Assembly: GCF_009753675.1 (NCBI RefSeq)
Contig: NZ_WQLV01000007.1
Span: forward strand, 62,001 to 126,000
Reading direction: 5' to 3'
Source of the DNA: Parasedimentitalea huanghaiensis
GTDB taxonomy: Bacteria > Pseudomonadota > Alphaproteobacteria > Rhodobacterales > Rhodobacteraceae
DNA: 64,000 bases
Numbering within the stretch: the first letter of the stretch is position 1; every line of letters starts with the position of its first letter. Position numbers and translations under genes: made by a program. Under the pieces are notes generated by a model, which saw nothing but the letters and a program-made list of their open reading frames with translations, made no database searches and had not been told where the DNA came from. Shown piece by piece: positions 1 through 64,000 of this stretch.

Positions 1-2
1 GT

Positions 3-653
3 GATACCGAAGCGCTGGAAAAAGCCGCAGAAAAATTGAACTGCTTGCCGGACAACCTGTTGCTTTTGACCGCCGATGTTTCGGTTGAGGCAGAAGCGGA
101 GAAATATGTAAATGCAACAGTCGAGGCCTTTGGTAGAATTGATGTGTTGTTCAGCAATGCAGGCAACTTTGGCACCATCGCTCCAATTCAGGACTATCCG
201 ATCGAAGCCTTTGACAGTGTTTATGCAGTCCATGTTCGTGGAGCATTTTTGGCAGCCAAATATGCGGTGCCACATATGACCCGTGGCAGTAGCATTATCA
301 TCACCTCCAGTGTTGCGGGGCTGCGAGGGGATCCTGGTGTTTATGCCTACATCACAGCCAAACATGCGCAGACCGGTCTGATGCGGGTGATGGCAAAGGA
401 ACTGGCTCCTCAGGGAATTCGCGTAAATACTATCAACCCTGGCCCCGTCGACAACGGCTTTCAAAAGCGGGTCGAGGACGGATTATCCGAAGAAATCGGT
501 CGTGATGGCACCGAATTCTTTGACGAGATCATTCCCATGGGGCGACACGGTCAGCCCGAAGAAATTGCACAATCAGTTTTATATTTGGCGTCAGATCAAA
601 GCAGTTATACCACTGGAACTGTGTTGTTGGTAGACGGCGGTATGAATATCTAA
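3..653 (+). CDS. SDR family oxidoreductase, 5' end outside window
   Basis: This is the C-terminal part of a classical short-chain dehydrogenase/reductase (NAD(P)-dependent oxidation or reduction of an alcohol or carbonyl). The frame is open to the window edge, so the N-terminal Gly-rich cofactor loop is missing. Visible family marks are FSNAG (the NAG structural motif), TSSVAGL (catalytic Ser region) and YITAK (catalytic Tyr-x3-Lys), followed by the usual INPGPV segment and a C-terminal LVDGGM. The substrate cannot be read. It converges with the liv operon, separated by a large inverted repeat. A TTG at position 36 is in frame, but homology continues upstream of it, so it is not the start. 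Confidence 0.9.
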   Translation, partial: DTEALEKAAEKLNCLPDNLLLLTADVSVEAEAEKYVNATVEAFGRIDVLFSNAGNFGTIAPIQDYPIEAFDSVYAVHVRGAFLAAKYAVPHMTRGSSIIITSSVAGLRGDPGVYAYITAKHAQTGLMRVMAKELAPQGIRVNTINPGPVDNGFQKRVEDGLSEEIGRDGTEFFDEIIPMGRHGQPEEIAQSVLYLASDQSSYTTGTVLLVDGGMNI

Positions 654-655
654 TG

Positions 656-708
656 CGAGAATAGGCACCGTTTCTGATCCACGTGTTCGGTAACGGTGCC
701 TATTCTCG
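656..708. terminator. 17-bp perfect inverted repeat between convergent genes
   Basis: Arms 656-672 and 692-708 are perfectly complementary (17 bp) around a 19-nt loop. It sits 3 nt after the SDR stop and 8 nt before the livF stop, so it probably ends transcription, or protects 3' ends, from both sides. No clear U-tract follows on either strand, so intrinsic termination is inferred from position rather than from a complete terminator signature. Confidence 0.6.
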
Positions 709-715
709 ACTGGCC

Positions 716-1489
716 TTAGGTACCATCCGTCGAGGCGCCCTTTCCCATTGTTGTCGGATTGGGATCAGTCTGCACATGATCTGCTCCGAAATAGGCGGTC
801 TCTAATAGAACAGGATCAGCCTGCAACGCAGCGGCCGAACCGCTATAGCTTGTTTGCCCGCCACGCAGCACCATTGCCTGCTCGGCGACTCCAAGGGCAA
901 GATCGGTAAACTGCTCGATCAGCAACACACCAACACCCCGCGCTTTTAGGCTGTTCACAACCCCCATCAAGCGTTTCACCACCAAAGGCGCCAAACCAAG
1001 CGACATTTCATCAATCAACATATACCGCGGGCGGCACATCAACGCATGCCCCAGGGCCACCATCTGCTGCTGCCCACCAGACAATGTTCCGGCGATTTGA
1101 TTTTTGCGTTCTGCCAGTTCAGGGAACAATTGATAGACATCCATCAGGGTTTCCCGCGCCCCCTCGGGCAAAATCGCACCAGCAGCCCGCAGGTTTTCAT
1201 CAACCGACAACTTGGTCAAAACACGGTGACCTTCAGGGACCGCTGCAACGCCAGCAGCTCTGATCACATCGGGGCCTTGCCCGGTCATCGCAACACCATC
1301 AACAATCATTGTGCCGAACGCGATTGGCAACATTCCGGCCATGGCCAGTACCAATTCGGATTTACCCGCCCCATTTGATCCCAGCACTGCGGTGACCTGA
1401 CCAGGTTCCAGGGTCAGACTGACCTGCGAAACCAATGTACGAAATCCATCTTTGACGACAATATCTTTCAGTTCCAACGCCATGATCAA
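716..1489 (-). CDS. livF: Liv-type ABC transporter ATP-binding protein (LivF-like)
   Basis: Second ATPase of a branched-chain-amino-acid-type (HAAT family) ABC importer; it binds and hydrolyses ATP on the cytoplasmic face. Walker A GSNGAGKS at residues 37-44, canonical signature LSGGQ at 136-140, Walker B MLIDE at 157-161 and an H-loop region near LLIEQ. Length 257 aa is normal for LivF plus a short tail. The ATG overlaps the livG stop by 4 bp (ATGA), so the two are translationally coupled. The symbol reflects family position only; in this group such transporters carry amino acids, amides, urea or small organic acids, and the neighbouring alcohol/aldehyde dehydrogenases suggest a non-amino-acid substrate. 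Confidence 0.88.
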   Translation of the reverse strand: MIMALELKDIVVKDGFRTLVSQVSLTLEPGQVTAVLGSNGAGKSELVLAMAGMLPIAFGTMIVDGVAMTGQGPDVIRAAGVAAVPEGHRVLTKLSVDENLRAAGAILPEGARETLMDVYQLFPELAERKNQIAGTLSGGQQQMVALGHALMCRPRYMLIDEMSLGLAPLVVKRLMGVVNSLKARGVGVLLIEQFTDLALGVAEQAMVLRGGQTSYSGSAAALQADPVLLETAYFGADHVQTDPNPTTMGKGASTDGT

Positions 1490-2199
1490 ATATCCTCGGT
1501 ACCAAGATAGGCTGCTTTGACCTTGGGATCTGACAGCACTTCAGCTGTTGGACCAAAGGCGATTTTTCTACCAAAATCCAAAACCAATGTTTCGGAACAG
1601 ATGCGCGCAATCAGATCCACATCGTGATCAATTACCAGGGTCTGCGCCCCGGTTCTTGCATGGATTTCCAGGATCAAATCACCCAGACGGGCCGTCTCTT
1701 CCACCGACAGCCCCCCCGCCGGTTCGTCAAACATGATCAATTTGGGATCGCCCACTAGACATTTGGCGACATCGGTCAAACGCCGCTCAAATGAATTAAG
1801 TCTTGCTCCGGGCCTATCGGCCTGTTCAGCCATGCCCACGATTTCTAACACGCGGGCGACATCTTTGCTTTTGTGCGCAGAGGTCAGTGTCGAGTGATCC
1901 ACCTGGACAAGCACATTTTCTGCAACCGTCAGGTCATCCGCAATTTCTTCTTTTTGAAAAGACCGCCGCAGACCCCAATGTGCACGTTTGTATGGGGCTA
2001 ACCCCATCAAGTTTTGATTGTCTTTGACTATCTGACCGTTTTGGGCTGCTACAAACCCCGAAACCACATTCATCAGCGTGGTCTTACCCGCTCCGTTTGG
2101 GCCAATAATGCCGCTCACGGGGTTGGCGAACTGAGTCTCAACCCCGTCAAGAGCCACCACACCGCCAAAGCGCACAGTTACATTCTGAACCTCAATCAT
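1486..2199 (-). CDS. livG: Liv-type ABC transporter ATP-binding protein (LivG-like)
   Basis: First ATPase of the same importer. I chose the ATG at 2199 because GAGGG lies just upstream; a TTG at 2214 would add five residues. From that start, Walker A GPNGAGKT is at residues 33-40, Q-loop SFQKEE at 80-85, Walker B LIMFDEP at 154-160 and the H-loop His at about 192. The ABC signature position reads LNSFERR (134-140) in place of LSGGQ-like residues and lacks the conserved glycine, which is unusual. It overlaps the livM stop by 8 bp upstream and livF by 4 bp downstream. Confidence 0.86.
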   Translation of the reverse strand: MIEVQNVTVRFGGVVALDGVETQFANPVSGIIGPNGAGKTTLMNVVSGFVAAQNGQIVKDNQNLMGLAPYKRAHWGLRRSFQKEEIADDLTVAENVLVQVDHSTLTSAHKSKDVARVLEIVGMAEQADRPGARLNSFERRLTDVAKCLVGDPKLIMFDEPAGGLSVEETARLGDLILEIHARTGAQTLVIDHDVDLIARICSETLVLDFGRKIAFGPTAEVLSDPKVKAAYLGTEDI

Positions 2200-3226
2200 C
2201 TGCACTGCCCTCAATAACGGTAGACGGGACTAAGCCCAGTTTGTTGCTCAGCTTGTGACTTAACCCAGCGAAAAACTCCGTGATTTGACCGGCAATACCG
2301 TTTGGCGCTGTGATAACAGCATGCAGCAACCCTGCGCCAAAAATGACAAACGACAGGTCAGCGTCCACCCCCCAGTTGTTCAACAACGCTGGCAAAACCC
2401 GGAACAACGCGGCAGCAATGACAGCCCCTAACCAGAACCGGGCACCGCCGACCACAGCAAGAGCAAAAAGCATGACACTTTCGCTGGCCCTAAATGTACC
2501 ACCGTCCAACAATCCCAGACTACCCGCCAACAGCGCACCAGCCCCGCCAGCCAGCAGCCCCGAAATCCCAAAAGCCCAAGCCTTGTAGAAGGTGACGTTA
2601 ACGCCAGCCGCCATTGCCGCCGCCTCGGACCGCCGGATAAGTGCCCAGGCCCGCCCCGGGGCCAGTCGCCGGTGCAACTCGATGAATAAGAAAGCTAAGG
2701 TCACCATGGCTACGACATATCGTAGATAGGCCTCGGGGCTTTGTGCCAATGCGGGTCGTCGGAACCCTGCCCCCGACCCTGTCTGAACACCCCAAAACCC
2801 GGAACCACCATTGGGAAACTGAAAGGTCGAGAGAATAATCTCCAACCCACCGGCTGCCATCAAGGTGACTAGCGCAAGATACAACCCTCGTAGCCGCAGG
2901 GCTGGCAGCGCCAACACCCACCCCAGTACCATTGTTGCAAGCCCAGCGATCACCAAGTTGACCTCAAACGGCAGCGCAAACCCATGATTTAATCGCAGCA
3001 TGACCCAACCGCCTACGCCCATAAGCCCAACTTGAGTCAAGCTAACCATACCCAGGCGGGCATACATGAAGGCCACCCCAGCAATTGCCAGCGTAAAGCA
3101 CCCCATAGATGTAAAGACACTCAGCCAAAGGCTGCCAGCAAGAGTAGGCACAACAAAAAAAGCAAAGGCCGCAAACAGAATTCCGGCAGCGCCCGATGGC
3201 GTGATATGAAAAAGTTTTGGCAGCAT
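2192..3226 (-). CDS. livM: Liv-type ABC transporter permease (LivM-like)
   Basis: Integral inner-membrane subunit of the importer, about 344 aa with many hydrophobic segments and the conserved cytoplasmic loop region (IRRSEAAAMAAGVNV) that contacts the ATPase. I set the start at the ATG at 3226 (MLPKLFH), four bases after the livH stop. An upstream in-frame extension to 3310 would overlap livH by 80 bp and looks non-coding. The 3' end overlaps livG. Confidence 0.85.
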   Translation of the reverse strand: MLPKLFHITPSGAAGILFAAFAFFVVPTLAGSLWLSVFTSMGCFTLAIAGVAFMYARLGMVSLTQVGLMGVGGWVMLRLNHGFALPFEVNLVIAGLATMVLGWVLALPALRLRGLYLALVTLMAAGGLEIILSTFQFPNGGSGFWGVQTGSGAGFRRPALAQSPEAYLRYVVAMVTLAFLFIELHRRLAPGRAWALIRRSEAAAMAAGVNVTFYKAWAFGISGLLAGGAGALLAGSLGLLDGGTFRASESVMLFALAVVGGARFWLGAVIAAALFRVLPALLNNWGVDADLSFVIFGAGLLHAVITAPNGIAGQITEFFAGLSHKLSNKLGLVPSTVIEGSADD

Positions 3227-3230
3227 TAAA

Positions 3231-4187
3231 TCAATCCCTTCCGCCAAAGGTGAGTTGCGTACCACGCTGGGACCACAACAAGACCAAAGAGGCGATAACA
3301 AATGGGGCAATGGGGCGCGCGCCTTTCAAGACGGGTGACAGGGTCAGCAGGCTTTCGATCACTCCCATCGACAGGCCACCAACAAGCACAACCACCAGGT
3401 TGTCCAAACGGCCACAGATGGCAGCAGCAATCGAAGGTATCACCATAAAGGTGATAACCGTCGGTTCCAGCCGGATCAGATCGCCGAACATCAGCCCGGT
3501 AAAGCCAGCAATCAGCCCTGACAGACCCCAGGCAATGGTTTCGACCTTAAGAATTGGAATGCCAATCAGGGCAGAAAGATCTCGGTCATTGGCCAATGCC
3601 CGCATGTTCAAGCCAATTTTGGTCTGGCCCAAAAACAGATAAATAGCGATGACCAGCCCAATCGTAGACAAAAACACGATCATCCGGGTGGCTGTCACAC
3701 GCAACCCTAAGAGCTTGATCCCAATTTTGTCAGTTGGCAGCGAAATAGAGCGAGGATCATCAATCCAGAGAAAGCTGACCAAGCCAAGGATGATCAGCGC
3801 AAAACCCAGCGTGGCCACTGCCTTAACCACCGGTTCACGCCAAGCCAGCAATGGCGCTATCATTCGGCCGTAAAACAAGGAAATGAGCAAAGCAACAAGA
3901 ATGCAGGCCGCCCAAGTGAGAGGCGCCCAAACCCCCCATTGGCCGAATTGCCAGGCCGTCATCACGCCGGCGGCACCCGCCGCGCCATTGGCAAAGTTTA
4001 ACACGCCCGTGGCACGGAAAAGCACCACCAACCCAATTCCACCCAGGGCATATAGTGATCCAACCGCCAGCCCAGAGACGAAAAACATCCCGATGATCTT
4101 GTTTGGCTTGCCCCAGCCCAGCCAAGTCACAACCACCACCATGAGCACGGCATAGATCAGCCAGTTGATGTATTTAGTCTTCATCAC
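3231..4187 (-). CDS. livH: Liv-type ABC transporter permease (LivH-like)
   Basis: Integral membrane permease, 318 aa, with the LivH hallmark of a hydrophobic N-terminus, an early GGIGLVVLFRATGVLNFANG segment and the coupling region ALANDRDLSALIGI. It pairs with LivM to form the translocation channel. A terminator-like hairpin separates it from the binding-protein gene upstream, so its transcript level is probably lower than that of the binding protein. Confidence 0.87.
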   Translation of the reverse strand: MMKTKYINWLIYAVLMVVVVTWLGWGKPNKIIGMFFVSGLAVGSLYALGGIGLVVLFRATGVLNFANGAAGAAGVMTAWQFGQWGVWAPLTWAACILVALLISLFYGRMIAPLLAWREPVVKAVATLGFALIILGLVSFLWIDDPRSISLPTDKIGIKLLGLRVTATRMIVFLSTIGLVIAIYLFLGQTKIGLNMRALANDRDLSALIGIPILKVETIAWGLSGLIAGFTGLMFGDLIRLEPTVITFMVIPSIAAAICGRLDNLVVVLVGGLSMGVIESLLTLSPVLKGARPIAPFVIASLVLLWSQRGTQLTFGGRD

Positions 4188-4204
4188 AACGGTTCTTTCC
4201 GGTC

Positions 4205-4237
4205 AAAAAAACACCCGCCGAACCTATCGGCGGGTGT
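4205..4237 (-). terminator. Intrinsic terminator/attenuator between livK-like and livH
   Basis: An 11-bp perfect stem (4211-4221 with 4227-4237), 5-nt loop, followed on the minus strand by six U residues (4210-4205). It lies between the binding-protein stop and the livH start inside an otherwise continuous operon, so it is best read as a partial terminator that lowers expression of the membrane and ATPase genes. Confidence 0.8.
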
Positions 4238-4256
4238 GATACACAAATGCTTGGTG

Positions 4257-5513
4257 TCAGCGCAGGCCCAGCTTTTTTTCCAAAGCGATATGCGGTTCGA
4301 AATAGGCGCTGTCGAATTCATAGCAGTCGCGCACAACCTTGAAGCCGCCGCCAACCATCTGAAGCATATAGCCCGCATGGTTTGGCATGTGGAAATCGGA
4401 GTCACCGACGTAATAGGGACCACACATAAGGTCCGACGTCAGGCCTTTGATGGACTTGATCGCATCAGTCACCTTAGCACGGTCACCAACCTCTGCGGGG
4501 TCCATCGCCAGCATGGTGTCTGTGAAGAAGCGCGCCGAGAGGTAGCCCGACTGGGCAAAGGTATCGCGCGGATCATTGGGGTTGGCATAGCTATCCATCA
4601 CAGCAAGCCAATTTTGCGCATCCGCGCCATTCAGATGGAAGGGGGCAAGTTCCGCATTCACCCAAACTTTGCCATCCCAATACTCACCCAAGGCTTCGGG
4701 GACCGACAGGTCATACAATGGTGTCGGCGCGATCCAGTTATACGAGTCCCGCAGGTCCTGTTCTTCAGCGGCCTTCAGCACCGCAATGGCCAGCCCCGCT
4801 GGCAGGTTCATCAGGATTGTATCCGCACCGTTGGCGATCGATTCCAACAGGGCCGAGTTCACATCCGGAGCGCCCGGGTTGAGCAGCGCCATCGAACCAT
4901 CACCACCACGGGCCTTCATCAAGTCGATCGAAGGCTGACAAGACCAAGGGCCGTTGTTGGGAATATTCAAACCGATGCAGGCCACATTGGTCGCACCCAG
5001 CTCTTCTTGTGCATATTGTGTTGCGCCAAGATTCGAGGGCAGTGGACCTTGGTTGGTCGACACAATGTTAGACGATTCAAAACATTCAGAAATGGCGCAG
5101 GCCGATGCCATAACCATGACATTGGCTTTGGCATAGGTGCCTGCGTTTACAGCCATTTCCATAAACGACCCATTGCCGACCAAGGCCACAGCGCCAGCAT
5201 CATCAACCAGCTTGGCAGCCGCTTGTGATGCCAATTCCGGGTTCCATTGGTCATTCTCCACCCGGTAATCGATGGGGCGACCGTTGATCCCCCCATTGGC
5301 ATTAACGCATGAGAAATAGGCCGCAGCGGCATCGGTGGACGCCGAAAAATCTCCGGGAGCTGCATTGCCGTGGATACCACCGACAATGATGGGTTCACCG
5401 GTTGCTGCCTCGCCAGTATTGCTGCCGCAAGACGGTGCCGCAGCAGCCTGACCAGCCATGGCAACGCCAATGAATCCTACCGTTGCTGACAACATGATGT
5501 TCAGTTTCTTCAT
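4257..5513 (-). CDS. Liv-type periplasmic substrate-binding protein
   Basis: Periplasmic receptor of the HAAT importer (Peripla_BP_6 type), about 418 aa. Start at 5513 (MKKLNIM) with GGGAGA upstream; the next 23 residues form a Sec signal peptide ending AGQAAAA. The mature part carries IIVGGIHGN, a central VALVGNGSFMEMAVNAG region and the two-lobed pattern expected of the family. It lies 152 bp downstream of the GMC oxidoreductase on the same strand, so supply of the substrate of that pathway is a reasonable guess. The exact ligand is unknown. Confidence 0.85.
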   Translation of the reverse strand: MKKLNIMLSATVGFIGVAMAGQAAAAPSCGSNTGEAATGEPIIVGGIHGNAAPGDFSASTDAAAAYFSCVNANGGINGRPIDYRVENDQWNPELASQAAAKLVDDAGAVALVGNGSFMEMAVNAGTYAKANVMVMASACAISECFESSNIVSTNQGPLPSNLGATQYAQEELGATNVACIGLNIPNNGPWSCQPSIDLMKARGGDGSMALLNPGAPDVNSALLESIANGADTILMNLPAGLAIAVLKAAEEQDLRDSYNWIAPTPLYDLSVPEALGEYWDGKVWVNAELAPFHLNGADAQNWLAVMDSYANPNDPRDTFAQSGYLSARFFTDTMLAMDPAEVGDRAKVTDAIKSIKGLTSDLMCGPYYVGDSDFHMPNHAGYMLQMVGGGFKVVRDCYEFDSAYFEPHIALEKKLGLR

Positions 5514-5664
5514 GATTTTCTCCCTAGATATTTTGATTGCCGGTTGTTTCGCGCTTAACACCGCCACTGCGTCCAAGCTGGCTGACGTCCCTCCACAGAC
5601 ATCCCCAACAGCGAATGGTTTGTTACCGATTGCTTTCCTTTCATCCCTGCTACCTAATACTGGA

Positions 5665-7263
5665 TCAGCAATTCAGCGCCTCTTTGCCTGTGATGAACCG
5701 TGCTCCCCGCTCAGCGATCATCATCGTTGGAGCATTGGTATTACCAGAGACCAACCGGGGCATAATCGACGCATCCGCAACCCGCAGGCCTTGAACCCCG
5801 CGCACCCGTAGCTCGGTATCGACAACTGCCATTGGATCACTGTCGGGCCCCATCTTGGCGGTACCAACCGGATGAAAAACGGTCTTGGCTGTCTGGCGAA
5901 TGAAATCCTTTAGCGCATCATCACTGTTTTCGATGCCCGGCTCTGGCAGGGCCCGCCGTTTGATCAATCGGGCCAACGACGGGGCCTCAAGGATCTCGAT
6001 TGATTTCTTTACCCCCCGCACAAGGATTTCGAGATCGTCACTATGTGAGAAGCTACCGGCGTCAAAAAGAGCTGCGTCCTTGAAATCAGCTGATCTCAGC
6101 TTGACCGAGCCGCGAGACTTCGGGCGTAAAAAGCAAGGGCCAATGGCAATGCCGTGCTCTTCGATGGGCTCGCGATCCGCCCAACCCACCATAAAGGGTA
6201 AGACATGCAACTGCAGATCCGGCAACCCAGCGTCCGAAACATCGATAAAGCCCCCACTTTCCACCACATTTGACACCAGCATGCCGGTCCGCGTCGCCAG
6301 GTACTGCGCCATATGCAATGCACCCCGGAGCCCTTTGTCCTGACGATAGAACGAGATTGGATCTTTGGTGACGCCCTGTACTGTCGTCTCCAAGTGGTCT
6401 TGATAGTTTTCTCCGACCCCCGGCAGATCCGCGACCACCTCTATACCGTGATCCGACAGGTGCTTGGCGTCTCCGATGCCGGACAATTGCATCAACCGGG
6501 GTGTTTCAATTGCCCCAGCGCATAAAACTACTTCACCAGCCGCCCCATAGCGTGACCCATCTTCAAGCATGACCCCCACCGCTCGGGTGCCCTCAAACAG
6601 GATCCGTGCAACCCGCACCTCAGTTATGATTTTCAGGTTTTTACGCTTTTCTGCCTTGCGCAAAAACGCCTCGGCTGCTGACCAGCGCCGCCCATTATGG
6701 GTTGTGGTTTGATAGAACCCCACACCGGTCTGGTCACTGCCGTTAAAGTCTGGATTGTAAGGGATCCCGGTTTCCTGAGCCGCCCGAATAAACGCCCTAC
6801 TCAGCGGATGATGAAACCCGGTCTCGGATACATGCAATTCCCCCTCGGTGCCGTGAAACTCACCGGAATGCTCCATGTTGGTTTCAAGGTCCCGGAATAC
6901 AGGCAAAACATCCGAATACCCCCAACCACGATTGCCATCCTGCGCCCAGCCATCGTAATCTTCGGCCTGCCCGCGCACATATAGCATCGCATTCACCGAA
7001 GATCCGCCGCCGATCACGTTTCCCTGCAACACAACTGATGGCCGTCCGTTCACTTCCTCAGCGGGTTCACCAACATAGGCCACGATATCCCTGCCCTTTT
7101 CGATAACTTTGAAAAAGGTGGCCGGGATCTTGATGAACGCGGCATCGTCACGGCGTCCGCTTTCAATCAGCAGCACCCGTGCTCCGGGATCTTCGGATAG
7201 TCGGCTTGCCATCACACAGCCGGACGAACCACCACCGACAACGATGTAATCAAACTTTTCCAT
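5665..7263 (-). CDS. GMC family FAD-dependent oxidoreductase (alcohol/choline dehydrogenase-like)
   Basis: FAD enzyme that oxidises an alcohol to an aldehyde. The N-terminal dinucleotide fold has GGGSSG at residues 10-15, the GMC signature region reads GGGSSVNAMLYVRG, and the C-terminal active-site region has HPVGTAKMG (His464) and SGNTNAPT (about 506-513). Length 532 aa matches choline/long-chain alcohol dehydrogenases. It lies 9 bp after the aldehyde dehydrogenase, so the pair would convert R-CH2OH to R-COOH. No signal peptide, so it is cytoplasmic. The substrate cannot be read; choline, polyethylene-glycol-type ethers and aromatic alcohols are alternatives used by similar gene pairs. Confidence 0.9.
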   Translation of the reverse strand: MEKFDYIVVGGGSSGCVMASRLSEDPGARVLLIESGRRDDAAFIKIPATFFKVIEKGRDIVAYVGEPAEEVNGRPSVVLQGNVIGGGSSVNAMLYVRGQAEDYDGWAQDGNRGWGYSDVLPVFRDLETNMEHSGEFHGTEGELHVSETGFHHPLSRAFIRAAQETGIPYNPDFNGSDQTGVGFYQTTTHNGRRWSAAEAFLRKAEKRKNLKIITEVRVARILFEGTRAVGVMLEDGSRYGAAGEVVLCAGAIETPRLMQLSGIGDAKHLSDHGIEVVADLPGVGENYQDHLETTVQGVTKDPISFYRQDKGLRGALHMAQYLATRTGMLVSNVVESGGFIDVSDAGLPDLQLHVLPFMVGWADREPIEEHGIAIGPCFLRPKSRGSVKLRSADFKDAALFDAGSFSHSDDLEILVRGVKKSIEILEAPSLARLIKRRALPEPGIENSDDALKDFIRQTAKTVFHPVGTAKMGPDSDPMAVVDTELRVRGVQGLRVADASIMPRLVSGNTNAPTMMIAERGARFITGKEALNC

Positions 7264-7272
7264 GGGCTTACC

Positions 7273-8679
7273 TCAACTAAAGACAACCTGAATGTTGGTG
7301 TATTCCGCCAGACCTTCTTCGCCGAATTCGACACCAAGACCGGAGGACTTCACGCCGCCAAAGGGTGCATTTGGCTGGATCGCACCATGTTTGTTGATCC
7401 AGACCGATCCGCATTGAAGCTGGCGCGCAACGGTGCGGGCTTTTTCAACGTCATTAGACCAGACCGACCCGCCCAAACCGTTTTCGCTTTTGTTTGCAGC
7501 GACAATGACTTCATCAATGTCGGTATATTTGATGATCGGAAGCGCCGGGCCAAACTGCTCTTCATCGACCAGAGCATCCCCATTGGAAAGATCAGCAATG
7601 ATTGTAGGAGGGAAAAACAGCCCTTCACCGGGGGCTCCCCCCAACAGGATACGGCCCTTGGTTTTGGCATCAGCGACAAGTCGTACCACCTTGTCAAATT
7701 GCATTTGGTTGCCGATCGGACCCAAGACCGCATTTTCATCCTGGCCATCACCAACCTGGATATTGCGAGCGTAGTTGACCAATGCACTACAGACGGCCTC
7801 ATAAACATCTTCATGAACATACAGCCGCTTCATTGCCGCACAGGTTTGCCCATTGTTGATGAAACTACCCCAGAACAACCCCTCGGCAATCGCCTCTGGA
7901 TCTACGTCCGGCAGCACAATGCCTGCATCGTTGCCACCCATCTCTAGGGTCAGGCGCTTCATTGTCTCCGCCGAGGAGGTCATCACCTTTTTTCCTGTTG
8001 CACAGGACCCGGTAAAAACCATCTTGCCGATGTCAGGATGCGCCGCCATGGCCGCGCCAATATTCTCCGAGACATCATCCGAGGTCACAACGTTTACGAC
8101 CCCTGCAGGCAAAACTTCGTTCATCAGTTCTATCAGGCGAAGCGTCGACATAGGCGTATAAGGGGATGGCTTGATCAACACTGTGTTGCCCGTGCGCAGC
8201 GCTGGCAGAATATGCCAGACTGCAATCATAACCGGGAAATTCCAGGGGGTGATCGACCCGACAACCCCAATAGGATTGCGGTGCAGTTCAACGCGGCCTT
8301 CTTCGTTATCCTGCAGTACCTTTACCGGCAGTGACAGACCGCCAGTATACCCGGCCCAAGCCTGCGCTCCGCCCAGTTCAAACCTTGAGCCAAGCCCGTT
8401 CAATGGCTTGCCCTGCTCCAATGTAACCAGCTGCGCCAATTCCTCTGTATGCTCTTCGATTTTTGCCGCGACAGCCGCACATGCCGCCTGTAGCTCGTCA
8501 TCCGAACGCTTTGACCAAGTCTCAAATGCGGTTTTGGCTGCTGTTACCGCACGGTTCAAATCCCCAAGACTGGCGTTGGGAACACGCCCCACCACGTCAC
8601 CCGTGGATGGGTTTTCCACGTTGAAATTTGCAGCTGTAAATACTGATTGGCCGTTAATCATCATACCAAAGTCCGGCAT
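7273..8679 (-). CDS. NAD(P)-dependent aldehyde dehydrogenase
   Basis: Oxidises an aldehyde to a carboxylate. Key residues are visible: TPWNF (Asn147), cofactor Lys170 in LIKPS, FTGSCATGK (222-230), general-base Glu246 in LEMGGN and nucleophile Cys280 in NNGQTC. Length 468 aa is slightly short but complete. It is the first gene of the minus-strand run ALDH-GMC-liv, with SD GGGAGGG just upstream of the ATG. The divergent AraC regulator and two direct repeats in the intergenic region suggest pathway-specific induction. Confidence 0.93.
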   Translation of the reverse strand: MPDFGMMINGQSVFTAANFNVENPSTGDVVGRVPNASLGDLNRAVTAAKTAFETWSKRSDDELQAACAAVAAKIEEHTEELAQLVTLEQGKPLNGLGSRFELGGAQAWAGYTGGLSLPVKVLQDNEEGRVELHRNPIGVVGSITPWNFPVMIAVWHILPALRTGNTVLIKPSPYTPMSTLRLIELMNEVLPAGVVNVVTSDDVSENIGAAMAAHPDIGKMVFTGSCATGKKVMTSSAETMKRLTLEMGGNDAGIVLPDVDPEAIAEGLFWGSFINNGQTCAAMKRLYVHEDVYEAVCSALVNYARNIQVGDGQDENAVLGPIGNQMQFDKVVRLVADAKTKGRILLGGAPGEGLFFPPTIIADLSNGDALVDEEQFGPALPIIKYTDIDEVIVAANKSENGLGGSVWSNDVEKARTVARQLQCGSVWINKHGAIQPNAPFGGVKSSGLGVEFGEEGLAEYTNIQVVFS

Positions 8680-8694
8680 GCTTCCCTCCCAAGA

Positions 8695-8715
8695 AACTTG
8701 TCTCCTTTACAAGTT
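8695..8715. promoter_or_regulatory. 7-bp inverted repeat in the leader of the ALDH gene
   Basis: Arms 8695-8701 and 8709-8715 are perfect complements around a 7-nt spacer, 16 nt upstream of the ALDH start codon. It could be an operator or an mRNA stem-loop just before the ribosome-binding site. Function unproven. Confidence 0.35.
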
Positions 8716-8737
8716 AAGGATCGAATTGTGGTGAGGT

Positions 8738-8775
8738 CTTGGGGGCTGGCGACAAAAACCTTGGACTCTGGCGAC
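8738..8775. promoter_or_regulatory. Tandem direct repeat, candidate AraC-family operator
   Basis: Two 16-bp copies, 8738-8753 and 8760-8775, agree at 13 of 16 positions (CTTGG-N3-CTGGCGAC) and start 22 bp apart, about two helical turns. This is the geometry of paired AraC-type half-sites. They lie between the divergent ALDH gene and AraC-type regulator. Confidence 0.6.
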
Positions 8776-8836
8776 GACCAAAGCAGCGTTCAAAAATAGT
8801 TGGCGCGAATCCAATTTATCTGCATCTTAGGCCACT

Positions 8837-9772
8837 ATGCTTGCAAACATCGCTCACTCCAAACTGCCGGTCGAACAGTTCAACACTGAATTGCGCGACA
8901 TCTGTGGGGCCTTCCAAACTCAGGCCACGGAACAACAAACTGAACACCGGGGAGCGCTTCAGGTCGAAGAACGCTTTGGTTTGGAATTTGCACATGTCGC
9001 GACAGACATACACGCGATCCGCCGTTCAAATCGGGATGTCCGGCAGGACGACGGCGAAAATTTCTTCCTGATTTTCCAGGAAGAGGGCCGCGCGTTGATG
9101 TCGCAGAATGACACAACCTGTATGCTTCAACCTGGCGACATGATCCTGATCGACAGCGCGAAACCCTCTGAGTTCACCTTCTTTGGCAAATTTCAACGCC
9201 AGCTCTCACTTCACCTCCCGCGGCAAGAGATGTCAAAGCGATTTGGTGAACTTATTCACGGCGGCAAGTTTCTCACTCAGAACGACCAAACTGCGCAAGC
9301 CCTAAGCGCGGTTGTCTCAAAGGCATTTGCGCATAATTCCAATGAAACGCAATCAAACTACCTGCGTGAGGCGCTGTTTGGTCTGATTGGGGCAATGCTG
9401 TTTGAACAGGCCAGCGATCCCAATGCCGCTGGGATTGATGCGGATGTTTCCGGTGCGCAAACCCTGAAGGGGGGATTGAATTTTATTGATCAGTGTTTCT
9501 CGAACAATGAACTCACAATTCCTCAGGTTGCCGATCACTTGGGCACTTCGATGCGCCAACTGCAGCGCAGCTTTGCGCTTATTGGCACCACGCCAACGGA
9601 TTACCTGATCCAAAAACGGTTAGAACACGCCTGCCAGCTGTTGCTCGCGCGCCATTCAAAGCCCGGAACTCAGCTTGTATCCACAATTGCCTACGCCAGT
9701 GGTTTCAACGACGTTTCCTATTTCAATCGTCAGTTCAGGCGGGCCTTTGGATGTGCGCCAGGGCAATTCTAA
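8837..9772 (+). CDS. AraC-family transcriptional regulator
   Basis: 311 aa. The N-terminal half resembles the cupin-like ligand domain of FeaR/PegR-type regulators (LQPGDMILIDSAKPSEF). The C-terminal ~100 residues hold two helix-turn-helix motifs (IPQVADHLGTSMRQLQRSF and IAYASGFNDVSYFNRQFRRAF), the second being the AraC signature. It is divergent from the ALDH-GMC-liv genes and is very likely their regulator. The effector is probably the pathway alcohol or aldehyde (inference). Confidence 0.88.
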   Translation: MLANIAHSKLPVEQFNTELRDICGAFQTQATEQQTEHRGALQVEERFGLEFAHVATDIHAIRRSNRDVRQDDGENFFLIFQEEGRALMSQNDTTCMLQPGDMILIDSAKPSEFTFFGKFQRQLSLHLPRQEMSKRFGELIHGGKFLTQNDQTAQALSAVVSKAFAHNSNETQSNYLREALFGLIGAMLFEQASDPNAAGIDADVSGAQTLKGGLNFIDQCFSNNELTIPQVADHLGTSMRQLQRSFALIGTTPTDYLIQKRLEHACQLLLARHSKPGTQLVSTIAYASGFNDVSYFNRQFRRAFGCAPGQF

Positions 9773-9780
9773 TCGGGGAC

Positions 9781-9800
9781 ATCTGACGCGGATGTCAGAT
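9781..9800. terminator. Small hairpin between convergent araC-type gene and ubiX
   Basis: 7-bp arms (9781-9787, 9794-9800) with a 6-nt loop lie 8 nt after the AraC-type gene stop. There is no U-tract, so it is a weak terminator candidate only. Confidence 0.3.
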
Positions 9801-9941
9801 CAGTGTGAAGGCGTTGTGTAACTTGTCGCTCGGTCTAGACCTGTCCCGACGGATGCGATCTGCAACGTGCCAACCAAGTTATTGGCCCCACAACCGGATT
9901 GTTTCCCGAATGACAGTTACATCCCGCCCGGGCATTTTCGT

Positions 9942-10514
9942 TTAGCCTGTTGCTCCCCATCGCTGCGCAACAGGCGCAGCAACGTTCAGCATATCAATCG
10001 CACGGGCTGCAATTTGGTCCACGATGGCGGCAACATTTTGAGGTTTTAAATAGAAGGCCGGCACGGGTGGCAGAATAACGGCACCCAATTCTGTTGCGGC
10101 CGTCATGTTTCGTAAATGTGCCAGTGTTAACGGGGCCTCGCGGGTCAACAAGATCAGACGTCGACGCTCCTTGAGTTGTACGCTCGCCGCGCGGGTCAAC
10201 AGGTTATCGTCCAAGCCATGTCCAATGGCCGCCAGCGATCGCATCGAACAGGGGGCCACGATCATGCCTGCAACGGGAACCGAACCTGAGGCAATGCTGG
10301 CCCCGATGTCGTCGATGGCATGGCAGCGTGTGACTAAGCCTTGCAAAGTGGCAAGCGCCTGCGCGCCACATTCTGCGTCGAGGGTACGCTCTGCGGCGGC
10401 ACTGGTGACCAGATCAGTTTCAACCTGCATATCTGACAGTTGCCTCGCAATCGACAGCCCCAATGCTGCGCCCGAGGCCCCCGCCACGCCAAGTACAACA
10501 CGCGCCTCGCTCAT
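9942..10514 (-). CDS. ubiX: Flavin prenyltransferase, UbiX family
   Basis: Makes prenylated FMN, the cofactor of UbiD-type decarboxylases, from FMN and dimethylallyl phosphate. 190 aa, with the N-terminal GVAGASGAALGLSIA nucleotide-binding loop, the central MIVAPCSMRSLAAIG and the RRLILLTREAPL region typical of the family. The start codon overlaps the ubiD stop by 4 bp. Pairing with ubiD and divergence from ubiTUV suggests a dedicated decarboxylation step for ubiquinone made without oxygen. Confidence 0.88.
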   Translation of the reverse strand: MSEARVVLGVAGASGAALGLSIARQLSDMQVETDLVTSAAAERTLDAECGAQALATLQGLVTRCHAIDDIGASIASGSVPVAGMIVAPCSMRSLAAIGHGLDDNLLTRAASVQLKERRRLILLTREAPLTLAHLRNMTAATELGAVILPPVPAFYLKPQNVAAIVDQIAARAIDMLNVAAPVAQRWGATG

Positions 10515-12019
10515 CCCCCTGCCCCCGGCATCAGGCGCGCAACCAGATCAGCGGCAAAACCTGCGTCTTCCTCTGACATTCTCATAACCGTGCCCCATTC
10601 TCTGGATGTTTCACTGTCAATTTTTGTGGTGGCATCAATGCCCATCTTCCCAGCCAGACCCGGTTGCGGAGAGGCAAAATCAAGATAGTCCATCGGCGTA
10701 TTATCTAGCAGCATCACATCACGCGCCGGGTCCATCCGGGTGGCCAGAGCCCAGGCAACGTCATCCCAGTTTCTGGGGTCGATATCTTCGTCAACAACCA
10801 CAATCATCTTGGTATAGCTGAATTGTGGCAGCATCCCCCACAGTGCCAACATCACACGGCGCGCCTGGCCCGGATAGCGTTTGCTGATACTGACAACGGC
10901 CATGCGATAGGAGCACGCCGCTGGTGGCAACCACAGATCATGAATTTCCGGGATCTGCGCGCGGATGGTTGGCAGGGCCAGTGTATTGAACACTTCTCCG
11001 ATAATCGCCGGTTCATCTGGTGGGCGCCCGGTATAGGTGGACAGGTAAACGGCGTCTTTGCGATGGGTGATCGCACTCACCTCCAGAACCGGAAAAGGCT
11101 CTGCCGGGTTGTAATATCCGGTGTGGTCGCCAAACGGTCCTTCCGGAGCAAGTTCACTAGGTGAGACCCATCCTTCCAGCACGGTTTCGGCATCAGCGGG
11201 CACCATCAGGGGAACTGTTTTTGCTGGCACCAAACGGGGGCGACTGCCATTCAACGCACCTGCAAATGTCAGCTCGGACACGGATTCGGGCAAGGGAAGT
11301 GCTGCCGAGAGCAACGTCGCAGGATCGGCACCCAAGACCACAGCAACGGGCGTCTTTTCCCCTTGCCGCGCCCAGCTTTGGTGATGCGCCGCACCGCCAC
11401 GATGAGGCAACCAGCGCATGATCAACCTATTGTGGTCCAGAACCTGCGCCCGATAGACACCTGCGTTATAGGTCCCGACCTCTGCGGCCTCGGTTCCATG
11501 GGGGCGCGTCACAACCACTGGCCAGGTTATCAGTGGCCCTGCATCTTGTGGCCAGTGCGTCTGGATCGGCAGAGCCATCAGGTCTACGTCATCACCTTTT
11601 GAGACAACACTCTGCACCTGCGCAGACTTGACGATCTTAGGGCGCGTTGCCAATGCCGCCTTAAGCATCGGCCAGCGCGACAATGCATCCCGCAATCCAT
11701 CTGGTGGCGTAGGTGCCCTAAGTGCCGCCAGAAAAGCCCCAAGATCGTCCAATCCGTCCAATGTCACGCCCAACCCGGCGGCAACCCGCTCGGGTGTGCC
11801 AAACAGGTTCAGCACCACGGGAACTGTCGACTTAGCCCCCCCTATCAGCAGCGGATGGTCAAACTGCAGTACCGGCCCCCGACGTTCAAGCACTGCACGA
11901 TGCACGGCGGTCATTTGGTGGGTCACCGAAACCGGGTCTGGCACATGCTGAAACTGGTCAGACGTGGCGCACCAATCAAGGAAGCTACGAAGGCTGGGAT
12001 ATGAAGGTAAAGTTCGAAT
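10511..12019 (-). CDS. ubiD: UbiD family prFMN-dependent decarboxylase; 5' end and start uncertain
   Basis: Decarboxylates 4-hydroxy-3-polyprenylbenzoate in ubiquinone synthesis, or a related aryl acid. Visible are VLNLFGTPERVA, YNAGVYRAQVLD, ELAPEGPFGDHTGYY with the catalytic Glu region, and a C-terminal DKIDS-like segment. The first canonical start is GTG at 11944 (477 aa), but UbiD-like sequence (YPSLRSFLDWCATSDQFQHV) continues in frame upstream. The frame is closed by TAA at 12035-12037, and no ATG, GTG or TTG occurs between. I therefore place the end at the in-frame ATT at 12019, which has GGAAC upstream, as the likeliest non-canonical start. A sequencing error is the alternative. Overlaps ubiX by 4 bp. 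Confidence 0.78.
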   Translation of the reverse strand: MRTLPSYPSLRSFLDWCATSDQFQHVPDPVSVTHQMTAVHRAVLERRGPVLQFDHPLLIGGAKSTVPVVLNLFGTPERVAAGLGVTLDGLDDLGAFLAALRAPTPPDGLRDALSRWPMLKAALATRPKIVKSAQVQSVVSKGDDVDLMALPIQTHWPQDAGPLITWPVVVTRPHGTEAAEVGTYNAGVYRAQVLDHNRLIMRWLPHRGGAAHHQSWARQGEKTPVAVVLGADPATLLSAALPLPESVSELTFAGALNGSRPRLVPAKTVPLMVPADAETVLEGWVSPSELAPEGPFGDHTGYYNPAEPFPVLEVSAITHRKDAVYLSTYTGRPPDEPAIIGEVFNTLALPTIRAQIPEIHDLWLPPAACSYRMAVVSISKRYPGQARRVMLALWGMLPQFSYTKMIVVVDEDIDPRNWDDVAWALATRMDPARDVMLLDNTPMDYLDFASPQPGLAGKMGIDATTKIDSETSREWGTVMRMSEEDAGFAADLVARLMPGAGG

Positions 12020-12074
12020 GGGACGGTTCCAGACTTAAGACTTGTAGCCCTTAGCAACAAAACCGTTTGGAAAA

Positions 12075-12088
12075 TTGACACCCATCAA
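12075..12088. promoter_or_regulatory. FNR/FnrL anaerobox upstream of ubiT
   Basis: TTGAC-ACCC-ATCAA, a near-perfect FNR-type dyad (TTGAT-N4-ATCAA), centred 75 bp before the ubiT GTG. With a class II spacing (-41.5) transcription would start near 12123. It lies in the divergent ubiD/ubiT region and predicts activation of ubiTUV-nnrS when oxygen is low. Confidence 0.8.
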
Positions 12089-12156
12089 TTTCCATCACCC
12101 AAAAAGCTCTTACGAAGGCTTCAGAGAAGTAAAAATCGAGACAACAGGAAACTCAT

Positions 12157-12699
12157 GTGTCCCAATCCCAGGCCTTAATCCCGCTGTTTCCACCGGGCCT
12201 TGCGCGTGTGCTCAGGGTGATCCCCCTTGCGCCGCTGTCATTATCGCTGACGGCCTATAGCCAAAAAATCGCAAAATCCCATCCCAGCCTGTTTCGACGT
12301 CTTGGTGAGTTTGACCATGTTAAGTTTGTACTGGACCCGGTCGATCTGCCCTTTGTAATCTGTTTAGCGCCATCTGGCGGCGTGCCGCGCGTGACAGTGA
12401 CGCGGGGAAAAGGAGACGGAGTCGCGCGGATTTCCGGACCTCTTGCCGCCTTGATTGGCTTGGTCCATGGGGCATATGACGGCGATGCGCTCTTTTTCTC
12501 CCGCGATCTGGTGGTTGAAGGCGATACCGGGGCAGCCCTTGCCCTACGCAACGCAATTGATGATGCCGAACTTGACCTGGCACAGGAAATTGCAGCAATC
12601 TCAGGCCCCTTTTCAGGCCCTCTGCTACACCTGACTGCATTTATCCAGCGGCACACCCAAGTTTATCTGACCCGACCAGAAGAGGCCGAAGCATGGTGA
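12157..12699 (+). CDS. ubiT: SCP2-domain ubiquinone accessory protein UbiT
   Basis: 180 aa with a single SCP2 sterol-carrier fold (PFVICLAPSGGVPRVTV, ISGPLAALIGLVHGAYDGDALFFSRDLVVEGD). In the known oxygen-independent ubiquinone pathway UbiT is the lipid-binding accessory factor, related to UbiJ of the aerobic pathway. GTG start with AGGAAA upstream. The stop overlaps the ubiU ATG by one base. Its place directly before ubiU and ubiV makes the assignment secure. Confidence 0.88.
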   Translation: MSQSQALIPLFPPGLARVLRVIPLAPLSLSLTAYSQKIAKSHPSLFRRLGEFDHVKFVLDPVDLPFVICLAPSGGVPRVTVTRGKGDGVARISGPLAALIGLVHGAYDGDALFFSRDLVVEGDTGAALALRNAIDDAELDLAQEIAAISGPFSGPLLHLTAFIQRHTQVYLTRPEEAEAW

Positions 12700-13676
12700 T
12701 GGAAATCGTTTGCCCGGCTGGGACACCGGCGGCTTTGCGTGCAGCGGTCAAAGCCGGAGCCCACACCGTCTATTGTGGATTTAATGACGAAACCAATGCC
12801 CGAAATTTCCCAGGTCTGAACTTTGACCGGCAAGAAATGCGCGAGGGGATCGCCTTTGCCCACGCGCATGGTTCTAAGGTCCTGATTGCGATCAACACCT
12901 TCCCAAGGGCTGGCAATGAGGCCATTTGGCACCGCGCTGTAGCGGACGCTGAGTCTTGTCACGTTGATGCGGTGATCCTGGCGGATCTGGGCCTGCTGGA
13001 CTATGCGGCCCGCAACCATCCTGGCCTGCGCCGCCACCTCTCGGTTCAGGCGGCGGCAGCAAACGCCGATGTCATAAACTTCTACGCCCAGACCTTTGAC
13101 GTGAAACGTGTTGTCCTGCCACGGGTACTGTCAGTGCAGGAAATTGCTGCGATCAACGCAGAAACCGAGGTGGAAACCGAAGTCTTTGTTTTTGGCGGCC
13201 TGTGCGTGATGGCCGAGGGGCGCTGCTCGCTATCGTCTTATGCCACTGGGCTGTCGCCCAACATGAATGGTGTCTGCTCACCTGCAAACCACGTCGAATA
13301 CCGTGAGGATAAAGGCGTACTTGATGCCCGTTTGGGCGGTTATACCATTCACCGCGTCGGCCAAAACGAGCCCGCCCCCTACCCTACCCTGTGCAAAGGG
13401 TGCTTTGGTGCCAGCAACAAAAGTGGTCATCTGTTTGAAGATCCAGTCAGCCTGAACGCTGAACAATTGATCCCGCAATTGCAAAAAGCTGGTGTCACCG
13501 CGCTCAAGATCGAAGGCCGCCAAAGATCGCGGTCTTATGTGGCACAGGTTGTGCGCAACTTCCGAGGCGCCGTCGACGCACTGGAGGCAGGACGGCCGAT
13601 GCCCGAAGGCATGCTGACACGTCTTTCCGAAGGTCAGGCCATGACAACCGGCGCCTATAAAAAGACCTGGAGATAA
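12699..13676 (+). CDS. ubiU: Oxygen-independent ubiquinone hydroxylase subunit UbiU (U32 family)
   Basis: U32 peptidase-like protein that, with UbiV, hydroxylates the quinone ring without oxygen using a [4Fe-4S] cluster. I chose the ATG at 12699 (MEIVCPAG) rather than 12693. This start places the cysteines at 169, 176, 193 and 232, the positions I recall for the cluster ligands of E. coli UbiU. Sequence marks: GGLCVMAEGRC, GVCSPANH, LCKGC. 325 aa, within a tight operon: 1-bp overlap with ubiT and 4 bp before ubiV. Confidence 0.92.
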   Translation: MEIVCPAGTPAALRAAVKAGAHTVYCGFNDETNARNFPGLNFDRQEMREGIAFAHAHGSKVLIAINTFPRAGNEAIWHRAVADAESCHVDAVILADLGLLDYAARNHPGLRRHLSVQAAAANADVINFYAQTFDVKRVVLPRVLSVQEIAAINAETEVETEVFVFGGLCVMAEGRCSLSSYATGLSPNMNGVCSPANHVEYREDKGVLDARLGGYTIHRVGQNEPAPYPTLCKGCFGASNKSGHLFEDPVSLNAEQLIPQLQKAGVTALKIEGRQRSRSYVAQVVRNFRGAVDALEAGRPMPEGMLTRLSEGQAMTTGAYKKTWR

Positions 13677-13680
13677 TCGG

Positions 13681-14598
13681 ATGGAACTGAACGTTGGACC
13701 AAATCAGTTTTTCTGGTCAGCGGATCGCTGGACAAAGTTCTATAACGACCTAACCAGTACGCCGGTGAACCGGGTGGTCTTGGGCGAGCTCGTGTGTTCC
13801 AAGCGGCTGCCCTTCTATCAGGATCGGATTCCCGAAGCAGTTTCCACCCTAATTGAAGCGGGCAAAGAAGTGGCCCTGACCAGTCTTGCCCTGATCACCC
13901 TAAAACGCGAGCGCAAGCAAACGGCGGAACTGGCAGAGATGGGTGTCGAGGTTGAGATCAATGACCTGACAACCCTGCCCCATCTCCCCAAGGGGGCAAA
14001 GCTCTCAGTTGGGCCACTGGTCAATGTCTATAACGAAGGCACTCTGGCCTGGCTTGCCTCCCAAGGGGTGAAACGTATTTGCCTGCCACCGGAACTGCCC
14101 CTAGCTTCCGTTAGAACCTTAGCCTTTGCGGGGGCTGACCTAGGCGTTGCAATCGAAACTTGGGGGCATGGGCGCCTGCCCCTGGCGATTTCCGGTCGCT
14201 GCTATCATGCCCGTCTACACAAGCGAACCAAAGACAACTGCCAGTTCGCCTGCGAAGTTGACCCTGATGGTTTGGACGTGACCACCCTGGAGGGCCAACC
14301 ATTTTTGGCCATGAATGGAGTGCAAACCTTGTCCGACACTTATGCCACCGCAGTTCATCAAATTGATACACTCAGAGAGGCCGGGGTGTCGGCGCTTCGC
14401 CTGTCGCCACAATCCAATGGGTTCATTGAGCTTTGTAAGCTGTACCGGCAAGTGTTGGATAAGGATATCAGCGGCGCGGCTGCCATCAAAACCCTCACCC
14501 GTCTGGATGATAATGTCCGGCTTTCCGATGGGTTCCTGACTGGCAACCGCGGAGTGGATTGGTCAGGAGACCAAGCGCAGCCTACGCTACGGGTATGA
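13681..14598 (+). CDS. ubiV: Oxygen-independent ubiquinone hydroxylase subunit UbiV (U32 family)
   Basis: Partner of UbiU, 305 aa. Four cysteines fit a second [4Fe-4S] site: Cys39 (ELVCSKRLPF) and Cys174, Cys187, Cys191 (GRCYHAR and DNCQFAC), with the 13- and 4-residue spacing of E. coli UbiV. It starts 4 bp after ubiU, and its stop overlaps the nnrS ATG by 4 bp, so translation of all four genes is coupled. Confidence 0.92.
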   Translation: MELNVGPNQFFWSADRWTKFYNDLTSTPVNRVVLGELVCSKRLPFYQDRIPEAVSTLIEAGKEVALTSLALITLKRERKQTAELAEMGVEVEINDLTTLPHLPKGAKLSVGPLVNVYNEGTLAWLASQGVKRICLPPELPLASVRTLAFAGADLGVAIETWGHGRLPLAISGRCYHARLHKRTKDNCQFACEVDPDGLDVTTLEGQPFLAMNGVQTLSDTYATAVHQIDTLREAGVSALRLSPQSNGFIELCKLYRQVLDKDISGAAAIKTLTRLDDNVRLSDGFLTGNRGVDWSGDQAQPTLRV

Positions 14599-15845
14599 TG
14601 CCCACAGCGAGCACGGACTGCGACCTTAGCCATTTCTGGGAGGCCCCGCACCGGCCGTTGTTCCTAGCCGCATTCTTTTGCGCGTTGGCTACTATAGCTT
14701 GGTGGCCTTTGGGAGTGAGCCATGGATTGCCTGCCCCGCAGTTTGAACCTGTGGTATTGTGGCACGTCCACGAATTGGTTTTCGGTTTTGTGGCCGCAGC
14801 TATGGCCGGCTATTTGCTCACCGCCCTGCCCAATTGGACAGGCCTGCCTCTGCTGCGTGGGGCACCCTTAAAGTTGTTGTTGCTGTTTTGGCTGGGGTCT
14901 AGATTGACAATCGCACTGGCCGACCATCTGCCTCTTTGGTTACTTCATATATTCAACACCGGCTATTTCCTTTGGCTTGCGGGAGTGCTCTGTCAACAGT
15001 TCCTATTGGCGAGACGTTTTCATAAGAGCTGGATATTGGTGGTTGTCTTAGCCATCGGATGTGCCGAGGCCCTGTTTTTGCATACCGCACTGGAAGGGTC
15101 TCATTCAGCCAGCCTCAATCTGGCCCATTCCGCGGTGATCGGGATCACCCTGTTGATGACAATTATCGGCTCACAGGCCATTCCCGCCTTCACCAACAAC
15201 TGGTTTATGCGCTGCGGGCGCACTGAACTTTTAATCCCAGCGATGCCCGCCGCGCGCAATCTGACAATGGGGTTGATGGTGCTAGCCATTTTCGGACTGA
15301 CGCTCACGCAGTTCGACCTGGCTTATGGGGCACTGATCTGCGCCGCGTTGACCCTTTTGTGGATCATGAGCGGATGGCGAACGACAACGATCTTGCGCAA
15401 CCCACTTTTGGCGGCACAGCATTTGGCGTTTCTCTGGCTGCCTGTCGGCCAGATAGCCATCTCTATCTTGTGGTTCTTCCCCGAGATCTATCCACTGACG
15501 ACTGCCCTTCATACCCTTACCATAGGCGCGATGTCTGGTCTGATCATGGCAATTGCAGGACGCGCGGCCGCTCATCAGTGCAATGGCGACATGCAAGCCG
15601 GCAAAGGCTTTATGCTTGGCGCCTTGATGATGTGGGTCACCACCTGTGTCCGACTGGCAGCTCCTCTTGCTCCACACAACTCACATACAATCTTGACCAT
15701 CGCCGCAGTGCTCTGGTGCCTAAGTTGGGGCGTCTTTATCGCCGGGTTTCTTCCTGCAATTTGTGGACCTGTCGTTCGACCGGTGCTGAGTGGGAAAAAA
15801 CATCCGGCGGCCACTCACCTACCATCACCTAGGCCGCGACAGTGA
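14595..15845 (+). CDS. nnrS: NnrS family haem/copper-type membrane protein
   Basis: About 416 aa, around twelve hydrophobic segments. Family marks: WHVHELVFGFVAAAMAGYLLTALPNWTG near the N-terminus and IIGSQAIPAFTNNW in the middle. NnrS proteins are tied to nitric-oxide tolerance and denitrification; the molecular role is not settled. I set the start at 14595 (ATGA overlap with the ubiV stop) rather than an in-frame upstream codon. Cotranscription with ubiTUV under an anaerobox is unusual and links quinone supply with NO protection. A second nnrS occurs at 37367. Confidence 0.87.
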   Translation: MMPTASTDCDLSHFWEAPHRPLFLAAFFCALATIAWWPLGVSHGLPAPQFEPVVLWHVHELVFGFVAAAMAGYLLTALPNWTGLPLLRGAPLKLLLLFWLGSRLTIALADHLPLWLLHIFNTGYFLWLAGVLCQQFLLARRFHKSWILVVVLAIGCAEALFLHTALEGSHSASLNLAHSAVIGITLLMTIIGSQAIPAFTNNWFMRCGRTELLIPAMPAARNLTMGLMVLAIFGLTLTQFDLAYGALICAALTLLWIMSGWRTTTILRNPLLAAQHLAFLWLPVGQIAISILWFFPEIYPLTTALHTLTIGAMSGLIMAIAGRAAAHQCNGDMQAGKGFMLGALMMWVTTCVRLAAPLAPHNSHTILTIAAVLWCLSWGVFIAGFLPAICGPVVRPVLSGKKHPAATHLPSPRPRQ

Positions 15846-15868
15846 TTTGAACTGGCTCAATGGCAAGC

Positions 15869-15890
15869 GCGATCCCCGTGGGTTGATCGC
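15869..15890. terminator. Hairpin between convergent nnrS and alkB-type genes
   Basis: 6-bp arms (15869-15874, 15885-15890) with a 10-nt loop in the 55-bp convergent gap. No U-tract on either side, so only a weak terminator candidate. Confidence 0.35.
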
Positions 15891-15900
15891 AAATGTTTGA

Positions 15901-17046
15901 TCACCCGGCACCCTTCGGTTTCGGTAACGTGCCGTTTTTGTATGCGCTCCAATCTTCGATCTCGGGATAGAACTTTTTGCGCCAAGCCCGGACGCGCGGG
16001 TTGAACACTCGCCGCCACAGAAGCGGGATCATTGCCAGTGCTGTCATCGGCGGATAGCCAGTTGGCAACATCGGAACTTCGCTTTCGTCATAGACCTGCA
16101 ACAGCGGAAAACGCCGCATTGGATGAACATGGTGGTCAGCATGACGTTGCAGATTGATCAACAGCAACCCTGAAACACGGTGTGCTGAATCCCAGGAATG
16201 ATGCGGCCGTACAGGCTCATATTTTCCATCACCCAGATGTTTGCGCGTCAGCCCATAGTGTTCGACATAGTTGGTCAGCTCCAACTGCCAGATCGCAACA
16301 AAAGCCTGAAAAACAAACAGACCCACACCGGCCCAACCGCCAATACCAAATGCGATGGCTAGAAACGTTGACTGTAGCCCGAGATATTTCCAAATAGGAT
16401 TGGACAGATGCCATGGTGAACGTTTGCGCCGGGCCAACATCGCCTTTTCCGCACGCCATGCCGATCCGAAGCCTGTCAGTAAGATACGCGCGTAGGCCCG
16501 GTGAAACCCCTCGTTATAGCGGGCTGTCACAGTGTCACGCGGTGTGCCAACATAAGGATGATGGACCAACAGGTGTTCGGTTCGGAAATGCCCATACAGC
16601 ACCAGCGCCATCAACAGGTCCCCCAACCCGCGCTCGACCCGGTTGGATTTGTGGAACAGCTCATGTGCATAGACTATGCCAACGGTGCCAGTGGTGACGC
16701 CAATACCAAACATGATGCCCAGCGTTTCCAATGTTGAATACTGGCCGACGCGCGTAAGGTAATAGAGCGTTCCAAATACCAAGGCGAATTGTACTGGAAA
16801 CCAAATGCAGGTGAGCAAACGAAACCAAAACAATTCGGCGTCCGGGGTCTCTGGGTCCGGGTTGCGCAGGTCCTTACCCACCACGGCGTCCAGCAAAGGC
16901 ATCAGCACCCAGCCGTAGATTGGGATCAGAAGGATGGTCCACCCCCCAAACAGAACCGCCAGAACCACCAGTGGAACAAAGGTGAGTGTCATCCAATAGG
17001 GCCAGGCGTTTAGCCGTCCCTTGCTATCAGTAGTGGACAGTGTCAT
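15901..17046 (-). CDS. alkB: AlkB-type membrane non-haem diiron monooxygenase
   Basis: 381 aa integral membrane hydroxylase of the alkane 1-monooxygenase/fatty-acid desaturase superfamily. The eight-histidine pattern is present: HELFHK, EHLLVHHPYVGTP, LQRHADHHVHP, with NYVEHYGL between. Such enzymes insert one O atom of O2 into a terminal methyl group and need rubredoxin or ferredoxin; no electron carrier gene is adjacent. The start overlaps the upstream P450 stop by 4 bp (ATGA), so both oxygenases are made together. Whether the substrate is an alkane, fatty acid or a cell lipid cannot be read. Confidence 0.87.
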   Translation of the reverse strand: MTLSTTDSKGRLNAWPYWMTLTFVPLVVLAVLFGGWTILLIPIYGWVLMPLLDAVVGKDLRNPDPETPDAELFWFRLLTCIWFPVQFALVFGTLYYLTRVGQYSTLETLGIMFGIGVTTGTVGIVYAHELFHKSNRVERGLGDLLMALVLYGHFRTEHLLVHHPYVGTPRDTVTARYNEGFHRAYARILLTGFGSAWRAEKAMLARRKRSPWHLSNPIWKYLGLQSTFLAIAFGIGGWAGVGLFVFQAFVAIWQLELTNYVEHYGLTRKHLGDGKYEPVRPHHSWDSAHRVSGLLLINLQRHADHHVHPMRRFPLLQVYDESEVPMLPTGYPPMTALAMIPLLWRRVFNPRVRAWRKKFYPEIEDWSAYKNGTLPKPKGAG

Positions 17047-18542
17047 GTGCCGCTCTCCTTGTTGATCTTTTCCGCCCGTCGGGTCAGGCGCAACCGAATA
17101 CCATTGGCCGAACGCACGGTAAGCTGAGCGGCAGGTATTGGCGTATCCCCCTCGACCAGCTCAAACCGATAGGCCCGCACCAGCATCGACAGAAGCAACA
17201 CACCTTCCGCCATCGCAAAGGCCGAACCGGGGCAAACCCTAGGGCCTGCTGAAAACGGGATGTAGGCCGACCGCATGCATTCCTTGCCGTTAGGGGTATC
17301 AAACCTGCCCGGATCAAATTCATCAGGTCGATCCCACAACCGTTCATGACGATGCAAATGCCATGGGCTAAGAATAACCTGAGAGCCGCGCTTGACTTCA
17401 CGGCCGCGAAACTGTTCCGGACAGGCCGCCTCGCGGACATACATCGGCACTGGGGGGTACAGACGCATTGCTTCGCGAAAGACAGAACGAGAATGGCGGA
17501 GTTTGGACAGCGTTGAGAAATAAATTTTCTCGGGCTCCATCGTCTCAAGTGCCTCCGCCGCCAGTTTATTCTGCCACTCAGGATAGCGCGCTATCAGATA
17601 CAGCGCCCAGGCCAGTGCAGCAGCCGAGGTTTCGTGCCCGGCAAGAAAGAAAATCGCGACTTGGTCAATCATCTCTTCGGTTTCAAACACCTTGCCGGTT
17701 ACGGGATCTGGGGTGATCATGATCTTGGTTGCCAAGTCATCTGGGGCGGTGCCATCGGCAATAGCGCAGGCGCGCTGCTGGGTCAGTTGTCCAATCAGCG
17801 CACGGATTCTACGGGCCGTTTCCTTGGTTTGGCGTGAATGGAAACGAGGAAACCACTGCGGCAGCGGTAGTATGGCTGCAACATTAGCAACCGGTTGTGC
17901 CGCCTGATGCTGGCGAAAGGCCTCAAACGCTGCGTTTGCAATTTCATGTTCAATGGGCACCGAAAACAAGGTGCGAAAGATCACATCCATTGCGAGGTGA
18001 CTGGTCTGAGCCTCAATTTCCACCGGGGAACCATCCGCCATGGGCTTCAGCCGTTGAACGGCCGCAACGCCGCTGTCCCACATAGACGGGAACACCTTGC
18101 GAATTCGACCTCCTTCAAATGCCGGATCTATGATCCGACGCTGACGTGCCCAAGTCTCACCATTCGAGATGAAAACCGACTCCCCCAACAGCGGCTTCAG
18201 ACCAACCCGGATGCGTTCGGATTTTGGAAAATCTTGCGCTCGTTGCTTCAGAACAAGATCGACCAATGCCGGATCATTGCACAAGTATGATCGAAGGAAC
18301 GGCGTTCGCATTTCAGCCATCCAGGCGCGATACAAATGCGCAGGCTGGGCCGACAGAATGTCCTTTTTGAATTGCCGGAAATAGGTCCAGAGAGAGACCC
18401 GCCCCTGTCGTGACGCAGGCTTAGGCGGTGCATCTGGCAGTCTGATCAGGTCATGGTCCAGCAATTCGGTTTCCCCGATTGTGAAAATGGTCAAAGTTGG
18501 ACGATTTTCTCTTGGCCTCTGGGTTTTGTAATTGACGATCAT
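17043..18542 (-). CDS. Cytochrome P450
   Basis: About 500 aa soluble bacterial P450. Counting from the in-frame TTG at 18545: I-helix AGHET 302-306, ExxR 358-361 (REAMR), haem loop FSAGPRVC with the axial thiolate Cys438. All core motifs are intact. The start is uncertain. The first ATG is at 18542 with no clear Shine-Dalgarno, and an anaerobox (18532-18545) lies on top of it; similarity to P450s is convincing only from about LIRLPDAPPKP onward. It is the first gene of a two-gene operon with the AlkB-type hydroxylase, divergent from the fnr gene. Confidence 0.88.
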   Translation of the reverse strand: MIVNYKTQRPRENRPTLTIFTIGETELLDHDLIRLPDAPPKPASRQGRVSLWTYFRQFKKDILSAQPAHLYRAWMAEMRTPFLRSYLCNDPALVDLVLKQRAQDFPKSERIRVGLKPLLGESVFISNGETWARQRRIIDPAFEGGRIRKVFPSMWDSGVAAVQRLKPMADGSPVEIEAQTSHLAMDVIFRTLFSVPIEHEIANAAFEAFRQHQAAQPVANVAAILPLPQWFPRFHSRQTKETARRIRALIGQLTQQRACAIADGTAPDDLATKIMITPDPVTGKVFETEEMIDQVAIFFLAGHETSAAALAWALYLIARYPEWQNKLAAEALETMEPEKIYFSTLSKLRHSRSVFREAMRLYPPVPMYVREAACPEQFRGREVKRGSQVILSPWHLHRHERLWDRPDEFDPGRFDTPNGKECMRSAYIPFSAGPRVCPGSAFAMAEGVLLLSMLVRAYRFELVEGDTPIPAAQLTVRSANGIRLRLTRRAEKINKESGT

Positions 18543-18545
18543 CAA
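18532..18545. promoter_or_regulatory. FNR/FnrL anaerobox at the P450 start
   Basis: TTGAC-GATC-ATCAA. It covers the first possible P450 start codons (TTG 18545, ATG 18542). If translation begins there, bound Fnr would block transcription downstream of the promoter. If the real start is further in, the box could instead sit at -41.5 of a start near 18497 and activate. Confidence 0.75.
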
Positions 18546-18601
18546 AATCTTGGCTCGATGGCTGGTTTTCTTATCTAAATCAGGCCGAACCGCAGGTGTT
18601 A

Positions 18602-18615
18602 TTGACCAGCATCAA
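18602..18615. promoter_or_regulatory. FNR/FnrL anaerobox upstream of fnr
   Basis: TTGAC-CAGC-ATCAA, centred 64 bp before the fnr ATG. Class II spacing predicts transcription from about 18650 with TATTCA (18638-18643) as -10. It suggests autoregulation of the fnr gene and may also serve the divergent P450 operon; its centre is 70 bp from the other box. Confidence 0.78.
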
Positions 18616-18672
18616 ACACAGGTCAGGCAGTTATGCCTATTCAGCTGTATGATATCTGATCCGAGGAGCGGA

Positions 18673-19383
18673 ATGCCGGACCAATCGAATAGTTCACACC
18701 CTTGCGGAAACTGCGCATTTTACAGGGACAGCATATGGCAGCCTGTGTCATCCAGTTGCGTATCCGTTCTGTCGCGAGGATTTTCGCGCAGGGATCTTAT
18801 AGCGGGACAATCCCTGTATTATCAGGATGACGACAACCGTGGTGTGTTCTGCGTCTCCAAAGGTCTAATTGCGCTACGCACCCAACACCATGACGGAACA
18901 TCAACGTTGATGCGGCTGGCGTATCCGGGGGAAATCATTGGGTTTCGGTCTTTTCTCGAATCTCGCCCACACCGTACCGAAGCACGCGCGCTTGTCGGCT
19001 CTCGCGTTTGCACCGTAGCCCAACGTGATGCACGACATGTCGTGCAGGGCAATCCATCAGTACTGACCCGTTTAGCGTCACGCTGTATAAAGGAAATTGA
19101 CCGCAATCACGAACGGATTATCGCCGCAGCAACAACGTCAAACAAGCAACGGTTATCAGATATACTGCTTAGGTTGATGGAGACGCATGGTGAGCGAACC
19201 GGGCAGTTTCTGCATATGCAACTACCACTGTCGCGCTCAGACCTTGCCGACCTGATTGGAGTGCAAACCGAAACCGTGTCACGCCTGTTCACGCGCATTC
19301 AGGCCGACGGGATTTTTCGCGTGTCTGGTCGTGAAGTTCAAATGCTTTCTGTCCCGTCGAACAAGAAATCTGCCAACATGTAA
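18673..19383 (+). CDS. Crp/Fnr-family oxygen-responsive regulator (Fnr/FnrL type)
   Basis: 236 aa from the ATG at 18673, chosen because GAGGAG lies 5 nt upstream. N-terminal cysteines 11, 14 and 29 plus Cys113 could hold a [4Fe-4S] cluster; the gap Cys14-Cys29 is longer than in E. coli FNR. The cNMP-binding-like beta-barrel is followed by a C-terminal winged helix whose recognition helix reads QTETVSRLF. This keeps Glu200, Ser203 and Arg204, the pattern that reads TTGAT/TTGAC half-sites. Three such sites lie in this window (ubiT, P450, fnr). Divergent from P450-alkB. Confidence 0.88.
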   Translation: MPDQSNSSHPCGNCAFYRDSIWQPVSSSCVSVLSRGFSRRDLIAGQSLYYQDDDNRGVFCVSKGLIALRTQHHDGTSTLMRLAYPGEIIGFRSFLESRPHRTEARALVGSRVCTVAQRDARHVVQGNPSVLTRLASRCIKEIDRNHERIIAAATTSNKQRLSDILLRLMETHGERTGQFLHMQLPLSRSDLADLIGVQTETVSRLFTRIQADGIFRVSGREVQMLSVPSNKKSANM

Positions 19384-19738
19384 GCCGTTGACCTCGGGCG
19401 TTTGGTTGCTCACTGGAGGAGTTTATGGTCGGCATCGGAAATTCACACCCTCAATCCCAACAATCAATCTTCATTGAAGTCGTTCTGTTTACCTAACTGC
19501 ACTTCGGTATTTCGAAGGGACGCGAGCCAAATCTATTTCCGCTAGCCTGATTAGTGTCGAACCTCTCTGTAAGTATTTGAAAGAAAAATGTTTCGTCATA
19601 TTGAAGCGCAACAATTCTCCCCTTTCTCCTCAAGAATATTCCCCCTGACACCTCTGCAATTCCAGCTCAACAGGTAGACCAAATCGACGCGGCATACAAA
19701 AAGTCATCGCAAAATGAGTTGACTCAAACGTGTGATTT
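19384..19738. other. Intergenic stretch between fnr and ROK operon
   Basis: About 355 bp with no credible gene. It contains TTGACT at 19719-19724, a possible -35 for the ROK gene, inside a short dyad (19715-19726). Nothing else recognised. Confidence 0.5.
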
Positions 19739-19769
19739 CTATTAGTTCGGTAGGTAGACGAACTAATAG
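19739..19769. promoter_or_regulatory. ROK-type operator upstream of the ROK regulator
   Basis: Perfect 11-bp arms (CTATTAGTTCG at 19739-19749 and its complement at 19759-19769) around a 9-nt spacer, 10 bp before the GTG start. Its length and TTAGTTC/GAACTAA arms fit operators of XylR/NagC-type ROK repressors. Position over the promoter/leader implies autorepression relieved by a sugar-like effector. Confidence 0.7.
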
Positions 19770-19778
19770 GGGCCCACT

Positions 19779-20993
19779 GTGCTTGATCAATCCAACCTAT
19801 CGCGACGCATGACACTCAGCTCGGTTGTTCAGGCCATCACATCCTATGGCCCCATATCGCGCGCAAGCGTCGCCAAGATGACGGGCCTATCCAAACAAAC
19901 AGTTTCGGAGATTGTGTCCTCGCTTGAAAAAGATGGTTGGGTACAAACCGTTGGGCGTACCGAAGGAAATGTCGGTCGCCGCGCAGTGGTGTATGAAATT
20001 GTGCCCGAGGCCGCGCTGGTTGCCAGTGTCGATCTGGGTGGAACCAAAGTACGCACCGCCCTATGTGACCTAACTGGAAAAGTTGTTGCTGAAATGGTTG
20101 AGCCCACCACTCAAAGCGGTGGTGAAGCTGTCGTTGATCAAATCGGGCGTCTTATTCTTGAAACCGCCACATCTCATAATATCGAACAAGAAAAAATTCG
20201 GGTTGCAGTTGTTGGAGTACCCGGTGTCCCCGAGGCTGAAACAGGCCATGTAAAAATGGCCCCCAATATCAAGGGCGTCGATGCGGTCAATTTCCCCGAA
20301 CTGTTGAATGAGCGGCTTGGCATTGAGGTCCTTGTCGAGAACGATGTGAATCTGGCGGCTCTGGGTGAACACTGGATGACCCATCAGGGCGACAAAGATG
20401 ATCTGGTCTATCTATCAATTGGCACAGGAATTGGTGCTGGTGTTGTCATCGGCGGCAAATTGGTACGCGGCGCTTCTGGCGCAGCAGGCGAGGTCGGATT
20501 TTTGCCTTTTGGAGCTGATCCGTTTGAGGAAGACAGCAAAACAACAGGTGCTCTGGAACGGGTTTCAGCAACGCAGGCGATCACCAGCCATTATTTCCAA
20601 CTAACCGGCACCAACAAAAACGTCCCTGCTGTATTTGACGCGGCCCTCGCCGGTGATGCCCACGCTAAACAGGTTCTGGAAACCGTTGCCAGCTATATCG
20701 CACGCGCTGTGGTTGCAATCGCATCGGTAATTGATCCAGCCTGTGTTATCATCGGCGGCTCCATCGGCGCACGCGAAGAGCTGGTCAGCCTGATCAAGCC
20801 AGAAATTGACCGCTGCTTCCCCCGCTCTATTCCGGTTGAACCTTCTATTCTGGGCAATCACGCCGCCCTTGCAGGCGGCACCTCCATTGCCCTGTCGCGC
20901 CTCCACATTGCCCTGTTTTCAGGCGGTCTTCCGGGGGCACAAATTGTCGTTCCACCACCCCATGTCAAAACCTACCTTGAGGACGTGACATGA
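19779..20993 (+). CDS. ROK family transcriptional repressor
   Basis: 404 aa. N-terminal winged helix (ISRASVAKMTGLSKQTVSEIV) followed by the ROK/actin-like ATPase fold with DLGGTKVRTAL, VENDVNLAALGEH and IGTGIGAGVVIGG. The usual zinc-binding cysteine cluster of ROK proteins is absent; the region reads GEVGFLPFGADPFEED. GTG start; the stop overlaps the next gene by 4 bp (ATGA), so the repressor is cotranscribed with the operon it probably controls through the dyad at 19739-19769. The effector is likely a sugar or amino sugar, judged from the transporter class. Confidence 0.88.
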   Translation: MLDQSNLSRRMTLSSVVQAITSYGPISRASVAKMTGLSKQTVSEIVSSLEKDGWVQTVGRTEGNVGRRAVVYEIVPEAALVASVDLGGTKVRTALCDLTGKVVAEMVEPTTQSGGEAVVDQIGRLILETATSHNIEQEKIRVAVVGVPGVPEAETGHVKMAPNIKGVDAVNFPELLNERLGIEVLVENDVNLAALGEHWMTHQGDKDDLVYLSIGTGIGAGVVIGGKLVRGASGAAGEVGFLPFGADPFEEDSKTTGALERVSATQAITSHYFQLTGTNKNVPAVFDAALAGDAHAKQVLETVASYIARAVVAIASVIDPACVIIGGSIGAREELVSLIKPEIDRCFPRSIPVEPSILGNHAALAGGTSIALSRLHIALFSGGLPGAQIVVPPPHVKTYLEDVT

Positions 20994-22255
20994 TCAACGA
21001 GACTATAAATTCCAAGTTACGAGCAGCCCAAGACAATCTTGCAGATGTTGAATTGCTGCAGGCAGCAATAGGCAAGCAAAGCATAACAGGCTCCGAAGCT
21101 AACTTTGTTAAGCATCTGCAAGAAGTCTTGGCGGTTACTGGGCTAGAACCTATCACTGGTGAATTCCTGCCGGGCCGCCCAAACATTTGGGGTCAGCGTA
21201 AAGGGTCCGAACCCGGACCCAACCTGATGTTTGTCGGCCATACAGATACGGTAAACGTACAGGGCTGGTCCGAAGCCTGGGCAGGTCAAACTCGCGAGAA
21301 CCCGTTTGGCGCTGTCGAAATTGATGGTGAAATCTGGGGGCGCGGAGCCTGTGATCTCAAAGCTGGAATCTGCGCCTCACTGGCGGCGTTGCGTTTGTTG
21401 GATGCTGCCAACATCAAACTACGAGGGCAAGTTTCATTTGCCTTTATCGGTGACGAAGAAAGTGGTGAACCCGGACTGGGTGTCAGCGCCGGTGCCAAGG
21501 ATCTTGTGCAACGGGTCAAACAGGGTGAAATCTCGACACCCGATTTTGCGATCTATGTCGAACCAACCAAGCTCAACGTCTACACCGCACAAATTGGCTT
21601 TTTCATCGCCGATATCAAAGTGACCGGAAAGTCAGCTTATTTTGGCACCCCAGAGGATGGGGTTGATGCCTTGAAAGCGAGCCACAAAATCCTGTCCGCT
21701 CTTTGGCAGCACGAAGAAGAGCTCACGTCTGGTCCAGCACATGATTTTGTCGGCCCCTCAGGAATTTTGGTGACTGACATCAAAGGCGGCGGATACATTG
21801 CCGTCCCCGGTCAGTGTTCGTTGTCGGTCATTCGTAAACTACGCCCTGGTGAAGAGCTGGACAAAGCCGTTGCCCAGTTTGAAGAGGTTGTAAATTCAGC
21901 AGACTTAAGCGACGGGATTTCAGTAGAAATGGAATACCCCGCCGGCCGGGATCATCCGTTTGGTGGCTCACCTGTTGAAATCGACCCAAACCATGACGCC
22001 GCGCGTTTGCTGGCCGAATGCGTCCAACAAGAGCACCCTAGTGGAGGCCAGATTGGTGGTGCCCCCTATTGGTCAGAGGCGCCGTTTCTGGTGAACGAAA
22101 TTGGCTGCCCAACGGTCTACTGCGCACCGGGCGACATCAGTGTCGCCCACACATTCAATGAACGCGTCAATGTCGATGAATATCTGGCAGCAGTCCGTTC
22201 ATTTGCCCTGTTTATGGTTGCCTACTGTGGCACCGAGACAGGCAACGAAGAATAA
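20990..22255 (+). CDS. M20 family metallohydrolase (ArgE/DapE/ACY1-like)
   Basis: 421 aa zinc-dependent amidohydrolase. Visible metal/catalytic motifs: FVGHTDTV, GRGACDLKAG (bridging Asp), IGDEESGEPG (general base Glu), IYVEPT and the late AHTFNERV His. Enzymes of this fold remove acyl groups from amino acids or small peptides. ATGA overlap with the ROK gene; 14 bp before the binding-protein gene. In this operon it may deacylate an imported conjugate (inference). Confidence 0.87.
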   Translation: MINETINSKLRAAQDNLADVELLQAAIGKQSITGSEANFVKHLQEVLAVTGLEPITGEFLPGRPNIWGQRKGSEPGPNLMFVGHTDTVNVQGWSEAWAGQTRENPFGAVEIDGEIWGRGACDLKAGICASLAALRLLDAANIKLRGQVSFAFIGDEESGEPGLGVSAGAKDLVQRVKQGEISTPDFAIYVEPTKLNVYTAQIGFFIADIKVTGKSAYFGTPEDGVDALKASHKILSALWQHEEELTSGPAHDFVGPSGILVTDIKGGGYIAVPGQCSLSVIRKLRPGEELDKAVAQFEEVVNSADLSDGISVEMEYPAGRDHPFGGSPVEIDPNHDAARLLAECVQQEHPSGGQIGGAPYWSEAPFLVNEIGCPTVYCAPGDISVAHTFNERVNVDEYLAAVRSFALFMVAYCGTETGNEE

Positions 22256-22269
22256 CAAGGAGGAACTCA

Positions 22270-23325
22270 ATGAAACATCTAACAAAAACCTGCCTGTCTG
22301 CTGCGGCCTTTGCGCTGGCCACCCTGCCAGCTTTGGCCCAAACCATGGGACCACAGGGCGAAACTGCCACCCCATCCAATGTCGTTGCCGTTGCAGACGC
22401 CGATGTCGAAGCCGTGCGAGCGGGCAATCACACTGCCGCCCTGTTGTGGCACGATCAGTCCGATTTTGTGAACGCCGTGACCGCCGGTGCCACTGCCGAA
22501 TTTGAACGCCTGAACATCAAAGTGGTTGCGACCACAAGCGCCGGATTTGATGCCGCCAAACAGCGTAGTGATATTGAAACTGTTTTGGCCAAAAATCCCA
22601 GCATCATCCTGTCACTTCCTCTTGACCCTGTAACTTCGGCTGCGGCTTTCGAAGAAGCCAAATCCGAAGGCATCAAACTGGTGTTTCTGTCTAACTTGCC
22701 CTCTGGATATGAGCACCCTGCCGACTATGCGGCTATTGTGACCGATGATCTGTTCCAGATGGGCAAACAGGCGGCGGATGCACTGGCCAAATCAATGGGT
22801 GGGACCGGCACGGTAGGCTGGATCTATCACGATGCCAGCTATTATGTCACCAATCAGCGCGACAACGCGTTTAAAACAACCATTGAAAACGACTATCCAA
22901 ACATCTCGATCGTTGCTGAACAGGGGATCACCGACCCTGCCCGCGCGGAAGAAATTGCCAATGCTATGTTGCTACGCAACCCAGACCTTGGCGGCATTTA
23001 CGTCACCTGGGCTGGCCCAGCCGAAGGTGTACTGGCGGCCCTGCGTGCAAATGGTAACAAAACCACCAAGATCGTAACGCTGGATTTGTCCGAACCCGTT
23101 GCGCTAGACATGGTCCGTGGCGGCAACGTTGCGGCGATCATCGCAGACGAGGCTTATGAACTGGGTCGTGCAATGGCTGCTGCTGCTGTTCTGGACCTGT
23201 TGGACCAAGACGTGCCCCCATTTGTAGTGGCTCCTGCTGTCACGGTTACAGCTGACAACGTCGCCGAAGGCTGGATGCAGTCCCTGCATATCAACGCTCC
23301 GGCAAGCCTGACAACCAGCAACTAA
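22270..23325 (+). CDS. Sugar-type ABC transporter substrate-binding protein
   Basis: 351 aa periplasmic receptor of the Peripla_BP_4 (RbsB/FrcB) type. Signal peptide of about 24 residues (ALATLPALA cleavage region). Mature fold marks: TAALLWHDQSDFVNAV, ILSLPLDPVTSAAAFEEAK, VGWIYHDASYYVTNQRDNAF and GGIYVTWAGPAEG. SD AAGGAGGAA just upstream. It is followed by a stem-loop and by the remnant of a second binding-protein gene. Confidence 0.9.
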   Translation: MKHLTKTCLSAAAFALATLPALAQTMGPQGETATPSNVVAVADADVEAVRAGNHTAALLWHDQSDFVNAVTAGATAEFERLNIKVVATTSAGFDAAKQRSDIETVLAKNPSIILSLPLDPVTSAAAFEEAKSEGIKLVFLSNLPSGYEHPADYAAIVTDDLFQMGKQAADALAKSMGGTGTVGWIYHDASYYVTNQRDNAFKTTIENDYPNISIVAEQGITDPARAEEIANAMLLRNPDLGGIYVTWAGPAEGVLAALRANGNKTTKIVTLDLSEPVALDMVRGGNVAAIIADEAYELGRAMAAAAVLDLLDQDVPPFVVAPAVTVTADNVAEGWMQSLHINAPASLTTSN

Positions 23326-23336
23326 ATCAAGAAATT

Positions 23337-23367
23337 GCCCAGCAGAAAAAGTCACGTTCTGCTGGGC
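23337..23367 (+). terminator. Stem-loop after the binding-protein gene
   Basis: Perfect 11-bp arms (23337-23347, 23357-23367) with a 9-nt loop, 11 nt after the binding-protein stop. No U-tract, so it is more likely an mRNA-stabilising or partially terminating element that raises binding-protein output relative to the permease. Confidence 0.7.
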
Positions 23368-23368
23368 G

Positions 23369-23473
23369 GTTGCCCCGTTCCCTGTGGTAGATGCACTGAC
23401 CATTGGACCAAACAACGTGGCGGATCTCTGGGTGAAATCCCTGCACTCCGAAGCACCCAAAAGCCTGCGCTGA
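23369..23473 (+). pseudogene. Vestigial 3' end of a second substrate-binding protein gene
   Basis: Reading from 23369 to the TGA at 23471-23473 gives 34 codons whose product resembles the last 34 residues of the upstream binding protein: 17 of 34 positions agree, including NVA, W, SLH, AP and SL in order. There is no start codon or upstream homologous sequence. I read it as the tail of a paralogous receptor gene that once stood between the first receptor gene and the permease and was removed by deletion. Confidence 0.75.
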
Positions 23474-23548
23474 TTACACTCTTCTTGCCTTCTTGCGAGG
23501 GGCATGAGCGCCCCTCATTCCTGCAAACACCGACTCTGAAAGACTGAC

Positions 23549-24502
23549 ATGACCCGCGTCACCTCACGCCTGAACGGATTGGACTTCCAGCAAGCGGTTG
23601 TCTATTTCGGCTTCCTTGCCATTTTCCTGTTCTTCGCCGTCACCCTCTATGACGATGGGTTTCTGACCCAGCGAAATCTGACAAACATCGTGCTGCAAAC
23701 AGCACCTGCCACGATCATGGCTATTGGACTGGTCTTTGCCCTGTCCGCAGGCGAAATCGACCTCAGTTTCGGGTCCATCGTTGCAGTTTCTGCATTGTCC
23801 TGTGCAGTCATATTACAGGATTACCCACTACCCTTCGGCGTTGCTGTAGGTCTGGGCGTTGGCATGGGTATCGGAGCCTTCAACGGTGTCCTGATTGCAT
23901 ATTTGAAACTGCCTTCGTTCCTGGTCACTTTAGCCACCATGGGTCTGTTTGCAGGCATCGCTCGCTCGATGACCGACCTGCGGTCCATTCCAGTAATGAA
24001 CGATACATTTACGGGCATCTTTGGCTCCGGCAAATTGTTCTCAGTCCCGTCTCTGGTGATATGGACAGTGATCGGCGTTGCCGTTGGCCATCTGATCTAC
24101 CGCCATACCCGATTTGGTGCCCATGTTCTGGCCACCGGAGACAATCCCCGCGCCGCACAGGTGTCAGGCATCAAAGTACCGCGCGTGCGTCTGTACGTCA
24201 TGATGATCTGCGGCGGCTGTGCCGGTTTGGCCGGGTTGCTCTATGCCGGACGCCTTCAGGCCGCGAAATACACCCTGGGTGAAAGTGACCTGATGACCGT
24301 GATCGCCGCTGTAATCGTAGGTGGCACTGCCCTAAACGGAGGAAAAGGCTCAGTTATCGGCGCCCTGCTCGGCTCACTCCTGATGGGGATGCTGAACAAT
24401 GGACTGATCTTGATGAACCTCAAGGTCTCCGATCAGATGATCGTCCGAGGCCTCATCATTCTCGTCGCCGTCGCTCTGTCGCTGCGCGACAGCAACCGCT
24501 AA
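23549..24502 (+). CDS. Sugar-type ABC transporter permease
   Basis: 317 aa membrane protein of the RbsC/FrcC class with about eight to ten membrane segments. Marks: AIGLVFALSAGEIDLSFGS near the N-terminus and the coupling loop GDNPRAAQVSGIKVPRVRL. Only one permease gene is present, so the channel is probably a homodimer. 75 bp after the receptor remnant and 14 bp before the PLP-enzyme gene. Confidence 0.9.
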   Translation: MTRVTSRLNGLDFQQAVVYFGFLAIFLFFAVTLYDDGFLTQRNLTNIVLQTAPATIMAIGLVFALSAGEIDLSFGSIVAVSALSCAVILQDYPLPFGVAVGLGVGMGIGAFNGVLIAYLKLPSFLVTLATMGLFAGIARSMTDLRSIPVMNDTFTGIFGSGKLFSVPSLVIWTVIGVAVGHLIYRHTRFGAHVLATGDNPRAAQVSGIKVPRVRLYVMMICGGCAGLAGLLYAGRLQAAKYTLGESDLMTVIAAVIVGGTALNGGKGSVIGALLGSLLMGMLNNGLILMNLKVSDQMIVRGLIILVAVALSLRDSNR

Positions 24503-24516
24503 GAAAGGAGCAGGAA

Positions 24517-25728
24517 ATGTTTCTCGACACTCTCATACGCCGCAACCCAGCTTTTATCGAAGCTGCCATGGAGCTGCATCAACAAGGTAAGATCCCGGCC
24601 AACTCATATGTGCTTGACCTCGACACCGTTGAACGCAACGCTAAAACTTTTTCTGAGACCGCAACCAAACTGGGACTTAAAACCTTTGCCATGACCAAAC
24701 AGGTCGCCCGGCATTCTGGATTTTGCCAGGCCTTGATCCGTGGCGGCATTGCGCGGTCGGTTGCCGTGGATATGGATTGTGCTGTCGCCTGCCATCGCGC
24801 GGGGTTAAAAACCGGCCACCTTGGCCACTTGGTACAAGTACCGCGCGGCGGCGTAGACTTTGCCGCCAGCCAGCTCAAACCGGACTACTGGACCGTGTTT
24901 AGCCACGACAAGGCAAAGGAAGCAGCGGCAGCTGCGGCCAAAGCCGGTCGCGTTCAGAACATTTTGGCCCGCATCCAAACGCAAGGCGATACCTTCTATC
25001 GCGGTCACGAGGGCGGATTTGCAGCCGAAGATATCTGTGAAGTCGCAGATCAGATTGATGCGCTGGAGGGCGCGCGTTTTGCTGGCATCACCACCTTTCC
25101 AGCCCTGTTGTTTGATCTGGAAAGCCGCAGCGTCAAACCAACACCCAATCTGGACACCCTGAAACGAGCGGCAGCAGCGCTGGCTGCGGCAGGTCGCACC
25201 GACATTGAAATCAACGCTCCTGGCACCAATTCGGCAGCCGTCCTGCCTGCCCTTGCTGCGGCAGGCGCCACCCAATGTGAACCCGGCAATGCGCTGCATG
25301 GCACCACACCGCTGCACGCAATGGAAGATCTACCTGAAGAGCCGGCGGTGTTGTACCTGTCCGAGGTTTCTCATCAACACGGCGGCAATGCATTTTGCTT
25401 TGGCGGAGGTCTGTATGTTGATCCGGTGTTTCCGAAATATGATGTAAAGGCGCTTGTATCCTCGCAACCAACCAGCGCCCGCAAGGATCTGGCCAGTGTA
25501 GAAATCCCCGATTATGCTGCCATCGACTATTACGGCATGATCGATGCAACTGGGGATGTGAAACCCAAAACCGGCGACACCGTTGTCTTTGGCTTTCGCG
25601 GTCAAGCCTTTGTCACCCGCGCCAATGTGGTTGGCGTTTCGGGCGTTTCCAGCGGAAACCCGCAGGTCACCACCATCGAAAATATCTTCGGACAGGCCGT
25701 TGACTGGCCAGAAAAGGCTTTGTCATGA
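24517..25728 (+). CDS. YhfX-like PLP-dependent protein (fold type III)
   Basis: 403 aa with an alanine-racemase-type N-terminal barrel. It resembles E. coli YhfX along its length as I recall that sequence: start MFLDTLIRRNPA, HQQGKIPANS, AMTKQ with the probable PLP Lys61, HLGHLVQVPRGG, TVFSHDKAKEAA, EINAPGTNSA, CEPGNALHGTTP, YLSEVSHQHGG, CFGGGLYVD. The reaction of the YhfX family is not known to me; fold relatives racemise or cleave amino acids. Placement inside an ABC-transport operon with a SIS protein points to catabolism of an amino compound. SD AAAGGAGC; 3' end overlaps the ATPase gene (ATGA). Confidence 0.82.
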   Translation: MFLDTLIRRNPAFIEAAMELHQQGKIPANSYVLDLDTVERNAKTFSETATKLGLKTFAMTKQVARHSGFCQALIRGGIARSVAVDMDCAVACHRAGLKTGHLGHLVQVPRGGVDFAASQLKPDYWTVFSHDKAKEAAAAAAKAGRVQNILARIQTQGDTFYRGHEGGFAAEDICEVADQIDALEGARFAGITTFPALLFDLESRSVKPTPNLDTLKRAAAALAAAGRTDIEINAPGTNSAAVLPALAAAGATQCEPGNALHGTTPLHAMEDLPEEPAVLYLSEVSHQHGGNAFCFGGGLYVDPVFPKYDVKALVSSQPTSARKDLASVEIPDYAAIDYYGMIDATGDVKPKTGDTVVFGFRGQAFVTRANVVGVSGVSSGNPQVTTIENIFGQAVDWPEKALS

Positions 25729-26465
25729 CTGCTGAACAAAACGTGTTGTCCCTGACCAATATTCACAAGGCATTTGGCGGTGTTGTCGCTATTCAAGACT
25801 TCTCTCTGAACCTGAAGGCAGGCGAAGTGGTAGCACTGGTTGGAGACAACGGCGCGGGTAAATCCACCCTGATCAAGATCGTGTCCGGGGTTTATACCCC
25901 AACATCGGGATCAATCGAGTTGGACGGCGAAGAAACATCCTTCAGCGATGCCAGTTCTGCCCGCAGCAAGGGTATCGAAGTGGTCTATCAGGACTTGGCT
26001 CTGGCAGATCAACAGCCGGTATTCATGAACATGTTTCTGGGTCGTGAGCTAACCAAACCACCGTTTGGCTTGTTGGATAAGGACCGTATGCGACGCGAGT
26101 CGCAAGAGCTGGTGGACGAGTTGGATGTGCGCATTCCCTCAGCAAGCTCGACAATCAGCCAGCTGAGTGGTGGCCAGCGGCAGGGCATCGCTATTGCCCG
26201 TGCCACCCATTGGGCCAGCAAACTGATCTTGTTAGACGAACCCACCGCTGCACTTGGCGTCGCGGAAACCGCCCGGGTCGAAGACCTAATCGAGAATCTC
26301 AAGAAAAAGAACCTCGCCATTCTGATCATCAGCCACAGCCTGGATCAGGTGTTCCGCCTTTCCGACCGGATTTGCGTGCTGCGCCGTGGTCAACAGATCG
26401 GCATTCGAGAAACCGCAAAAACCGACAAAAACGAAATAGTCTCAATGATCACCGGAGTCGCCTGA
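25725..26465 (+). CDS. Sugar-type ABC transporter ATP-binding protein (single domain)
   Basis: 246 aa with one ATPase domain, as in FrcA-type systems, not the double-domain RbsA type. Walker A GDNGAGKS, signature LSGGQRQ, Walker B LILLDEPTAALG, H-loop IISHSLDQV. With the receptor and permease upstream it completes the importer. Confidence 0.93.
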   Translation: MTAEQNVLSLTNIHKAFGGVVAIQDFSLNLKAGEVVALVGDNGAGKSTLIKIVSGVYTPTSGSIELDGEETSFSDASSARSKGIEVVYQDLALADQQPVFMNMFLGRELTKPPFGLLDKDRMRRESQELVDELDVRIPSASSTISQLSGGQRQGIAIARATHWASKLILLDEPTAALGVAETARVEDLIENLKKKNLAILIISHSLDQVFRLSDRICVLRRGQQIGIRETAKTDKNEIVSMITGVA

Positions 26466-26466
26466 T

Positions 26467-27504
26467 ATGGATACGAAAATGATTGGCACCATAATGGCAC
26501 GCGAAGTGGCTGAGATCCCCGAGGTCCTGCACCGTCAGGTCCAACAAGGACTGGACAGCTACCTTTTAGCTGGTCGGCAAGCAGCCCGAACAAACCCCCG
26601 TGGTTTTGTGACCTGCGCACGCGGGACATCCGATCATGCTGCAACTTTTTTCAAATATGTGATGGAAACCCGGACAGGACTGCCTGTGACCTCCATCGGG
26701 CCATCAATTGCCTCGGTCTACAAGACACAGTTGAAATTGCAGGATCTTATTTGCATAACAATCTCGCAATCGGGGGGCAGCCCCGACCTGGTTGCCTTAC
26801 AGGCAGCAGCAAAACAGGGTGGCGCGCAAACACTTGCGTTTTTGAACGAAGCCGATAGCCCCGTTGGCGGATCTGCTGACATGGTTCTAGACGTTCTTGC
26901 CGGACCAGAAAAAGCGGTTGCCGCAACCAAGTCGTTTGTCAGCACCCTGTTTGCCATCCTTGGTTTTGCCGCTGGCTTTACCGATGACACCGAGTTAGAA
27001 TCAGCCCTGCGCAGTTTTCCCGATGTCTCCAAACTCGCCTTGAACAAAGACTGGAGCAACGCCCAACTGTCACTGGCTCGCGCTGGATCCGTGTTTACGG
27101 TTGGTCGTGGACCCGGTTTGGCTGTTGCAGCTGAAGCAGCACTGAAATTGAAAGAAACCTGCCGGATTCACGCCGAGGTGTTCTCAGCCGCCGAGCTTCT
27201 TCACGGACCTGTAGTCTTAGCTGACAACCGGTTTGCGAGCCTGGTTTTTGATAGCCAAGACGAAACACAAGAGTCAATTCGGGCAGTAATCCAGACCATG
27301 ACCGAGCGTGAAGCCGCAGCATTTGTGGTGACCCCTCTTGCAGACAGTCCCGACCATCTGGATGTTCCAGATGTAAATCACCCGTTGTTGCAACCACTGG
27401 TCCAGATTATTGGATTCTACAAATTCGTAGAAAAACTGGCCTGCAATCTTGGTGAAAATGCTGATGCGCCAAGTGGCTTGAACAAGGTCACCGTGACCGT
27501 CTGA
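26467..27504 (+). CDS. Tandem SIS-domain sugar isomerase/deglycase-like protein
   Basis: 345 aa with two SIS domains, like the C-terminal isomerase half of glucosamine-6-phosphate synthase (GlmS) without its glutaminase domain. Relatives include AgaS and FrlB, which act on amino-sugar phosphates or fructosamine phosphates. Marks: ARGTSDHAATFFKYV, SQSGGSPDLVALQ, ATKSFVSTLFA, GRGPGLAVAAEAALKLKETC, HAEVFSAAELLHGP. It begins one base after the ATPase stop. A role in breaking an amino sugar or glycated amine is plausible. Confidence 0.87.
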   Translation: MDTKMIGTIMAREVAEIPEVLHRQVQQGLDSYLLAGRQAARTNPRGFVTCARGTSDHAATFFKYVMETRTGLPVTSIGPSIASVYKTQLKLQDLICITISQSGGSPDLVALQAAAKQGGAQTLAFLNEADSPVGGSADMVLDVLAGPEKAVAATKSFVSTLFAILGFAAGFTDDTELESALRSFPDVSKLALNKDWSNAQLSLARAGSVFTVGRGPGLAVAAEAALKLKETCRIHAEVFSAAELLHGPVVLADNRFASLVFDSQDETQESIRAVIQTMTEREAAAFVVTPLADSPDHLDVPDVNHPLLQPLVQIIGFYKFVEKLACNLGENADAPSGLNKVTVTV

Positions 27505-27797
27505 ATTTGGTCACTATGAATTCAGAATATAGACCGTCGCTTCAAATGTCAGGGTGCTGGGCGGTGGGCGAAACTTCGTCGCGTAACGCGCCAACACCTG
27601 CCGCGCGGCAAATGTTGCCAAGCGTCTTTCCTGATTGAGATTGGTAAGGAAGGCCCTGTACTGACGGTCATTCGAACAGAGGCGAACAGCCAGTTCTAGC
27701 GCAACCAACCAAACTTGAAGTTGCCTGTACAAATGGCATTTCAAAGTCTAGCGTCCTCCTTAAATTTGCAAAAGACAATTCGGGGTTAGAAATCATC

Positions 27798-28532
27798 ATG
27801 CTGGGCAAGGTTGCGGTCGTTACAGGAGCAGGTGGCGGAATGGGCCGCGCGATTTCCCTCAAACTGGTGCAAGACGGGCTGACCGTGGTCGGACTGGATG
27901 TATCCGCAGAAAGGCTCGAAGAAACGTCGATGGCCATCGGTAATGGTTTTCACAGCTTGGCCGTTGACCTGACAGATGCCACCGCAGTTGCAGAGGCCTT
28001 CGCCAACATTAAGTCCCAGCACGGCGGGTTGGATGCATTGGTCAACAATGCCGGAACCTGCCTGATGTCCGATTTCCCGAATATCCCGGCGTCGGAGCTC
28101 AACAGTCAACTGGCGATAAACTTCAATTCAGCATTTTATTGTTGCCAGCAAGCGGTTCCCATAATGATGGATCGTCCAGGCGTGCGAAAAATTATCAACA
28201 TTTCATCCAACGGCGCCTATAATTTTGATGTTTTTGACCCACCACATTACCGCGCCAGCAAAGCAGCAATGGACACTTTGACCAAAGATCTTGCGCGGCG
28301 GTATGCGGCTGAAAAAATCGCGGTCAATTCGATTGCTCCTGCCATGACCACCACTCCGTTGTTTGATGTATTAACGGATGAGGTCCTACAGCAGGCAATA
28401 TCGGCAATGCCACACGGGCGTGCGATGGATCCGTCTGAAATTGCCAGTTGGGTTGCCTTCCTGATTTCACCTGCCGGGGATATCTCCAGCGGCAATATCA
28501 TCATTCTCAACCAAGGGCGGGACGTGCGTTAG
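27798..28532 (+). CDS. SDR family oxidoreductase
   Basis: 244 aa, complete classical SDR: cofactor loop TGAGGGMG at residues 9-16, NNAG, catalytic Ser in INISSNGAY, YRASK (Tyr-x3-Lys) and C-terminal SSGNIIILNQG. NAD(P)-dependent. It lies 293 bp after the SIS gene, so it may have its own promoter. Its 3' end overlaps the convergent metallohydrolase by 4 bp. Substrate unknown. Confidence 0.9.
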   Translation: MLGKVAVVTGAGGGMGRAISLKLVQDGLTVVGLDVSAERLEETSMAIGNGFHSLAVDLTDATAVAEAFANIKSQHGGLDALVNNAGTCLMSDFPNIPASELNSQLAINFNSAFYCCQQAVPIMMDRPGVRKIINISSNGAYNFDVFDPPHYRASKAAMDTLTKDLARRYAAEKIAVNSIAPAMTTTPLFDVLTDEVLQQAISAMPHGRAMDPSEIASWVAFLISPAGDISSGNIIILNQGRDVR

Positions 28533-29287
28533 GTGTATGCTTCGGGCGACTTCTTGAGGTTTGGCCATTGCTCGGGCGAATGCCCATAGATCACAAACGC
28601 TCCAGTTTCTTTAGCCATACGCATCAAGCGATCTGCGCTTGCAATGGCTTTTGCCTCGTCCCAGGATCCGGCAAACTTCTCGTCGATTTCAGAGGGGCGC
28701 GAGATCGCGTCACTGGTCAGCAAAACCATCCCTGTTTCTGGCAGTTCCAACATCAGCGCCAACTGGCCCGGCGCATGACCCGGTGAGGTGAGAACACGAA
28801 ACCCCGGGCCCACCTCAACGTCGTCTTCAATCACCAAGTACTCTTGATCTGGCCATTCAAGCGGCTGGACATCCCCCCAGTAAAGCGGTCTGGGCAAACG
28901 TCGCTCTGCACTTGAAACCAAAACTGGGGCCTGCGGAAAATCACCAAGACCGCCAACATGGTCAATATGGGTGTGTGTCAGAACATGCAGATCAATCTGA
29001 TCTGGTTTTATCCCTGCCAAGGCAAGCTGTGCCGCAGGCATATTGACCATCTCACACTCCAGAACTTCGCCAAACTCATACAGCCTGTCCTGTTCAGTGG
29101 CTGCGGCTTTGTCCACGGCATATTTTTGCGGAAACCCGGTATCGACCAGAATGGTTTCACCTGCGTCTGTCTGGATCAGAAACCCGCAAATGCCGATAAC
29201 TCTACCGTTTGCATGCACTTTGAACAGTCCGTAATCCAGAACATGCAACGAGATCGGTCGCCCTTTCAAATAACCTTTGGCTTGCAT
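28529..29287 (-). CDS. Metallo-beta-lactamase-fold hydrolase, AHL-lactonase-like
   Basis: 252 aa. The zinc motif HTHIDHVGG, a later SPGHAPGQL and a C-terminal YGHSPEQW give the ligand set of the N-acyl-homoserine-lactonase branch. It may open a lactone, either a quorum signal or a sugar lactone produced by the neighbouring dehydrogenase. It is convergent with the SDR (4-bp overlap) and divergent from the aminotransferase across 40 bp. Confidence 0.86.
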   Translation of the reverse strand: MQAKGYLKGRPISLHVLDYGLFKVHANGRVIGICGFLIQTDAGETILVDTGFPQKYAVDKAAATEQDRLYEFGEVLECEMVNMPAAQLALAGIKPDQIDLHVLTHTHIDHVGGLGDFPQAPVLVSSAERRLPRPLYWGDVQPLEWPDQEYLVIEDDVEVGPGFRVLTSPGHAPGQLALMLELPETGMVLLTSDAISRPSEIDEKFAGSWDEAKAIASADRLMRMAKETGAFVIYGHSPEQWPNLKKSPEAYT

Positions 29288-29327
29288 AACATCCCCTCAT
29301 TGCTGCTCCAACCATCGCGGGTCACAG

Positions 29328-30455
29328 ATGAAAGTCAAGATTCATACCCTGTTCCAGTATCTGCTTGATACAACCGAAACTGATCCCGAAGCCTTTATTG
29401 GTTTTTCGCTGGCCGAGTCGCCAAAACTGGGTGACTTTCTGGATGATCTTGACCCAGAAATGTCTCTCGATTGGAATCTACAGTCCTTTCGAGGCCTGCC
29501 ATCCCTGCGCCAGCGTGTCATCGATCAGGCTGGTTTGGCCACGATATGTACTGCTGATGACGTGTTAGTTACCGCTGGCGCTGCCGAAGCCAATTACCTG
29601 GCGTTCATGCAACTTGTCGACGCCGGTGATGAAATTATCACAGAAACACCTGGATGGCCGCAGATAGAAGTTTTGGCCAAAGCCAGAGGAGCCACAGTCA
29701 AACTGGTCGAAAGAAATGAAGCCGCAGGTTGGGCTTTGCCGCTGGATCAACTGGAACAGTTCGTCACCGAGAAAACCCGGCTGATCTTCCTGACCAACCC
29801 AAACAACCTAACCGGCAAACTGTTGAGCCAAGAAGAGCTTCTTCGGATTACGCAGATTGCTGACAGGGTTGGCGCGTGGTTGATCGTTGACGAGGTTTAT
29901 GCTGGTCTGGAATGGACAACCAACAGAGCGCCGTCGATTGCGGGGCTCTATGAGCGCGGAATTACCACAGGCAGCGTGTCCAAGGCCTTGGGGTTGCAGG
30001 GGCTACGCACCGGTTGGCTTATCTGCCGTGACAAAAACATGGTGATGGACGCGATTGTCTTGCGGGAGAACAGCAGTGAAATCATGAATGTCATGGGGGA
30101 AGTGATAGCAGAAATTGCTCTGCGCCCAGATCAGCTAAGCCAAGCTTTGGCCAAAGCGCGAGACGATAGCATGGCTACATTGGAGTATCTGGACGCATAC
30201 ATCAGTGCTGAGCCCAAATTATCCTGGCACCGACCCGAGGCAGGATTGATAGGTTTGGCACGGCTGGCAGAGGGAATTGATAGTGACACCTTCGCAAAAC
30301 GCCTGCTGGCTGCGCCATACAAGACCTTTCTGCTTCCAGGCAGCGCCTACGGGCTTTCGAACCACATCCGACTAGGAGTTGGCGGCGGTGCTTCTGCAAA
30401 ATTGGAAGTTGGGCTTACCCGAATGTCAAAACTTTTGGCGAAATGGGGCGCCTAG
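29328..30455 (+). CDS. Class I/II PLP-dependent aminotransferase
   Basis: About 375 aa. The start at 29328 (MKVKIHTL) is preferred over an in-frame codon at 29277, which would overlap the divergent gene. Fold type I marks: TAGAAEANYLAF, FLTNPNNLTG, IVDEVYAGLEW, GSVSKALGLQGLRTGW (PLP lysine in SKALG) and LPGSAYG. Substrate not predictable; it could deaminate a product of the ROK-cluster pathway. Confidence 0.88.
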   Translation: MKVKIHTLFQYLLDTTETDPEAFIGFSLAESPKLGDFLDDLDPEMSLDWNLQSFRGLPSLRQRVIDQAGLATICTADDVLVTAGAAEANYLAFMQLVDAGDEIITETPGWPQIEVLAKARGATVKLVERNEAAGWALPLDQLEQFVTEKTRLIFLTNPNNLTGKLLSQEELLRITQIADRVGAWLIVDEVYAGLEWTTNRAPSIAGLYERGITTGSVSKALGLQGLRTGWLICRDKNMVMDAIVLRENSSEIMNVMGEVIAEIALRPDQLSQALAKARDDSMATLEYLDAYISAEPKLSWHRPEAGLIGLARLAEGIDSDTFAKRLLAAPYKTFLLPGSAYGLSNHIRLGVGGGASAKLEVGLTRMSKLLAKWGA

Positions 30456-30472
30456 ACCTGACATTTGATGAG

Positions 30473-30562
30473 TGGCGGGGAGACAGGGATTCGAACCCTG
30501 GGAACGCTCTCACGTTCAACGGTTTTCAAGACCGCCGCATTCGACCACTCTGCCACCTCCCC
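30473..30562 (-). tRNA. tRNA-Ser (anticodon TGA)
   Basis: 90-nt cloverleaf on the minus strand: acceptor stem GGGGAGG paired near the 3' end with TCTCCCC, anticodon loop CTTGAAA with TGA, a long variable arm typical of serine tRNA, T-arm GGTTCGAATCC and an encoded CCA (30473-30475). Confidence 0.96.
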
Positions 30563-30772
30563 GGTCGAAGTGGGGTTTAGGCGCTGTTTCGAACACTGGC
30601 AAGCGAAAAACAAAAAACACTTAAAATAGCTTGATACGGGGATTTCTTGCCGAGCTCACAGGACAGACTTTTCATGATACCCAGCACGCGCTATGGTGGC
30701 GCCAATAGAGGGCCAACCGGGGCAACCGGCACGGGGCGTAACGACGTCCACAAGACAGGCAAGGAATAGATT

Positions 30773-31660
30773 ATGAGTGACGCGAAGGTGACGAGATCCC
30801 AGGCAGCGCGCCTTACGATTGCCGTTATGAGCCTTGCACTATTGGCTGCATGTGAAGAAGGTGCCATGCCCAGCTTCCTGCAATCCAATGACAGTGCAGG
30901 TGACAGTGCCCCAGTAGCGAGCAACAGCACCAAACTTGTTGAGCGCGATGTCGAGGCACCGGATGTTTTCCAAGTCACTGAAGCCGGTCTGTGGGATGGC
31001 CGGCCTTCCCTTGGCGGTGTCTGGGTGGCACATCCAGATGCCAAAGATCCGGAACGTGTCATCATTCGTAACAGTGCCAACGGTAAGTTTGTGATTGGCG
31101 CCTTGTTTCGGCGCGAGCGCGAAATTCCCGGTCCCAGGCTTCAGGCGTCGTCAGATGCCGCTGCCGCTTTGGGAATGCTAGCCGGTGCGCCTGTTGAATT
31201 GAATGTGACTGCTTTGCGCCGTGAAACGGTTGATGAAACTCCCACAATTGAAGACGCGGCAGACGTAGAGGTCGCTACGCTTGAACCCAATTCAGATACA
31301 AGTGGCGACATCTCACAAACCCAGCTTGATCCTATCGCGGGTGCGGCAGCCGCGCTTGAGGCATCAACACCGGCAGCCCCCACGGCTCCGACATCGAGTT
31401 CCACGTTACCAGCCAAGGTGTCACCGCTTGCCAAACCCTACATTCAAATTGGAATTTTCAGCGTGGAAGCCAACGCCAAGGGCACGGCCGGGCAGATGCG
31501 GAATGCCGGAATGATCCCTACGGTTATTGAGCAAACGTCGAATGGTAAACCATTCTGGCGCGTCGTTGTTGGCCCCGCTCAAAGCAATTCCGAGCGTTCG
31601 GCACTTCTGAAAAAGGTCAAATCCGCAGGCTTTTCAGATGCCTATGCCGTCACTAACTAA
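30773..31660 (+). CDS. SPOR-domain lipoprotein
   Basis: 295 aa. The N-terminus ends in a lipobox LAAC with Cys27, so it should be a lipidated envelope protein. A Pro/Ala/Ser-rich linker (about residues 170-220) leads to a C-terminal SPOR domain (PYIQIGIFSVEANAKGTA ... FWRVVVGPAQS), which binds denuded septal peptidoglycan. SD AAGGAA 9 nt upstream. It precedes dacC by 18 bp, fitting a cell-wall operon. Confidence 0.9.
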   Translation: MSDAKVTRSQAARLTIAVMSLALLAACEEGAMPSFLQSNDSAGDSAPVASNSTKLVERDVEAPDVFQVTEAGLWDGRPSLGGVWVAHPDAKDPERVIIRNSANGKFVIGALFRREREIPGPRLQASSDAAAALGMLAGAPVELNVTALRRETVDETPTIEDAADVEVATLEPNSDTSGDISQTQLDPIAGAAAALEASTPAAPTAPTSSSTLPAKVSPLAKPYIQIGIFSVEANAKGTAGQMRNAGMIPTVIEQTSNGKPFWRVVVGPAQSNSERSALLKKVKSAGFSDAYAVTN

Positions 31661-31678
31661 GCGCTGGAGGGTACAGCT

Positions 31679-32860
31679 ATGATCAAGATCCTGAAATCCT
31701 CGGCTAGGATGGTTGCGGTGGGCGGTTTGTTCCTCGGGCTATCCGTGCTGTCAGCGTCTGCGTTCGAGACCAAGGCCCGCGCCGCCTATGTTCTAGACCA
31801 GCGAACTGACACCGTTTTGTTGGCAAAAAACGCCGAACAGCCATTGCCACCCGCCTCGATGTCCAAGCTGATGACGCTTTACGTTGCCTTTGAAGCGATC
31901 CGTGACGGGCGCTTGACCTTGGACGAGCAGCTACCTGTTAGCGAGCATGCGATGAGTTACGGCGGGTCTACCATGTTCCTGGATACAACTGACCGGGTTC
32001 GTGTCGAAGATCTGCTGCGCGGCATCATTGTCCTGTCAGGTAATGACGCCTGCGTGGTTCTGGCCGAAGCACTTAGCCCCGACGGTACCGAGGCAGGCTT
32101 TGCCCGTTACATGACCAAGCGGGCCCAGCAGTTGGGTATGATGAATTCGACCTTTGCCAATGCCAATGGTTGGCCTGCTGCCGGACATCGGATGTCAGTG
32201 CAAGATCTGGCTATTTTGGCAGAACATCTGATCGAAGATTTCCCGGAGTACTATCCTCTGTTCTCGGAGACCGAGTTCAAGTTTGACGGCAGAGCTCCTT
32301 CGAACACCAGAAACCGTAACCCCTTGCTTAGTCTTGGCATTGGTGCAGACGGGTTAAAAACGGGTCACACTTCCGAGGCAGGCTATGGTCTGGTCGGCTC
32401 CGCAATTCAGGGTGATCGACGCGTCATATTTGTCGTATCGGGGCTAAACAGCACCGCGGCCCGCGCAGAGGAGGCCGAAGCCCTCGTTAACTGGTCGTTT
32501 CGCCAATTTGCCAGCAAAACCATCGCGAAAGCCTCTGTTCCGGTGGCTCAGGCCGAAGTCTGGAGGGGCACGGAAAAAACCGTAGGACTGGTTCCTGCGG
32601 AAGACCTGACCGTGTTACTGCCTGCTCTGTCAGGCAAACAAATCAATGCAGAAGTGGTCTATACTGGCCCTATCGAAGCACCAATCGTAAAAGGTCAAGA
32701 ACTTGCCAAACTTGTATTGAAACCCGAAGATTTACCTGAAATACGCCTCCCTCTTGTCGCAGCCAAAGATGTGCCTAGTGGCGGCTTTCTGGTTCGCGTC
32801 ATGAGTGCGGCAGATATTCTGGTTTCACGATTTCTAACCGGTCCCGAGGGGGCAATGTGA
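31679..32860 (+). CDS. dacC: D-alanyl-D-alanine carboxypeptidase (PBP5/6 type)
   Basis: 393 aa. Sec signal peptide of about 28 residues, then the penicillin-binding triad: SMSK (Ser60, Lys63), SGN 120-122 and KTG 227-229. A C-terminal beta-rich domain and weak amphipathic tail follow. It trims the terminal D-Ala from peptidoglycan pentapeptides in the periplasm. The last codons overlap the tmk start (GTG inside ATGTGA). The dacC/dacA choice of symbol is by family only. Confidence 0.92.
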   Translation: MIKILKSSARMVAVGGLFLGLSVLSASAFETKARAAYVLDQRTDTVLLAKNAEQPLPPASMSKLMTLYVAFEAIRDGRLTLDEQLPVSEHAMSYGGSTMFLDTTDRVRVEDLLRGIIVLSGNDACVVLAEALSPDGTEAGFARYMTKRAQQLGMMNSTFANANGWPAAGHRMSVQDLAILAEHLIEDFPEYYPLFSETEFKFDGRAPSNTRNRNPLLSLGIGADGLKTGHTSEAGYGLVGSAIQGDRRVIFVVSGLNSTAARAEEAEALVNWSFRQFASKTIAKASVPVAQAEVWRGTEKTVGLVPAEDLTVLLPALSGKQINAEVVYTGPIEAPIVKGQELAKLVLKPEDLPEIRLPLVAAKDVPSGGFLVRVMSAADILVSRFLTGPEGAM

Positions 32861-33492
32861 CACTACTTCCGACGAACGGCCTGTTTCTGACATTTGAAGG
32901 TATCGACGGTTCGGGTAAATCCACCCAATGTCGTCTGCTAGCCGAAACTTTGCGCGAACAGGGCCACGAGGTTGTTCTGACCCGCGAGCCAGGTGGATCC
33001 AACGGTGCCGAAGAAATTCGCCGTTTGGTGCTTGAAGGCGACCCAGACCGCTGGTCCGCTGAGACGGAGCTTTTGTTATTCACAGCCGCCCGACGCGACC
33101 ACCTGGAACGCACAATTGAACCAGCTTTGGCAGCCGGGAAAGTTGTGATTTGTGACCGCTTCGCCGACAGCACCCGGATGTATCAGGGTCTGTCGCGTGG
33201 CAATCTGAGAGCACAGGTCGACAAACTGCATAAGATGATGATTGGCCGGGAACCAGACCTGACCATCCTGATCGACATGGATCCCGAAATTGGCCTGTCT
33301 CGTGCCAAAGGCCGACAGACAGCCGAAGAGCGGTTCGAAGATTTTGGCCTCGAACTTCAGTTAAAAATGCGCGCAGGATTCTTGGCCTTGGCTCAAGAGT
33401 TTTCACCCCGGTTTCGGGTGATCGATGGCACTCAATCTCTTGACGCAGTTGCCGCCGATGTTCTGACCCAAGCTCGGGCTGCATTGTCATGA
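32857..33492 (+). CDS. tmk: Thymidylate kinase
   Basis: 211 aa. Phosphorylates dTMP to dTDP. P-loop FEGIDGSGKST, dTMP-binding TREPGGS, DRFADST and a LID region RAKGRQTAEERFE. GTG start overlapping the dacC stop; its stop overlaps the holB ATG by 4 bp. Confidence 0.96.
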   Translation: MTLLPTNGLFLTFEGIDGSGKSTQCRLLAETLREQGHEVVLTREPGGSNGAEEIRRLVLEGDPDRWSAETELLLFTAARRDHLERTIEPALAAGKVVICDRFADSTRMYQGLSRGNLRAQVDKLHKMMIGREPDLTILIDMDPEIGLSRAKGRQTAEERFEDFGLELQLKMRAGFLALAQEFSPRFRVIDGTQSLDAVAADVLTQARAALS

Positions 33493-34616
33493 AAGGCAAA
33501 ACGGTAGACGAAGACTTGCCGCGCGCCGATCAGGCTCCCGGTGCGCCACACCCGCGCGAAACCGAACAACTGTTTGGCCAGGAAGACGCCGAAACCGCTT
33601 TCTTGACGGCCTTCAATTCTGATCGCCTGCATCACGGCTGGCTCCTCACTGGCCCCCAAGGCATTGGCAAGGCCACCCTTGCCTGGCGCATCGCCCAGTT
33701 TTTGCTGGCCACGCCCCCCGCCGAGGATGGCTTGTTCGGCGCGCCGCCCCCGGTGGAAACGCTGGACATCCACCCAGACCATCCGGTCGCACACCGCATT
33801 CAGGCTTTGGCCGAACCGGGTCTCGCCGCGATCACCCGCAGCTACAACGACAAGACTAAACTGCGCAGCCAGATCGTAGTCGATGACATCCGAGCATTGA
33901 ACCGCTTCTTCGGCCTTTCAGCCACCGACGGAGGCCGCCGCGTGGTGATTGTTGATGCCGCCGACGACATGAACACAAGTGCTGCCAATGCTTTGCTGAA
34001 AATGCTCGAAGAACCACCTGCGCGCACCACTCTACTGCTGATCTCGCACCAACCGTCACGTCTGCTGCCCACGATCCGTTCGCGCTGCCGCACTCTGCGC
34101 CTGTCGCCTCTTACCCCCGACGACATGCAATCAGCGCTGACACAGTCCGGTGCAGAACTCCCGAATAACCCGGATCACCTCGCGGCACTTGCAGCCGGAT
34201 CCGTTGGGGCAGCCCTGCGCCTGCTAAACCTAGGAGGATTGCAAATCTATGCTGAGCTGGTGCAAATCCTCGCTTCGATGCCCCGCCTCGACCGCCCGCG
34301 CGCCATGGCATTGGCTGAAGCAGCTGCCCAACGCGGTGCGTCCGATAAGTTCGAACTGCTGCTCACTCTGATTGACGTGGCGCTGGCCCGTCTGGCACGT
34401 ACCGGTGCCATCGGAGCCCCGCCAGCGCCTGAGGCAGCACCGGATGAGGCAAACATGTTAAACCGCCTGTCTCCCACTCCGCAGGCGGCCCGCGTCTGGG
34501 CTGACCTGGCAGCTGAAGTCACGGCGCGGGTCCGCCACGGTCAAGCCGTGAACCTTGACCCTGCAGCGCTTGTCCTAGATACCGTTTTCAAGATGCAAAC
34601 AACAGCGTCCCGCTAG
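33489..34616 (+). CDS. holB: DNA polymerase III subunit delta'
   Basis: 375 aa clamp-loader subunit. N-terminal AAA+ domain with GPQGIGKATLAWRIA, a sensor region VVIVDAADDMNTSAANALLKMLEEPP and the SRC motif in IRSRCRTLRL. Position after tmk is the standard alphaproteobacterial order. Confidence 0.93.
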   Translation: MKGKTVDEDLPRADQAPGAPHPRETEQLFGQEDAETAFLTAFNSDRLHHGWLLTGPQGIGKATLAWRIAQFLLATPPAEDGLFGAPPPVETLDIHPDHPVAHRIQALAEPGLAAITRSYNDKTKLRSQIVVDDIRALNRFFGLSATDGGRRVVIVDAADDMNTSAANALLKMLEEPPARTTLLLISHQPSRLLPTIRSRCRTLRLSPLTPDDMQSALTQSGAELPNNPDHLAALAAGSVGAALRLLNLGGLQIYAELVQILASMPRLDRPRAMALAEAAAQRGASDKFELLLTLIDVALARLARTGAIGAPPAPEAAPDEANMLNRLSPTPQAARVWADLAAEVTARVRHGQAVNLDPAALVLDTVFKMQTTASR

Positions 34617-34659
34617 ACCACCGACGGTCCGCACCGACGCATCCGCGACAGAGACAGGC

Positions 34660-35475
34660 ATGACCCAAACCACTGACACTCCACAGATCACTGACAGCCA
34701 CTGCCATCTGGATTTTCCTGATTTCGAAGGCCAACTGGACTCAGTTGTCGCCCGTGCCGCAGAGGCTGGGGTGACGCGCATGGTGACCATTTGCACCAAG
34801 CTCAGAAACGAACCCAACGTCCGTGCTATTGCCGAAGCTCATGCTCCCGTATTCTACGCTGCAGGTACACATCCGATGAGCGCCGCGTCTGAACCAATGG
34901 CCACGCTCGACGAACTTCTAGCACTTGCCAAACATCCCAAGTTTGTAGGTATTGGCGAAACCGGACTGGATTACCACTATACTGCTGACAGCGCTCAAGT
35001 TCAAAAAGACAGCCTGCGCATCCATATCGCTGCTGCGCGTGAAACCGGCCTGCCCTTGATCATCCATTCGCGTGCTGCAGATGAAGACATGACTCGCATC
35101 CTGACTGAAGAAATGAACAACGGTGCGTTTTCCTGCGTCATGCATTGCTTCTCGTCCTCACCCGAACTGGCCCGCGCCACGCTGGACCTTGGCTGCTACC
35201 TGTCGATGTCAGGCATCGCGGCCTTCCCCAAAAGCCAGGAAATCCGCGATATTTTTGCAGCGGCCCCGATTGAACGGGTTTTGGTGGAAACCGATGCTCC
35301 TTATCTGGCACCGCCGCCCCACCGTGGCAAACGCAACGAGCCGGCCTATACAGCCCACACCGCTCGCATTGGAGCTGAGGTCTTTGGCCTGAATTACGTA
35401 GATTTTGCAGCCCGCACCCAAGAAAATTTCGAGCGCCTGTTCAGCAAGGCTGCGGCCTATACGGTTCCTGCCTAA
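34660..35475 (+). CDS. TatD family metal-dependent hydrolase
   Basis: 271 aa TIM-barrel DNase-like hydrolase. Metal ligands: DSHCHLDF (His14, His16), GETGLDYHY, IHSRAADED, MHCFSSSPE and ETDAPYLAP. Follows holB as in many proteobacteria and ends with a one-base overlap with the next gene. Confidence 0.94.
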   Translation: MTQTTDTPQITDSHCHLDFPDFEGQLDSVVARAAEAGVTRMVTICTKLRNEPNVRAIAEAHAPVFYAAGTHPMSAASEPMATLDELLALAKHPKFVGIGETGLDYHYTADSAQVQKDSLRIHIAAARETGLPLIIHSRAADEDMTRILTEEMNNGAFSCVMHCFSSSPELARATLDLGCYLSMSGIAAFPKSQEIRDIFAAAPIERVLVETDAPYLAPPPHRGKRNEPAYTAHTARIGAEVFGLNYVDFAARTQENFERLFSKAAAYTVPA

Positions 35476-36272
35476 TGGGTGAATTGCGCTTTACCATACT
35501 GGGCTGCGGTTCTTCCGGCGGCGTGCCGCGCTTGGGCGGTCATTGGGGTGATTGTGATCCCAACAATCCGCGCAACAATCGCCGTCGCTGCTCGATGCTG
35601 GTGGAACGCGACGGGCCTGATGGAACCACAACGGTTCTGATCGATACGACACCTGATATGCGCAGCCAATTGCTGGGTACCGGTACAGGGCGTCTGGATG
35701 CGGTTCTGTATACCCACGCCCATGCTGACCATGTGCATGGCATCGACGATCTGCGAATGGTCGTGTTCAACATGCGCCAACGGGTGCCGGTCTATGCTGA
35801 CGGGGATACTCAGAACGCACTGTTGTCCCGTTTTGGCTATGCCTTTGTACAACCCGAGGGCTCGCCATACCCGCCAATCCTCGACCTGCGCAGCATCGAT
35901 ACAACCGTAACCATCGACGGACCGGGGGGCGAGATTGATTTCCGTCCTTTCCGTGTTAATCACGGCTCGATTGATGCACTGGGGTTTCGCATTGGTGACC
36001 TGGCTTACCTACCCGATGTTGCCGAAATATATGACGATGCGCTTGAAGAGTTGAAAGATCTCGATTGCTGGATCGTCGACGCATTGCGTCGTAAACCTCA
36101 CCCAACACATTTCCACTATGACCGAACACTTGAGTGGATTGCCAAAATGGCCCCCCGTCGTGCCGTGTTGACCAATATGCATATTGATCTGGATTATGCC
36201 ACTGTAGAGGCAGAGACCCCGGGCAACATCACACCTGCCTATGATGGTATGGTGATTAGGTATCCAATTTGA
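35475..36272 (+). CDS. MBL-fold metallohydrolase, PhnP-like
   Basis: 265 aa. N-terminal LGCGSSGGVPRLG, zinc motif THAHADHVHGIDDLR and a late FHYDRTLEWI. PhnP relatives are cyclic phosphodiesterases; here the gene belongs to the tmk-holB-tatD housekeeping run, so the role is likely general. TAATG overlap with tatD. Confidence 0.9.
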   Translation: MGELRFTILGCGSSGGVPRLGGHWGDCDPNNPRNNRRRCSMLVERDGPDGTTTVLIDTTPDMRSQLLGTGTGRLDAVLYTHAHADHVHGIDDLRMVVFNMRQRVPVYADGDTQNALLSRFGYAFVQPEGSPYPPILDLRSIDTTVTIDGPGGEIDFRPFRVNHGSIDALGFRIGDLAYLPDVAEIYDDALEELKDLDCWIVDALRRKPHPTHFHYDRTLEWIAKMAPRRAVLTNMHIDLDYATVEAETPGNITPAYDGMVIRYPI

Positions 36273-36346
36273 ACTCCACAGTTTCAATTTGCCAACCCCT
36301 TTCGCACTGGAGGCTGTTGTCCTTCGTCATTTATTGCAGGCAGTAG

Positions 36347-37279
36347 ATGTTTCAGAACCTGATTGATGTTATCCTCCCGGTTTTTTTGGTTATCGGCGCT
36401 GGCTATAGCGCCACCAGAGCTGGCTACTTCACACAGGATCACGTTGATGGGTTGATGAAGTTCACCCAGAACTTTGCTATTCCCTGCCTACTATTTCGCG
36501 CGATTGCCAATCTAGACCTGGCAGCAAGCTTTGATCTGCGCCTCTTGGCCAGCTTTTACGCGGGTGCTGCAATCTGCTTTACCATTGGAATCGCTGGGGC
36601 TCGTCTGATATTCAAGCGGGAATGGGAAGACTGCGTTGTCATTGGGTTTTGCTGCCTGTTTTCCAATTCAGTCCTGCTTGGTCTGCCAATCACCGAGCGC
36701 GCATATGGCGCTGATAATCTGACTGGCAACTTCGCCATCATCGCCTTTCACGCTCCGTTTTGCTACGGACTTGGCATCACCGTGATGGAGGTCGTGCGCA
36801 ACCGAGGGTCGGGTGGCGTCAAAACCTTGTCCTCTGTGTTTTCAGCCATGTTCAAAAATGTACTCATCCTGGCGATTGGCTTGGGGTTTGTCGTTAACCT
36901 GACCGGGTTGTACATTCCAGGCGCTATTGACGAAGCTCTCTCACTTCTGATCCGCGCTGCCCTACCCGCTGCGTTGTTTGCTCTTGGTGGTGTGTTGGTG
37001 AAATATCGCCCCGAGGGTGATATGCGAACGATAGCATTTGTCTGCACGACCTCGCTGCTTGTCCACCCGTCGCTGGTCTGGATGTTTGGCTCCTCGCTGG
37101 CTGTGCCGCAGGATCTGTTCCGTTCCGGCGTTCTAAATTCTGCCATGGCACCCGGCTTCAACGCCTATATCTTTGCCAATATGTACGGACGTGCGAAACG
37201 AGTGGCTGCATCGTCCGTCTTGATTGCGACAGGGTCCTGTTTGTTTACGGTCTGGTTTTGGCTGACCTTGCTGGGATGA
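36347..37279 (+). CDS. AEC family transporter (auxin efflux carrier-like)
   Basis: 310 aa, about ten membrane segments in the two-halves arrangement of AEC proteins (FTQNFAIPCLLFRAIANLDL near the first helices; a second hydrophobic half from ILAIGLGFVVNLTGLYIP). Probably exports or imports an organic anion such as malate. 74 bp after the PhnP-like gene; its own promoter is possible. Confidence 0.87.
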   Translation: MFQNLIDVILPVFLVIGAGYSATRAGYFTQDHVDGLMKFTQNFAIPCLLFRAIANLDLAASFDLRLLASFYAGAAICFTIGIAGARLIFKREWEDCVVIGFCCLFSNSVLLGLPITERAYGADNLTGNFAIIAFHAPFCYGLGITVMEVVRNRGSGGVKTLSSVFSAMFKNVLILAIGLGFVVNLTGLYIPGAIDEALSLLIRAALPAALFALGGVLVKYRPEGDMRTIAFVCTTSLLVHPSLVWMFGSSLAVPQDLFRSGVLNSAMAPGFNAYIFANMYGRAKRVAASSVLIATGSCLFTVWFWLTLLG

Positions 37280-37296
37280 AGCTGAACCTTGGATGT

Positions 37297-37310
37297 TTGT
37301 TTTATCGCAA
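37297..37310. promoter_or_regulatory. NnrR/Dnr-type box upstream of the second nnrS
   Basis: TTG-N8-CAA dyad TTGTT-TTAT-CGCAA. It is centred 63 bp before the nnrS ATG; a class II start would lie near 37345 with TATTGT (37333-37338) as -10. Consistent with NO-dependent activation by the Dnr-type regulator encoded just downstream. Confidence 0.6.
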
Positions 37311-37366
37311 GGTCGCAACGGTTCCCGTTCGCTATTGTGAAGCAAACAGATCTCAGGAGCTTTCAA

Positions 37367-38569
37367 ATGTCGACCTCTACCGCCCAGCAGATGCGCCAAT
37401 GGCATGGGCCTGCGCTCCTGTCCTATGGATTTCGACCCTTCTTTCTGCTGGGCGCTTTGTGGGCTGGGCTGGCCATGGTGCTGTGGATCCTGAGCCTAAC
37501 AGGAACTCTATCCCTGCCATCCGTATTCGACCCTGTCAGCTGGCACGCTCATGCCTTGCTGTTTGGCTATCTTCCCGCAATTGTTGCCGGTTTCATGCTA
37601 ACAGCAGTGCCGAACTGGACAGGACGCCTACCAGTGGTGGGCTGGTCCCTTGGGGGGCTGGTGGTGCTGTGGGTGCTGGGCCGACTTGCGGTTTTGTTTT
37701 CTTCCGCGCTGCCACCTTTGTTGGTGGCACTGGTGGACCTGTCCGCAATGGTCGCATTGGCGACGGTCATGACCCGCGAGATCGTGGCTGGTAAAAACTG
37801 GCGCAACCTGATCGTACTAGCAATGCTGGCCCTGTTGGTCCTGGGTAACGCCGTATTCCATATTGAGGCCGCGCGCGGCGAATATGCGGCCAAAGGATAT
37901 GGTCTGCGTATCGGACTGGCAGCTGGGGTCTTGATGATCTCAGTCATCGGTGGGCGTATCGTCCCATCGTTCACCCGCAACTGGTTGGTTAAGTCCGGTT
38001 CTGACGTCCGTCCTGCACCACCAATGCAGAAGTTCGATAAGCTGGTGTTACTGTATTCAGTTTTTGTGCTGGGGTTCTGGGTGGCACAGCCCGATAGCCT
38101 GTATGCCGGAGCAGCGTTCCTGTTGTTTGGTGTATTGCATGCCGTCCGATTGGCGCGCTGGTGTTCGCTGCAGACCCGGTCCGAGCCACTACTATGGGTG
38201 CTGCATCTTGGGTATGGCTTTATCCCCTTAGGCGCCTGGGGTCTTGGCACCGCGATCCTTTGGCCCAGCGCGATCTTGCCTGCCGCAGCCCAACATATCT
38301 GGATGGGCGGCGCGCTGCCGCTAATGACAGTGGCGGTAATGGCGCGTGCCACCCTGGGTCACTCCGGCAACGTACTAAGTGCAGGTCCGGGCACTGTGGC
38401 AGTGTTTCTAACCGTTCCAGTTTCAGTTATCGCCCGTGTTGCCGCTGGAGTTTGGCCCACTGGTGCCGAGACACTCTATCACCTTGCGGGCACAGCCTGG
38501 ATACTGGGCTTCCTTGGGTTTGTAGTAATTTACGGCCCGATGTTGCTGTCCCGGCGCCCACCCAACTGA
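37367..38569 (+). CDS. nnrS: NnrS family membrane protein (second copy)
   Basis: About 400 aa, twelve or so hydrophobic segments. The start at 37367 (MSTSTAQQ) has AGGAG 9 nt upstream. Family marks: YGFRPFFLLGALW, WHAHALLFGYLPAIVAGFMLTAVPNWTG and VIGGRIVPSFTRNW. It sits before the Dnr-type regulator and nor cluster, as in many denitrifiers, and is linked to NO stress; exact chemistry unsettled. Confidence 0.92.
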   Translation: MSTSTAQQMRQWHGPALLSYGFRPFFLLGALWAGLAMVLWILSLTGTLSLPSVFDPVSWHAHALLFGYLPAIVAGFMLTAVPNWTGRLPVVGWSLGGLVVLWVLGRLAVLFSSALPPLLVALVDLSAMVALATVMTREIVAGKNWRNLIVLAMLALLVLGNAVFHIEAARGEYAAKGYGLRIGLAAGVLMISVIGGRIVPSFTRNWLVKSGSDVRPAPPMQKFDKLVLLYSVFVLGFWVAQPDSLYAGAAFLLFGVLHAVRLARWCSLQTRSEPLLWVLHLGYGFIPLGAWGLGTAILWPSAILPAAAQHIWMGGALPLMTVAVMARATLGHSGNVLSAGPGTVAVFLTVPVSVIARVAAGVWPTGAETLYHLAGTAWILGFLGFVVIYGPMLLSRRPPN

Positions 38570-38664
38570 CGAAGACCTCTCGTGTGAGACACTCTACCCT
38601 TGGAATTCAAGCGCAGCAGCGATAGGCAAGCAGTGACACTTATCGCTAGGCGAAGGGCCCCGCT

Positions 38665-39369
38665 GTGCTGCAAAAACTCGATGAAAGCTTGCTGACGCAT
38701 CTGCCGCCGTTTGCGAAACTGCACCGCAGCCAGATCCGTGCAATTCTGGATCAGGCCAGCTCCAAACGGTTCGACCCCGAACTGACAGTGTTTAGCGAAG
38801 GTGAAACGGCCGAACGGTTCTATATGCTACTGGACGGCTACATCCGGGTCATCCGCATCACCCCGGATGGCGAACAGGTAATTGCCCTGCACATACCAGC
38901 TGGCCAACTCTTTGGGATTGCCCCTGCAATTGGACGAGAAAGCTACCCCGCGACTGCAGTGACCGCAGCCGAAAGCATTATTCTGTCTTGGCCCACCAGA
39001 TTGTGGACTGACTTCAGTACCAACTATGATGGTTTTGCTACCGAAACCTACAAAACACTAGGTTCGCGTATCGGCGAAATGAACAATCGTATCCTAGAGA
39101 TGGCCACTCAGCATGTAGAGCAACGGGTCGCTAATGCGCTGTTGCGGCTGATCAACCAAACTGGCCGCAAGACAGAAAACGGAGTTGAGATTGACTTTCC
39201 TATTACCCGACAGAATATTTCTGAAATGACTGGAACAACCCTGCACACAGTCAGTCGTTTGCTCAGTGCCTGGCAAAAGCAGGGAATTGTCGAAAGCCAA
39301 CGCAAGCGGGTCATGGTGCGTCAGCCACATCAACTGGTAGAGCTGGCCCAAGGCCCTCTCTCCTCTTAA
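38665..39369 (+). CDS. Crp/Fnr-family NO-responsive regulator (Dnr/NnrR type)
   Basis: 234 aa, GTG start with AAGGG upstream. cNMP-binding-like sensor domain (residues about 20-140) and C-terminal winged helix. There is no cysteine in the whole protein, so no Fe-S cluster; Dnr/NnrR proteins are thought to sense NO through haem. The recognition helix TTLHTVSRLLS has His194 where the FNR paralogue has Glu, with Ser197 and Arg198 kept. This matches TTG-N8-CAA boxes, two of which flank this gene. Its 3' end overlaps the opposite DUF1858 gene by 59 bp. Confidence 0.87.
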   Translation: MLQKLDESLLTHLPPFAKLHRSQIRAILDQASSKRFDPELTVFSEGETAERFYMLLDGYIRVIRITPDGEQVIALHIPAGQLFGIAPAIGRESYPATAVTAAESIILSWPTRLWTDFSTNYDGFATETYKTLGSRIGEMNNRILEMATQHVEQRVANALLRLINQTGRKTENGVEIDFPITRQNISEMTGTTLHTVSRLLSAWQKQGIVESQRKRVMVRQPHQLVELAQGPLSS

Positions 39370-39532
39370 CCGCCTCTGCCAATTCAGCACGAAATGCCTT
39401 TGGCTCCAGTTGGTATTCTTTGCAGGCGTCGTCAAGTGTGTGAAATGGGCGTATCTGACAGCCAACACAGAGCATCTGCTTTCTCAAGAAAACGTCGATT
39501 ACCTGTGGCCAGCGATGCATTAGCTCTTCCAA
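39311..39532 (-). CDS. DUF1858 domain protein
   Basis: 73 aa with the DUF1858 pattern: MHRWPQVIDVFLRKQMLCVGC, two cysteines spaced CxxC, then HTLDDACKEYQL. The family occurs near hybrid-cluster and nitrosative-stress genes and may carry a redox disulfide. It is divergent from norC across a region with one NnrR-type box and overlaps the 3' end of the regulator gene by 59 bp in opposite direction. Confidence 0.8.
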   Translation of the reverse strand: MEELMHRWPQVIDVFLRKQMLCVGCQIRPFHTLDDACKEYQLEPKAFRAELAEAVKRREGLGPALPVDVADAP

Positions 39533-39619
39533 GGTAAGATCCGGATTATCAAAGCAATCGATCAGACGTCCCTCCCTTTGCCAACTCCTGTTACTAGCGA
39601 CAACAATAGCTCCGCAACG

Positions 39620-39633
39620 TTGTGCTAGAACAA
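39620..39633. promoter_or_regulatory. NnrR/Dnr-type box upstream of norC
   Basis: TTGTG-CTAG-AACAA (TTG-N8-CAA). It is centred about 69 bp before the norC ATG and 94 bp before the DUF1858 start, so it may control both directions. Confidence 0.6.
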
Positions 39634-39695
39634 CCTTGGTGCATCCGACCTGCGTTAGGAGTCTTTTTAGTGAAATCTAAAAAGGAAGCCCCGTA

Positions 39696-40148
39696 ATGGC
39701 AGAGATCCTTACAAAATCACGGGCGCGCAATATTTTTTACGGCGGATCAATATTCTTCGTCGTCATATTTGTGCTGCTGACTGTGCAAAGCCACCGATTC
39801 ATCGTCAAAACCTCGACCGCAGGCATGGAATTGTCAGAAGCCGTGGTGCTGGGCAAGCATGTCTGGGAACGCAATAGCTGTATCAACTGTCACACCATTC
39901 ACGGCGAGGGCGCATATTTTGCGCCAGAGGTCGGCAATGTAATGACCCGCTGGGATGTTCAGGACGAACCCGAAGAGGCCTACGAGATGCTGGACGGTTG
40001 GATGAAATCCCAACCAAGCGGTGTCGAAGGCCGCCGTCAGATGCCCTTCTTTGACCTGACAGAAGAAGAAACCCGCGGATTGGCGGAGTTCCTACGTTGG
40101 GCCGATCAAACTGACACTCAGGGCTGGCCGCCCAACGACGCCGGTTGA
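39696..40148 (+). CDS. norC: Nitric oxide reductase subunit C
   Basis: 150 aa membrane-anchored cytochrome c. One N-terminal membrane helix (about 12-30), haem site CINCH at 62-66 and axial Met116 in RQMPFF. It delivers electrons to NorB in the periplasm. SD AAGGAAG 9-10 nt upstream. Confidence 0.96.
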   Translation: MAEILTKSRARNIFYGGSIFFVVIFVLLTVQSHRFIVKTSTAGMELSEAVVLGKHVWERNSCINCHTIHGEGAYFAPEVGNVMTRWDVQDEPEEAYEMLDGWMKSQPSGVEGRRQMPFFDLTEEETRGLAEFLRWADQTDTQGWPPNDAG

Positions 40149-40159
40149 GGAGAGAGATA

Positions 40160-41530
40160 ATGAAATATCAATCACAAAAAGTGGCTTACGCCTATTTCCT
40201 TTGCGCCCTAGGCTTGTTCGCCATTCAGGTTCTGGGTGGGTTGCTGGCGGGCTGGATCTATGTCGCCCCCAATTTCCTGTCTGAACTCATGCCATTCAAC
40301 GTTGTGCGCATGTTGCACACCAATGCACTCGTCGTCTGGCTGTTGCTTGGCTTCTTTGGCGGGGCCTACTTCTTGCTTCCAGAAGAAAGCGAGCGAGAGA
40401 TTTACTCGGTCAATCTTGCCTATCTTCAACTCGCTATTCTGGTTGTCGGCACACTTGGCGCTGTTGTCACATATGTCTTCAACCTGTTTCCGGGAAACTG
40501 GATGTTTGGGATGCAAGGCCGTGAGTTCATCGAGCAGCCTACCTGGGTCAAACTCGGTATTCTGGTCGCTGCGCTGATTTTCCTGTTCAACGTAACCATG
40601 ACTGTTCTTGCAGGTCGTAAAACCGCTATCAGTAATGTCTTGCTGGTTGGTCTGTGGCTGCTCTGCTTGCTCTGGGTTTTTGCCTTCATCAATCCAAACA
40701 ACTTGAGCCTGGACAAGATGTACTGGTGGTTTGTGATCCACCTGTGGGTCGAAGCAACCTGGGAACTGGTGATGGCCGCAATCCTAGCCTTCCTGTTGCT
40801 CAAACTGACCGGTGTCGATCGTGAAGTCGTTGAAAAATGGCTCTATGTCATTGTCGCAACTGCCTTGTTTTCAGGCATTCTGGGCACCGGACACCACTTT
40901 TACTGGATTGGTACACCGGGGTACTGGCAGTGGATCGGCTCGATCTTCTCGACCTTCGAAGTGATCCCCTTCTTCCTGATGATGAGCTTTGCATTTGTCA
41001 TGGTCTGGAAGGGCCGTCGTAACCACCCAAACAAAGCCGCTCTGTTGTGGTCTTTGGGATCCTCCACAGTTGCTTTCTTTGGCGCTGGTGTCTGGGGCTT
41101 CCTGCACACATTGCACGGGGTGAACTTCTATAGCCACGGTACTCAAATCACAGCAGCTCACGGGCACCTTGCATTCTTTGGCGCATACGTTGCCCTAAAC
41201 CTGGCCATGTTCGCTTATGCGATACCAATGCTGCGCCAGAAAGCGCCTTATAATCAAGTGCTGAACATGGCTTCATTCTGGTTGATGACCGGTGGCATGG
41301 CCTTCATGACCTTTGTCCTGACTTTTGCCGGCACCATCCAAACCCACATGCAGCGCGTACTGGGTGAAGACTTCATGTCGGTACAGGAAGGCCTGTCGCT
41401 ATTCTACATCATGCGCTTTGGTTCGGGTTTGGCTGTCGCAATTGGCGCGCTACTATTCATCTATTCGATGCTGGTAGTTCGTAAACGCGAAGTCATCGCA
41501 CCTGGCAACCTTGCAGCTGCGGAGGACTAA
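40160..41530 (+). CDS. norB: Nitric oxide reductase subunit B
   Basis: About 456 aa, twelve membrane helices, haem-copper-oxidase superfamily; reduces 2 NO to N2O. Start at 40160 (MKYQSQK) is preferred because GAGGAGAGA lies directly upstream. Key segments: MLHTNALVVWLLLGFFGGAYF (haem b His), VIHLWVEATWELVMAA (metal-site His and Glu), GTGHHFYWIGTPGYW (FeB His pair) and AHGHLAFFGAYVALN. No quinol-binding N-terminal extension, so it is the cytochrome-c-dependent cNor type. Confidence 0.97.
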   Translation: MKYQSQKVAYAYFLCALGLFAIQVLGGLLAGWIYVAPNFLSELMPFNVVRMLHTNALVVWLLLGFFGGAYFLLPEESEREIYSVNLAYLQLAILVVGTLGAVVTYVFNLFPGNWMFGMQGREFIEQPTWVKLGILVAALIFLFNVTMTVLAGRKTAISNVLLVGLWLLCLLWVFAFINPNNLSLDKMYWWFVIHLWVEATWELVMAAILAFLLLKLTGVDREVVEKWLYVIVATALFSGILGTGHHFYWIGTPGYWQWIGSIFSTFEVIPFFLMMSFAFVMVWKGRRNHPNKAALLWSLGSSTVAFFGAGVWGFLHTLHGVNFYSHGTQITAAHGHLAFFGAYVALNLAMFAYAIPMLRQKAPYNQVLNMASFWLMTGGMAFMTFVLTFAGTIQTHMQRVLGEDFMSVQEGLSLFYIMRFGSGLAVAIGALLFIYSMLVVRKREVIAPGNLAAAED

Positions 41531-41533
41531 AAA

Positions 41534-42331
41534 ATGAACGCTGTGACGCCCGAAATGAACATCCCACACTATCAGCCAACTGGCCGCGAATGTGAGCTGT
41601 TTGAAATGGCGCAGAGCAACGGTTTGCCCCTTCTTCTGAAGGGGCCGACCGGCTGCGGCAAAACACGCTTTGTTGAGCATATGGCCGCCCGAATGGGCCG
41701 TCCTTTATATACTGTTGCCTGCCATGATGATTTGTCAGCAGCAGATCTGATCGGTCGCTACCTGCTACGCGGTGGTGAAACCGAATGGGTCGACGGACCA
41801 CTCACCCGGGCTGTTCGGGAAGGCGCGATTTGCTACCTGGACGAAGTGGTCGAGGCCCGCAAAGATGTCACCGTAGTCCTGCACCCGCTGACGGATACGC
41901 GACGCACCCTCATGATTGATCGCACCGGGGAAGAACTGATTGCCCCTCCTGGGTTCATGTTGGTGGCCAGCTATAACCCCGGCTATCAGAACGTACTAAA
42001 GCGGATGAAGCCCTCTACCCGCCAGCGTTTCCTTTCGCTGACCTTTGATTTTCCGGATCAGGAAACCGAAATCGCAGTGGTAACCACCGAAAGCGGGCTA
42101 GACGTTGCCCGTGTCACCCCACTGGTGCGCCTAGGTGGTCATATCCGTAAACTGTCCGGTATGGATCTCGAGGAAGGTGTCTCAACCCGCTTGCTGATTT
42201 ACGCGGCTACCCTGATCGCCAAAGGCATGCCAATTGATCAAGCCCTCGAAGTGGCAATTGTCGAACCCTTGACTGACGATGCTGACGTTCAGACTGCGCT
42301 ACGCGACCTGATCGCAACCATCTACGGATAA
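41534..42331 (+). CDS. norQ: NorQ MoxR-type AAA+ ATPase
   Basis: 265 aa. Walker A GPTGCGKT near residue 36, Walker B AICYLDEVVEA, and a sensor segment LVASYNPGYQ. With NorD it inserts the non-haem iron (FeB) into NorB. Starts 3 bp after norB. Confidence 0.94.
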   Translation: MNAVTPEMNIPHYQPTGRECELFEMAQSNGLPLLLKGPTGCGKTRFVEHMAARMGRPLYTVACHDDLSAADLIGRYLLRGGETEWVDGPLTRAVREGAICYLDEVVEARKDVTVVLHPLTDTRRTLMIDRTGEELIAPPGFMLVASYNPGYQNVLKRMKPSTRQRFLSLTFDFPDQETEIAVVTTESGLDVARVTPLVRLGGHIRKLSGMDLEEGVSTRLLIYAATLIAKGMPIDQALEVAIVEPLTDDADVQTALRDLIATIYG

Positions 42332-42335
42332 TACT

Positions 42336-44240
42336 ATGGACCTGAGCCCACTTGACCTGATGGAACCGGAAGAAACGGTTGGCAATCTCTGGCACGACTA
42401 TGCCAGCGGCATTGGCGCTGCGCCGTCTTTTCCCGGTGCAGCTGTAAACTTGGCTCAAGTCCGCCCAAGCCTTGCAGTTCTGTTTCGCGCATTAGACGGC
42501 GCCCCGGGCGTCGAACTGGGGGATGCCCCAGACCTGCCTGTCACACACCGTCGCGCTGCAAGGCACAAGCTGGGCACTGGCGGGGACACTGTAGCTCAGG
42601 CCACTTTTGACGGAGAGCGGCTACGGCTGCCTCCAGTCATGGACCTCTTCCCCCAATTTGCATTGAACCGTGCAGCCTATTTCTGGCTTGCTGCACTGGC
42701 AGCAAAGACTGACATGTCGCACATATATCTGCCAGATCCCAAGATCAGCCAACAAGATTTTGACCGTGCCCAAATCCACGCAAATGTGCTGGCGGCAGCG
42801 CGCGCCTTTGCGACCTGCCCCGGTTTGCGTGAAGCCTATGCAAGTCTCTGTCGCCATACGCTTCAAATGCGCCCCAGGCTGCGGCTTCCAACTGCGGAAG
42901 CTGATATCGAACGTCTCGTGAGCAACCAGCTTTCTGGCCAGGCGGGTGATCAAGAGCTGTCGCAGGAGGCGCGAGGCTATCTCCCCTTTGCCCCCGTCCC
43001 AATTTGGCTCAGGTTTCTGCAGCCCGGCGCGGGCGACACCGCGCAGGCAGATCCGGACGAAGCCGCGCCGCCACCGCCGGCCGCAGGCGTAACGAAGCGA
43101 AAACTGGGGTTCCGTCGCGATCTGGACCAGGCCAACCGCAAAGACAGCTTTATTATTCACCGGTTTGAATCAATCCTCTCTTGGGTTGAAAGCATGAACC
43201 TAAACCGGTCTGTTGATGACGATGATGATGAGCATGCCCAAAAGGCCGCCGATGATCAGGATAACATCACCCTGACCAAAAATGATCGACGTGCCGCCAC
43301 GCGGTTGCGGTTGCATTTGGATTTGTCTCCTGCAGATGCTGAGCATGAAAAACTGTCTGGTGAGTTCATCTATCCCGAGTGGAACCACCGCGCCCGTAGC
43401 TACATGGACGGCCACTGTCGGGTGCTGGAAGCAGATGCCAAGCAGGATCCCGAGGCCGAAGAATTTATTCCAAACCCACACCAAATCAAGATGGTGCGCC
43501 GTCAGTTTGAGGCCCTGCGCCCCAAGCGGATCCTGCGCCCGAGGCAAATGGATGGCACCGAACTGGATCTGGATGCCGTCATTGCTTCACGGGTTGATCT
43601 AAAGGCCACGGGCGAAACCAGCGACCGCATCTTTATCTCGTCTCGACAGATTGAGCGCGATCTGGCAGTGGCATTTCTAGTCGACACATCACGTTCAACC
43701 GAGGCCGCAGTTGGCGATACCTGCGTTAATGACGTCGCTCGCGACGCACTTGCAGCTATGGCTTCTGGAATAGATATGGCGGGTGACCGACTGGGGATAT
43801 GGGGATTTTCTTCACTGCGCCGTGACCGGGTATTCCTGACGAAATGCAAGGGATTTGATGATCCTATGTCGCAAAGAATAACCGACAATATCTGTTCGCT
43901 CCGCCCCAGCCACTACACCCGTTTGGGCGCCGCTATTCGCCATACCTCGGCGATGCTGGCCAAGGAAACAGCCACAAGAAAATTGCTGATCGTTCTGACA
44001 GACGGCAAACCCAACGATCTGGACCACTATGAGGGCCAACACGGCATCGAAGACAGCCACATGGCGGTGCGCGAAGCCCGCCGCGTCGGCATTTCCCTAC
44101 ATGGCGTCATTATTGATGAAGATGGCCAGGACTGGTTTGCCCGCATCTTTGGCCGCGGTGGCTTCACTTTGCTACCGCACCCGCAACGGCTGGCCAACGC
44201 CCTACCCGATATCTACCGCACCCTGACACTGGAAACCTGA
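42336..44240 (+). CDS. norD: NorD VWA-domain nor activation protein
   Basis: 634 aa. The C-terminal von Willebrand A domain carries the MIDAS motif DTSRS (in FLVDTSRSTEA) and VLTDGKPNDLDHYEG; a long N-terminal helical region precedes an acidic stretch (DDDDDEHAQ) near the middle. Works with NorQ in cofactor insertion. 4 bp after norQ. Confidence 0.94.
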   Translation: MDLSPLDLMEPEETVGNLWHDYASGIGAAPSFPGAAVNLAQVRPSLAVLFRALDGAPGVELGDAPDLPVTHRRAARHKLGTGGDTVAQATFDGERLRLPPVMDLFPQFALNRAAYFWLAALAAKTDMSHIYLPDPKISQQDFDRAQIHANVLAAARAFATCPGLREAYASLCRHTLQMRPRLRLPTAEADIERLVSNQLSGQAGDQELSQEARGYLPFAPVPIWLRFLQPGAGDTAQADPDEAAPPPPAAGVTKRKLGFRRDLDQANRKDSFIIHRFESILSWVESMNLNRSVDDDDDEHAQKAADDQDNITLTKNDRRAATRLRLHLDLSPADAEHEKLSGEFIYPEWNHRARSYMDGHCRVLEADAKQDPEAEEFIPNPHQIKMVRRQFEALRPKRILRPRQMDGTELDLDAVIASRVDLKATGETSDRIFISSRQIERDLAVAFLVDTSRSTEAAVGDTCVNDVARDALAAMASGIDMAGDRLGIWGFSSLRRDRVFLTKCKGFDDPMSQRITDNICSLRPSHYTRLGAAIRHTSAMLAKETATRKLLIVLTDGKPNDLDHYEGQHGIEDSHMAVREARRVGISLHGVIIDEDGQDWFARIFGRGGFTLLPHPQRLANALPDIYRTLTLET

Positions 44241-44242
44241 TC

Positions 44243-44422
44243 ATGAAACACCTCCTCGCTTTGCTGACTTTGTCGATTTCAGCTTCACCACTTTTGGCCG
44301 CTGGCTACACCCGCCCTGTGCCGCAGGCCCAATCCGCCACAGCGGAATTTTGGTTTGCCCTTGCCTCATTGGCCCTGATCGCCGCGCTATTTGCGGTGCA
44401 CAAGATTATTTTTAGAAAATGA
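44243..44422 (+). CDS. Small membrane protein after norD
   Basis: 59 aa: an N-terminal hydrophobic segment that looks like a signal peptide (LLALLTLSISASPLLAA), a short polar stretch and a second membrane helix (FALASLALIAALFAVHKII). It starts 2 bp after norD and overlaps the next gene by 4 bp (ATGA), so it belongs to the nor operon. Position matches small accessory genes after norD in other denitrifiers; I do not recognise the family with confidence. Confidence 0.7.
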   Translation: MKHLLALLTLSISASPLLAAGYTRPVPQAQSATAEFWFALASLALIAALFAVHKIIFRK

Positions 44423-44652
44423 CCAAATCCGGCTGGCCCACCTGGAAAATAACTCTGGCGCTCTATCCATTTGGAGTGGGCGCCTTTGCGGTGAACGTGT
44501 TTTTCGCCTCACTCATTGGCAGCTGGGTTGGCGGCCCAGTTCTGACCACGGCTTGGTCACTGTTTCTCGGCGCTCTGATCGCCCTGCCCGCGACATGGTA
44601 TTTCTCCAAACATATCCGAAAATTGATGGATCATGCAGATCAGAACAATTGA
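44419..44652 (+). CDS. Small membrane protein at the end of the nor operon
   Basis: 77 aa with two membrane segments (about 12-34 and 40-61), basic C-terminus. Length and position resemble NorF of Paracoccus, but I see no decisive motif. ATGA overlap with the preceding small gene. Confidence 0.68.
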   Translation: MTKSGWPTWKITLALYPFGVGAFAVNVFFASLIGSWVGGPVLTTAWSLFLGALIALPATWYFSKHIRKLMDHADQNN

Positions 44653-44691
44653 CCGAAGAGCTCGAGGCCAAGGCAGATTTACCCAATAGTT

Positions 44692-45723
44692 CTATTTAAG
44701 TCGCGACAGCAACAAAGGTGCCAGTATCACAACCAACGCGATCCGAAGAATATGGTGTAAAACAACATAAGTTAGGTCTGCGCCAGCAATGATGGCCAGT
44801 ACCACCATCTCGCCCTGCCCACCCGGCAAATAGGCTAAAAATGCGTCCAGTGCAGGTGCGATCGCCAGGCCACTCACAGCCAGAATGAACACCGCACTGA
44901 CAGACGCCAGCAGTACCCCATTTGCAATACCCGCCAATACCACTCTGCGTAACTCACCCAAGGTTACACCAACATATTTTGCACCAACCGCCATGCCGAT
45001 GAAAAACTGGCAGGCCCAGATCATTTCAGCAGGTGGTCGTTGGGTGATGATACCAGACAGGCTCAGCCCTGCGGTCAACACCATTGGCCCAATGATTGAG
45101 GCCCCGAGGATATTGAGCCGTGCCGCAACTCCCCAACCCGCCAACCCAGCAAAAGCCATCCAAGCCAGCTGTGTCAGCGGCGTGTCACTGGCATTGCTAC
45201 CCGGGCGCGCCAACAGATCCACTTGCCACAGCATATTCAGTACAAACGGTGCCACACTGACGATCAGTAAAATGCGGGTTGCATGCACCAGCGACAACAC
45301 CCGCAAGTTGGCCCCGGCTAATTCTCCAAACACCATTAGATCCTGCAACCCACCGGGCATGGCGCAATAGTAGCTGGTTACTTTGTCAAACTTGAAAAGG
45401 TGCCGCATCAAGGGAAACGACAGCAATGCCACCGAGACAACAAAAACAGGCACCAACATAAGGGATCCAGCCATCTTGGGCAACGCCGAAACCACGTCAG
45501 GTGTGATCGACGATCCTGCTGCCACTCCTAAGATGGTGCGGAACGCCATTCCCAACTGTCCCATCCCCATCATCTTTACGCCCCCGAGCGCAAACAGCAG
45601 ACACATCAACATCGGGCCAAGTAAAAAGGGTAAGGGAAAGTTTGCCCACAAAAATAGCATCACTCCAAACAGAGCAATAACTGCCGTGAGCAAACGCGGC
45701 TTGAGCTGAAGCGTAGAGATCAT
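44692..45723 (-). CDS. AbrB family membrane protein
   Basis: 343 aa with about ten membrane segments in two repeated halves (FPLPFLLGPMLMCLLFALGG; LNILGASIIGPMVLTAGLSLSG), the AbrB/AmoA-like putative transporter fold. Motif YCAMPGGLQDLMV and a later AYLPGGQGEMVVLA repeat the PGG signature. It lies 61 bp downstream of tctA on the same strand, so it may be cotranscribed and act in export or regulation of the same substrate. Function unknown. Confidence 0.83.
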   Translation of the reverse strand: MISTLQLKPRLLTAVIALFGVMLFLWANFPLPFLLGPMLMCLLFALGGVKMMGMGQLGMAFRTILGVAAGSSITPDVVSALPKMAGSLMLVPVFVVSVALLSFPLMRHLFKFDKVTSYYCAMPGGLQDLMVFGELAGANLRVLSLVHATRILLIVSVAPFVLNMLWQVDLLARPGSNASDTPLTQLAWMAFAGLAGWGVAARLNILGASIIGPMVLTAGLSLSGIITQRPPAEMIWACQFFIGMAVGAKYVGVTLGELRRVVLAGIANGVLLASVSAVFILAVSGLAIAPALDAFLAYLPGGQGEMVVLAIIAGADLTYVVLHHILRIALVVILAPLLLSRLK

Positions 45724-45784
45724 TTGGAATTTCCGGCGGTCAATACGTAATCAGAGGGGCCTGCGCCCCCCCAATTTGTTAGTG

Positions 45785-47299
45785 TTAATCGCCGTCAGCG
45801 ATGCCCTTGGCGCGGTTTCGTGCTCTCCGAGCGCGATAGCTGGGCAAAACAATCAGGATCGCAGCTATTCCCAGAAGGCCCAACGTCATTGGCCGTTCCA
45901 CGATAAACTGTATGCCATCATATATTTGCATCGAGCGCGCAAAGTTATCTTCCAACATTGAGCCAAGGATGAACCCAATCAGAAGTGGCGCCAGAGGATA
46001 GTCTGCAAACCGCAACACCGTTGCGCATATCCCAAGCCCCACCAGCAACAGCAGCTCAGTCGCGTTATTCTGACCGATATAGGCGCCCATCATGGTAAAG
46101 AACAGAATGAACGGGATCAGGTAGTTGCGAGGAACGGCCAGGACTTTGGCGATGTAAGGGATCAACGGCAGGTTCAGGACCAGCAAAACCAGGTTACCGA
46201 TATACATCGAAATGATAACCGCCCAGAAGATCTCTGGCTGATCCACCATCAATCGTGGACCCGGGTTAACATTCAGCGCAATCAAGGCCCCCAACAGGAT
46301 CGCAGTGGTTCCAGACCCTGGAATACCCAGTGTCAGCAGTGGCACAAACGAACCGGTACAGGCTGCATTGTTAGCAGCTTCAGGTGCAGCCAAACCTTTG
46401 ACCGATCCCTTACCAAACTGATCCTGTTCTTCTTTGGGCGCAATGTTACGTTCCACAGCATAGCCAAGGAACGAAGCGATTGTCGCGCCTGCCCCAGGTA
46501 GCACACCGATCAAAAAGCCTTGAATTGACTGGCGACCAATGACAGGTGCAATCGACTTGGCTTCAGCTTTAGTGATCCGCAGATCTTTGATTTCGCCGCC
46601 GGTTTCGTTGTTGGACCGCGAAGGATCCAGTACCAAGTACAGCGCCTCAGGCAGAGCGAACATCGCCATCGCCAGGGTAATAAAGCCAAAACCAGACTGC
46701 AGGTCCATGATGCCCATGGTAAAGCGCGGCAAGTTGAACAGCGCGCCTTCGCCCACTGTGGCCATGATCAGCCCCAGAACGGTCATCAACATCGCTTTGG
46801 CCACCTGACCGGAGCCCGCGAATGCAGCAATGGCAGACAGGCCAACAACCATGAGTGCAAAGTACTCGGACGAGTGGAACAGCAGGGCCACGGTAGCCAG
46901 TGCCGGTGCAAAGATCATCAACAGGATGGCACCGATAGAACCACCACAGAAAGATGAGATCGCAGCAACGGTCAGCGCCTTGCCCGCTTTACCAGCGCGC
47001 GCCAGCGGATAGCCGTCAAACGAGGTGGCTACGGTTGAGGCTACCCCCGGTGCGTTGATCAGAATCGACGAGGTCGAACCGCCAAAAATGGCGCCGTAGT
47101 AAACACCAGCCAACAGGATCAATGCGGCAGATGGATCACCGATGGTGATCGCTACGGGGATCATGATGGAAATGATGCTCATCGGGCCCAGTCCGGGCAG
47201 CATTCCGATGAACGTACCAATCAGACAGCCGCCGATGACCATCATTAGGTTTGTCAGTGTAAAGGCCGTGGACAGCCCGATCATAATGCCTTCGAGCAT
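45785..47299 (-). CDS. tctA: Tripartite tricarboxylate transporter large permease (TctA)
   Basis: About 504 aa, twelve membrane segments. Start at 47299 (MLEGIMIGLS) with GGAGG upstream and one base after the tctB stop. Marks: GLGPMSIISIMIP, GVYYGAIFGGSTSSILINAPG, LTLGIPGSGTTAILLGAL. Forms the channel for a carboxylate taken up with Na+ or H+. Confidence 0.95.
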   Translation of the reverse strand: MLEGIMIGLSTAFTLTNLMMVIGGCLIGTFIGMLPGLGPMSIISIMIPVAITIGDPSAALILLAGVYYGAIFGGSTSSILINAPGVASTVATSFDGYPLARAGKAGKALTVAAISSFCGGSIGAILLMIFAPALATVALLFHSSEYFALMVVGLSAIAAFAGSGQVAKAMLMTVLGLIMATVGEGALFNLPRFTMGIMDLQSGFGFITLAMAMFALPEALYLVLDPSRSNNETGGEIKDLRITKAEAKSIAPVIGRQSIQGFLIGVLPGAGATIASFLGYAVERNIAPKEEQDQFGKGSVKGLAAPEAANNAACTGSFVPLLTLGIPGSGTTAILLGALIALNVNPGPRLMVDQPEIFWAVIISMYIGNLVLLVLNLPLIPYIAKVLAVPRNYLIPFILFFTMMGAYIGQNNATELLLLVGLGICATVLRFADYPLAPLLIGFILGSMLEDNFARSMQIYDGIQFIVERPMTLGLLGIAAILIVLPSYRARRARNRAKGIADGD

Positions 47300-47300
47300 A

Positions 47301-47795
47301 TCAGCCTCCGGTTCCAAAAACATATGGCAAGGGTCGCAGATAGATCCCAAGCACTTGTTGCACTAAATACCAAACCAACCCGGTTGCCAGTAGCGTCACC
47401 GGCAGTAAGAACTGCAGTTTCCGCTCCCCCAAAACCATCGCTCCGAGGGTTAGAAACGCGACAGTGGAAATCAAGAAACCAACAGGCCGCAGCATCAGCG
47501 CATAACCTGCCATCATCGCCAGCAGCAGCAGCGCCTGGCCCAAGTTGTAGTCCATCAAACGGCGGTAATTGATATCGCCTTCTTTGGCTTCGTCATCACC
47601 TTTTCCCTGCCCCAGCAGGATAATCAGCGCACATGTGATAGCCAAAACTGAAAGTACCTTTGGAAAGGTACTGGGCCATATTGCGTTGCGTTGCATGAAT
47701 GGCGGCAGACCGGCATCCATGGTGAAAAAGGCGGCGTATCCATAAGCCATGCAGATCATTAGGATGATCAATGCGATCCAGCGATCAAGCGCCAT
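47301..47795 (-). CDS. tctB: Tripartite tricarboxylate transporter small permease (TctB)
   Basis: About 164 aa, four membrane segments, low sequence conservation as usual. Start at 47795 (MALDRWIAL) with GGGAGGA upstream; an in-frame extension to 47828 is less likely. One base before tctA. Confidence 0.86.
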   Translation of the reverse strand: MALDRWIALIILMICMAYGYAAFFTMDAGLPPFMQRNAIWPSTFPKVLSVLAITCALIILLGQGKGDDEAKEGDINYRRLMDYNLGQALLLLAMMAGYALMLRPVGFLISTVAFLTLGAMVLGERKLQFLLPVTLLATGLVWYLVQQVLGIYLRPLPYVFGTGG

Positions 47796-47858
47796 AGGAT
47801 CCTCCCAAACGTGGTTTACCCTATCCAACCCATATAGGGCACCAGATCAGAGTATCGT

Positions 47859-47893
47859 AAAAAAGCCCGGGGCAGGACGAGCCCACCCCGAGC
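47859..47893 (-). terminator. Intrinsic terminator/attenuator between tctC and tctB
   Basis: 8-bp G/C-rich stem (47886-47893 with 47865-47872, one G-U pair) followed on the minus strand by six U residues. It separates the receptor gene from the membrane genes inside the operon and probably lets only part of the transcripts continue. Confidence 0.75.
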
Positions 47894-47905
47894 AAATGCT
47901 CTGAC

Positions 47906-48889
47906 TTAACGGAAGCCAAGCTCGGACATCAGATCGCCAATGACCTTTTCCTGCTCTTCAAGAAAGCTGACAAAGTCTGGCCCACTGTTGTGGATGTTGA
48001 CCCATCCGTTACGCTCACGCACAGCTTCCCACTCAGGGGTGTCATACATTTTGCTCAGAGTGTTCTGATAAACGGCCAGACGCTCGTCAGACAGGCCTGG
48101 TGCTGCAAAGAAACCGCGCCAGTTCACAAACTCGGCTTCGATGCCCTGCTCTGTCATAGTTGGCGCATCTGCATAGGCCGAAACCCGGTCACCAGAGGTC
48201 ACACCGATGATTTTGACTTCACCTGCATTTGCCAGATCTACTGCTTCAGAGAAACCAGTCGACAGAGCCGCGATTTCACCTGACAACAGGGCTGCCATAG
48301 CCATTCCACCAGCGTCGTAAGGGATGTACTTGACGGCTGTTGGATCTTCACCTGCGGCCTTCATGACCATCGCTGCAACCAAGTGGTCCATGCCACCCGG
48401 AACCGAACCACCGCCGATGGCGGTTTTACGGGGATTGGCCTTATACGCAGCAATCAGATCACCCATCGAATTGATTGGGCTGTCTTTGCCAACAACAAAC
48501 GCAGCATAATCGCCGATCGTGCCAGCAACCATAGTCAAGTCGCGGAAGTTGTATGGGAAGACCCCTGTCAACGACCGGATAACGATAGGTGTTGAGTTCA
48601 CCATCAGTGTTCCGTGCTGGCTTTCTGCATTCTCGATCATAAAGCCGATCGCCTTGCCGCCGCCGCCGCCTGACATATTTTCATAGCTAGCAGTGCCTAC
48701 GATGCCTGCTTTGGTCAGCGCTTCGCCTGTACCACGTGCAGTACCGTCCCAACCACCACCGGCACCGCCGGGGATCAGAAAGTGTAGACTGTCCAGAGTT
48801 TTTTCCTCAGCTACTGCTGGGGCACCAAGCGCTACAACAGCCGCAGCAGCCGCCATCATCGCACGTCGAGTCAGTTTCAAGTTAATCAT
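47906..48889 (-). CDS. tctC: Tripartite tricarboxylate transporter receptor (TctC/BugT type)
   Basis: 327 aa periplasmic receptor. Signal peptide about 27 residues (AAAVVALGAPAVA). Bug-family marks: LDSLHFLIPGGAGGGWDGTARG, GSVPGGMDHLVAAM and YIPYDAGGMAMAALLSGEI. Ligand likely a di- or tricarboxylate. First gene of the tctCBA run and divergent from tctDE. Confidence 0.93.
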   Translation of the reverse strand: MINLKLTRRAMMAAAAAVVALGAPAVAEEKTLDSLHFLIPGGAGGGWDGTARGTGEALTKAGIVGTASYENMSGGGGGKAIGFMIENAESQHGTLMVNSTPIVIRSLTGVFPYNFRDLTMVAGTIGDYAAFVVGKDSPINSMGDLIAAYKANPRKTAIGGGSVPGGMDHLVAAMVMKAAGEDPTAVKYIPYDAGGMAMAALLSGEIAALSTGFSEAVDLANAGEVKIIGVTSGDRVSAYADAPTMTEQGIEAEFVNWRGFFAAPGLSDERLAVYQNTLSKMYDTPEWEAVRERNGWVNIHNSGPDFVSFLEEQEKVIGDLMSELGFR

Positions 48890-48951
48890 TTTGTCCTCCC
48901 ATTTGACAATTCACGGCTTAGCCGCTCATGACTAAAAGGATCACGGCAAGC

Positions 48952-48967
48952 TGACACAAACCTGTCA
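48952..48967. promoter_or_regulatory. Dyad in the tctC/tctD intergenic region
   Basis: TGACA-N6-TGTCA (48952-48956, 48963-48967), midway between the divergent genes. A possible TctD binding site; no direct support beyond position and symmetry. Confidence 0.35.
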
Positions 48968-48993
48968 CGGTAGCAGAAAGGACCATTGACCAG

Positions 48994-49659
48994 ATGCGTT
49001 TCCTATTGGTTGAAGACAACATCAGCCTAGCCACCGCGGTTTTGGACCGGCTGCGGATGGACGGTCATGTCATCGACCACGCCGCCAATATTGCCGCAGC
49101 CGAAGACTTTTCAGCCACCGCGGACTACGACTTGATATTGTTAGATATTATGCTCCCAGATGGCGATGGTCGCGCCTTTCTTAGGTCCCATAGAAACAGG
49201 TTGATGGAAACTCCGGTTATCGTCCTCACGGCTCGGTCAGAGGTCTCGGATCGGGTTGGAATGCTGGATTTGGGAGCCGATGATTATATCACCAAACCGT
49301 TTGATTTCTCAGAGTTGGAGGCACGCTGCCGGGCAGTATTACGAAGGCATGGCGGAGACAGTTCCAACCAAAAACGATTCGGGGACCTCGTTTTCAACCC
49401 TCTTGCAGGAACATTATCGGTCGGCGACAAGACCATTACCCTGCGTAATAAAGAATTACGATTGTTGGAAATTTTCCTCAGCGGTCCAGATCGTATTTAT
49501 TCCAAGCCCAAGCTGGTAGATCGCTTGTTCTCTTATGACGAAGACGTTTCGGAAAATGCCATCGAAGTCTACGTCGGCCGGTTGCGTAAGCACCTGTCAG
49601 GTTCCGGGGTCGAGATTACCACAGTGCGGGGACTCGGATACCGGATGTCGCTGGCATGA
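48994..49659 (+). CDS. tctD: OmpR-type response regulator (TctD-like)
   Basis: 221 aa. Receiver domain with phospho-acceptor Asp51 (LILLDIMLPD), switch Thr in VLTARSE and Lys in ITKPFDF. C-terminal winged helix (VGRLRKHLSGSGVEITTVRGLGYRM). Divergent from tctCBA and followed by its kinase with a 4-bp overlap, so it should activate the transporter when the carboxylate is present. Confidence 0.92.
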   Translation: MRFLLVEDNISLATAVLDRLRMDGHVIDHAANIAAAEDFSATADYDLILLDIMLPDGDGRAFLRSHRNRLMETPVIVLTARSEVSDRVGMLDLGADDYITKPFDFSELEARCRAVLRRHGGDSSNQKRFGDLVFNPLAGTLSVGDKTITLRNKELRLLEIFLSGPDRIYSKPKLVDRLFSYDEDVSENAIEVYVGRLRKHLSGSGVEITTVRGLGYRMSLA

Positions 49660-51041
49660 ACGAACCGTTGCAAACCAGTGGATCTCTGCGCCGTCGACTA
49701 ATGTTGCAACTGGTTGGCAGCGCTGCATTTTTGGCGACGCTGTTGTTTTTTGTAGTGTTGGGGTTTGCACGCGATGTTGCGCAGCAAACTCATGACAGCA
49801 TCCTGCTGGCCTCAGCCACCTCGATCATGGATTCAGTTTCCGTACAAGCCGATGAAATTACCGTCGACATTCCATACGCGGCTTTGTCTATGCTGGGGAA
49901 TGTCAGCAATGACAGAGTGTTTTATCGCGTCTCGACACGCGACGACGTACTGACTGGATATGAGAACCTTCCAACAACCAGCCAAAGCGTTCGATCTGGG
50001 CATTCAGCCTTTGATACACTGACTTACAAAGGTGACAGTATTCGCATGGTGACCTCGTTACGGCGCCTGTCACTGAACGGTGCGCCAGCCGACATCATTA
50101 TCTCCGTCGCTCAGACTCGTGAAGGTCAAGCCGCACAGCTTGCACAGTTGTCGCGATCAGCGATGCAGCTTGGACTAGGTTTCTTTCTGGTGGCAACAAT
50201 ACTGGCAATCTGGGCCGCGCAATCCAGTATTAGACCGCTGAAACAACTCACCGAGGCTGTCTCACGACGTGGTCCCAAGGACCTGCGGCCAGTTCAGCGG
50301 CCTGTCCCTAGCGAAATGATCCCGCTAGTCTCCTCTTTGAACCGATTTATCGGCCGACTACGGGTGTCGTTGACAAGGTCGGAAGATTTTATTGCCGAGG
50401 CGGCTCATAGAGTGCGCACACCGCTTGCAACAGTCAGAACTCAAGCGGAAATCACTCTGCGTAGGGTAGACAGAGCCGAAAACCGCGCCTCGCTGCGTGA
50501 AATGATCCGCGCCATAGACGAAAGCTCACGTGCCGCCGGGCAACTGTTGGATCATGCCATGGTCACCTTTCGTATTGATAGTTTGGAGCGCAAGGCGATT
50601 GATCTAACTGAATTGGGGCGAGAACTGGTTGACCGACTTCAACCGATTGCGGAACTGAAAGATATAGATCTGCATTTCTTCGGAAGCGGAAATCCAAAGA
50701 TTACCGGTGACGCGATATTGATCCAAAACGCTGTACGTAACATTTTGGACAACGCTATCAAATACTCCCCAAATGAAAGCGCAATTCAGGTAAGCACCCG
50801 CCAAAACGGAAATACCGCACGTATCCAAGTTGAGGACGAGGCAGGCGGATTTGTAGGAATGGACACTGATGCACTTACCCAGCGGTTTACACGTGGCGAA
50901 AATGCGGCTGGCACTATCGGCTCGGGACTGGGGCTCACCATCGCCCGTGAAGTCGTCGAAGCTCACGGTGGCGTCCTAATAATTGAAACCAGCAAGACCG
51001 GAACAGGCGCATGCGTATCTCTTTGTTTTCCTTTGCACTAA
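49656..51041 (+). CDS. tctE: Sensor histidine kinase (TctE-like)
   Basis: 461 aa. Two membrane helices (about 17-38 and 170-190) enclose a ~130-residue periplasmic sensor. His251 lies in AEAAHRVRTPL (H box); N box NAVRNILDNAIKYS and G boxes VEDEAGGF and GSGLGLTIAREV are intact. Its 3' end overlaps the following receptor-like gene by 31 bp. Confidence 0.93.
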   Translation: MNEPLQTSGSLRRRLMLQLVGSAAFLATLLFFVVLGFARDVAQQTHDSILLASATSIMDSVSVQADEITVDIPYAALSMLGNVSNDRVFYRVSTRDDVLTGYENLPTTSQSVRSGHSAFDTLTYKGDSIRMVTSLRRLSLNGAPADIIISVAQTREGQAAQLAQLSRSAMQLGLGFFLVATILAIWAAQSSIRPLKQLTEAVSRRGPKDLRPVQRPVPSEMIPLVSSLNRFIGRLRVSLTRSEDFIAEAAHRVRTPLATVRTQAEITLRRVDRAENRASLREMIRAIDESSRAAGQLLDHAMVTFRIDSLERKAIDLTELGRELVDRLQPIAELKDIDLHFFGSGNPKITGDAILIQNAVRNILDNAIKYSPNESAIQVSTRQNGNTARIQVEDEAGGFVGMDTDALTQRFTRGENAAGTIGSGLGLTIAREVVEAHGGVLIIETSKTGTGACVSLCFPLH

Positions 51042-52063
51042 TCCTATCGAGCGTTTTCTCCGCGGTGCTGACTATGCCCACCACAAGTCGTGCGTTTGAG
51101 GTCGAGGAAAACCGGTATTTTGGTCCAAAAGACAGCGATGCTCTCAAAATACTTTCAACCACCGACACGGACCTTTTGGCGCCGTTGATTGGCAGCTTTC
51201 TCGCACTAAATCCCGGCGTTGCAATCGACTACACCAGCGTCAGCAGCGCCGAGCTGATGAAAGCGGTCATGCTTGAGGGGGCGGAATTCGACCTCGCGCT
51301 GTCTTCGGCTATGGATCTGCAGGTTAAGCTGGCCAATGATGGCTATACGCTTGCACATTATTCGGACTTGATTGATTTGGTCCCAACCTGGGGAACCTGG
51401 CGCAACCATGTCTTCGCATTCTCACAAGAGCCCGCATCAATTGTGATTTCTCCTGCAGCATTTGCAGGGCTGGAACTTCCTCGCTCGCGGCAAGAGCTGA
51501 TTTCGCTGCTTCGCAAACACCCAGACCGGTTTCGAGGACGCATAGGGACTTATGACGTCCGCAACAGTGGTCTGGGCTATTTGTTTGCAACCCAAGATGC
51601 GCGCACATCAGAATCCTACTGGCGGTTGATGGAAATCATGGGAGGGCTAAAAATCAGGTTGTTTTGCTGCTCCGGGGACATGATCGAAAATGTAGCGCGT
51701 GGAGACATAGCCGTCGCCTACAACGTACTGGGCAGCTATGCGCGTGCGCGCAAGGATCTGGCCTCCCGGATCACGATTGTTGAGCCAGAAGACTACACCA
51801 ACATGATGCTACGCACCGCTGTTGTGTTGCGAACAGCAAAGCACCCTAAACTGGCAGGAGCATTTATTGACCACCTGCTCCGCGCGGCCTGGGACACACC
51901 GGACGTGCCCGAATACCCATTTCACCGCTACCCCATCTCTGACGAAGCCCAGAACGCCCCTTTTCGCCCGATCCAGATGGGGCCTGGGCTACTTGTTTTT
52001 CTGGATCATCTAAAACGTAAACGGTTCCTGGCCGAGTGGCACAGCACGGTACAACAGAACTAG
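51011..52063 (+). CDS. Periplasmic substrate-binding-like protein cotranscribed with tctDE
   Basis: 350 aa. Signal peptide of about 28 residues, then a two-lobed solute-binding fold of the iron/thiamine type (KILSTTDTDLLAPLIGSF, NPGVAIDYTSVSSAELMKAV, GDIAVAYNVLGSYA). No permease or ATPase accompanies it. The 31-bp overlap with tctE points to a signalling role, perhaps presenting ligand to the kinase, rather than transport. Not the TctC family. Confidence 0.8.
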   Translation: MRISLFSFALILSSVFSAVLTMPTTSRAFEVEENRYFGPKDSDALKILSTTDTDLLAPLIGSFLALNPGVAIDYTSVSSAELMKAVMLEGAEFDLALSSAMDLQVKLANDGYTLAHYSDLIDLVPTWGTWRNHVFAFSQEPASIVISPAAFAGLELPRSRQELISLLRKHPDRFRGRIGTYDVRNSGLGYLFATQDARTSESYWRLMEIMGGLKIRLFCCSGDMIENVARGDIAVAYNVLGSYARARKDLASRITIVEPEDYTNMMLRTAVVLRTAKHPKLAGAFIDHLLRAAWDTPDVPEYPFHRYPISDEAQNAPFRPIQMGPGLLVFLDHLKRKRFLAEWHSTVQQN

Positions 52064-52073
52064 GCCACGGCAG

Positions 52074-52808
52074 TCACCAACGAGGATCATCCAGTTCAAG
52101 TGGAAACCCGCGCGGCATAATTCCTGAATGGAACCACTTAATAAACGAATAGATCGAGAACACCGGCAACCCAGTGACTTTGCGGATGTCACGGGCATAT
52201 GGCACCATATTGGTACATTCCAACACGATGGCGCCAACATCAGGGTGGCTCTGTACCATCTCAAGCCCCGCATCAATCATGTCCAAACGGCACGACTCAA
52301 AATCTATTTCCAATTTATCGCCCAAGATGCTCGTGGTGAGGTTACGTCCGCCCTCTGTGCCGACAATTGGTGTATCGACTGGGGCTCCAGCGGCAATCAA
52401 GTGCTCGTCTGTCAGTGACGTTTTTGATATAGTGATCACGCCACAGCGTTTCCCCGCTGGCAACAGATTTTGCACCATAGGCACCTGCATCAGTGACGAG
52501 GTCGCCACCGGTACACCCAGCGCCTGTTTTATGTCGTCCTGAATCAGCGCCAAAAAACCACAATTGGTGGTGATGCCATCACAGCCAGATCGCACCAGAT
52601 CGCGCCCTGCTTCGATGAAATTATCGATCAATTCAGTAGGGCTATTGCGTACCACTTTGTCCGGTGTGGCACCCGGAACAACCCGGTATTGAACTGGGAA
52701 ATCCCAGGTCATCGCATTTCCCATGTCACCGTAGATTCGGGGAAATTGGGTTTCCAGCATCAGGATGCCAACTGTGGCCCCATAAACGGTTTTACCGCCC
52801 TGTTGCAT
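52074..52808 (-). CDS. Asp/Glu/hydantoin racemase superfamily protein
   Basis: 244 aa with the two-cysteine architecture of the family: Cys83 in TTNCGFLALIQ and Cys198 in VLECTNMVPYA, both next to Thr-Asn or Asn-Cys motifs. It could racemise an amino acid or hydantoin or isomerise maleate. It is read toward the tctE-associated gene, 10 bp away, and starts 24 bp after the GntR gene on the same strand, so it probably belongs to the GntR-controlled module. Confidence 0.82.
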   Translation of the reverse strand: MQQGGKTVYGATVGILMLETQFPRIYGDMGNAMTWDFPVQYRVVPGATPDKVVRNSPTELIDNFIEAGRDLVRSGCDGITTNCGFLALIQDDIKQALGVPVATSSLMQVPMVQNLLPAGKRCGVITISKTSLTDEHLIAAGAPVDTPIVGTEGGRNLTTSILGDKLEIDFESCRLDMIDAGLEMVQSHPDVGAIVLECTNMVPYARDIRKVTGLPVFSIYSFIKWFHSGIMPRGFPLELDDPRW

Positions 52809-52831
52809 TGGGAGTCCTTCCTAGTGATCTT

Positions 52832-53524
52832 CTAATCTTGCGGCACATATAATTGCGAAAATGCAATTTGCACTGCTTCGGTCGCGGCTTCTCGTCGTTT
52901 CTCAATGTGTCCTCGCATTGCAGCCTCCGCAGCAGCTGGATCTCGGCCTGACAGCGCAAGGAAAATTCGGCTATGCGCTGACAATTCACCCGGCACCCGT
53001 TTGCCGGTTTTGTCGCGTAGGCGTTTGAGATCAATCAGACGGATATAGCGGATGCGATCATTCAGGTTTCTCAGCATCCTTCCCAGTTCATCATTCCCTG
53101 ACAACTGCGCTAACCGTAAGTGGAATGCCTCATCCATCGCAAGTTGCTCCGCCGGATCAGAGCCGCTCTCGTAATCCGGTTCTATCTGTTCAAGATAATC
53201 TCCGAGTGCCGTGATCTCATGATCTTTTGCGCGTCGACAGGCTAGCCGTAACGCCTCACATTCAATCGCCACCCGCGCTTCATACAGGTCGAGAATGTAT
53301 TTTGGCGTCAACGAGCGACAGAAGAACCCCCGGTTATTCTGAAAGGTAAGAAACCCCTCTGCGACCAGACGGTTAAGCGCCTCTCGCAATGGCGTACGAC
53401 TGGCACCCAGCAGTTTGGACAACTCGCTTTCGTTTATGCGCTGATCAGGTTTGAACGCAAAATCCGCCGCCATCTGACGCAGCGCTTCATACACTCTATC
53501 CACGTTGCTTAACTGCTTGGACAT
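52832..53524 (-). CDS. GntR family regulator (FCD/FadR type)
   Basis: About 230 aa from the ATG at 53524 (MSKQLSNVD); a longer in-frame reading would cross into the divergent gene. Winged helix INESELSKLLGASRTPLREALNRLV, then an all-helical FCD ligand domain with possible metal ligands (MDEAFHLRLA, SAHSRIFLAL). A perfect dyad at 53592-53605 lies between it and the ThDP-enzyme gene and fits as its operator. Confidence 0.9.
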   Translation of the reverse strand: MSKQLSNVDRVYEALRQMAADFAFKPDQRINESELSKLLGASRTPLREALNRLVAEGFLTFQNNRGFFCRSLTPKYILDLYEARVAIECEALRLACRRAKDHEITALGDYLEQIEPDYESGSDPAEQLAMDEAFHLRLAQLSGNDELGRMLRNLNDRIRYIRLIDLKRLRDKTGKRVPGELSAHSRIFLALSGRDPAAAEAAMRGHIEKRREAATEAVQIAFSQLYVPQD

Positions 53525-53591
53525 TTTGCGGCTCACCTTGAGTTTAGGTAACGCTACAAGGGAATTGACATGAGCGCAAGTTTGTATTCTA

Positions 53592-53605
53592 AATTGTATA
53601 CAATT
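53592..53605. promoter_or_regulatory. GntR operator candidate
   Basis: Perfect 14-bp palindrome AATTGTATACAATT in the 128-bp divergent region. FadR-subfamily GntR proteins recognise TTGTATACAA-like dyads, so this is probably the site of the adjacent regulator, acting on both promoters. Confidence 0.75.
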
Positions 53606-53652
53606 CTGTATGCGCCACTTTCCAGAGCGCATTTTAGTCAAAGGAAATCGGA

Positions 53653-55344
53653 ATGACATCCAAATTGAATGGCGCCGAAGCCATGGTTCAAATGCTCGAG
53701 GCGCACGGGGTAAAACATATTTTCGGGCTTTGCGGCGACACGACACTGCCCTTTTATGATGCAATGCTGCGTGGCGATCATGGCATGACACATGTGCTGA
53801 CCCGCGACGAGCGGAGCGCGACATACATGGCTGATGGCTATTCGCGCGTGACCGGCCGGGTTGGTGTTGCAGAAGGTCCATCTGGCGGGGGCGCAACCTA
53901 CATCCTACCCGGCCTGATTGAAGCGACTGAGAGCTCTTATGCTGTGTTGGGCATCACCACAGACATATCAGTTGGGTCGTATGGGAAGTATCCGCTGACC
54001 GAAGTCGACCAAGACAGGTTGATGCAGCCACTGACCAAGTGGAACACGGTGATCAAACAGTCGGCGCATATTCCGCGTATGGTACGCACTGCGTTTCGCG
54101 CCATGACGACCGGTCGTTCAGGGGCCGCGCATCTTGGCCTGCCCTACGACGTTCAATACGATCAGGTCGACCCGTCAGATATCTGGGCTGATCCAAAGCA
54201 CCAGAGCTACCCCGCCTATCCACAGGCTCCGGAACAAGGCGCTGCTGAAGCCGCCGTGGACGCAATCTTATCCGCTAAAAATCCGCTGATCGTCTGTGGT
54301 GGTGGCGTTGTGATATCCGGCGCAATGGAGGAGTTGTCTCGCCTCGCGACCCGACTCGATATTCCTGTGGCCACCTCGATCTCCGGTCAAGGCTCGCTCG
54401 CCGAAACCCACCCCAACTGTCTGGGTGTTGTTGGCTCGAACGGCGGCACAGATCAAACCTGGGAGCTGATGGAGCAAGCCGATCTTGTGGTCTTCATGGG
54501 ATGCCGTGCAGGCTCAACCACAACCTCCCGCTGGGAAGCCCCCACTGCAGCCGCTCGGATCGTACACTTTGACAATGACCCCATGGTGATTGGTGCAAAC
54601 TACCGGACCGAAGTGGGTGTCGTTGGAGATTTGCGGCTGGCCCTCGCTCAGGTAAACGCAGTTTTAGATGCGGGCGATCAGGGTGCTGATACCTTCGGTG
54701 GCGCAACCGCCATTGCCGACATCAAAAAGCGCAAGTTTGACGTGTTCCGGAAATTCGCTGCCAGCGATGAAGCACCAATTCGCCCCGAGCGGGTGATCGA
54801 TACCTTGATGAAGGTGCTGCCGCCTGATGCAACTGTAGTGTCAGATCCCGGCACCAGCTGCCCCTATTTCTCGGCCTACTACCAGCTGCCTCAGGCAGGG
54901 CGTCATTTCATTACCAACCGCGCACATGGGGCACTTGGGTATTCGCTATCTGCGGCTCTGGGCGCATGGTTCGGGCGACCTAGCAGCAAGGTCGTGGCCC
55001 TGATGGGGGATGGTTCGTTTGGGTTCACAGTGGGTGAACTGGAAACCGTGTGCCGGTGTCGCGCGCCAATTACATTTGTTGTGTTCTCCAACTCAAACTT
55101 TGGCTGGATCAAAGCGAGCCAGCATGCAGACAAGGATGCGCGCTATTACAACGTCGACTTCAACCGCACCGATCATGCGGCTATCGCTGCTGCCTATGGG
55201 GTGAAAAGCTGGCGGGTTGAAAACCCTGCGGATCTGGAACGAGTGATGCGGGAAGCGGTTGACCATGACGGGCCGACATTGATTGATGTGGTGACACAGC
55301 CGCTAGAAGAAACCAACGCACCTGTTCGGCGTTGGATGGGCTAA
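53653..55344 (+). CDS. ThDP-dependent enzyme, acetolactate synthase-like
   Basis: 563 aa with the three-domain POX layout. Catalytic Glu53 in TRDERSATYMADGYSR, central domain LIVCGGGVVISGAMEEL, and the ThDP/Mg motif GDGSFGFTVGE with FSNSNFG closing it about 27 residues later. Such enzymes decarboxylate 2-oxo acids or ligate aldehydes. The N-terminus (GLCGDTTLPFYDAM) differs from true IlvB and from sulfoacetaldehyde acetyltransferase as I know them, so I leave the reaction open. Divergent from GntR; convergent with the TRAP genes. Confidence 0.88.
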   Translation: MTSKLNGAEAMVQMLEAHGVKHIFGLCGDTTLPFYDAMLRGDHGMTHVLTRDERSATYMADGYSRVTGRVGVAEGPSGGGATYILPGLIEATESSYAVLGITTDISVGSYGKYPLTEVDQDRLMQPLTKWNTVIKQSAHIPRMVRTAFRAMTTGRSGAAHLGLPYDVQYDQVDPSDIWADPKHQSYPAYPQAPEQGAAEAAVDAILSAKNPLIVCGGGVVISGAMEELSRLATRLDIPVATSISGQGSLAETHPNCLGVVGSNGGTDQTWELMEQADLVVFMGCRAGSTTTSRWEAPTAAARIVHFDNDPMVIGANYRTEVGVVGDLRLALAQVNAVLDAGDQGADTFGGATAIADIKKRKFDVFRKFAASDEAPIRPERVIDTLMKVLPPDATVVSDPGTSCPYFSAYYQLPQAGRHFITNRAHGALGYSLSAALGAWFGRPSSKVVALMGDGSFGFTVGELETVCRCRAPITFVVFSNSNFGWIKASQHADKDARYYNVDFNRTDHAAIAAAYGVKSWRVENPADLERVMREAVDHDGPTLIDVVTQPLEETNAPVRRWMG

Positions 55345-55375
55345 ACGGTCTCTGCACCTGCAGTCCATGCCCAAT

Positions 55376-55415
55376 AAAAAGACCGCCCCAGCCAATGGCC
55401 GGGGCGGTCCTTTTT
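55376..55415. terminator. Bidirectional intrinsic terminator
   Basis: 13-bp stem with one mismatch (55381-55393, 55397-55409), 3-nt loop, flanked by A5 at 55376-55380 and T5 at 55411-55415, so both strands end in a U-tract. It separates the ThDP-enzyme gene from the convergent TRAP operon. Confidence 0.9.
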
Positions 55416-55432
55416 GTTTTCGGTTTTCTGAG

Positions 55433-56746
55433 TTAGCTTCCAGGCCGCGAGCGGATGTTTTCTGGTAACCACGTGGCCAGTTCAGGCCAGACCACCAAGA
55501 TCACAACCATCAGCAACATCAGGCCAACCATCGGGATGGCGGTTTTTGAGATGTAGGAGATTTCGTGTTTGGTCATGCCCTGCAGCACAAACAGGTTGAA
55601 ACCAATCGGTGGCGTCACCTGTGCCATCTCGACGACCACAACAATGAAGATACCAAACCAGATCGGGTCAATTCCAGCCTGACGGATCATCGGCTCGATG
55701 ATCGCCATCGTCAGCACAACCGAGGAAATCCCATCCAGGAACATACCAAGGAAGACATAGAATATGGTCAGCGCAACGATGAGCGCCAATGGTGACAGGT
55801 TCAAAGTATCAATCCAGTCAGCCAGCGCCCGCGGCAGGCCAGTGAAGCCCATTGACAGTGACAGGAAAAAGGCCCCCATCAGGATCAAGGAGATCATCGC
55901 CGACGTTCGTGTGGCCCCCATGAGAGACTCGGTAAACGTGCTCCAGCTAAGCGAGCCCTGCATAAAGGCAAGCGTCAGGGAGCCAAGCACACCAACAGCG
56001 GCAGCTTCTGTGGCTGTGGCAAAGCCAAGATACATCGAGCCAATGACAACCGTAACCAACATAAGTACTGGCACTAGGAAACGGCTCTCGGCCAGCATGG
56101 TTCCAAAACTCATCGGTGGTTCCGGATCTGGGCGCGGCCCCTTGGTGAAGAAATGCCAACCCATGATGTAGAGAGTGAACAGGCTTGCCAGCACCAGCCC
56201 AGGAAGGATCCCAGCCATGAACAGTTTGGTGATCGATTCATTGATCGTGACCCCATAGACGATCAAGGTCAGGGATGGCGGGATCATCAGGCCCAGTGTG
56301 GCTGCGCCAGCCAGGGTACCGATGATCATGTGCTCGGGGTAGCCGCGTTTACGCAGCTCCGGGATCGACATTTTGCCAACCGTGGTCAGGGTAGCGGCAG
56401 ATGACCCGGAGACCGCAGCAAAGATCGTGCAGCCGGCAATATTGGTATGGAGCAACCCACCCGGCAACCAGCGCATCCAAGGCGCCAGTCCGCGGAACAT
56501 ATCCTGCGATAATCGGGTTCGATATAATATCTCCCCCATCCAGATGAATAGCGGCAGAGCGGTCAGCGTCCAGCTTGAAGAGCCAGTCCAGATGGTTGTG
56601 ATCATCGCATCCCCAGGCGGGCGAGAAGTGAACATGACCATGCCAACCCAGGCCACGCCCATCAGCGCCAGCCCGATCCAAACTGAACCACCCAAAAGGG
56701 CGAACAGTACGAACAAGAAAATAATGGTAGTGTAGAGCTCGCTCAT
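55433..56746 (-). CDS. dctM: TRAP transporter large permease (DctM)
   Basis: 437 aa, about twelve membrane segments. Marks: AAVSGSSAATLTTVGKMSIPEL, LMIPPSLTLIVYGV, TPPIGFNLFVLQGMT. Ion-coupled uptake of an organic acid or amine together with DctQ and DctP. The start overlaps the dctQ stop by 4 bp. Confidence 0.94.
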   Translation of the reverse strand: MSELYTTIIFLFVLFALLGGSVWIGLALMGVAWVGMVMFTSRPPGDAMITTIWTGSSSWTLTALPLFIWMGEILYRTRLSQDMFRGLAPWMRWLPGGLLHTNIAGCTIFAAVSGSSAATLTTVGKMSIPELRKRGYPEHMIIGTLAGAATLGLMIPPSLTLIVYGVTINESITKLFMAGILPGLVLASLFTLYIMGWHFFTKGPRPDPEPPMSFGTMLAESRFLVPVLMLVTVVIGSMYLGFATATEAAAVGVLGSLTLAFMQGSLSWSTFTESLMGATRTSAMISLILMGAFFLSLSMGFTGLPRALADWIDTLNLSPLALIVALTIFYVFLGMFLDGISSVVLTMAIIEPMIRQAGIDPIWFGIFIVVVVEMAQVTPPIGFNLFVLQGMTKHEISYISKTAIPMVGLMLLMVVILVVWPELATWLPENIRSRPGS

Positions 56747-57456
56747 TCGACCGCCTCCGAAATAATGCTAGACTGGCGGGTGACCAGAAGCCGGGTCAGA
56801 TAGTCCCAAATGGCGACAGCCAGCAGGACCGTGCCAATCGACATCGGTAGTTGTGGCAGCCAGACTGGAGTGTAGACCCACTCTGATCCGGTTTCGGCCC
56901 AAATCTGCGCCCATTTGCTGGGTGCGTTTGCGAACATGGAAAAAAAGGACAAAAGCCACTCGGGCACAAAGTCCTGCCCTTGCGTGCGATCGTTCAATAG
57001 TTTCGATAGCACGTTAGTCTTGATCGCGTAGCGCGCAAAATACGTCGCTGTGATCGCGGCAATCCACATCGCCAATGCATCCAACCAAAAACCCAAAAAA
57101 CGGTTCATATTCAGGAATATAGACACCCGGATATGGGCGCCACGGGTCAGCGCATGGGCCATCGCCAAGAACGATGTGGCCGCCATCGCATAGCCTGCAT
57201 ACTCGGTTGATCCGGAAAATGTCACGCTACTCCAGCGGGAAATCATCTGCCCTATAATCAACAGAAGAATGGTTACCATAAAGCAGGCCGCCACCACTCC
57301 GGCGCCTAGATAGATACGATCAAGCACGCGCCAGACAGGCGTCAGCAACCGCTCCGCTGGTTTTCGATAAAGCAGACAAAACGCTGCCAATATGGTTGGA
57401 AAAATGAAAAGCCATACCCATAACGGCAGGCCCAGAAAAGGTTGCCAGTCGCGCAA
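56743..57456 (-). CDS. dctQ: TRAP transporter small permease (DctQ)
   Basis: 237 aa, longer than usual; an N-terminal hydrophobic helix (LPLWVWLFIFPTILAAFC) precedes the four-helix DctQ domain containing ALTRGAHIRVSIFL. A ~45-residue loop before the last helix is also unusual. ATGA overlap with dctM. Confidence 0.87.
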   Translation of the reverse strand: MRDWQPFLGLPLWVWLFIFPTILAAFCLLYRKPAERLLTPVWRVLDRIYLGAGVVAACFMVTILLLIIGQMISRWSSVTFSGSTEYAGYAMAATSFLAMAHALTRGAHIRVSIFLNMNRFLGFWLDALAMWIAAITATYFARYAIKTNVLSKLLNDRTQGQDFVPEWLLSFFSMFANAPSKWAQIWAETGSEWVYTPVWLPQLPMSIGTVLLAVAIWDYLTRLLVTRQSSIISEAVE

Positions 57457-57481
57457 TACCCTATCCCCCGGTCAGATGAGA

Positions 57482-57513
57482 CACGGCCCCACGCATAGAT
57501 GCGAAGGGCCGTG
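57482..57513 (-). other. Intercistronic stem-loop between dctP and dctQ
   Basis: Outer 8-bp arms (57482-57489, 57506-57513) enclose an inner stem (57492-57496 with 57499-57503) separated by a 2x2 internal loop. No U-tract. Likely an mRNA-protecting structure that raises receptor over permease synthesis. Confidence 0.7.
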
Positions 57514-57527
57514 AAATTTGTGTGGCT

Positions 57528-58502
57528 TTAGTTGGCGTTATAAGCGTCAAGGATCGCTTGACCATCTGCGCCGGTGTCCTTCAGCCAAGTGGCCTGCATG
57601 TCAGCACCGATAGCTTCCAGTTCTTTCAGGAAATCAGCGCCAGCGTTTTCAACTTTCATGCCGTTTGCTTCAAGCTGCTCAAAATACCAACCTGCAAGCT
57701 CCTCTGACTTGGCAGAACATGCAGCACCCGTTTCGTCGGCAGCCTTTTGCACAGCAGCCTGTGTGTCAGCGTCCAAGCCTTCCCAAACACCTTTGTTCAC
57801 CATCACATAGTTGCGTGGCAACCAGGCGTTGACCTTGTAGTAGTTGGACAGATGTTCCCAAACTTTACGGTCGTAACCAGTAGACCCTGACGAGATGAAT
57901 GCCTCGGCTACACCTGTGGCTAGGGCTTGGCTCAATTCTGCCGCTTCAACCTGAACTGGGACCATACCGAGTGCCTCAGCAAAGGTGGCAGTTGCTGTGT
58001 TGTATGAACGAAACTTGACGCCCTGGGTGTCAGCAGACGAGTTCACGTCTTTGTTGAAGTAGAAACCCTGCCCCGGCCATGGGCAGGTGTACAAAGTGAC
58101 AAGATTTATATCTGCCAGCTGCCCGTTGACTGTATCCTTAGCTGCTTCCCAAAGCTTAGCGTTGTCAGCATAGGTTGTGGCAACAAACGGCAGGTTATCC
58201 CAACCCAGAAGTGGCACTTCGTTAGCGTGGGCTGCCATGAAACGTTCCCCGATTGGCACCTGTCCAGTTTGAATAGCCCGCTTGATTTCGCCGCCTTTGA
58301 ATAGCGAACCACCCGGGTGCACAGTGATGTCCAGGTCACCGCTTGTGTACTCACGCACTTTGTCTGCAAACACGACACCCATTTCCGAGTGGAAATTGGT
58401 GGCCGAATAGGCCATTGGCATGTCCCATTTCTCTGCCGAGGCTGCGGTAGCGCCCAGTGCAATGGTCGAAACAGTTAGCGCGGCTTTTACTGAGTATTTC
58501 AT
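57528..58502 (-). CDS. dctP: TRAP transporter substrate-binding protein (DctP)
   Basis: About 324 aa. Start at 58502 (MKYSVKAAL) with GGGAG upstream; signal peptide ends near ATAASA. DctP marks: VFADKVREYTSGDLDITVHPGG region, GVKFRSYNTATATFAEALG and the conserved Arg (FRSYN) that grips a ligand carboxylate. 48 bp after the DadA-like gene. Confidence 0.93.
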   Translation of the reverse strand: MKYSVKAALTVSTIALGATAASAEKWDMPMAYSATNFHSEMGVVFADKVREYTSGDLDITVHPGGSLFKGGEIKRAIQTGQVPIGERFMAAHANEVPLLGWDNLPFVATTYADNAKLWEAAKDTVNGQLADINLVTLYTCPWPGQGFYFNKDVNSSADTQGVKFRSYNTATATFAEALGMVPVQVEAAELSQALATGVAEAFISSGSTGYDRKVWEHLSNYYKVNAWLPRNYVMVNKGVWEGLDADTQAAVQKAADETGAACSAKSEELAGWYFEQLEANGMKVENAGADFLKELEAIGADMQATWLKDTGADGQAILDAYNAN

Positions 58503-58549
58503 GATCATTTTGATCTCCCTGTTGATTATTTTATTGTTCTGTTGGCCTT

Positions 58550-59791
58550 TTAGGCGAACCGTTTTGGCTCGTAAGGCTTCATATCCATATTGTTGCGCTG
58601 GCCGCAGATCATATCCGCCACCATGCGTCCGGTTTTAGGTCCGCCCGTCAACCCGATGTGATGGTGACCAAAGGCAGCGTAGACCCCGGAAGTCCCCACT
58701 TCGCCGATCAACGGCAGGCTGTCAGACGGGGCTGGCCGAAAGCCCAGCCACTCTTCTTCGCTGCTGGCCGTCATGTTAGGAAACACTTCCCGAACCTTTT
58801 TGCGCATCAGCTTAAGTGGTGCCTTTGACGGAGTATCCTGTAACCCACCAAATTCAACAACACCTGCGCACCTTAGCCCCTGATCCATTGAAGTCGCAAC
58901 GAATTTCCCAGACGTTAGCATCAGCGGGTTGTTGGGGGTCTGTGAAGGATCTTTGAACAAGATGTGATACCCTCGTTCAGCTTCGAGTGGAACATTAAGG
59001 CCCAGCTTCTGCATCAGAGGTTTTGACCAGACCCCTGTTGCAAGCACCGCTTGATCGCAATCAAACCGCCCCTGCGTGGTTTCAACCGCACTGATACGCC
59101 CGCCACTTAGGTCAAAATCTTTGACCTCGGCCTGAACAAATTGTCCGCCCAACTGCTTCAACAGCTTGACCAGATCCTGGACATAGTGGCCGGGATTATG
59201 GATAAACCCATGGTTCTTGTTCACAGCCAGCAGTTTAACGGTCTTCGCCAGAATTGGTTCTTTTTCCTGAACGGCGGCCCCTTCGATCAATTCAGGCACA
59301 AAACCAGCTTCGCGCCGCAGCTCCCATGTGTAAGCATCTGCTTCAAAGGCAGCCCGATCTGCATAGGCAATATTGTATTCGCTTTCCTGCACCCATCTGG
59401 CCGCTTCGGTACCCGCAGTGAGCGCTTGGTGCTGTTCCAGGCTATCTCCAACGATATGGGTAAGCCCTTGGGCAATGCGACGGGTGTCACTGTCATTGGC
59501 ATTTGACAGGTAGCGTAGCAGCCAAGGCAGCAGTTTGGGCGTGTAACCCCAGCGCAAAAACAGTGGGAAATTTGGGTCCGCCAGATACTTGGGGCCCTTG
59601 GTGATCAGGCCCGGAGCAGTCACTGGCACCATGGAGCATGCAGCCAGGATGCAGCCATTTCCATAAGACGCGCCCATACCCGGCTCGCCTTTATCGATTA
59701 GCGTCACTTGGTGCCCAGCGCGGGCTAGCCAGATCGCAGTGGCAGCACCAACAATACCTGCTCCAACAATTATTGTATGCGATTGGGTCAT
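58550..59791 (-). CDS. DadA-like FAD-dependent amine/D-amino-acid oxidoreductase
   Basis: 413 aa of the DAO family. N-terminal FAD loop GAGIVGAATAIWLARAGHQV, substrate-side segments GASYGNGCILAA and ERGYHILFKD, and the C-terminal FAD contact FGHHHIGLTGGPKTGRMVADMI. Oxidises a D-amino acid or a secondary amine to an oxo acid plus amine. First gene of the run with dctPQM, so the substrate is probably the TRAP ligand. Divergent from a LysR gene. Confidence 0.89.
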   Translation of the reverse strand: MTQSHTIIVGAGIVGAATAIWLARAGHQVTLIDKGEPGMGASYGNGCILAACSMVPVTAPGLITKGPKYLADPNFPLFLRWGYTPKLLPWLLRYLSNANDSDTRRIAQGLTHIVGDSLEQHQALTAGTEAARWVQESEYNIAYADRAAFEADAYTWELRREAGFVPELIEGAAVQEKEPILAKTVKLLAVNKNHGFIHNPGHYVQDLVKLLKQLGGQFVQAEVKDFDLSGGRISAVETTQGRFDCDQAVLATGVWSKPLMQKLGLNVPLEAERGYHILFKDPSQTPNNPLMLTSGKFVATSMDQGLRCAGVVEFGGLQDTPSKAPLKLMRKKVREVFPNMTASSEEEWLGFRPAPSDSLPLIGEVGTSGVYAAFGHHHIGLTGGPKTGRMVADMICGQRNNMDMKPYEPKRFA

Positions 59792-59914
59792 TTACAGGCT
59801 CCGGCAGGTTTTCCGGTCAGGGGTTTGATTAGTCGTGGCACATTGATTTCCATAATTTTTTGCTACCATGCCCGCAGGGATGTATCATTTCAAATATGAA
59901 TTTCTGGCCATGCC

Positions 59915-59940
59915 ATCATTTTTTATGATATATATGTGTC
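59915..59940 (+). promoter_or_regulatory. Promoter/dyad immediately before the LysR gene
   Basis: A small dyad ATCAT-N5-ATGAT (59915-59929) contains TATGAT (59924-59929), a good -10. The ATG follows only 11 nt later with no Shine-Dalgarno, which predicts a nearly leaderless message. Confidence 0.45.
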
Positions 59941-60843
59941 ATGCACCTTAGATTTCGCCAATTACAGGCCTTTCACGCCACCATCGAAACCGGCACCGTT
60001 ACCGGCGCGGCCTCTATACTTGGGGTATCGCAACCTGCGATTTCCAACTTGCTGCACCAGCTAGAACGCCAGACCCGTTTCAAGCTATTCGAGCGTATCA
60101 AAGGCCGACTGGTCGCGACCCCAGAGGCCAGTCTTCTTTATCAGGAAATTGACACCGTTGTGCGGGGTTTTGATCATGTAAGTCAGGCGGTTATCGATCT
60201 GCAAAACAAGCAAGCTGGACAGCTCCAGGTGGCCTCACAACACTCGATGTCATTTGGTTTTATGCCCAAACTGATCGCTCGGTTTGCTCATGGCCGACCG
60301 GATATGACAATTTCTTTTCAGTCGCAATATTCAGCCAAGATCCAAGAGTGGGTAATGTCGGGGCTATTTGAAATCGGCGTCTGCGAAATTCCTGTCCTGC
60401 ATGACACCCTGGAAGTGCATCCGATCACCGTCGAAACCCTGATCGCGATGCCAGAAGATAGTCCGTTGGCGCAGCACCAAGTCTTGACCCCAGAGCTATT
60501 GGATGGCGTGCCATTTATCGTCATGGGGCCTGATCATATGACCCACCGCCGTACACGAGAAGCCTTTCACAGTGCAGGTATCCCATTGAAAACAAGGGTT
60601 CACTCTCATTTATTCAAAAACCTGCTGAGTTTTGTCAAAGAAGGTATGGGCGTATCAATCCTCGATCCCTTTGTGTTGGACTTTGATTTTGAGGGCGGCT
60701 TTATCACCCGCCCCTTTCGTCCCTCTATCATGATGGAAATGGCAGTAATTACTTCCAAAACACGCCCTCTGTCTGCAATTGGACAGGACTTTCTATCTTT
60801 GCTTCTATCTGAATTAGAGACCTATTCGCCACCTGTCCGATAG
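59941..60843 (+). CDS. LysR family transcriptional regulator
   Basis: 300 aa. N-terminal helix-turn-helix (TGAASILGVSQPAISNLLHQLE) and a periplasmic-binding-like effector domain (GQLQVASQHSMSFGFMPKLI onward). It resembles OccR/NocR-type regulators of amine or opine use. Divergent from the DadA-TRAP operon by 149 bp; probably its activator, with the substrate as inducer. Confidence 0.9.
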   Translation: MHLRFRQLQAFHATIETGTVTGAASILGVSQPAISNLLHQLERQTRFKLFERIKGRLVATPEASLLYQEIDTVVRGFDHVSQAVIDLQNKQAGQLQVASQHSMSFGFMPKLIARFAHGRPDMTISFQSQYSAKIQEWVMSGLFEIGVCEIPVLHDTLEVHPITVETLIAMPEDSPLAQHQVLTPELLDGVPFIVMGPDHMTHRRTREAFHSAGIPLKTRVHSHLFKNLLSFVKEGMGVSILDPFVLDFDFEGGFITRPFRPSIMMEMAVITSKTRPLSAIGQDFLSLLLSELETYSPPVR

Positions 60844-61201
60844 CCCACACTCCCCTTTAGCAAAGCCGAAAAGTTAAGGTCTTACGCATCAGATCTTGGC
60901 AAGTCTGCGATACTGTAAGACTTGTTTGTACTGAGCCCGGCCAAGTGTGGATAGAAAATGAGCTTTACCACATTCCCAGATGACATTTTTGCAAGATAAG
61001 AACTCATGTGGAGTTTCGCGCTGGCTCAATCCCCCTCAGTCCAAACCCACCAAACGCCCATACCCTTTCGCCGAATACCTTCTAACTGCACCCACTAGCG
61101 TAAAATCAAATGCGTGATGGATTGTTACGTTGGGCGGCATTGATGTAGGTATGAACAATTAGAACCTGCTTGATACTTGGTAATTAGGATGGGTAACGGA
61201 A
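60844..61201. other. Intergenic stretch after the LysR gene
   Basis: 358 bp without a credible gene. It contains an imperfect hairpin with GTCTTAC/GTAAGAC arms (about 60880-60921), which might end the LysR transcript, and a low-coding-quality, A/T-richer stretch before the methyltransferase. Nothing further recognised. Confidence 0.5.
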
Positions 61202-62152
61202 ATGAATCCAGTTGTGGCAGCACTCCGTACGGCAGCATCGCCCAGAATACGTCTTTCAGATCTTGCGACACAATCGTGTCCATGCTGTCGAAGAAAAGCC
61301 ACCTCAGTCTCTCGCTATCCTGCATTTGTCAGCAAATTTTTTTCTGGATTGCTACTCGCTCATTGCGACAATTGCGGGACCGGATGGGTACCGATCCCAA
61401 ATCTCGATCTCGATACCTACTATGAAAAACACTACGCGAAAGAGGTTCGTAAAGATCGATTGTTCGAAGGGAAGTTTTACGGGCCGGACAATCCGGTCTG
61501 GTCAAAAGAAAAACACGCAGTGCGCGACCGTGCAAAGCGACACGCTGATATACTTCACCGAATTGCCCCAAACGCGCAGGACGTGCTCGATATTGGCTGC
61601 GGCGAAGGTTACTTGCTCCACAATATTAACGTGCCGCGAAAATTTGCGCTGGAGTCAGACGAGAACGTCCAGGGTATTTTGCAAGAAGAAGTGGGCGCAA
61701 CAATGATCGGACAGCTACCAGAGAAACCCACGTTTGACGTGATCGTGGCATCCCATGTTGTGGAGCATTTTACCTATGACACTGTGCGCGATTATATGTT
61801 GGGTTTTATTGCAGCGCTAAAACCAAATGGCGTTGTTTTAATAGAAGTACCGCCGGGTGCCTGGCAACTAGAGGAGTTCGCGGCCGGAAATCGCCCTCCC
61901 AACCAAAGGCTTGAACCGCATACGTTGTTTTTCTCCTCTTACGCCATGAATATGATGCTGCTGGATTCAGGCTTCGAGATCGTGCAATCGATACGCTGCC
62001 CATGGACTAAAAATCATATGAATGATTTCAAAATTAAGAAACAAGTGCCCGAAAATGTTTACAACGATGCCGACTATGTTTTTGTTGGACGCAAACCAGC
62101 AGGACAGACAGTTTGGCCAGGGTTGGTTAGAAAGTTACGGGCCTTGACCTGA
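61202..62152 (+). CDS. Class I SAM-dependent methyltransferase with N-terminal zinc ribbon
   Basis: 316 aa. Two Cys pairs near the N-terminus (SCPCCRRK and CDNCGTGW) form a likely zinc ribbon; the SAM motif VLDIGCGEGYLL follows at about residue 130, then ASHVVEHF and a late PPGAWQLEE. This layout is common in methyltransferases acting on surface sugars or nucleotide sugars. Isolated gene; substrate unknown. Confidence 0.84.
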   Translation: MNPVVAALRTAASPRIRLSDLATQSCPCCRRKATSVSRYPAFVSKFFSGLLLAHCDNCGTGWVPIPNLDLDTYYEKHYAKEVRKDRLFEGKFYGPDNPVWSKEKHAVRDRAKRHADILHRIAPNAQDVLDIGCGEGYLLHNINVPRKFALESDENVQGILQEEVGATMIGQLPEKPTFDVIVASHVVEHFTYDTVRDYMLGFIAALKPNGVVLIEVPPGAWQLEEFAAGNRPPNQRLEPHTLFFSSYAMNMMLLDSGFEIVQSIRCPWTKNHMNDFKIKKQVPENVYNDADYVFVGRKPAGQTVWPGLVRKLRALT

Positions 62153-62329
62153 ACCACCTTGGCTTGGGTATCAAACACACAGATCACAGCACTACTTGTA
62201 CAATGGTCCTAGTAGTCAGCAATTTTGCCCATCCCCGCAGACCGAAAATCCGTAGAACCGACGCGCAAAGAGATTGAGGGAATGGAAATCCCACAACAAA
62301 TATCATTTATCAAGAACAGGGAAAGTAGT

Positions 62330-62416
62330 TGGTGCGGTCGAGAAGACTCGAACTTCCACGGGTGTTACCCCACAGCGACCTCAACGCTGCGCGTCTACCA
62401 ATTCCGCCACGACCGC
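62330..62416 (-). tRNA. tRNA-Leu (anticodon GAG)
   Basis: 87-nt cloverleaf on the minus strand: acceptor GCGGTCG paired with CGACCGC, D-arm with GGTAGACGC, anticodon stem CAGCG/CGCTG with loop TTGAGGT (GAG), a long variable arm typical of leucine tRNA, T-loop GTTCGAGTC and encoded CCA (62330-62332). Confidence 0.96.
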
Positions 62417-62633
62417 ACTGTCAGGCTTGGTAGGGCGGCGTATAGACGAGGTCTGCAATGAAGTGAAGTCGAAAGTTGCCTCCATTGGAAAATTGTTTTC
62501 CAACAGCCCATTCACTGAACTCAAATTTGCATGCCCGTTCTAGAACTATAGTCAGAACATTGAATTAAAACACAAATCCAGACCAAGAAAGTGGTCCGGA
62601 TTTGCAATTCTTCGCCCTCTTACAAATAGATCA

Positions 62634-64000
62634 TCAATTGCCAGATCCCTGCGCTGTGCGGGCCAGAAACAGATCACCGGACATCTGATCGTAGTAGGCT
62701 GGAAACTGGTCGTGATTGACCTCAGACGCCAGAACCTGAACATCTCGGCGAACCTGCTTGGCCAACTGATGCAGCGTCATGCTTGGGTCCTGCAACCGGG
62801 GCAGCAGCGCTCGGGTAAACACCGAGTTTGGATTGGCATCATTGTCAGACAGGCGATCAAGTGCGGTCTGCCCTGCCCCGGCGGAGTAAAGAATAAACGC
62901 TCCTTCAGGCGGATCCATCCGTACCAGTCCCCGGCTTCCACCCACCGAACGTTTGCCATCGGATGGGAAGGGATTGTTGCGACATGCATCAAGAATCATA
63001 ACAGTGGTGCGTGCGCCTCTTTTTTGAAATGTCTCAAGAACGCGATCAGCTGCAATACTTTCTCCAGTCAGAAAGCTCTCATCTCCCAAATTGATCACTG
63101 GCACATCAGATGGCAGCAAAAAATTTCGCCCTTCAACTTCAACGCCGTGCCCCGCGAAGTAAAACAGAACTTCGTCTCCGGGATCGATTTTATTGGCCAT
63201 AGTGGATACAGCACCATTTATGTCTCGACGACCGGCATCGTACAATGTGCTCACTTCAAAGCCCAGACCAACCAATGTCTGGCTGATTGCCTGGGCGTCA
63301 TTGCGAGCTTTTTGCAAAGCTGTAACATTATCATAGTTGTCTACACCGATGACCAACGCCCACCGCTTGTTCTGAGGCACAACAGCCGGCTGCGTTTGCT
63401 GAGGCGTGGCAGAGGCTGTTACGATCTCTCCGGAATTTGGCAATGCGGCAACAACAGTACCCAATGGTGCGGCCTGTGTTTGTCCATTTTGGAAGACTTG
63501 ACCTTGTGGGGCAGTCTGTCCCTGAGCCGCAAACTGTGCCTGTGGAACAAATTGCCCTTGAGGTGACTGCTGCACTTGCGGTGCGTATTGACCTTGAGGC
63601 GCGGTGTATTGCCCCTGCCCTGCATACTGCCCTTGAGGAGCATATTGACCCTGAGGCGCTTGCTGTCCCTGCAGTACGTATTGTCCTTGCGGGGCATATT
63701 GTCCTTGCGCGCCATAGGTCTGCACGTTTGCCTGGGCACCTGCGTTATAGTTCGGCTGCTGCCCTGACTGTCCATACTGCTGTGGAGCGCCATATATGTT
63801 TGGGTTTGGGTTGGTGTTCACCATCATCGTTTGAGGTTGATTAAACTGTTGCTGGTTTTGCATCGGCATATTTGGCTGCGGCACCATGCGTTCTGACAGA
63901 TAGATCTTCAACAACCCTCGTGGTCCGTCCGGATGAGCCATCGCTTGTTGCGAAGCCAAATAGCCGCTGGAAACCGCTCGCTTGTACGAACTGATCAAGA
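62634..64000 (-). CDS. Caspase-family (peptidase C14-like) protein with Gln-rich repeats, 5' end outside window
   Basis: At least 454 aa; the frame is open to the window edge. Numbering from the first codon seen, residues 38-200 are low-complexity and rich in Gln, Pro, Asn and Tyr. From about residue 210 there is a p20-like caspase fold: KRWALVIGVDNY, catalytic His284 in YFAGHGVEVEG and catalytic Cys339 in ILDACRNNP. Both catalytic residues are intact. The C-terminal region ends DQFPAYYDQMSGDLFLA. Bacterial caspase homologues cleave after basic residues in known cases; the target here is unknown. A lone gene beside tRNA-Leu. Confidence 0.85.
   Translation of the reverse strand, partial: LISSYKRAVSSGYLASQQAMAHPDGPRGLLKIYLSERMVPQPNMPMQNQQQFNQPQTMMVNTNPNPNIYGAPQQYGQSGQQPNYNAGAQANVQTYGAQGQYAPQGQYVLQGQQAPQGQYAPQGQYAGQGQYTAPQGQYAPQVQQSPQGQFVPQAQFAAQGQTAPQGQVFQNGQTQAAPLGTVVAALPNSGEIVTASATPQQTQPAVVPQNKRWALVIGVDNYDNVTALQKARNDAQAISQTLVGLGFEVSTLYDAGRRDINGAVSTMANKIDPGDEVLFYFAGHGVEVEGRNFLLPSDVPVINLGDESFLTGESIAADRVLETFQKRGARTTVMILDACRNNPFPSDGKRSVGGSRGLVRMDPPEGAFILYSAGAGQTALDRLSDNDANPNSVFTRALLPRLQDPSMTLHQLAKQVRRDVQVLASEVNHDQFPAYYDQMSGDLFLARTAQGSGN
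63489..63716 (-). repeat. Degenerate tandem repeat encoding APQGQY-type units
   Basis: About 228 bp encoding ten or more imperfect copies of a six-to-seven-residue unit (A/V-P-Q-G-Q-Y/F/Q), i.e. an 18-21 bp period, in the N-terminal part of the caspase-like gene. Likely to vary in copy number between strains through slippage. Confidence 0.8.

Follow-up and report, generated by a model that had tools for sequence, protein, structure and literature searches.

Background

Which compound would a bacterium take up and degrade with a ROK-family regulator, an M20 hydrolase, a sugar-class ABC importer, a YhfX-like PLP protein and a SIS protein encoded side by side? The locus that raises this question lies in the window, by which we mean the whole 64,000-nucleotide stretch of Parasedimentitalea huanghaiensis DNA that was analysed. 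In the first-pass annotation the substrate was thought to be a glycated or acylated amino compound, and no described pathway was known to have this gene set; the latter agrees with our literature search (titles and abstract openings), in which neither such a pathway nor a functional study of YhfX, the yhf genes or this gene combination was found. We propose that the operon serves the substrate-induced uptake of an N-acylated (or N-aminoacylated) 2-amino-2-deoxy sugar and its degradation to glucosamine-6-phosphate, a reading to which we assign a probability of about 0.46, slightly under even odds.

Results and discussion

A conserved six-gene block with an accessory SIS gene

Positions 19779 to 27504 are occupied by seven tightly spaced genes on the + strand, running from the ROK regulator through the M20 hydrolase, the binding protein, the permease, the YhfX-like PLP protein and the half-size ABC ATPase to the SIS protein, with successive intergenic distances (5' to 3') of -4, 14, 223, 14, -4 and 1 bp. 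In an ORF check, all seven reading frames came out on the + strand at the coordinates first annotated, and the Pfam families bear out the ROK-M20-sugar ABC-YhfX-SIS set. The features are as follows.

19739..19769, no strand assigned: ROK operator, perfect 11-bp inverted repeat CTATTAGTTCG-N9-CGAACTAATAG, 9 bp upstream of the ROK start codon
19779..20993, + strand: ROK-family regulator, HTH and ROK domain, 404 aa, GTG start (PF00480)
20990..22255, + strand: M20 amidohydrolase/deacylase, 421 aa (PF01546 and PF07687)
22270..23325, + strand: ribose-class periplasmic binding protein, 351 aa (Peripla_BP_4, PF13407)
23326..23548, + strand: scar left by a lost second binding-protein gene (alignment to locus L010)
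23549..24502, + strand: ABC permease, 317 aa (BPD_transp_2, PF02653)
24517..25728, + strand: YhfX-like fold-type III PLP protein, 403 aa (Ala_racemase_N, PF01168, and YhfX-like_C, PF21279)
25725..26465, + strand: ABC ATPase, single ABC domain, 246 aa (ABC_tran, PF00005)
26467..27504, + strand: SIS protein of the NagB-II/GlmS type, 345 aa, accessory gene (SIS, PF01380)

Promoter and terminator scans found neither a + strand promoter upstream nor a + strand terminator downstream of the operon.

Out of 135 loci encoding a relative, 80 were retained. Counts on the left side were taken over the 71 loci with more than 6 kb of left flank and counts on the right side over the 73 with more than 3.2 kb of right flank, nine and seven loci respectively being left out for a short flank. 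ROK and M20 genes are present in 70 of the 71 loci, a permease and at least one binding-protein gene in all 71, and the ATPase gene in 73 of 73. The first six genes, from ROK to ATPase, are a block conserved beyond chance, and the earlier view of a single operon is borne out. That view has to be narrowed for the full seven-gene set, as a SIS gene follows the ATPase gene in 22 of 73 loci and is missing there in 51.

Locus L024 has neither the M20 nor the ROK gene, and a transposase gene lies upstream of it. S. fredii NGR234 carries part of the permease gene followed by YhfX, ATPase and SIS genes, with ROK, M20 and binding protein missing, a partial set that looks like decay. Beyond the operon genes, the family met most often in the loci is a reverse-strand ORF of 128 aa (12/80), the next families reaching at most nine. 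Ten variable genes were tested: one NagB, one SHMT-like piece, three without a Pfam match, and a transposase, an amidohydrolase, an M48, a DAO and an adenylosuccinate synthetase gene. The operon of Ruegeria sp. TM1040 runs from ROK to ATPase and contains no SIS gene; a GABA transaminase and a succinate-semialdehyde dehydrogenase gene beside it were set aside, being absent at another annotated operon locus.

The ROK regulator and its operator

For the operator count we used 82 sequences (the 80 loci plus L090 and L094), 76 of which have a usable ROK start. The palindrome TTAGTTCG-N9-CGAACTAA lies upstream of ROK in 74 of these 76 (at most 3 of 16 mismatches), compared to none of 76 shuffled regions. 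At two mismatches or fewer, 24 genomes were searched and gave one site in 21, two in two and none in one. For a regulon beyond the operon, the search of the organism's own genome gave no excess, with 7 places at up to three mismatches where the reversed control pattern gave 17. One such place, on C35 near 57008, has the operator half-sites with a 5-base spacer; it lies between an IclR-like gene (by eye) and a divergent gene, and is probably the site of another regulator. Since the genome searches found few palindromes outside the operon, the operon looks like a self-contained, self-regulated unit.

ROK kinases carry a GExGH motif, and at this position the ROK regulator has GEVGF. It scores 168.2 bits for PF00480 and, at 150.3 bits, stays far below the cut-off of 650 of the NagC equivalog NF047937. 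The regulator would occupy the palindrome upstream of the ROK gene as a repressor and be released once it binds the substrate or a product.

Importer and binding protein

Binding protein (PF13407, 137.2 bits) and permease (PF02653, 143.9 bits) belong to the CUT2 sugar importers. The ATPase covers only the first half of the sugar-importer models of 492-513 aa and so departs from the two fused ABC domains of CUT2; exceptions with a single-domain ATPase exist in that class. In 39 of the 71 loci there is a second binding-protein gene, as also at 6913-7962 of L010, a near-identical relative. Compared to L010, about 1016 bp are missing from the window, the last part of this gene is kept, and at the joint there is an overlap of 16 bases between the two alignments; the window has lost the gene through a deletion of roughly 1 kb.

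The nearest solved structures to the binding protein are ribose and other sugar binders, and its closest relatives outside the operon mostly stand in sugar-type operons. This ribose-class importer would agree with plain uptake of a sugar such as ribose or fructose, the PLP and SIS genes being incidental; 70 of 71 loci, however, have an M20 gene together with YhfX, and Ser141 and Asp293 take the place of Asp89 and Gln235 in E. coli RbsB, to which they align, so that we consider this explanation highly improbable. The binding protein keeps Arg197 and Asp272, has Asp293 where the 11 related proteins compared have Gln, and also has Asp94 and Asp222, which may face the pocket. These acidic substitutions at positions aligned to sugar contacts suggest a cationic ligand, unlike a simple N-acetyl sugar. 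The five residues would fit a ligand with a free amine, as expected if the substrate were an amino acid amide-linked to glucosamine, which M20 would split, YhfX racemising or otherwise using the released (perhaps D-) amino acid and the glucosamine passing to the deaminase. Weak matches, among them viral glycoproteins and one T-cell receptor, were attributed to chance.

Eight regions with operons of the Gfo/Idh and sugar isomerase/epimerase type, having binding proteins 37-46% identical to that of the window, were read. They share with the window operon the ABC importer (8/8) and the ROK regulator (4/8), and differ in their Gfo/Idh and isomerase/epimerase genes (7/8) and an ATPase of about 500 aa (8/8), where the window has M20, YhfX and a half-size ATPase. 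For levoglucosan-type gene content, the lgd pathway (PMC7676230) served as reference. Levoglucosan as ligand was set aside, given the lack of lgd-type enzymes in the operon and the differing pocket positions.

The M20 hydrolase and the YhfX-like protein

The M20 protein carries the metal-site motifs of the M20 family, GHTDT, DLK, DEES, EPT and HT. It scores 100.8 bits for the Pfam M20 family and falls short of the ArgE/DapE deacylase model TIGR01910 (170.4 bits, cut-off 217.6). Among 14 plasmid records matching it, 12 go with its subfamily (at least 54% identity) and the other two have 31% and 29% identity. The enzyme would hydrolyse the amide of the imported substrate to a free amine.

That the next protein belongs to the YhfX family follows from its scores for PF21279 (94.2 bits, cut-off 27) and Ala_racemase_N (64.0 bits, cut-off 24.1). 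Lys61 lies within an invariant MTKQ stretch, is found in 81/81 aligned rows and in 10/10 divergent members, among which 59 residues including this lysine are invariant, and is the predicted Schiff-base lysine for PLP, as judged from the family. E. coli YhfX, whose structure (PDB 4kbx) has been solved since 2014, is 40-41% identical to the window protein (Z 50.0, rmsd 2.1 over 384 residues). D-threonine aldolase, beta-hydroxyaspartate aldolase and D-serine dehydratase are the next nearest folds, at only 13-18% identity: 7yqa_B (Z 28.1, 3.3 A/349), 4v15_B (Z 27.0, 3.2 A/339), 6qkb_A (Z 26.6, 3.3 A/342) and 3anv (Z 25.5, 3.6 A/345). Enzymes of the D-threonine aldolase and D-serine dehydratase group have a C-terminal metal-binding H-x-C/D motif; by eye in sequence alignments, this motif was not seen in the C-terminal R361-x-Q363-x-F-V-x-R368 of YhfX. 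The score for the 3-hydroxy-D-aspartate aldolase BhcC (NF045642) is 19.6 against a cut-off of 690.

A YhfX match was found in 11 of 398 genomes of the phylum, and gene contexts were fetched for eight. In yhf-type operons (Cetobacterium, Vibrio halioticoli and six genomes of other classes) YhfX stands with YhfT, YhfU and YhfZ and mostly with YhfW- and YhfV-like partners, in varying sets, whereas the window YhfX has ROK, M20, the ABC importer and SIS as neighbours in place of YhfT/U/V/W/Z. The partner set of Cetobacterium was found at neither of the two alphaproteobacterial loci searched for it (L141 and L142). On the tree, window-type YhfX forms a branch separate from the yhf-type, shared with the actinomycete Embleya (long branches).

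The amino acid-glucosamine conjugate gains from the nearest folds after E. coli YhfX, which act on amino acids, and from yhf-type operons, in which a phosphotriesterase-like hydrolase often goes together with YhfX, joined in Cetobacterium by an amidase. Against it stands the five-gene cluster of Embleya, which has no hydrolase, so that YhfX there seems to work without a released amino acid; on balance we regard the conjugate as unlikely, yet worth serious consideration. Within the preferred reading of an N-acylated amino sugar, YhfX could itself use its PLP on an amino sugar, for example as a hexosamine C2-epimerase converting mannosamine to glucosamine, a specific role that we consider doubtful. 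M20 would then have to strip the N-acyl group first, because PLP needs a free C2 amine, and racemase chemistry would be feasible, as the C2-H beside the C1 aldehyde is acidic enough. We know of no fold-type III PLP enzyme that acts on an amino sugar, and a literature search for a PLP-dependent hexosamine 2-epimerase returned nothing relevant.

The deaminase slot

The SIS protein scores 288.2 bits for NagB-II (NF046059) and 30.3 bits for fructoselysine-6-P deglycase (PRK11382), the equivalog cut-off of the former and the cut-off of the latter both being 430. Among 23 aligned rows, Ser100, Gln101, Ser102, Ser105, Lys227, Lys229, Glu230 and His246 are kept in all 22 rows with letters there and Lys340 in all 21; these are the catalytic and phosphate-binding residues of GlmS and NagB-II, with roles taken from GlmS. 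The protein is probably a glucosamine-6-phosphate deaminase. The NagB-II label itself is weak, as this protein and all NagB-II-type matches in the genome searches lie below the NCBIfam cut-off.

In 3 of the 80 loci (L020, L023 and L029) the same slot holds an unrelated class I NagB, which in L023, the only one of the three scored, reaches 263.7 bits against a cut-off of 236.9 for glucosamine-6-phosphate deaminase (TIGR00502), and in L029 is broken by a frame change; those of L020 and L023 may be one event. These swapped deaminase genes in relatives suggest a glucosamine phosphate as end product. Repeated independent recruitment of SIS was dropped, as the SIS tree is compatible with one origin.

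Thirty genomes were chosen by hand to spread over genera, covering 29 of the 51 SIS-less loci and L022, whose contig ends before the slot. With L022 and L023 excluded, all 28 empty-slot genomes have a deaminase-type gene elsewhere, one of them weak. In 27 of the 30 there is a NagB-II-type SIS with an E-value no higher than 1e-50, two of these matches being weaker (198 and 183 bits). Two Maritalea genomes without it have a class I NagB above cut-off, and the third (G069) is the source of L022. Among operon-less relatives, a deaminase-type gene was found in 18 of 55 genomes (15/31 in the same family), including G013, one of two counted on class I NagB alone, with a stop inside the match; in both sets a class I NagB had to exceed the family cut-off to be counted. 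All five operon-less genomes of the same genus have NagB-II, for which we lowered our confidence in the main reading from 0.48 to 0.46. Lineage and genome size confound this comparison of co-occurrence, and its samples are not alike. The operon SIS is the sole deaminase found in 4 of 13 SIS-bearing genomes, all four MAGs; here and in the SIS tree, operon SIS below 300 aa were left out (2/22). In a single Embleya record, genes for a ROK regulator, an APC-type permease, YhfX, a kinase-like ROK protein and a NagB-II-like SIS follow each other in a row.

Scavenging of N-acyl-D-amino acids would be complete with importer, M20 deacylase and YhfX racemase yielding the L-amino acid, SIS being an unrelated passenger, and this would match the 51/73 SIS-less loci. 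It is hard to reconcile with a SIS gene only 1 bp past the ATPase gene in the window, with its replacement by a non-homologous NagB in the same slot at three loci, with SIS plus a kinase-like ROK protein in Embleya, or with the sugar-type operons that the nearest outside binding proteins mostly serve, and we think it very unlikely.

The frl system combines a SIS deglycase with an APC-type permease. If the substrate were a glycation product (an Amadori or Heyns amino acid), SIS would be its deglycase, comparable to those acting in the fructoselysine/glucoselysine gfr systems (PMC12675984). Its far lower score for the deglycase than for NagB-II, the class I NagB in the same slot, the lack of a kinase found nearby and the lack of an amide for M20 in glycated amino acids leave this explanation with hardly any probability. 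For the initial proposal, an acylated or aminoacylated compound is probable; a glycated one is not supported, in view of these two scores and the lack of kinase and NagA. The proposed link to amino sugars gains from NagB in the SIS slot, the deaminase co-occurrence and the Embleya row of YhfX, SIS and kinase-like ROK protein.

A proposed route to glucosamine-6-phosphate

Setting out from the observed gene order, operator, conservation, deaminase displacement and co-occurrence, we infer the ligand, the M20 substrate, the YhfX reaction, the phosphorylation step and the flux of the pathway. The N-acylated amino sugar would be imported by binding protein, permease and half-size ATPase, and the amine freed by M20 would be bound by YhfX as a PLP aldimine and then converted, to glucosamine if YhfX acts on the sugar itself. 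A kinase encoded outside the operon, to be compared with the kinase-like ROK protein within the Embleya cluster, would give glucosamine-6-phosphate, which SIS, NagB or an unlinked deaminase would turn into fructose-6-phosphate and ammonia. Queries for NagA and sugar kinases matched nothing in the 80 loci except the ROK regulator itself; with neither in or near the operon, phosphorylation would rest on unlinked genes. Counted against the amino-sugar reading were the single Embleya record, the partial NGR234 set, the 51/73 loci without SIS and the acidic substitutions of the binding protein, with the cationic ligand that they suggest.

Two GlcNAc/glucosamine-type operons in the same genome (L174 and L175) share the ABC importer, a regulator (ROK-type in L174, by eye from sequence starts) and a NagB-II-type SIS with the window operon. 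They differ, by eye, in having kinase-like genes and in L175 also a NagA-like gene, where the window operon has M20, YhfX and a ribose-class importer. A GlcNAc transporter, nagTUVW, has been described in R. pomeroyi (PMC10130141).

Conclusions

The deaminase slot hints at glucosamine-6-phosphate as product and thereby narrows the candidate substrates of YhfX, the M20 enzyme and the binding protein to a few. If YhfX were the hexosamine epimerase, N-acyl hexosamines could reach fructose-6-phosphate by a second route, one based on PLP, and fold-type III PLP chemistry would extend to a sugar. As many marine and soil alphaproteobacteria carry the gene set, they may commonly feed on an amino sugar or conjugate that has gone unrecognised.

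Operon composition and conservation

The first-pass annotation described an operon of seven open reading frames and named their families; its positions were correct, and domain searches confirmed all families (ROK, M20, Peripla_BP_4, BPD_transp_2, Ala_racemase_N with YhfX-like_C, ABC_tran and SIS). The junctions between the genes measure, in order, -4, 14, 223, 14, -4 and 1 bp. Upstream lies, by eye, a Crp/Fnr-like regulator, and an SDR gene follows 293 bp downstream. Features noted in this window:

19779-27504 (+), the operon: ROK regulator, M20 hydrolase, ribose-class binding protein, permease, YhfX-like PLP protein, half-size ABC ATPase, SIS protein
23326-23548, aligned with 6827-7962 of the homologous locus L010: deletion of a second binding-protein gene; the two alignments share 16 bases where they meet
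10511-11944 (-), UbiD-family decarboxylase
15901-18545 (-), AlkB-like/fatty-acid-desaturase membrane protein adjoining a cytochrome P450; judged by eye on the translations, the two may form a pair for alkane hydroxylation
37289-44240, NnrS protein, then a COX1-type oxidase subunit and a 634-aa protein without strong Pfam match; by eye these look like nitric-oxide/denitrification genes
46134-46261 (+), Rfam Cis8_sRNA (93.2 bits, cut-off 58), antisense within a TctA-family transporter gene at 45785-47350 (-)

Genome contigs were scanned with the YhfX protein and 80 of the 135 loci encoding a relative were kept, nearly all alphaproteobacterial by record title, with one MAG named Blastopirellula. 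The left flank exceeded 6 kb in 71 loci, of which 70 had ROK, 70 M20 and all 71 the permease, with one binding-protein gene in 32 and two in 39. The right flank exceeded 3.2 kb in 73 loci, all of which had the ATPase and 22 the SIS gene. The commonest further family was a small reverse-strand ORF (12/80). The genome is that of a close relative of Zongyanglinia marina DSW4-44, and L010, 92-97% identical to the window over aligned stretches, has two binding-protein genes, of which the window lacks about 1016 bp, the end of the second gene being left. Locus L011, with a YhfX 96% identical, likewise has one copy and, from this single copy in both, loss of the second may be frequent or shared.

The M20 subfamily seems, on sequence comparison, to be private to this operon. 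Of the 14 plasmid records with an M20 match, 12 were at 54% identity or more (31% and 29% in the other two), and all 12 accessions were also among the 19 records with YhfX. The converse exception is pNGR234b of S. fredii NGR234 (L185:8632-12051), where a permease piece is followed by YhfX, ATPase and SIS, and ROK, M20 and binding protein were not found; by its gene content this looks like a decayed or rearranged operon. In Ruegeria TM1040 (L090:1419-4167), the ROK gene is immediately preceded, in the same orientation, by GABA transaminase and succinate-semialdehyde dehydrogenase genes.

Operator and regulation

Upstream of ROK lies a perfect inverted repeat whose end is 9 bp from the start of the gene. 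The consensus TTAGTTCG-N9-CGAACTAA was present upstream of ROK with at most 3 mismatches in 16 positions in 74 of 76 upstream regions, and the best site in shuffled control regions always had at least 5. Searching 24 genomes with up to 2 mismatches gave exactly one site in 21, two in 2 and none in 1, and in each of 23 genomes the best site lies, by its coordinates, just before the operon's ROK gene. Since a genome had anywhere from 0 to 13 sites for the reversed control pattern, further single palindrome sites would be at chance level; with 3 mismatches allowed, the window's own genome showed no excess over the control (7 versus 17). With hardly any operator sites elsewhere, the ROK protein most likely controls this operon alone, in which case the genes peculiar to the pathway would be expected within the operon. 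Elsewhere in this genome (contig C35, L186:4009), a palindrome with the same half-sites and a 5-base spacer, TTAGTTCG-N5-CGAACTAA, lies upstream of a gene that by eye looks IclR-like.

Binding protein and its ligand

The predicted structure of the binding protein (mean pLDDT 90.4) is that of a ribose-class protein. Its nearest plasmid-borne relatives outside the operon (37-46% identity) were read in 8 regions, 7 of which encode Gfo/Idh oxidoreductases and sugar isomerase/epimerase proteins and 4 a ROK regulator. When six operon copies, the window protein among them, were compared with 11 proteins from these regions, Trp247, Arg197 and Asp272 were common to both groups, whereas the operon proteins have Asp293 and Ala248 where all 11 relatives have Gln and Asp, respectively, and Asp94 in place of Lys, Arg, Thr or Ser. 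Residue 141 is Ser in first copies (window, L036, L071) and Asp in second copies (L010_2, L036_2, L045_2). An acidic residue gained where a neutral sugar would bind suggests that the ligand bears a cationic group. A sugar with an aminoacyl group or a free amine is thereby favoured over one that is simply N-acetylated, and this is also the best argument for a rival explanation in which an amino acid amide-linked to glucosamine is imported and split by M20, and YhfX uses the released amino acid.

YhfX and its gene settings

In the actinomycete Embleya (L091; ORF reading and NCBIfam, one unannotated record), a ROK regulator, an APC-type permease, YhfX, a kinase-like ROK protein and a NagB-II-like SIS (178.5 bits, cut-off 430) follow each other. 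These five genes include no hydrolase, which suggests the amino sugar itself as the substrate of YhfX. The Embleya YhfX shares 41-45% identity with the alphaproteobacterial proteins compared with it and 34-38% with those of the yhf type; in a tree with long branches and a midpoint root it clusters with the alphaproteobacterial set. In yhf-type settings, by contrast, YhfX occurs with YhfT, YhfU and varying phosphotriesterase-like/phosphopentomutase-like proteins (six genomes of the window's phylum but another class, Vibrio halioticoli and Cetobacterium). The yhf operon of Cetobacterium somerae (L092:2994-11357) also includes an additional amidase-family gene and, as a second PLP protein besides YhfX, one that is class V aminotransferase-like.

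The predicted YhfX structure (mean pLDDT 90.5) is closest to that of E. coli YhfX, 4kbx, with Z 50.0 and an rmsd of 2.1 A across 384 residues. Behind it rank D-threonine aldolases (Z 28.1-26.7) and beta-hydroxyaspartate aldolase (26.6), and then dehydratases, decarboxylases and racemases, which tie at Z about 25-26. Lys61, His104, Glu283, His286, Tyr300, Tyr338, Arg361, Gln363 and Arg368 are invariant in 81/81 operon rows and 10 divergent members. D-threonine aldolases and D-serine dehydratases carry a metal motif; as this was not seen by eye in the YhfX alignments, we would expect racemase- or epimerase-type chemistry and not a metal-assisted aldol or dehydratase reaction. The boldest reading, that YhfX is a PLP-dependent hexosamine epimerase, we consider unlikely.

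The SIS protein and deaminases

The SIS protein is nearest to the NagB-II (288.2 bits) and GlmS (168.5 bits) models, both below the NCBIfam cut-offs, and far from the deglycase model (30.3 bits). Positions matching the catalytic and phosphate-binding residues of GlmS are kept in every row with letters there. In loci L020, L023 and L029 the gene after the ATPase is instead a class I NagB, unrelated to SIS (L023: PF01182; 263.7 bits, TIGR00502 cut-off 236.9). With the L023 protein, tblastn over the 80 loci matched only these three, at 81% identity in L020 and split over two frames in L029, where the gene is broken. L020 and L023 lie next to each other in the YhfX tree, so their NagB may represent a single event.

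Among 30 genomes chosen as lacking the operon SIS, 27 gave a NagB-II-type SIS match with an E-value of 1e-50 or better; all of these matches fall short of the family cut-off, and two are weak, at 198 and 183 bits. The other three are G069 and the Maritalea genomes G076 and G077, both of which have a class I NagB over cut-off. Setting aside L023 and L022 (the locus of G069, which ends before the slot after the ATPase) leaves 28 empty-slot genomes, and all 28 have a candidate deaminase elsewhere, one being the 183-bit match. In 61 genomes of relatives, NagB-II was found in 6/6 with a strong YhfX match and in 16 of the 55 others, two more of which have class I NagB over cut-off, one with a stop inside (18/55; 15/31 within the family, 5/5 within the genus); these co-occurrence counts are confounded by lineage and genome size, both ignored by the Fisher values, computed on groupings 29/30, 28/30 and 6/6. 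Of 13 genomes with SIS in the operon, 6 showed no NagB-II besides this copy, and 4, all of them MAGs, showed no other deaminase of either kind.

Proposed route

The best reading, to which we give a probability of roughly 0.46, is that the operon provides an inducible route in which the ABC importer would take up the substrate, M20 would hydrolyse an amide, YhfX would convert the freed amine, a kinase encoded elsewhere would phosphorylate the product, and SIS, NagB or an unlinked enzyme would deaminate it. A kinase may be available, since this genome has two other operons in which, by eye, NagB-II occurs with importers and kinase-like genes. A literature search on YhfX, the yhf genes and this gene combination, its scope taking in few subscription journals, found no functional study. 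The operon resembles inducible ABC-importer amino-sugar operons and its component families are known; new, to our knowledge, are the way the genes are combined, the evidence of displacement and the role proposed for YhfX.
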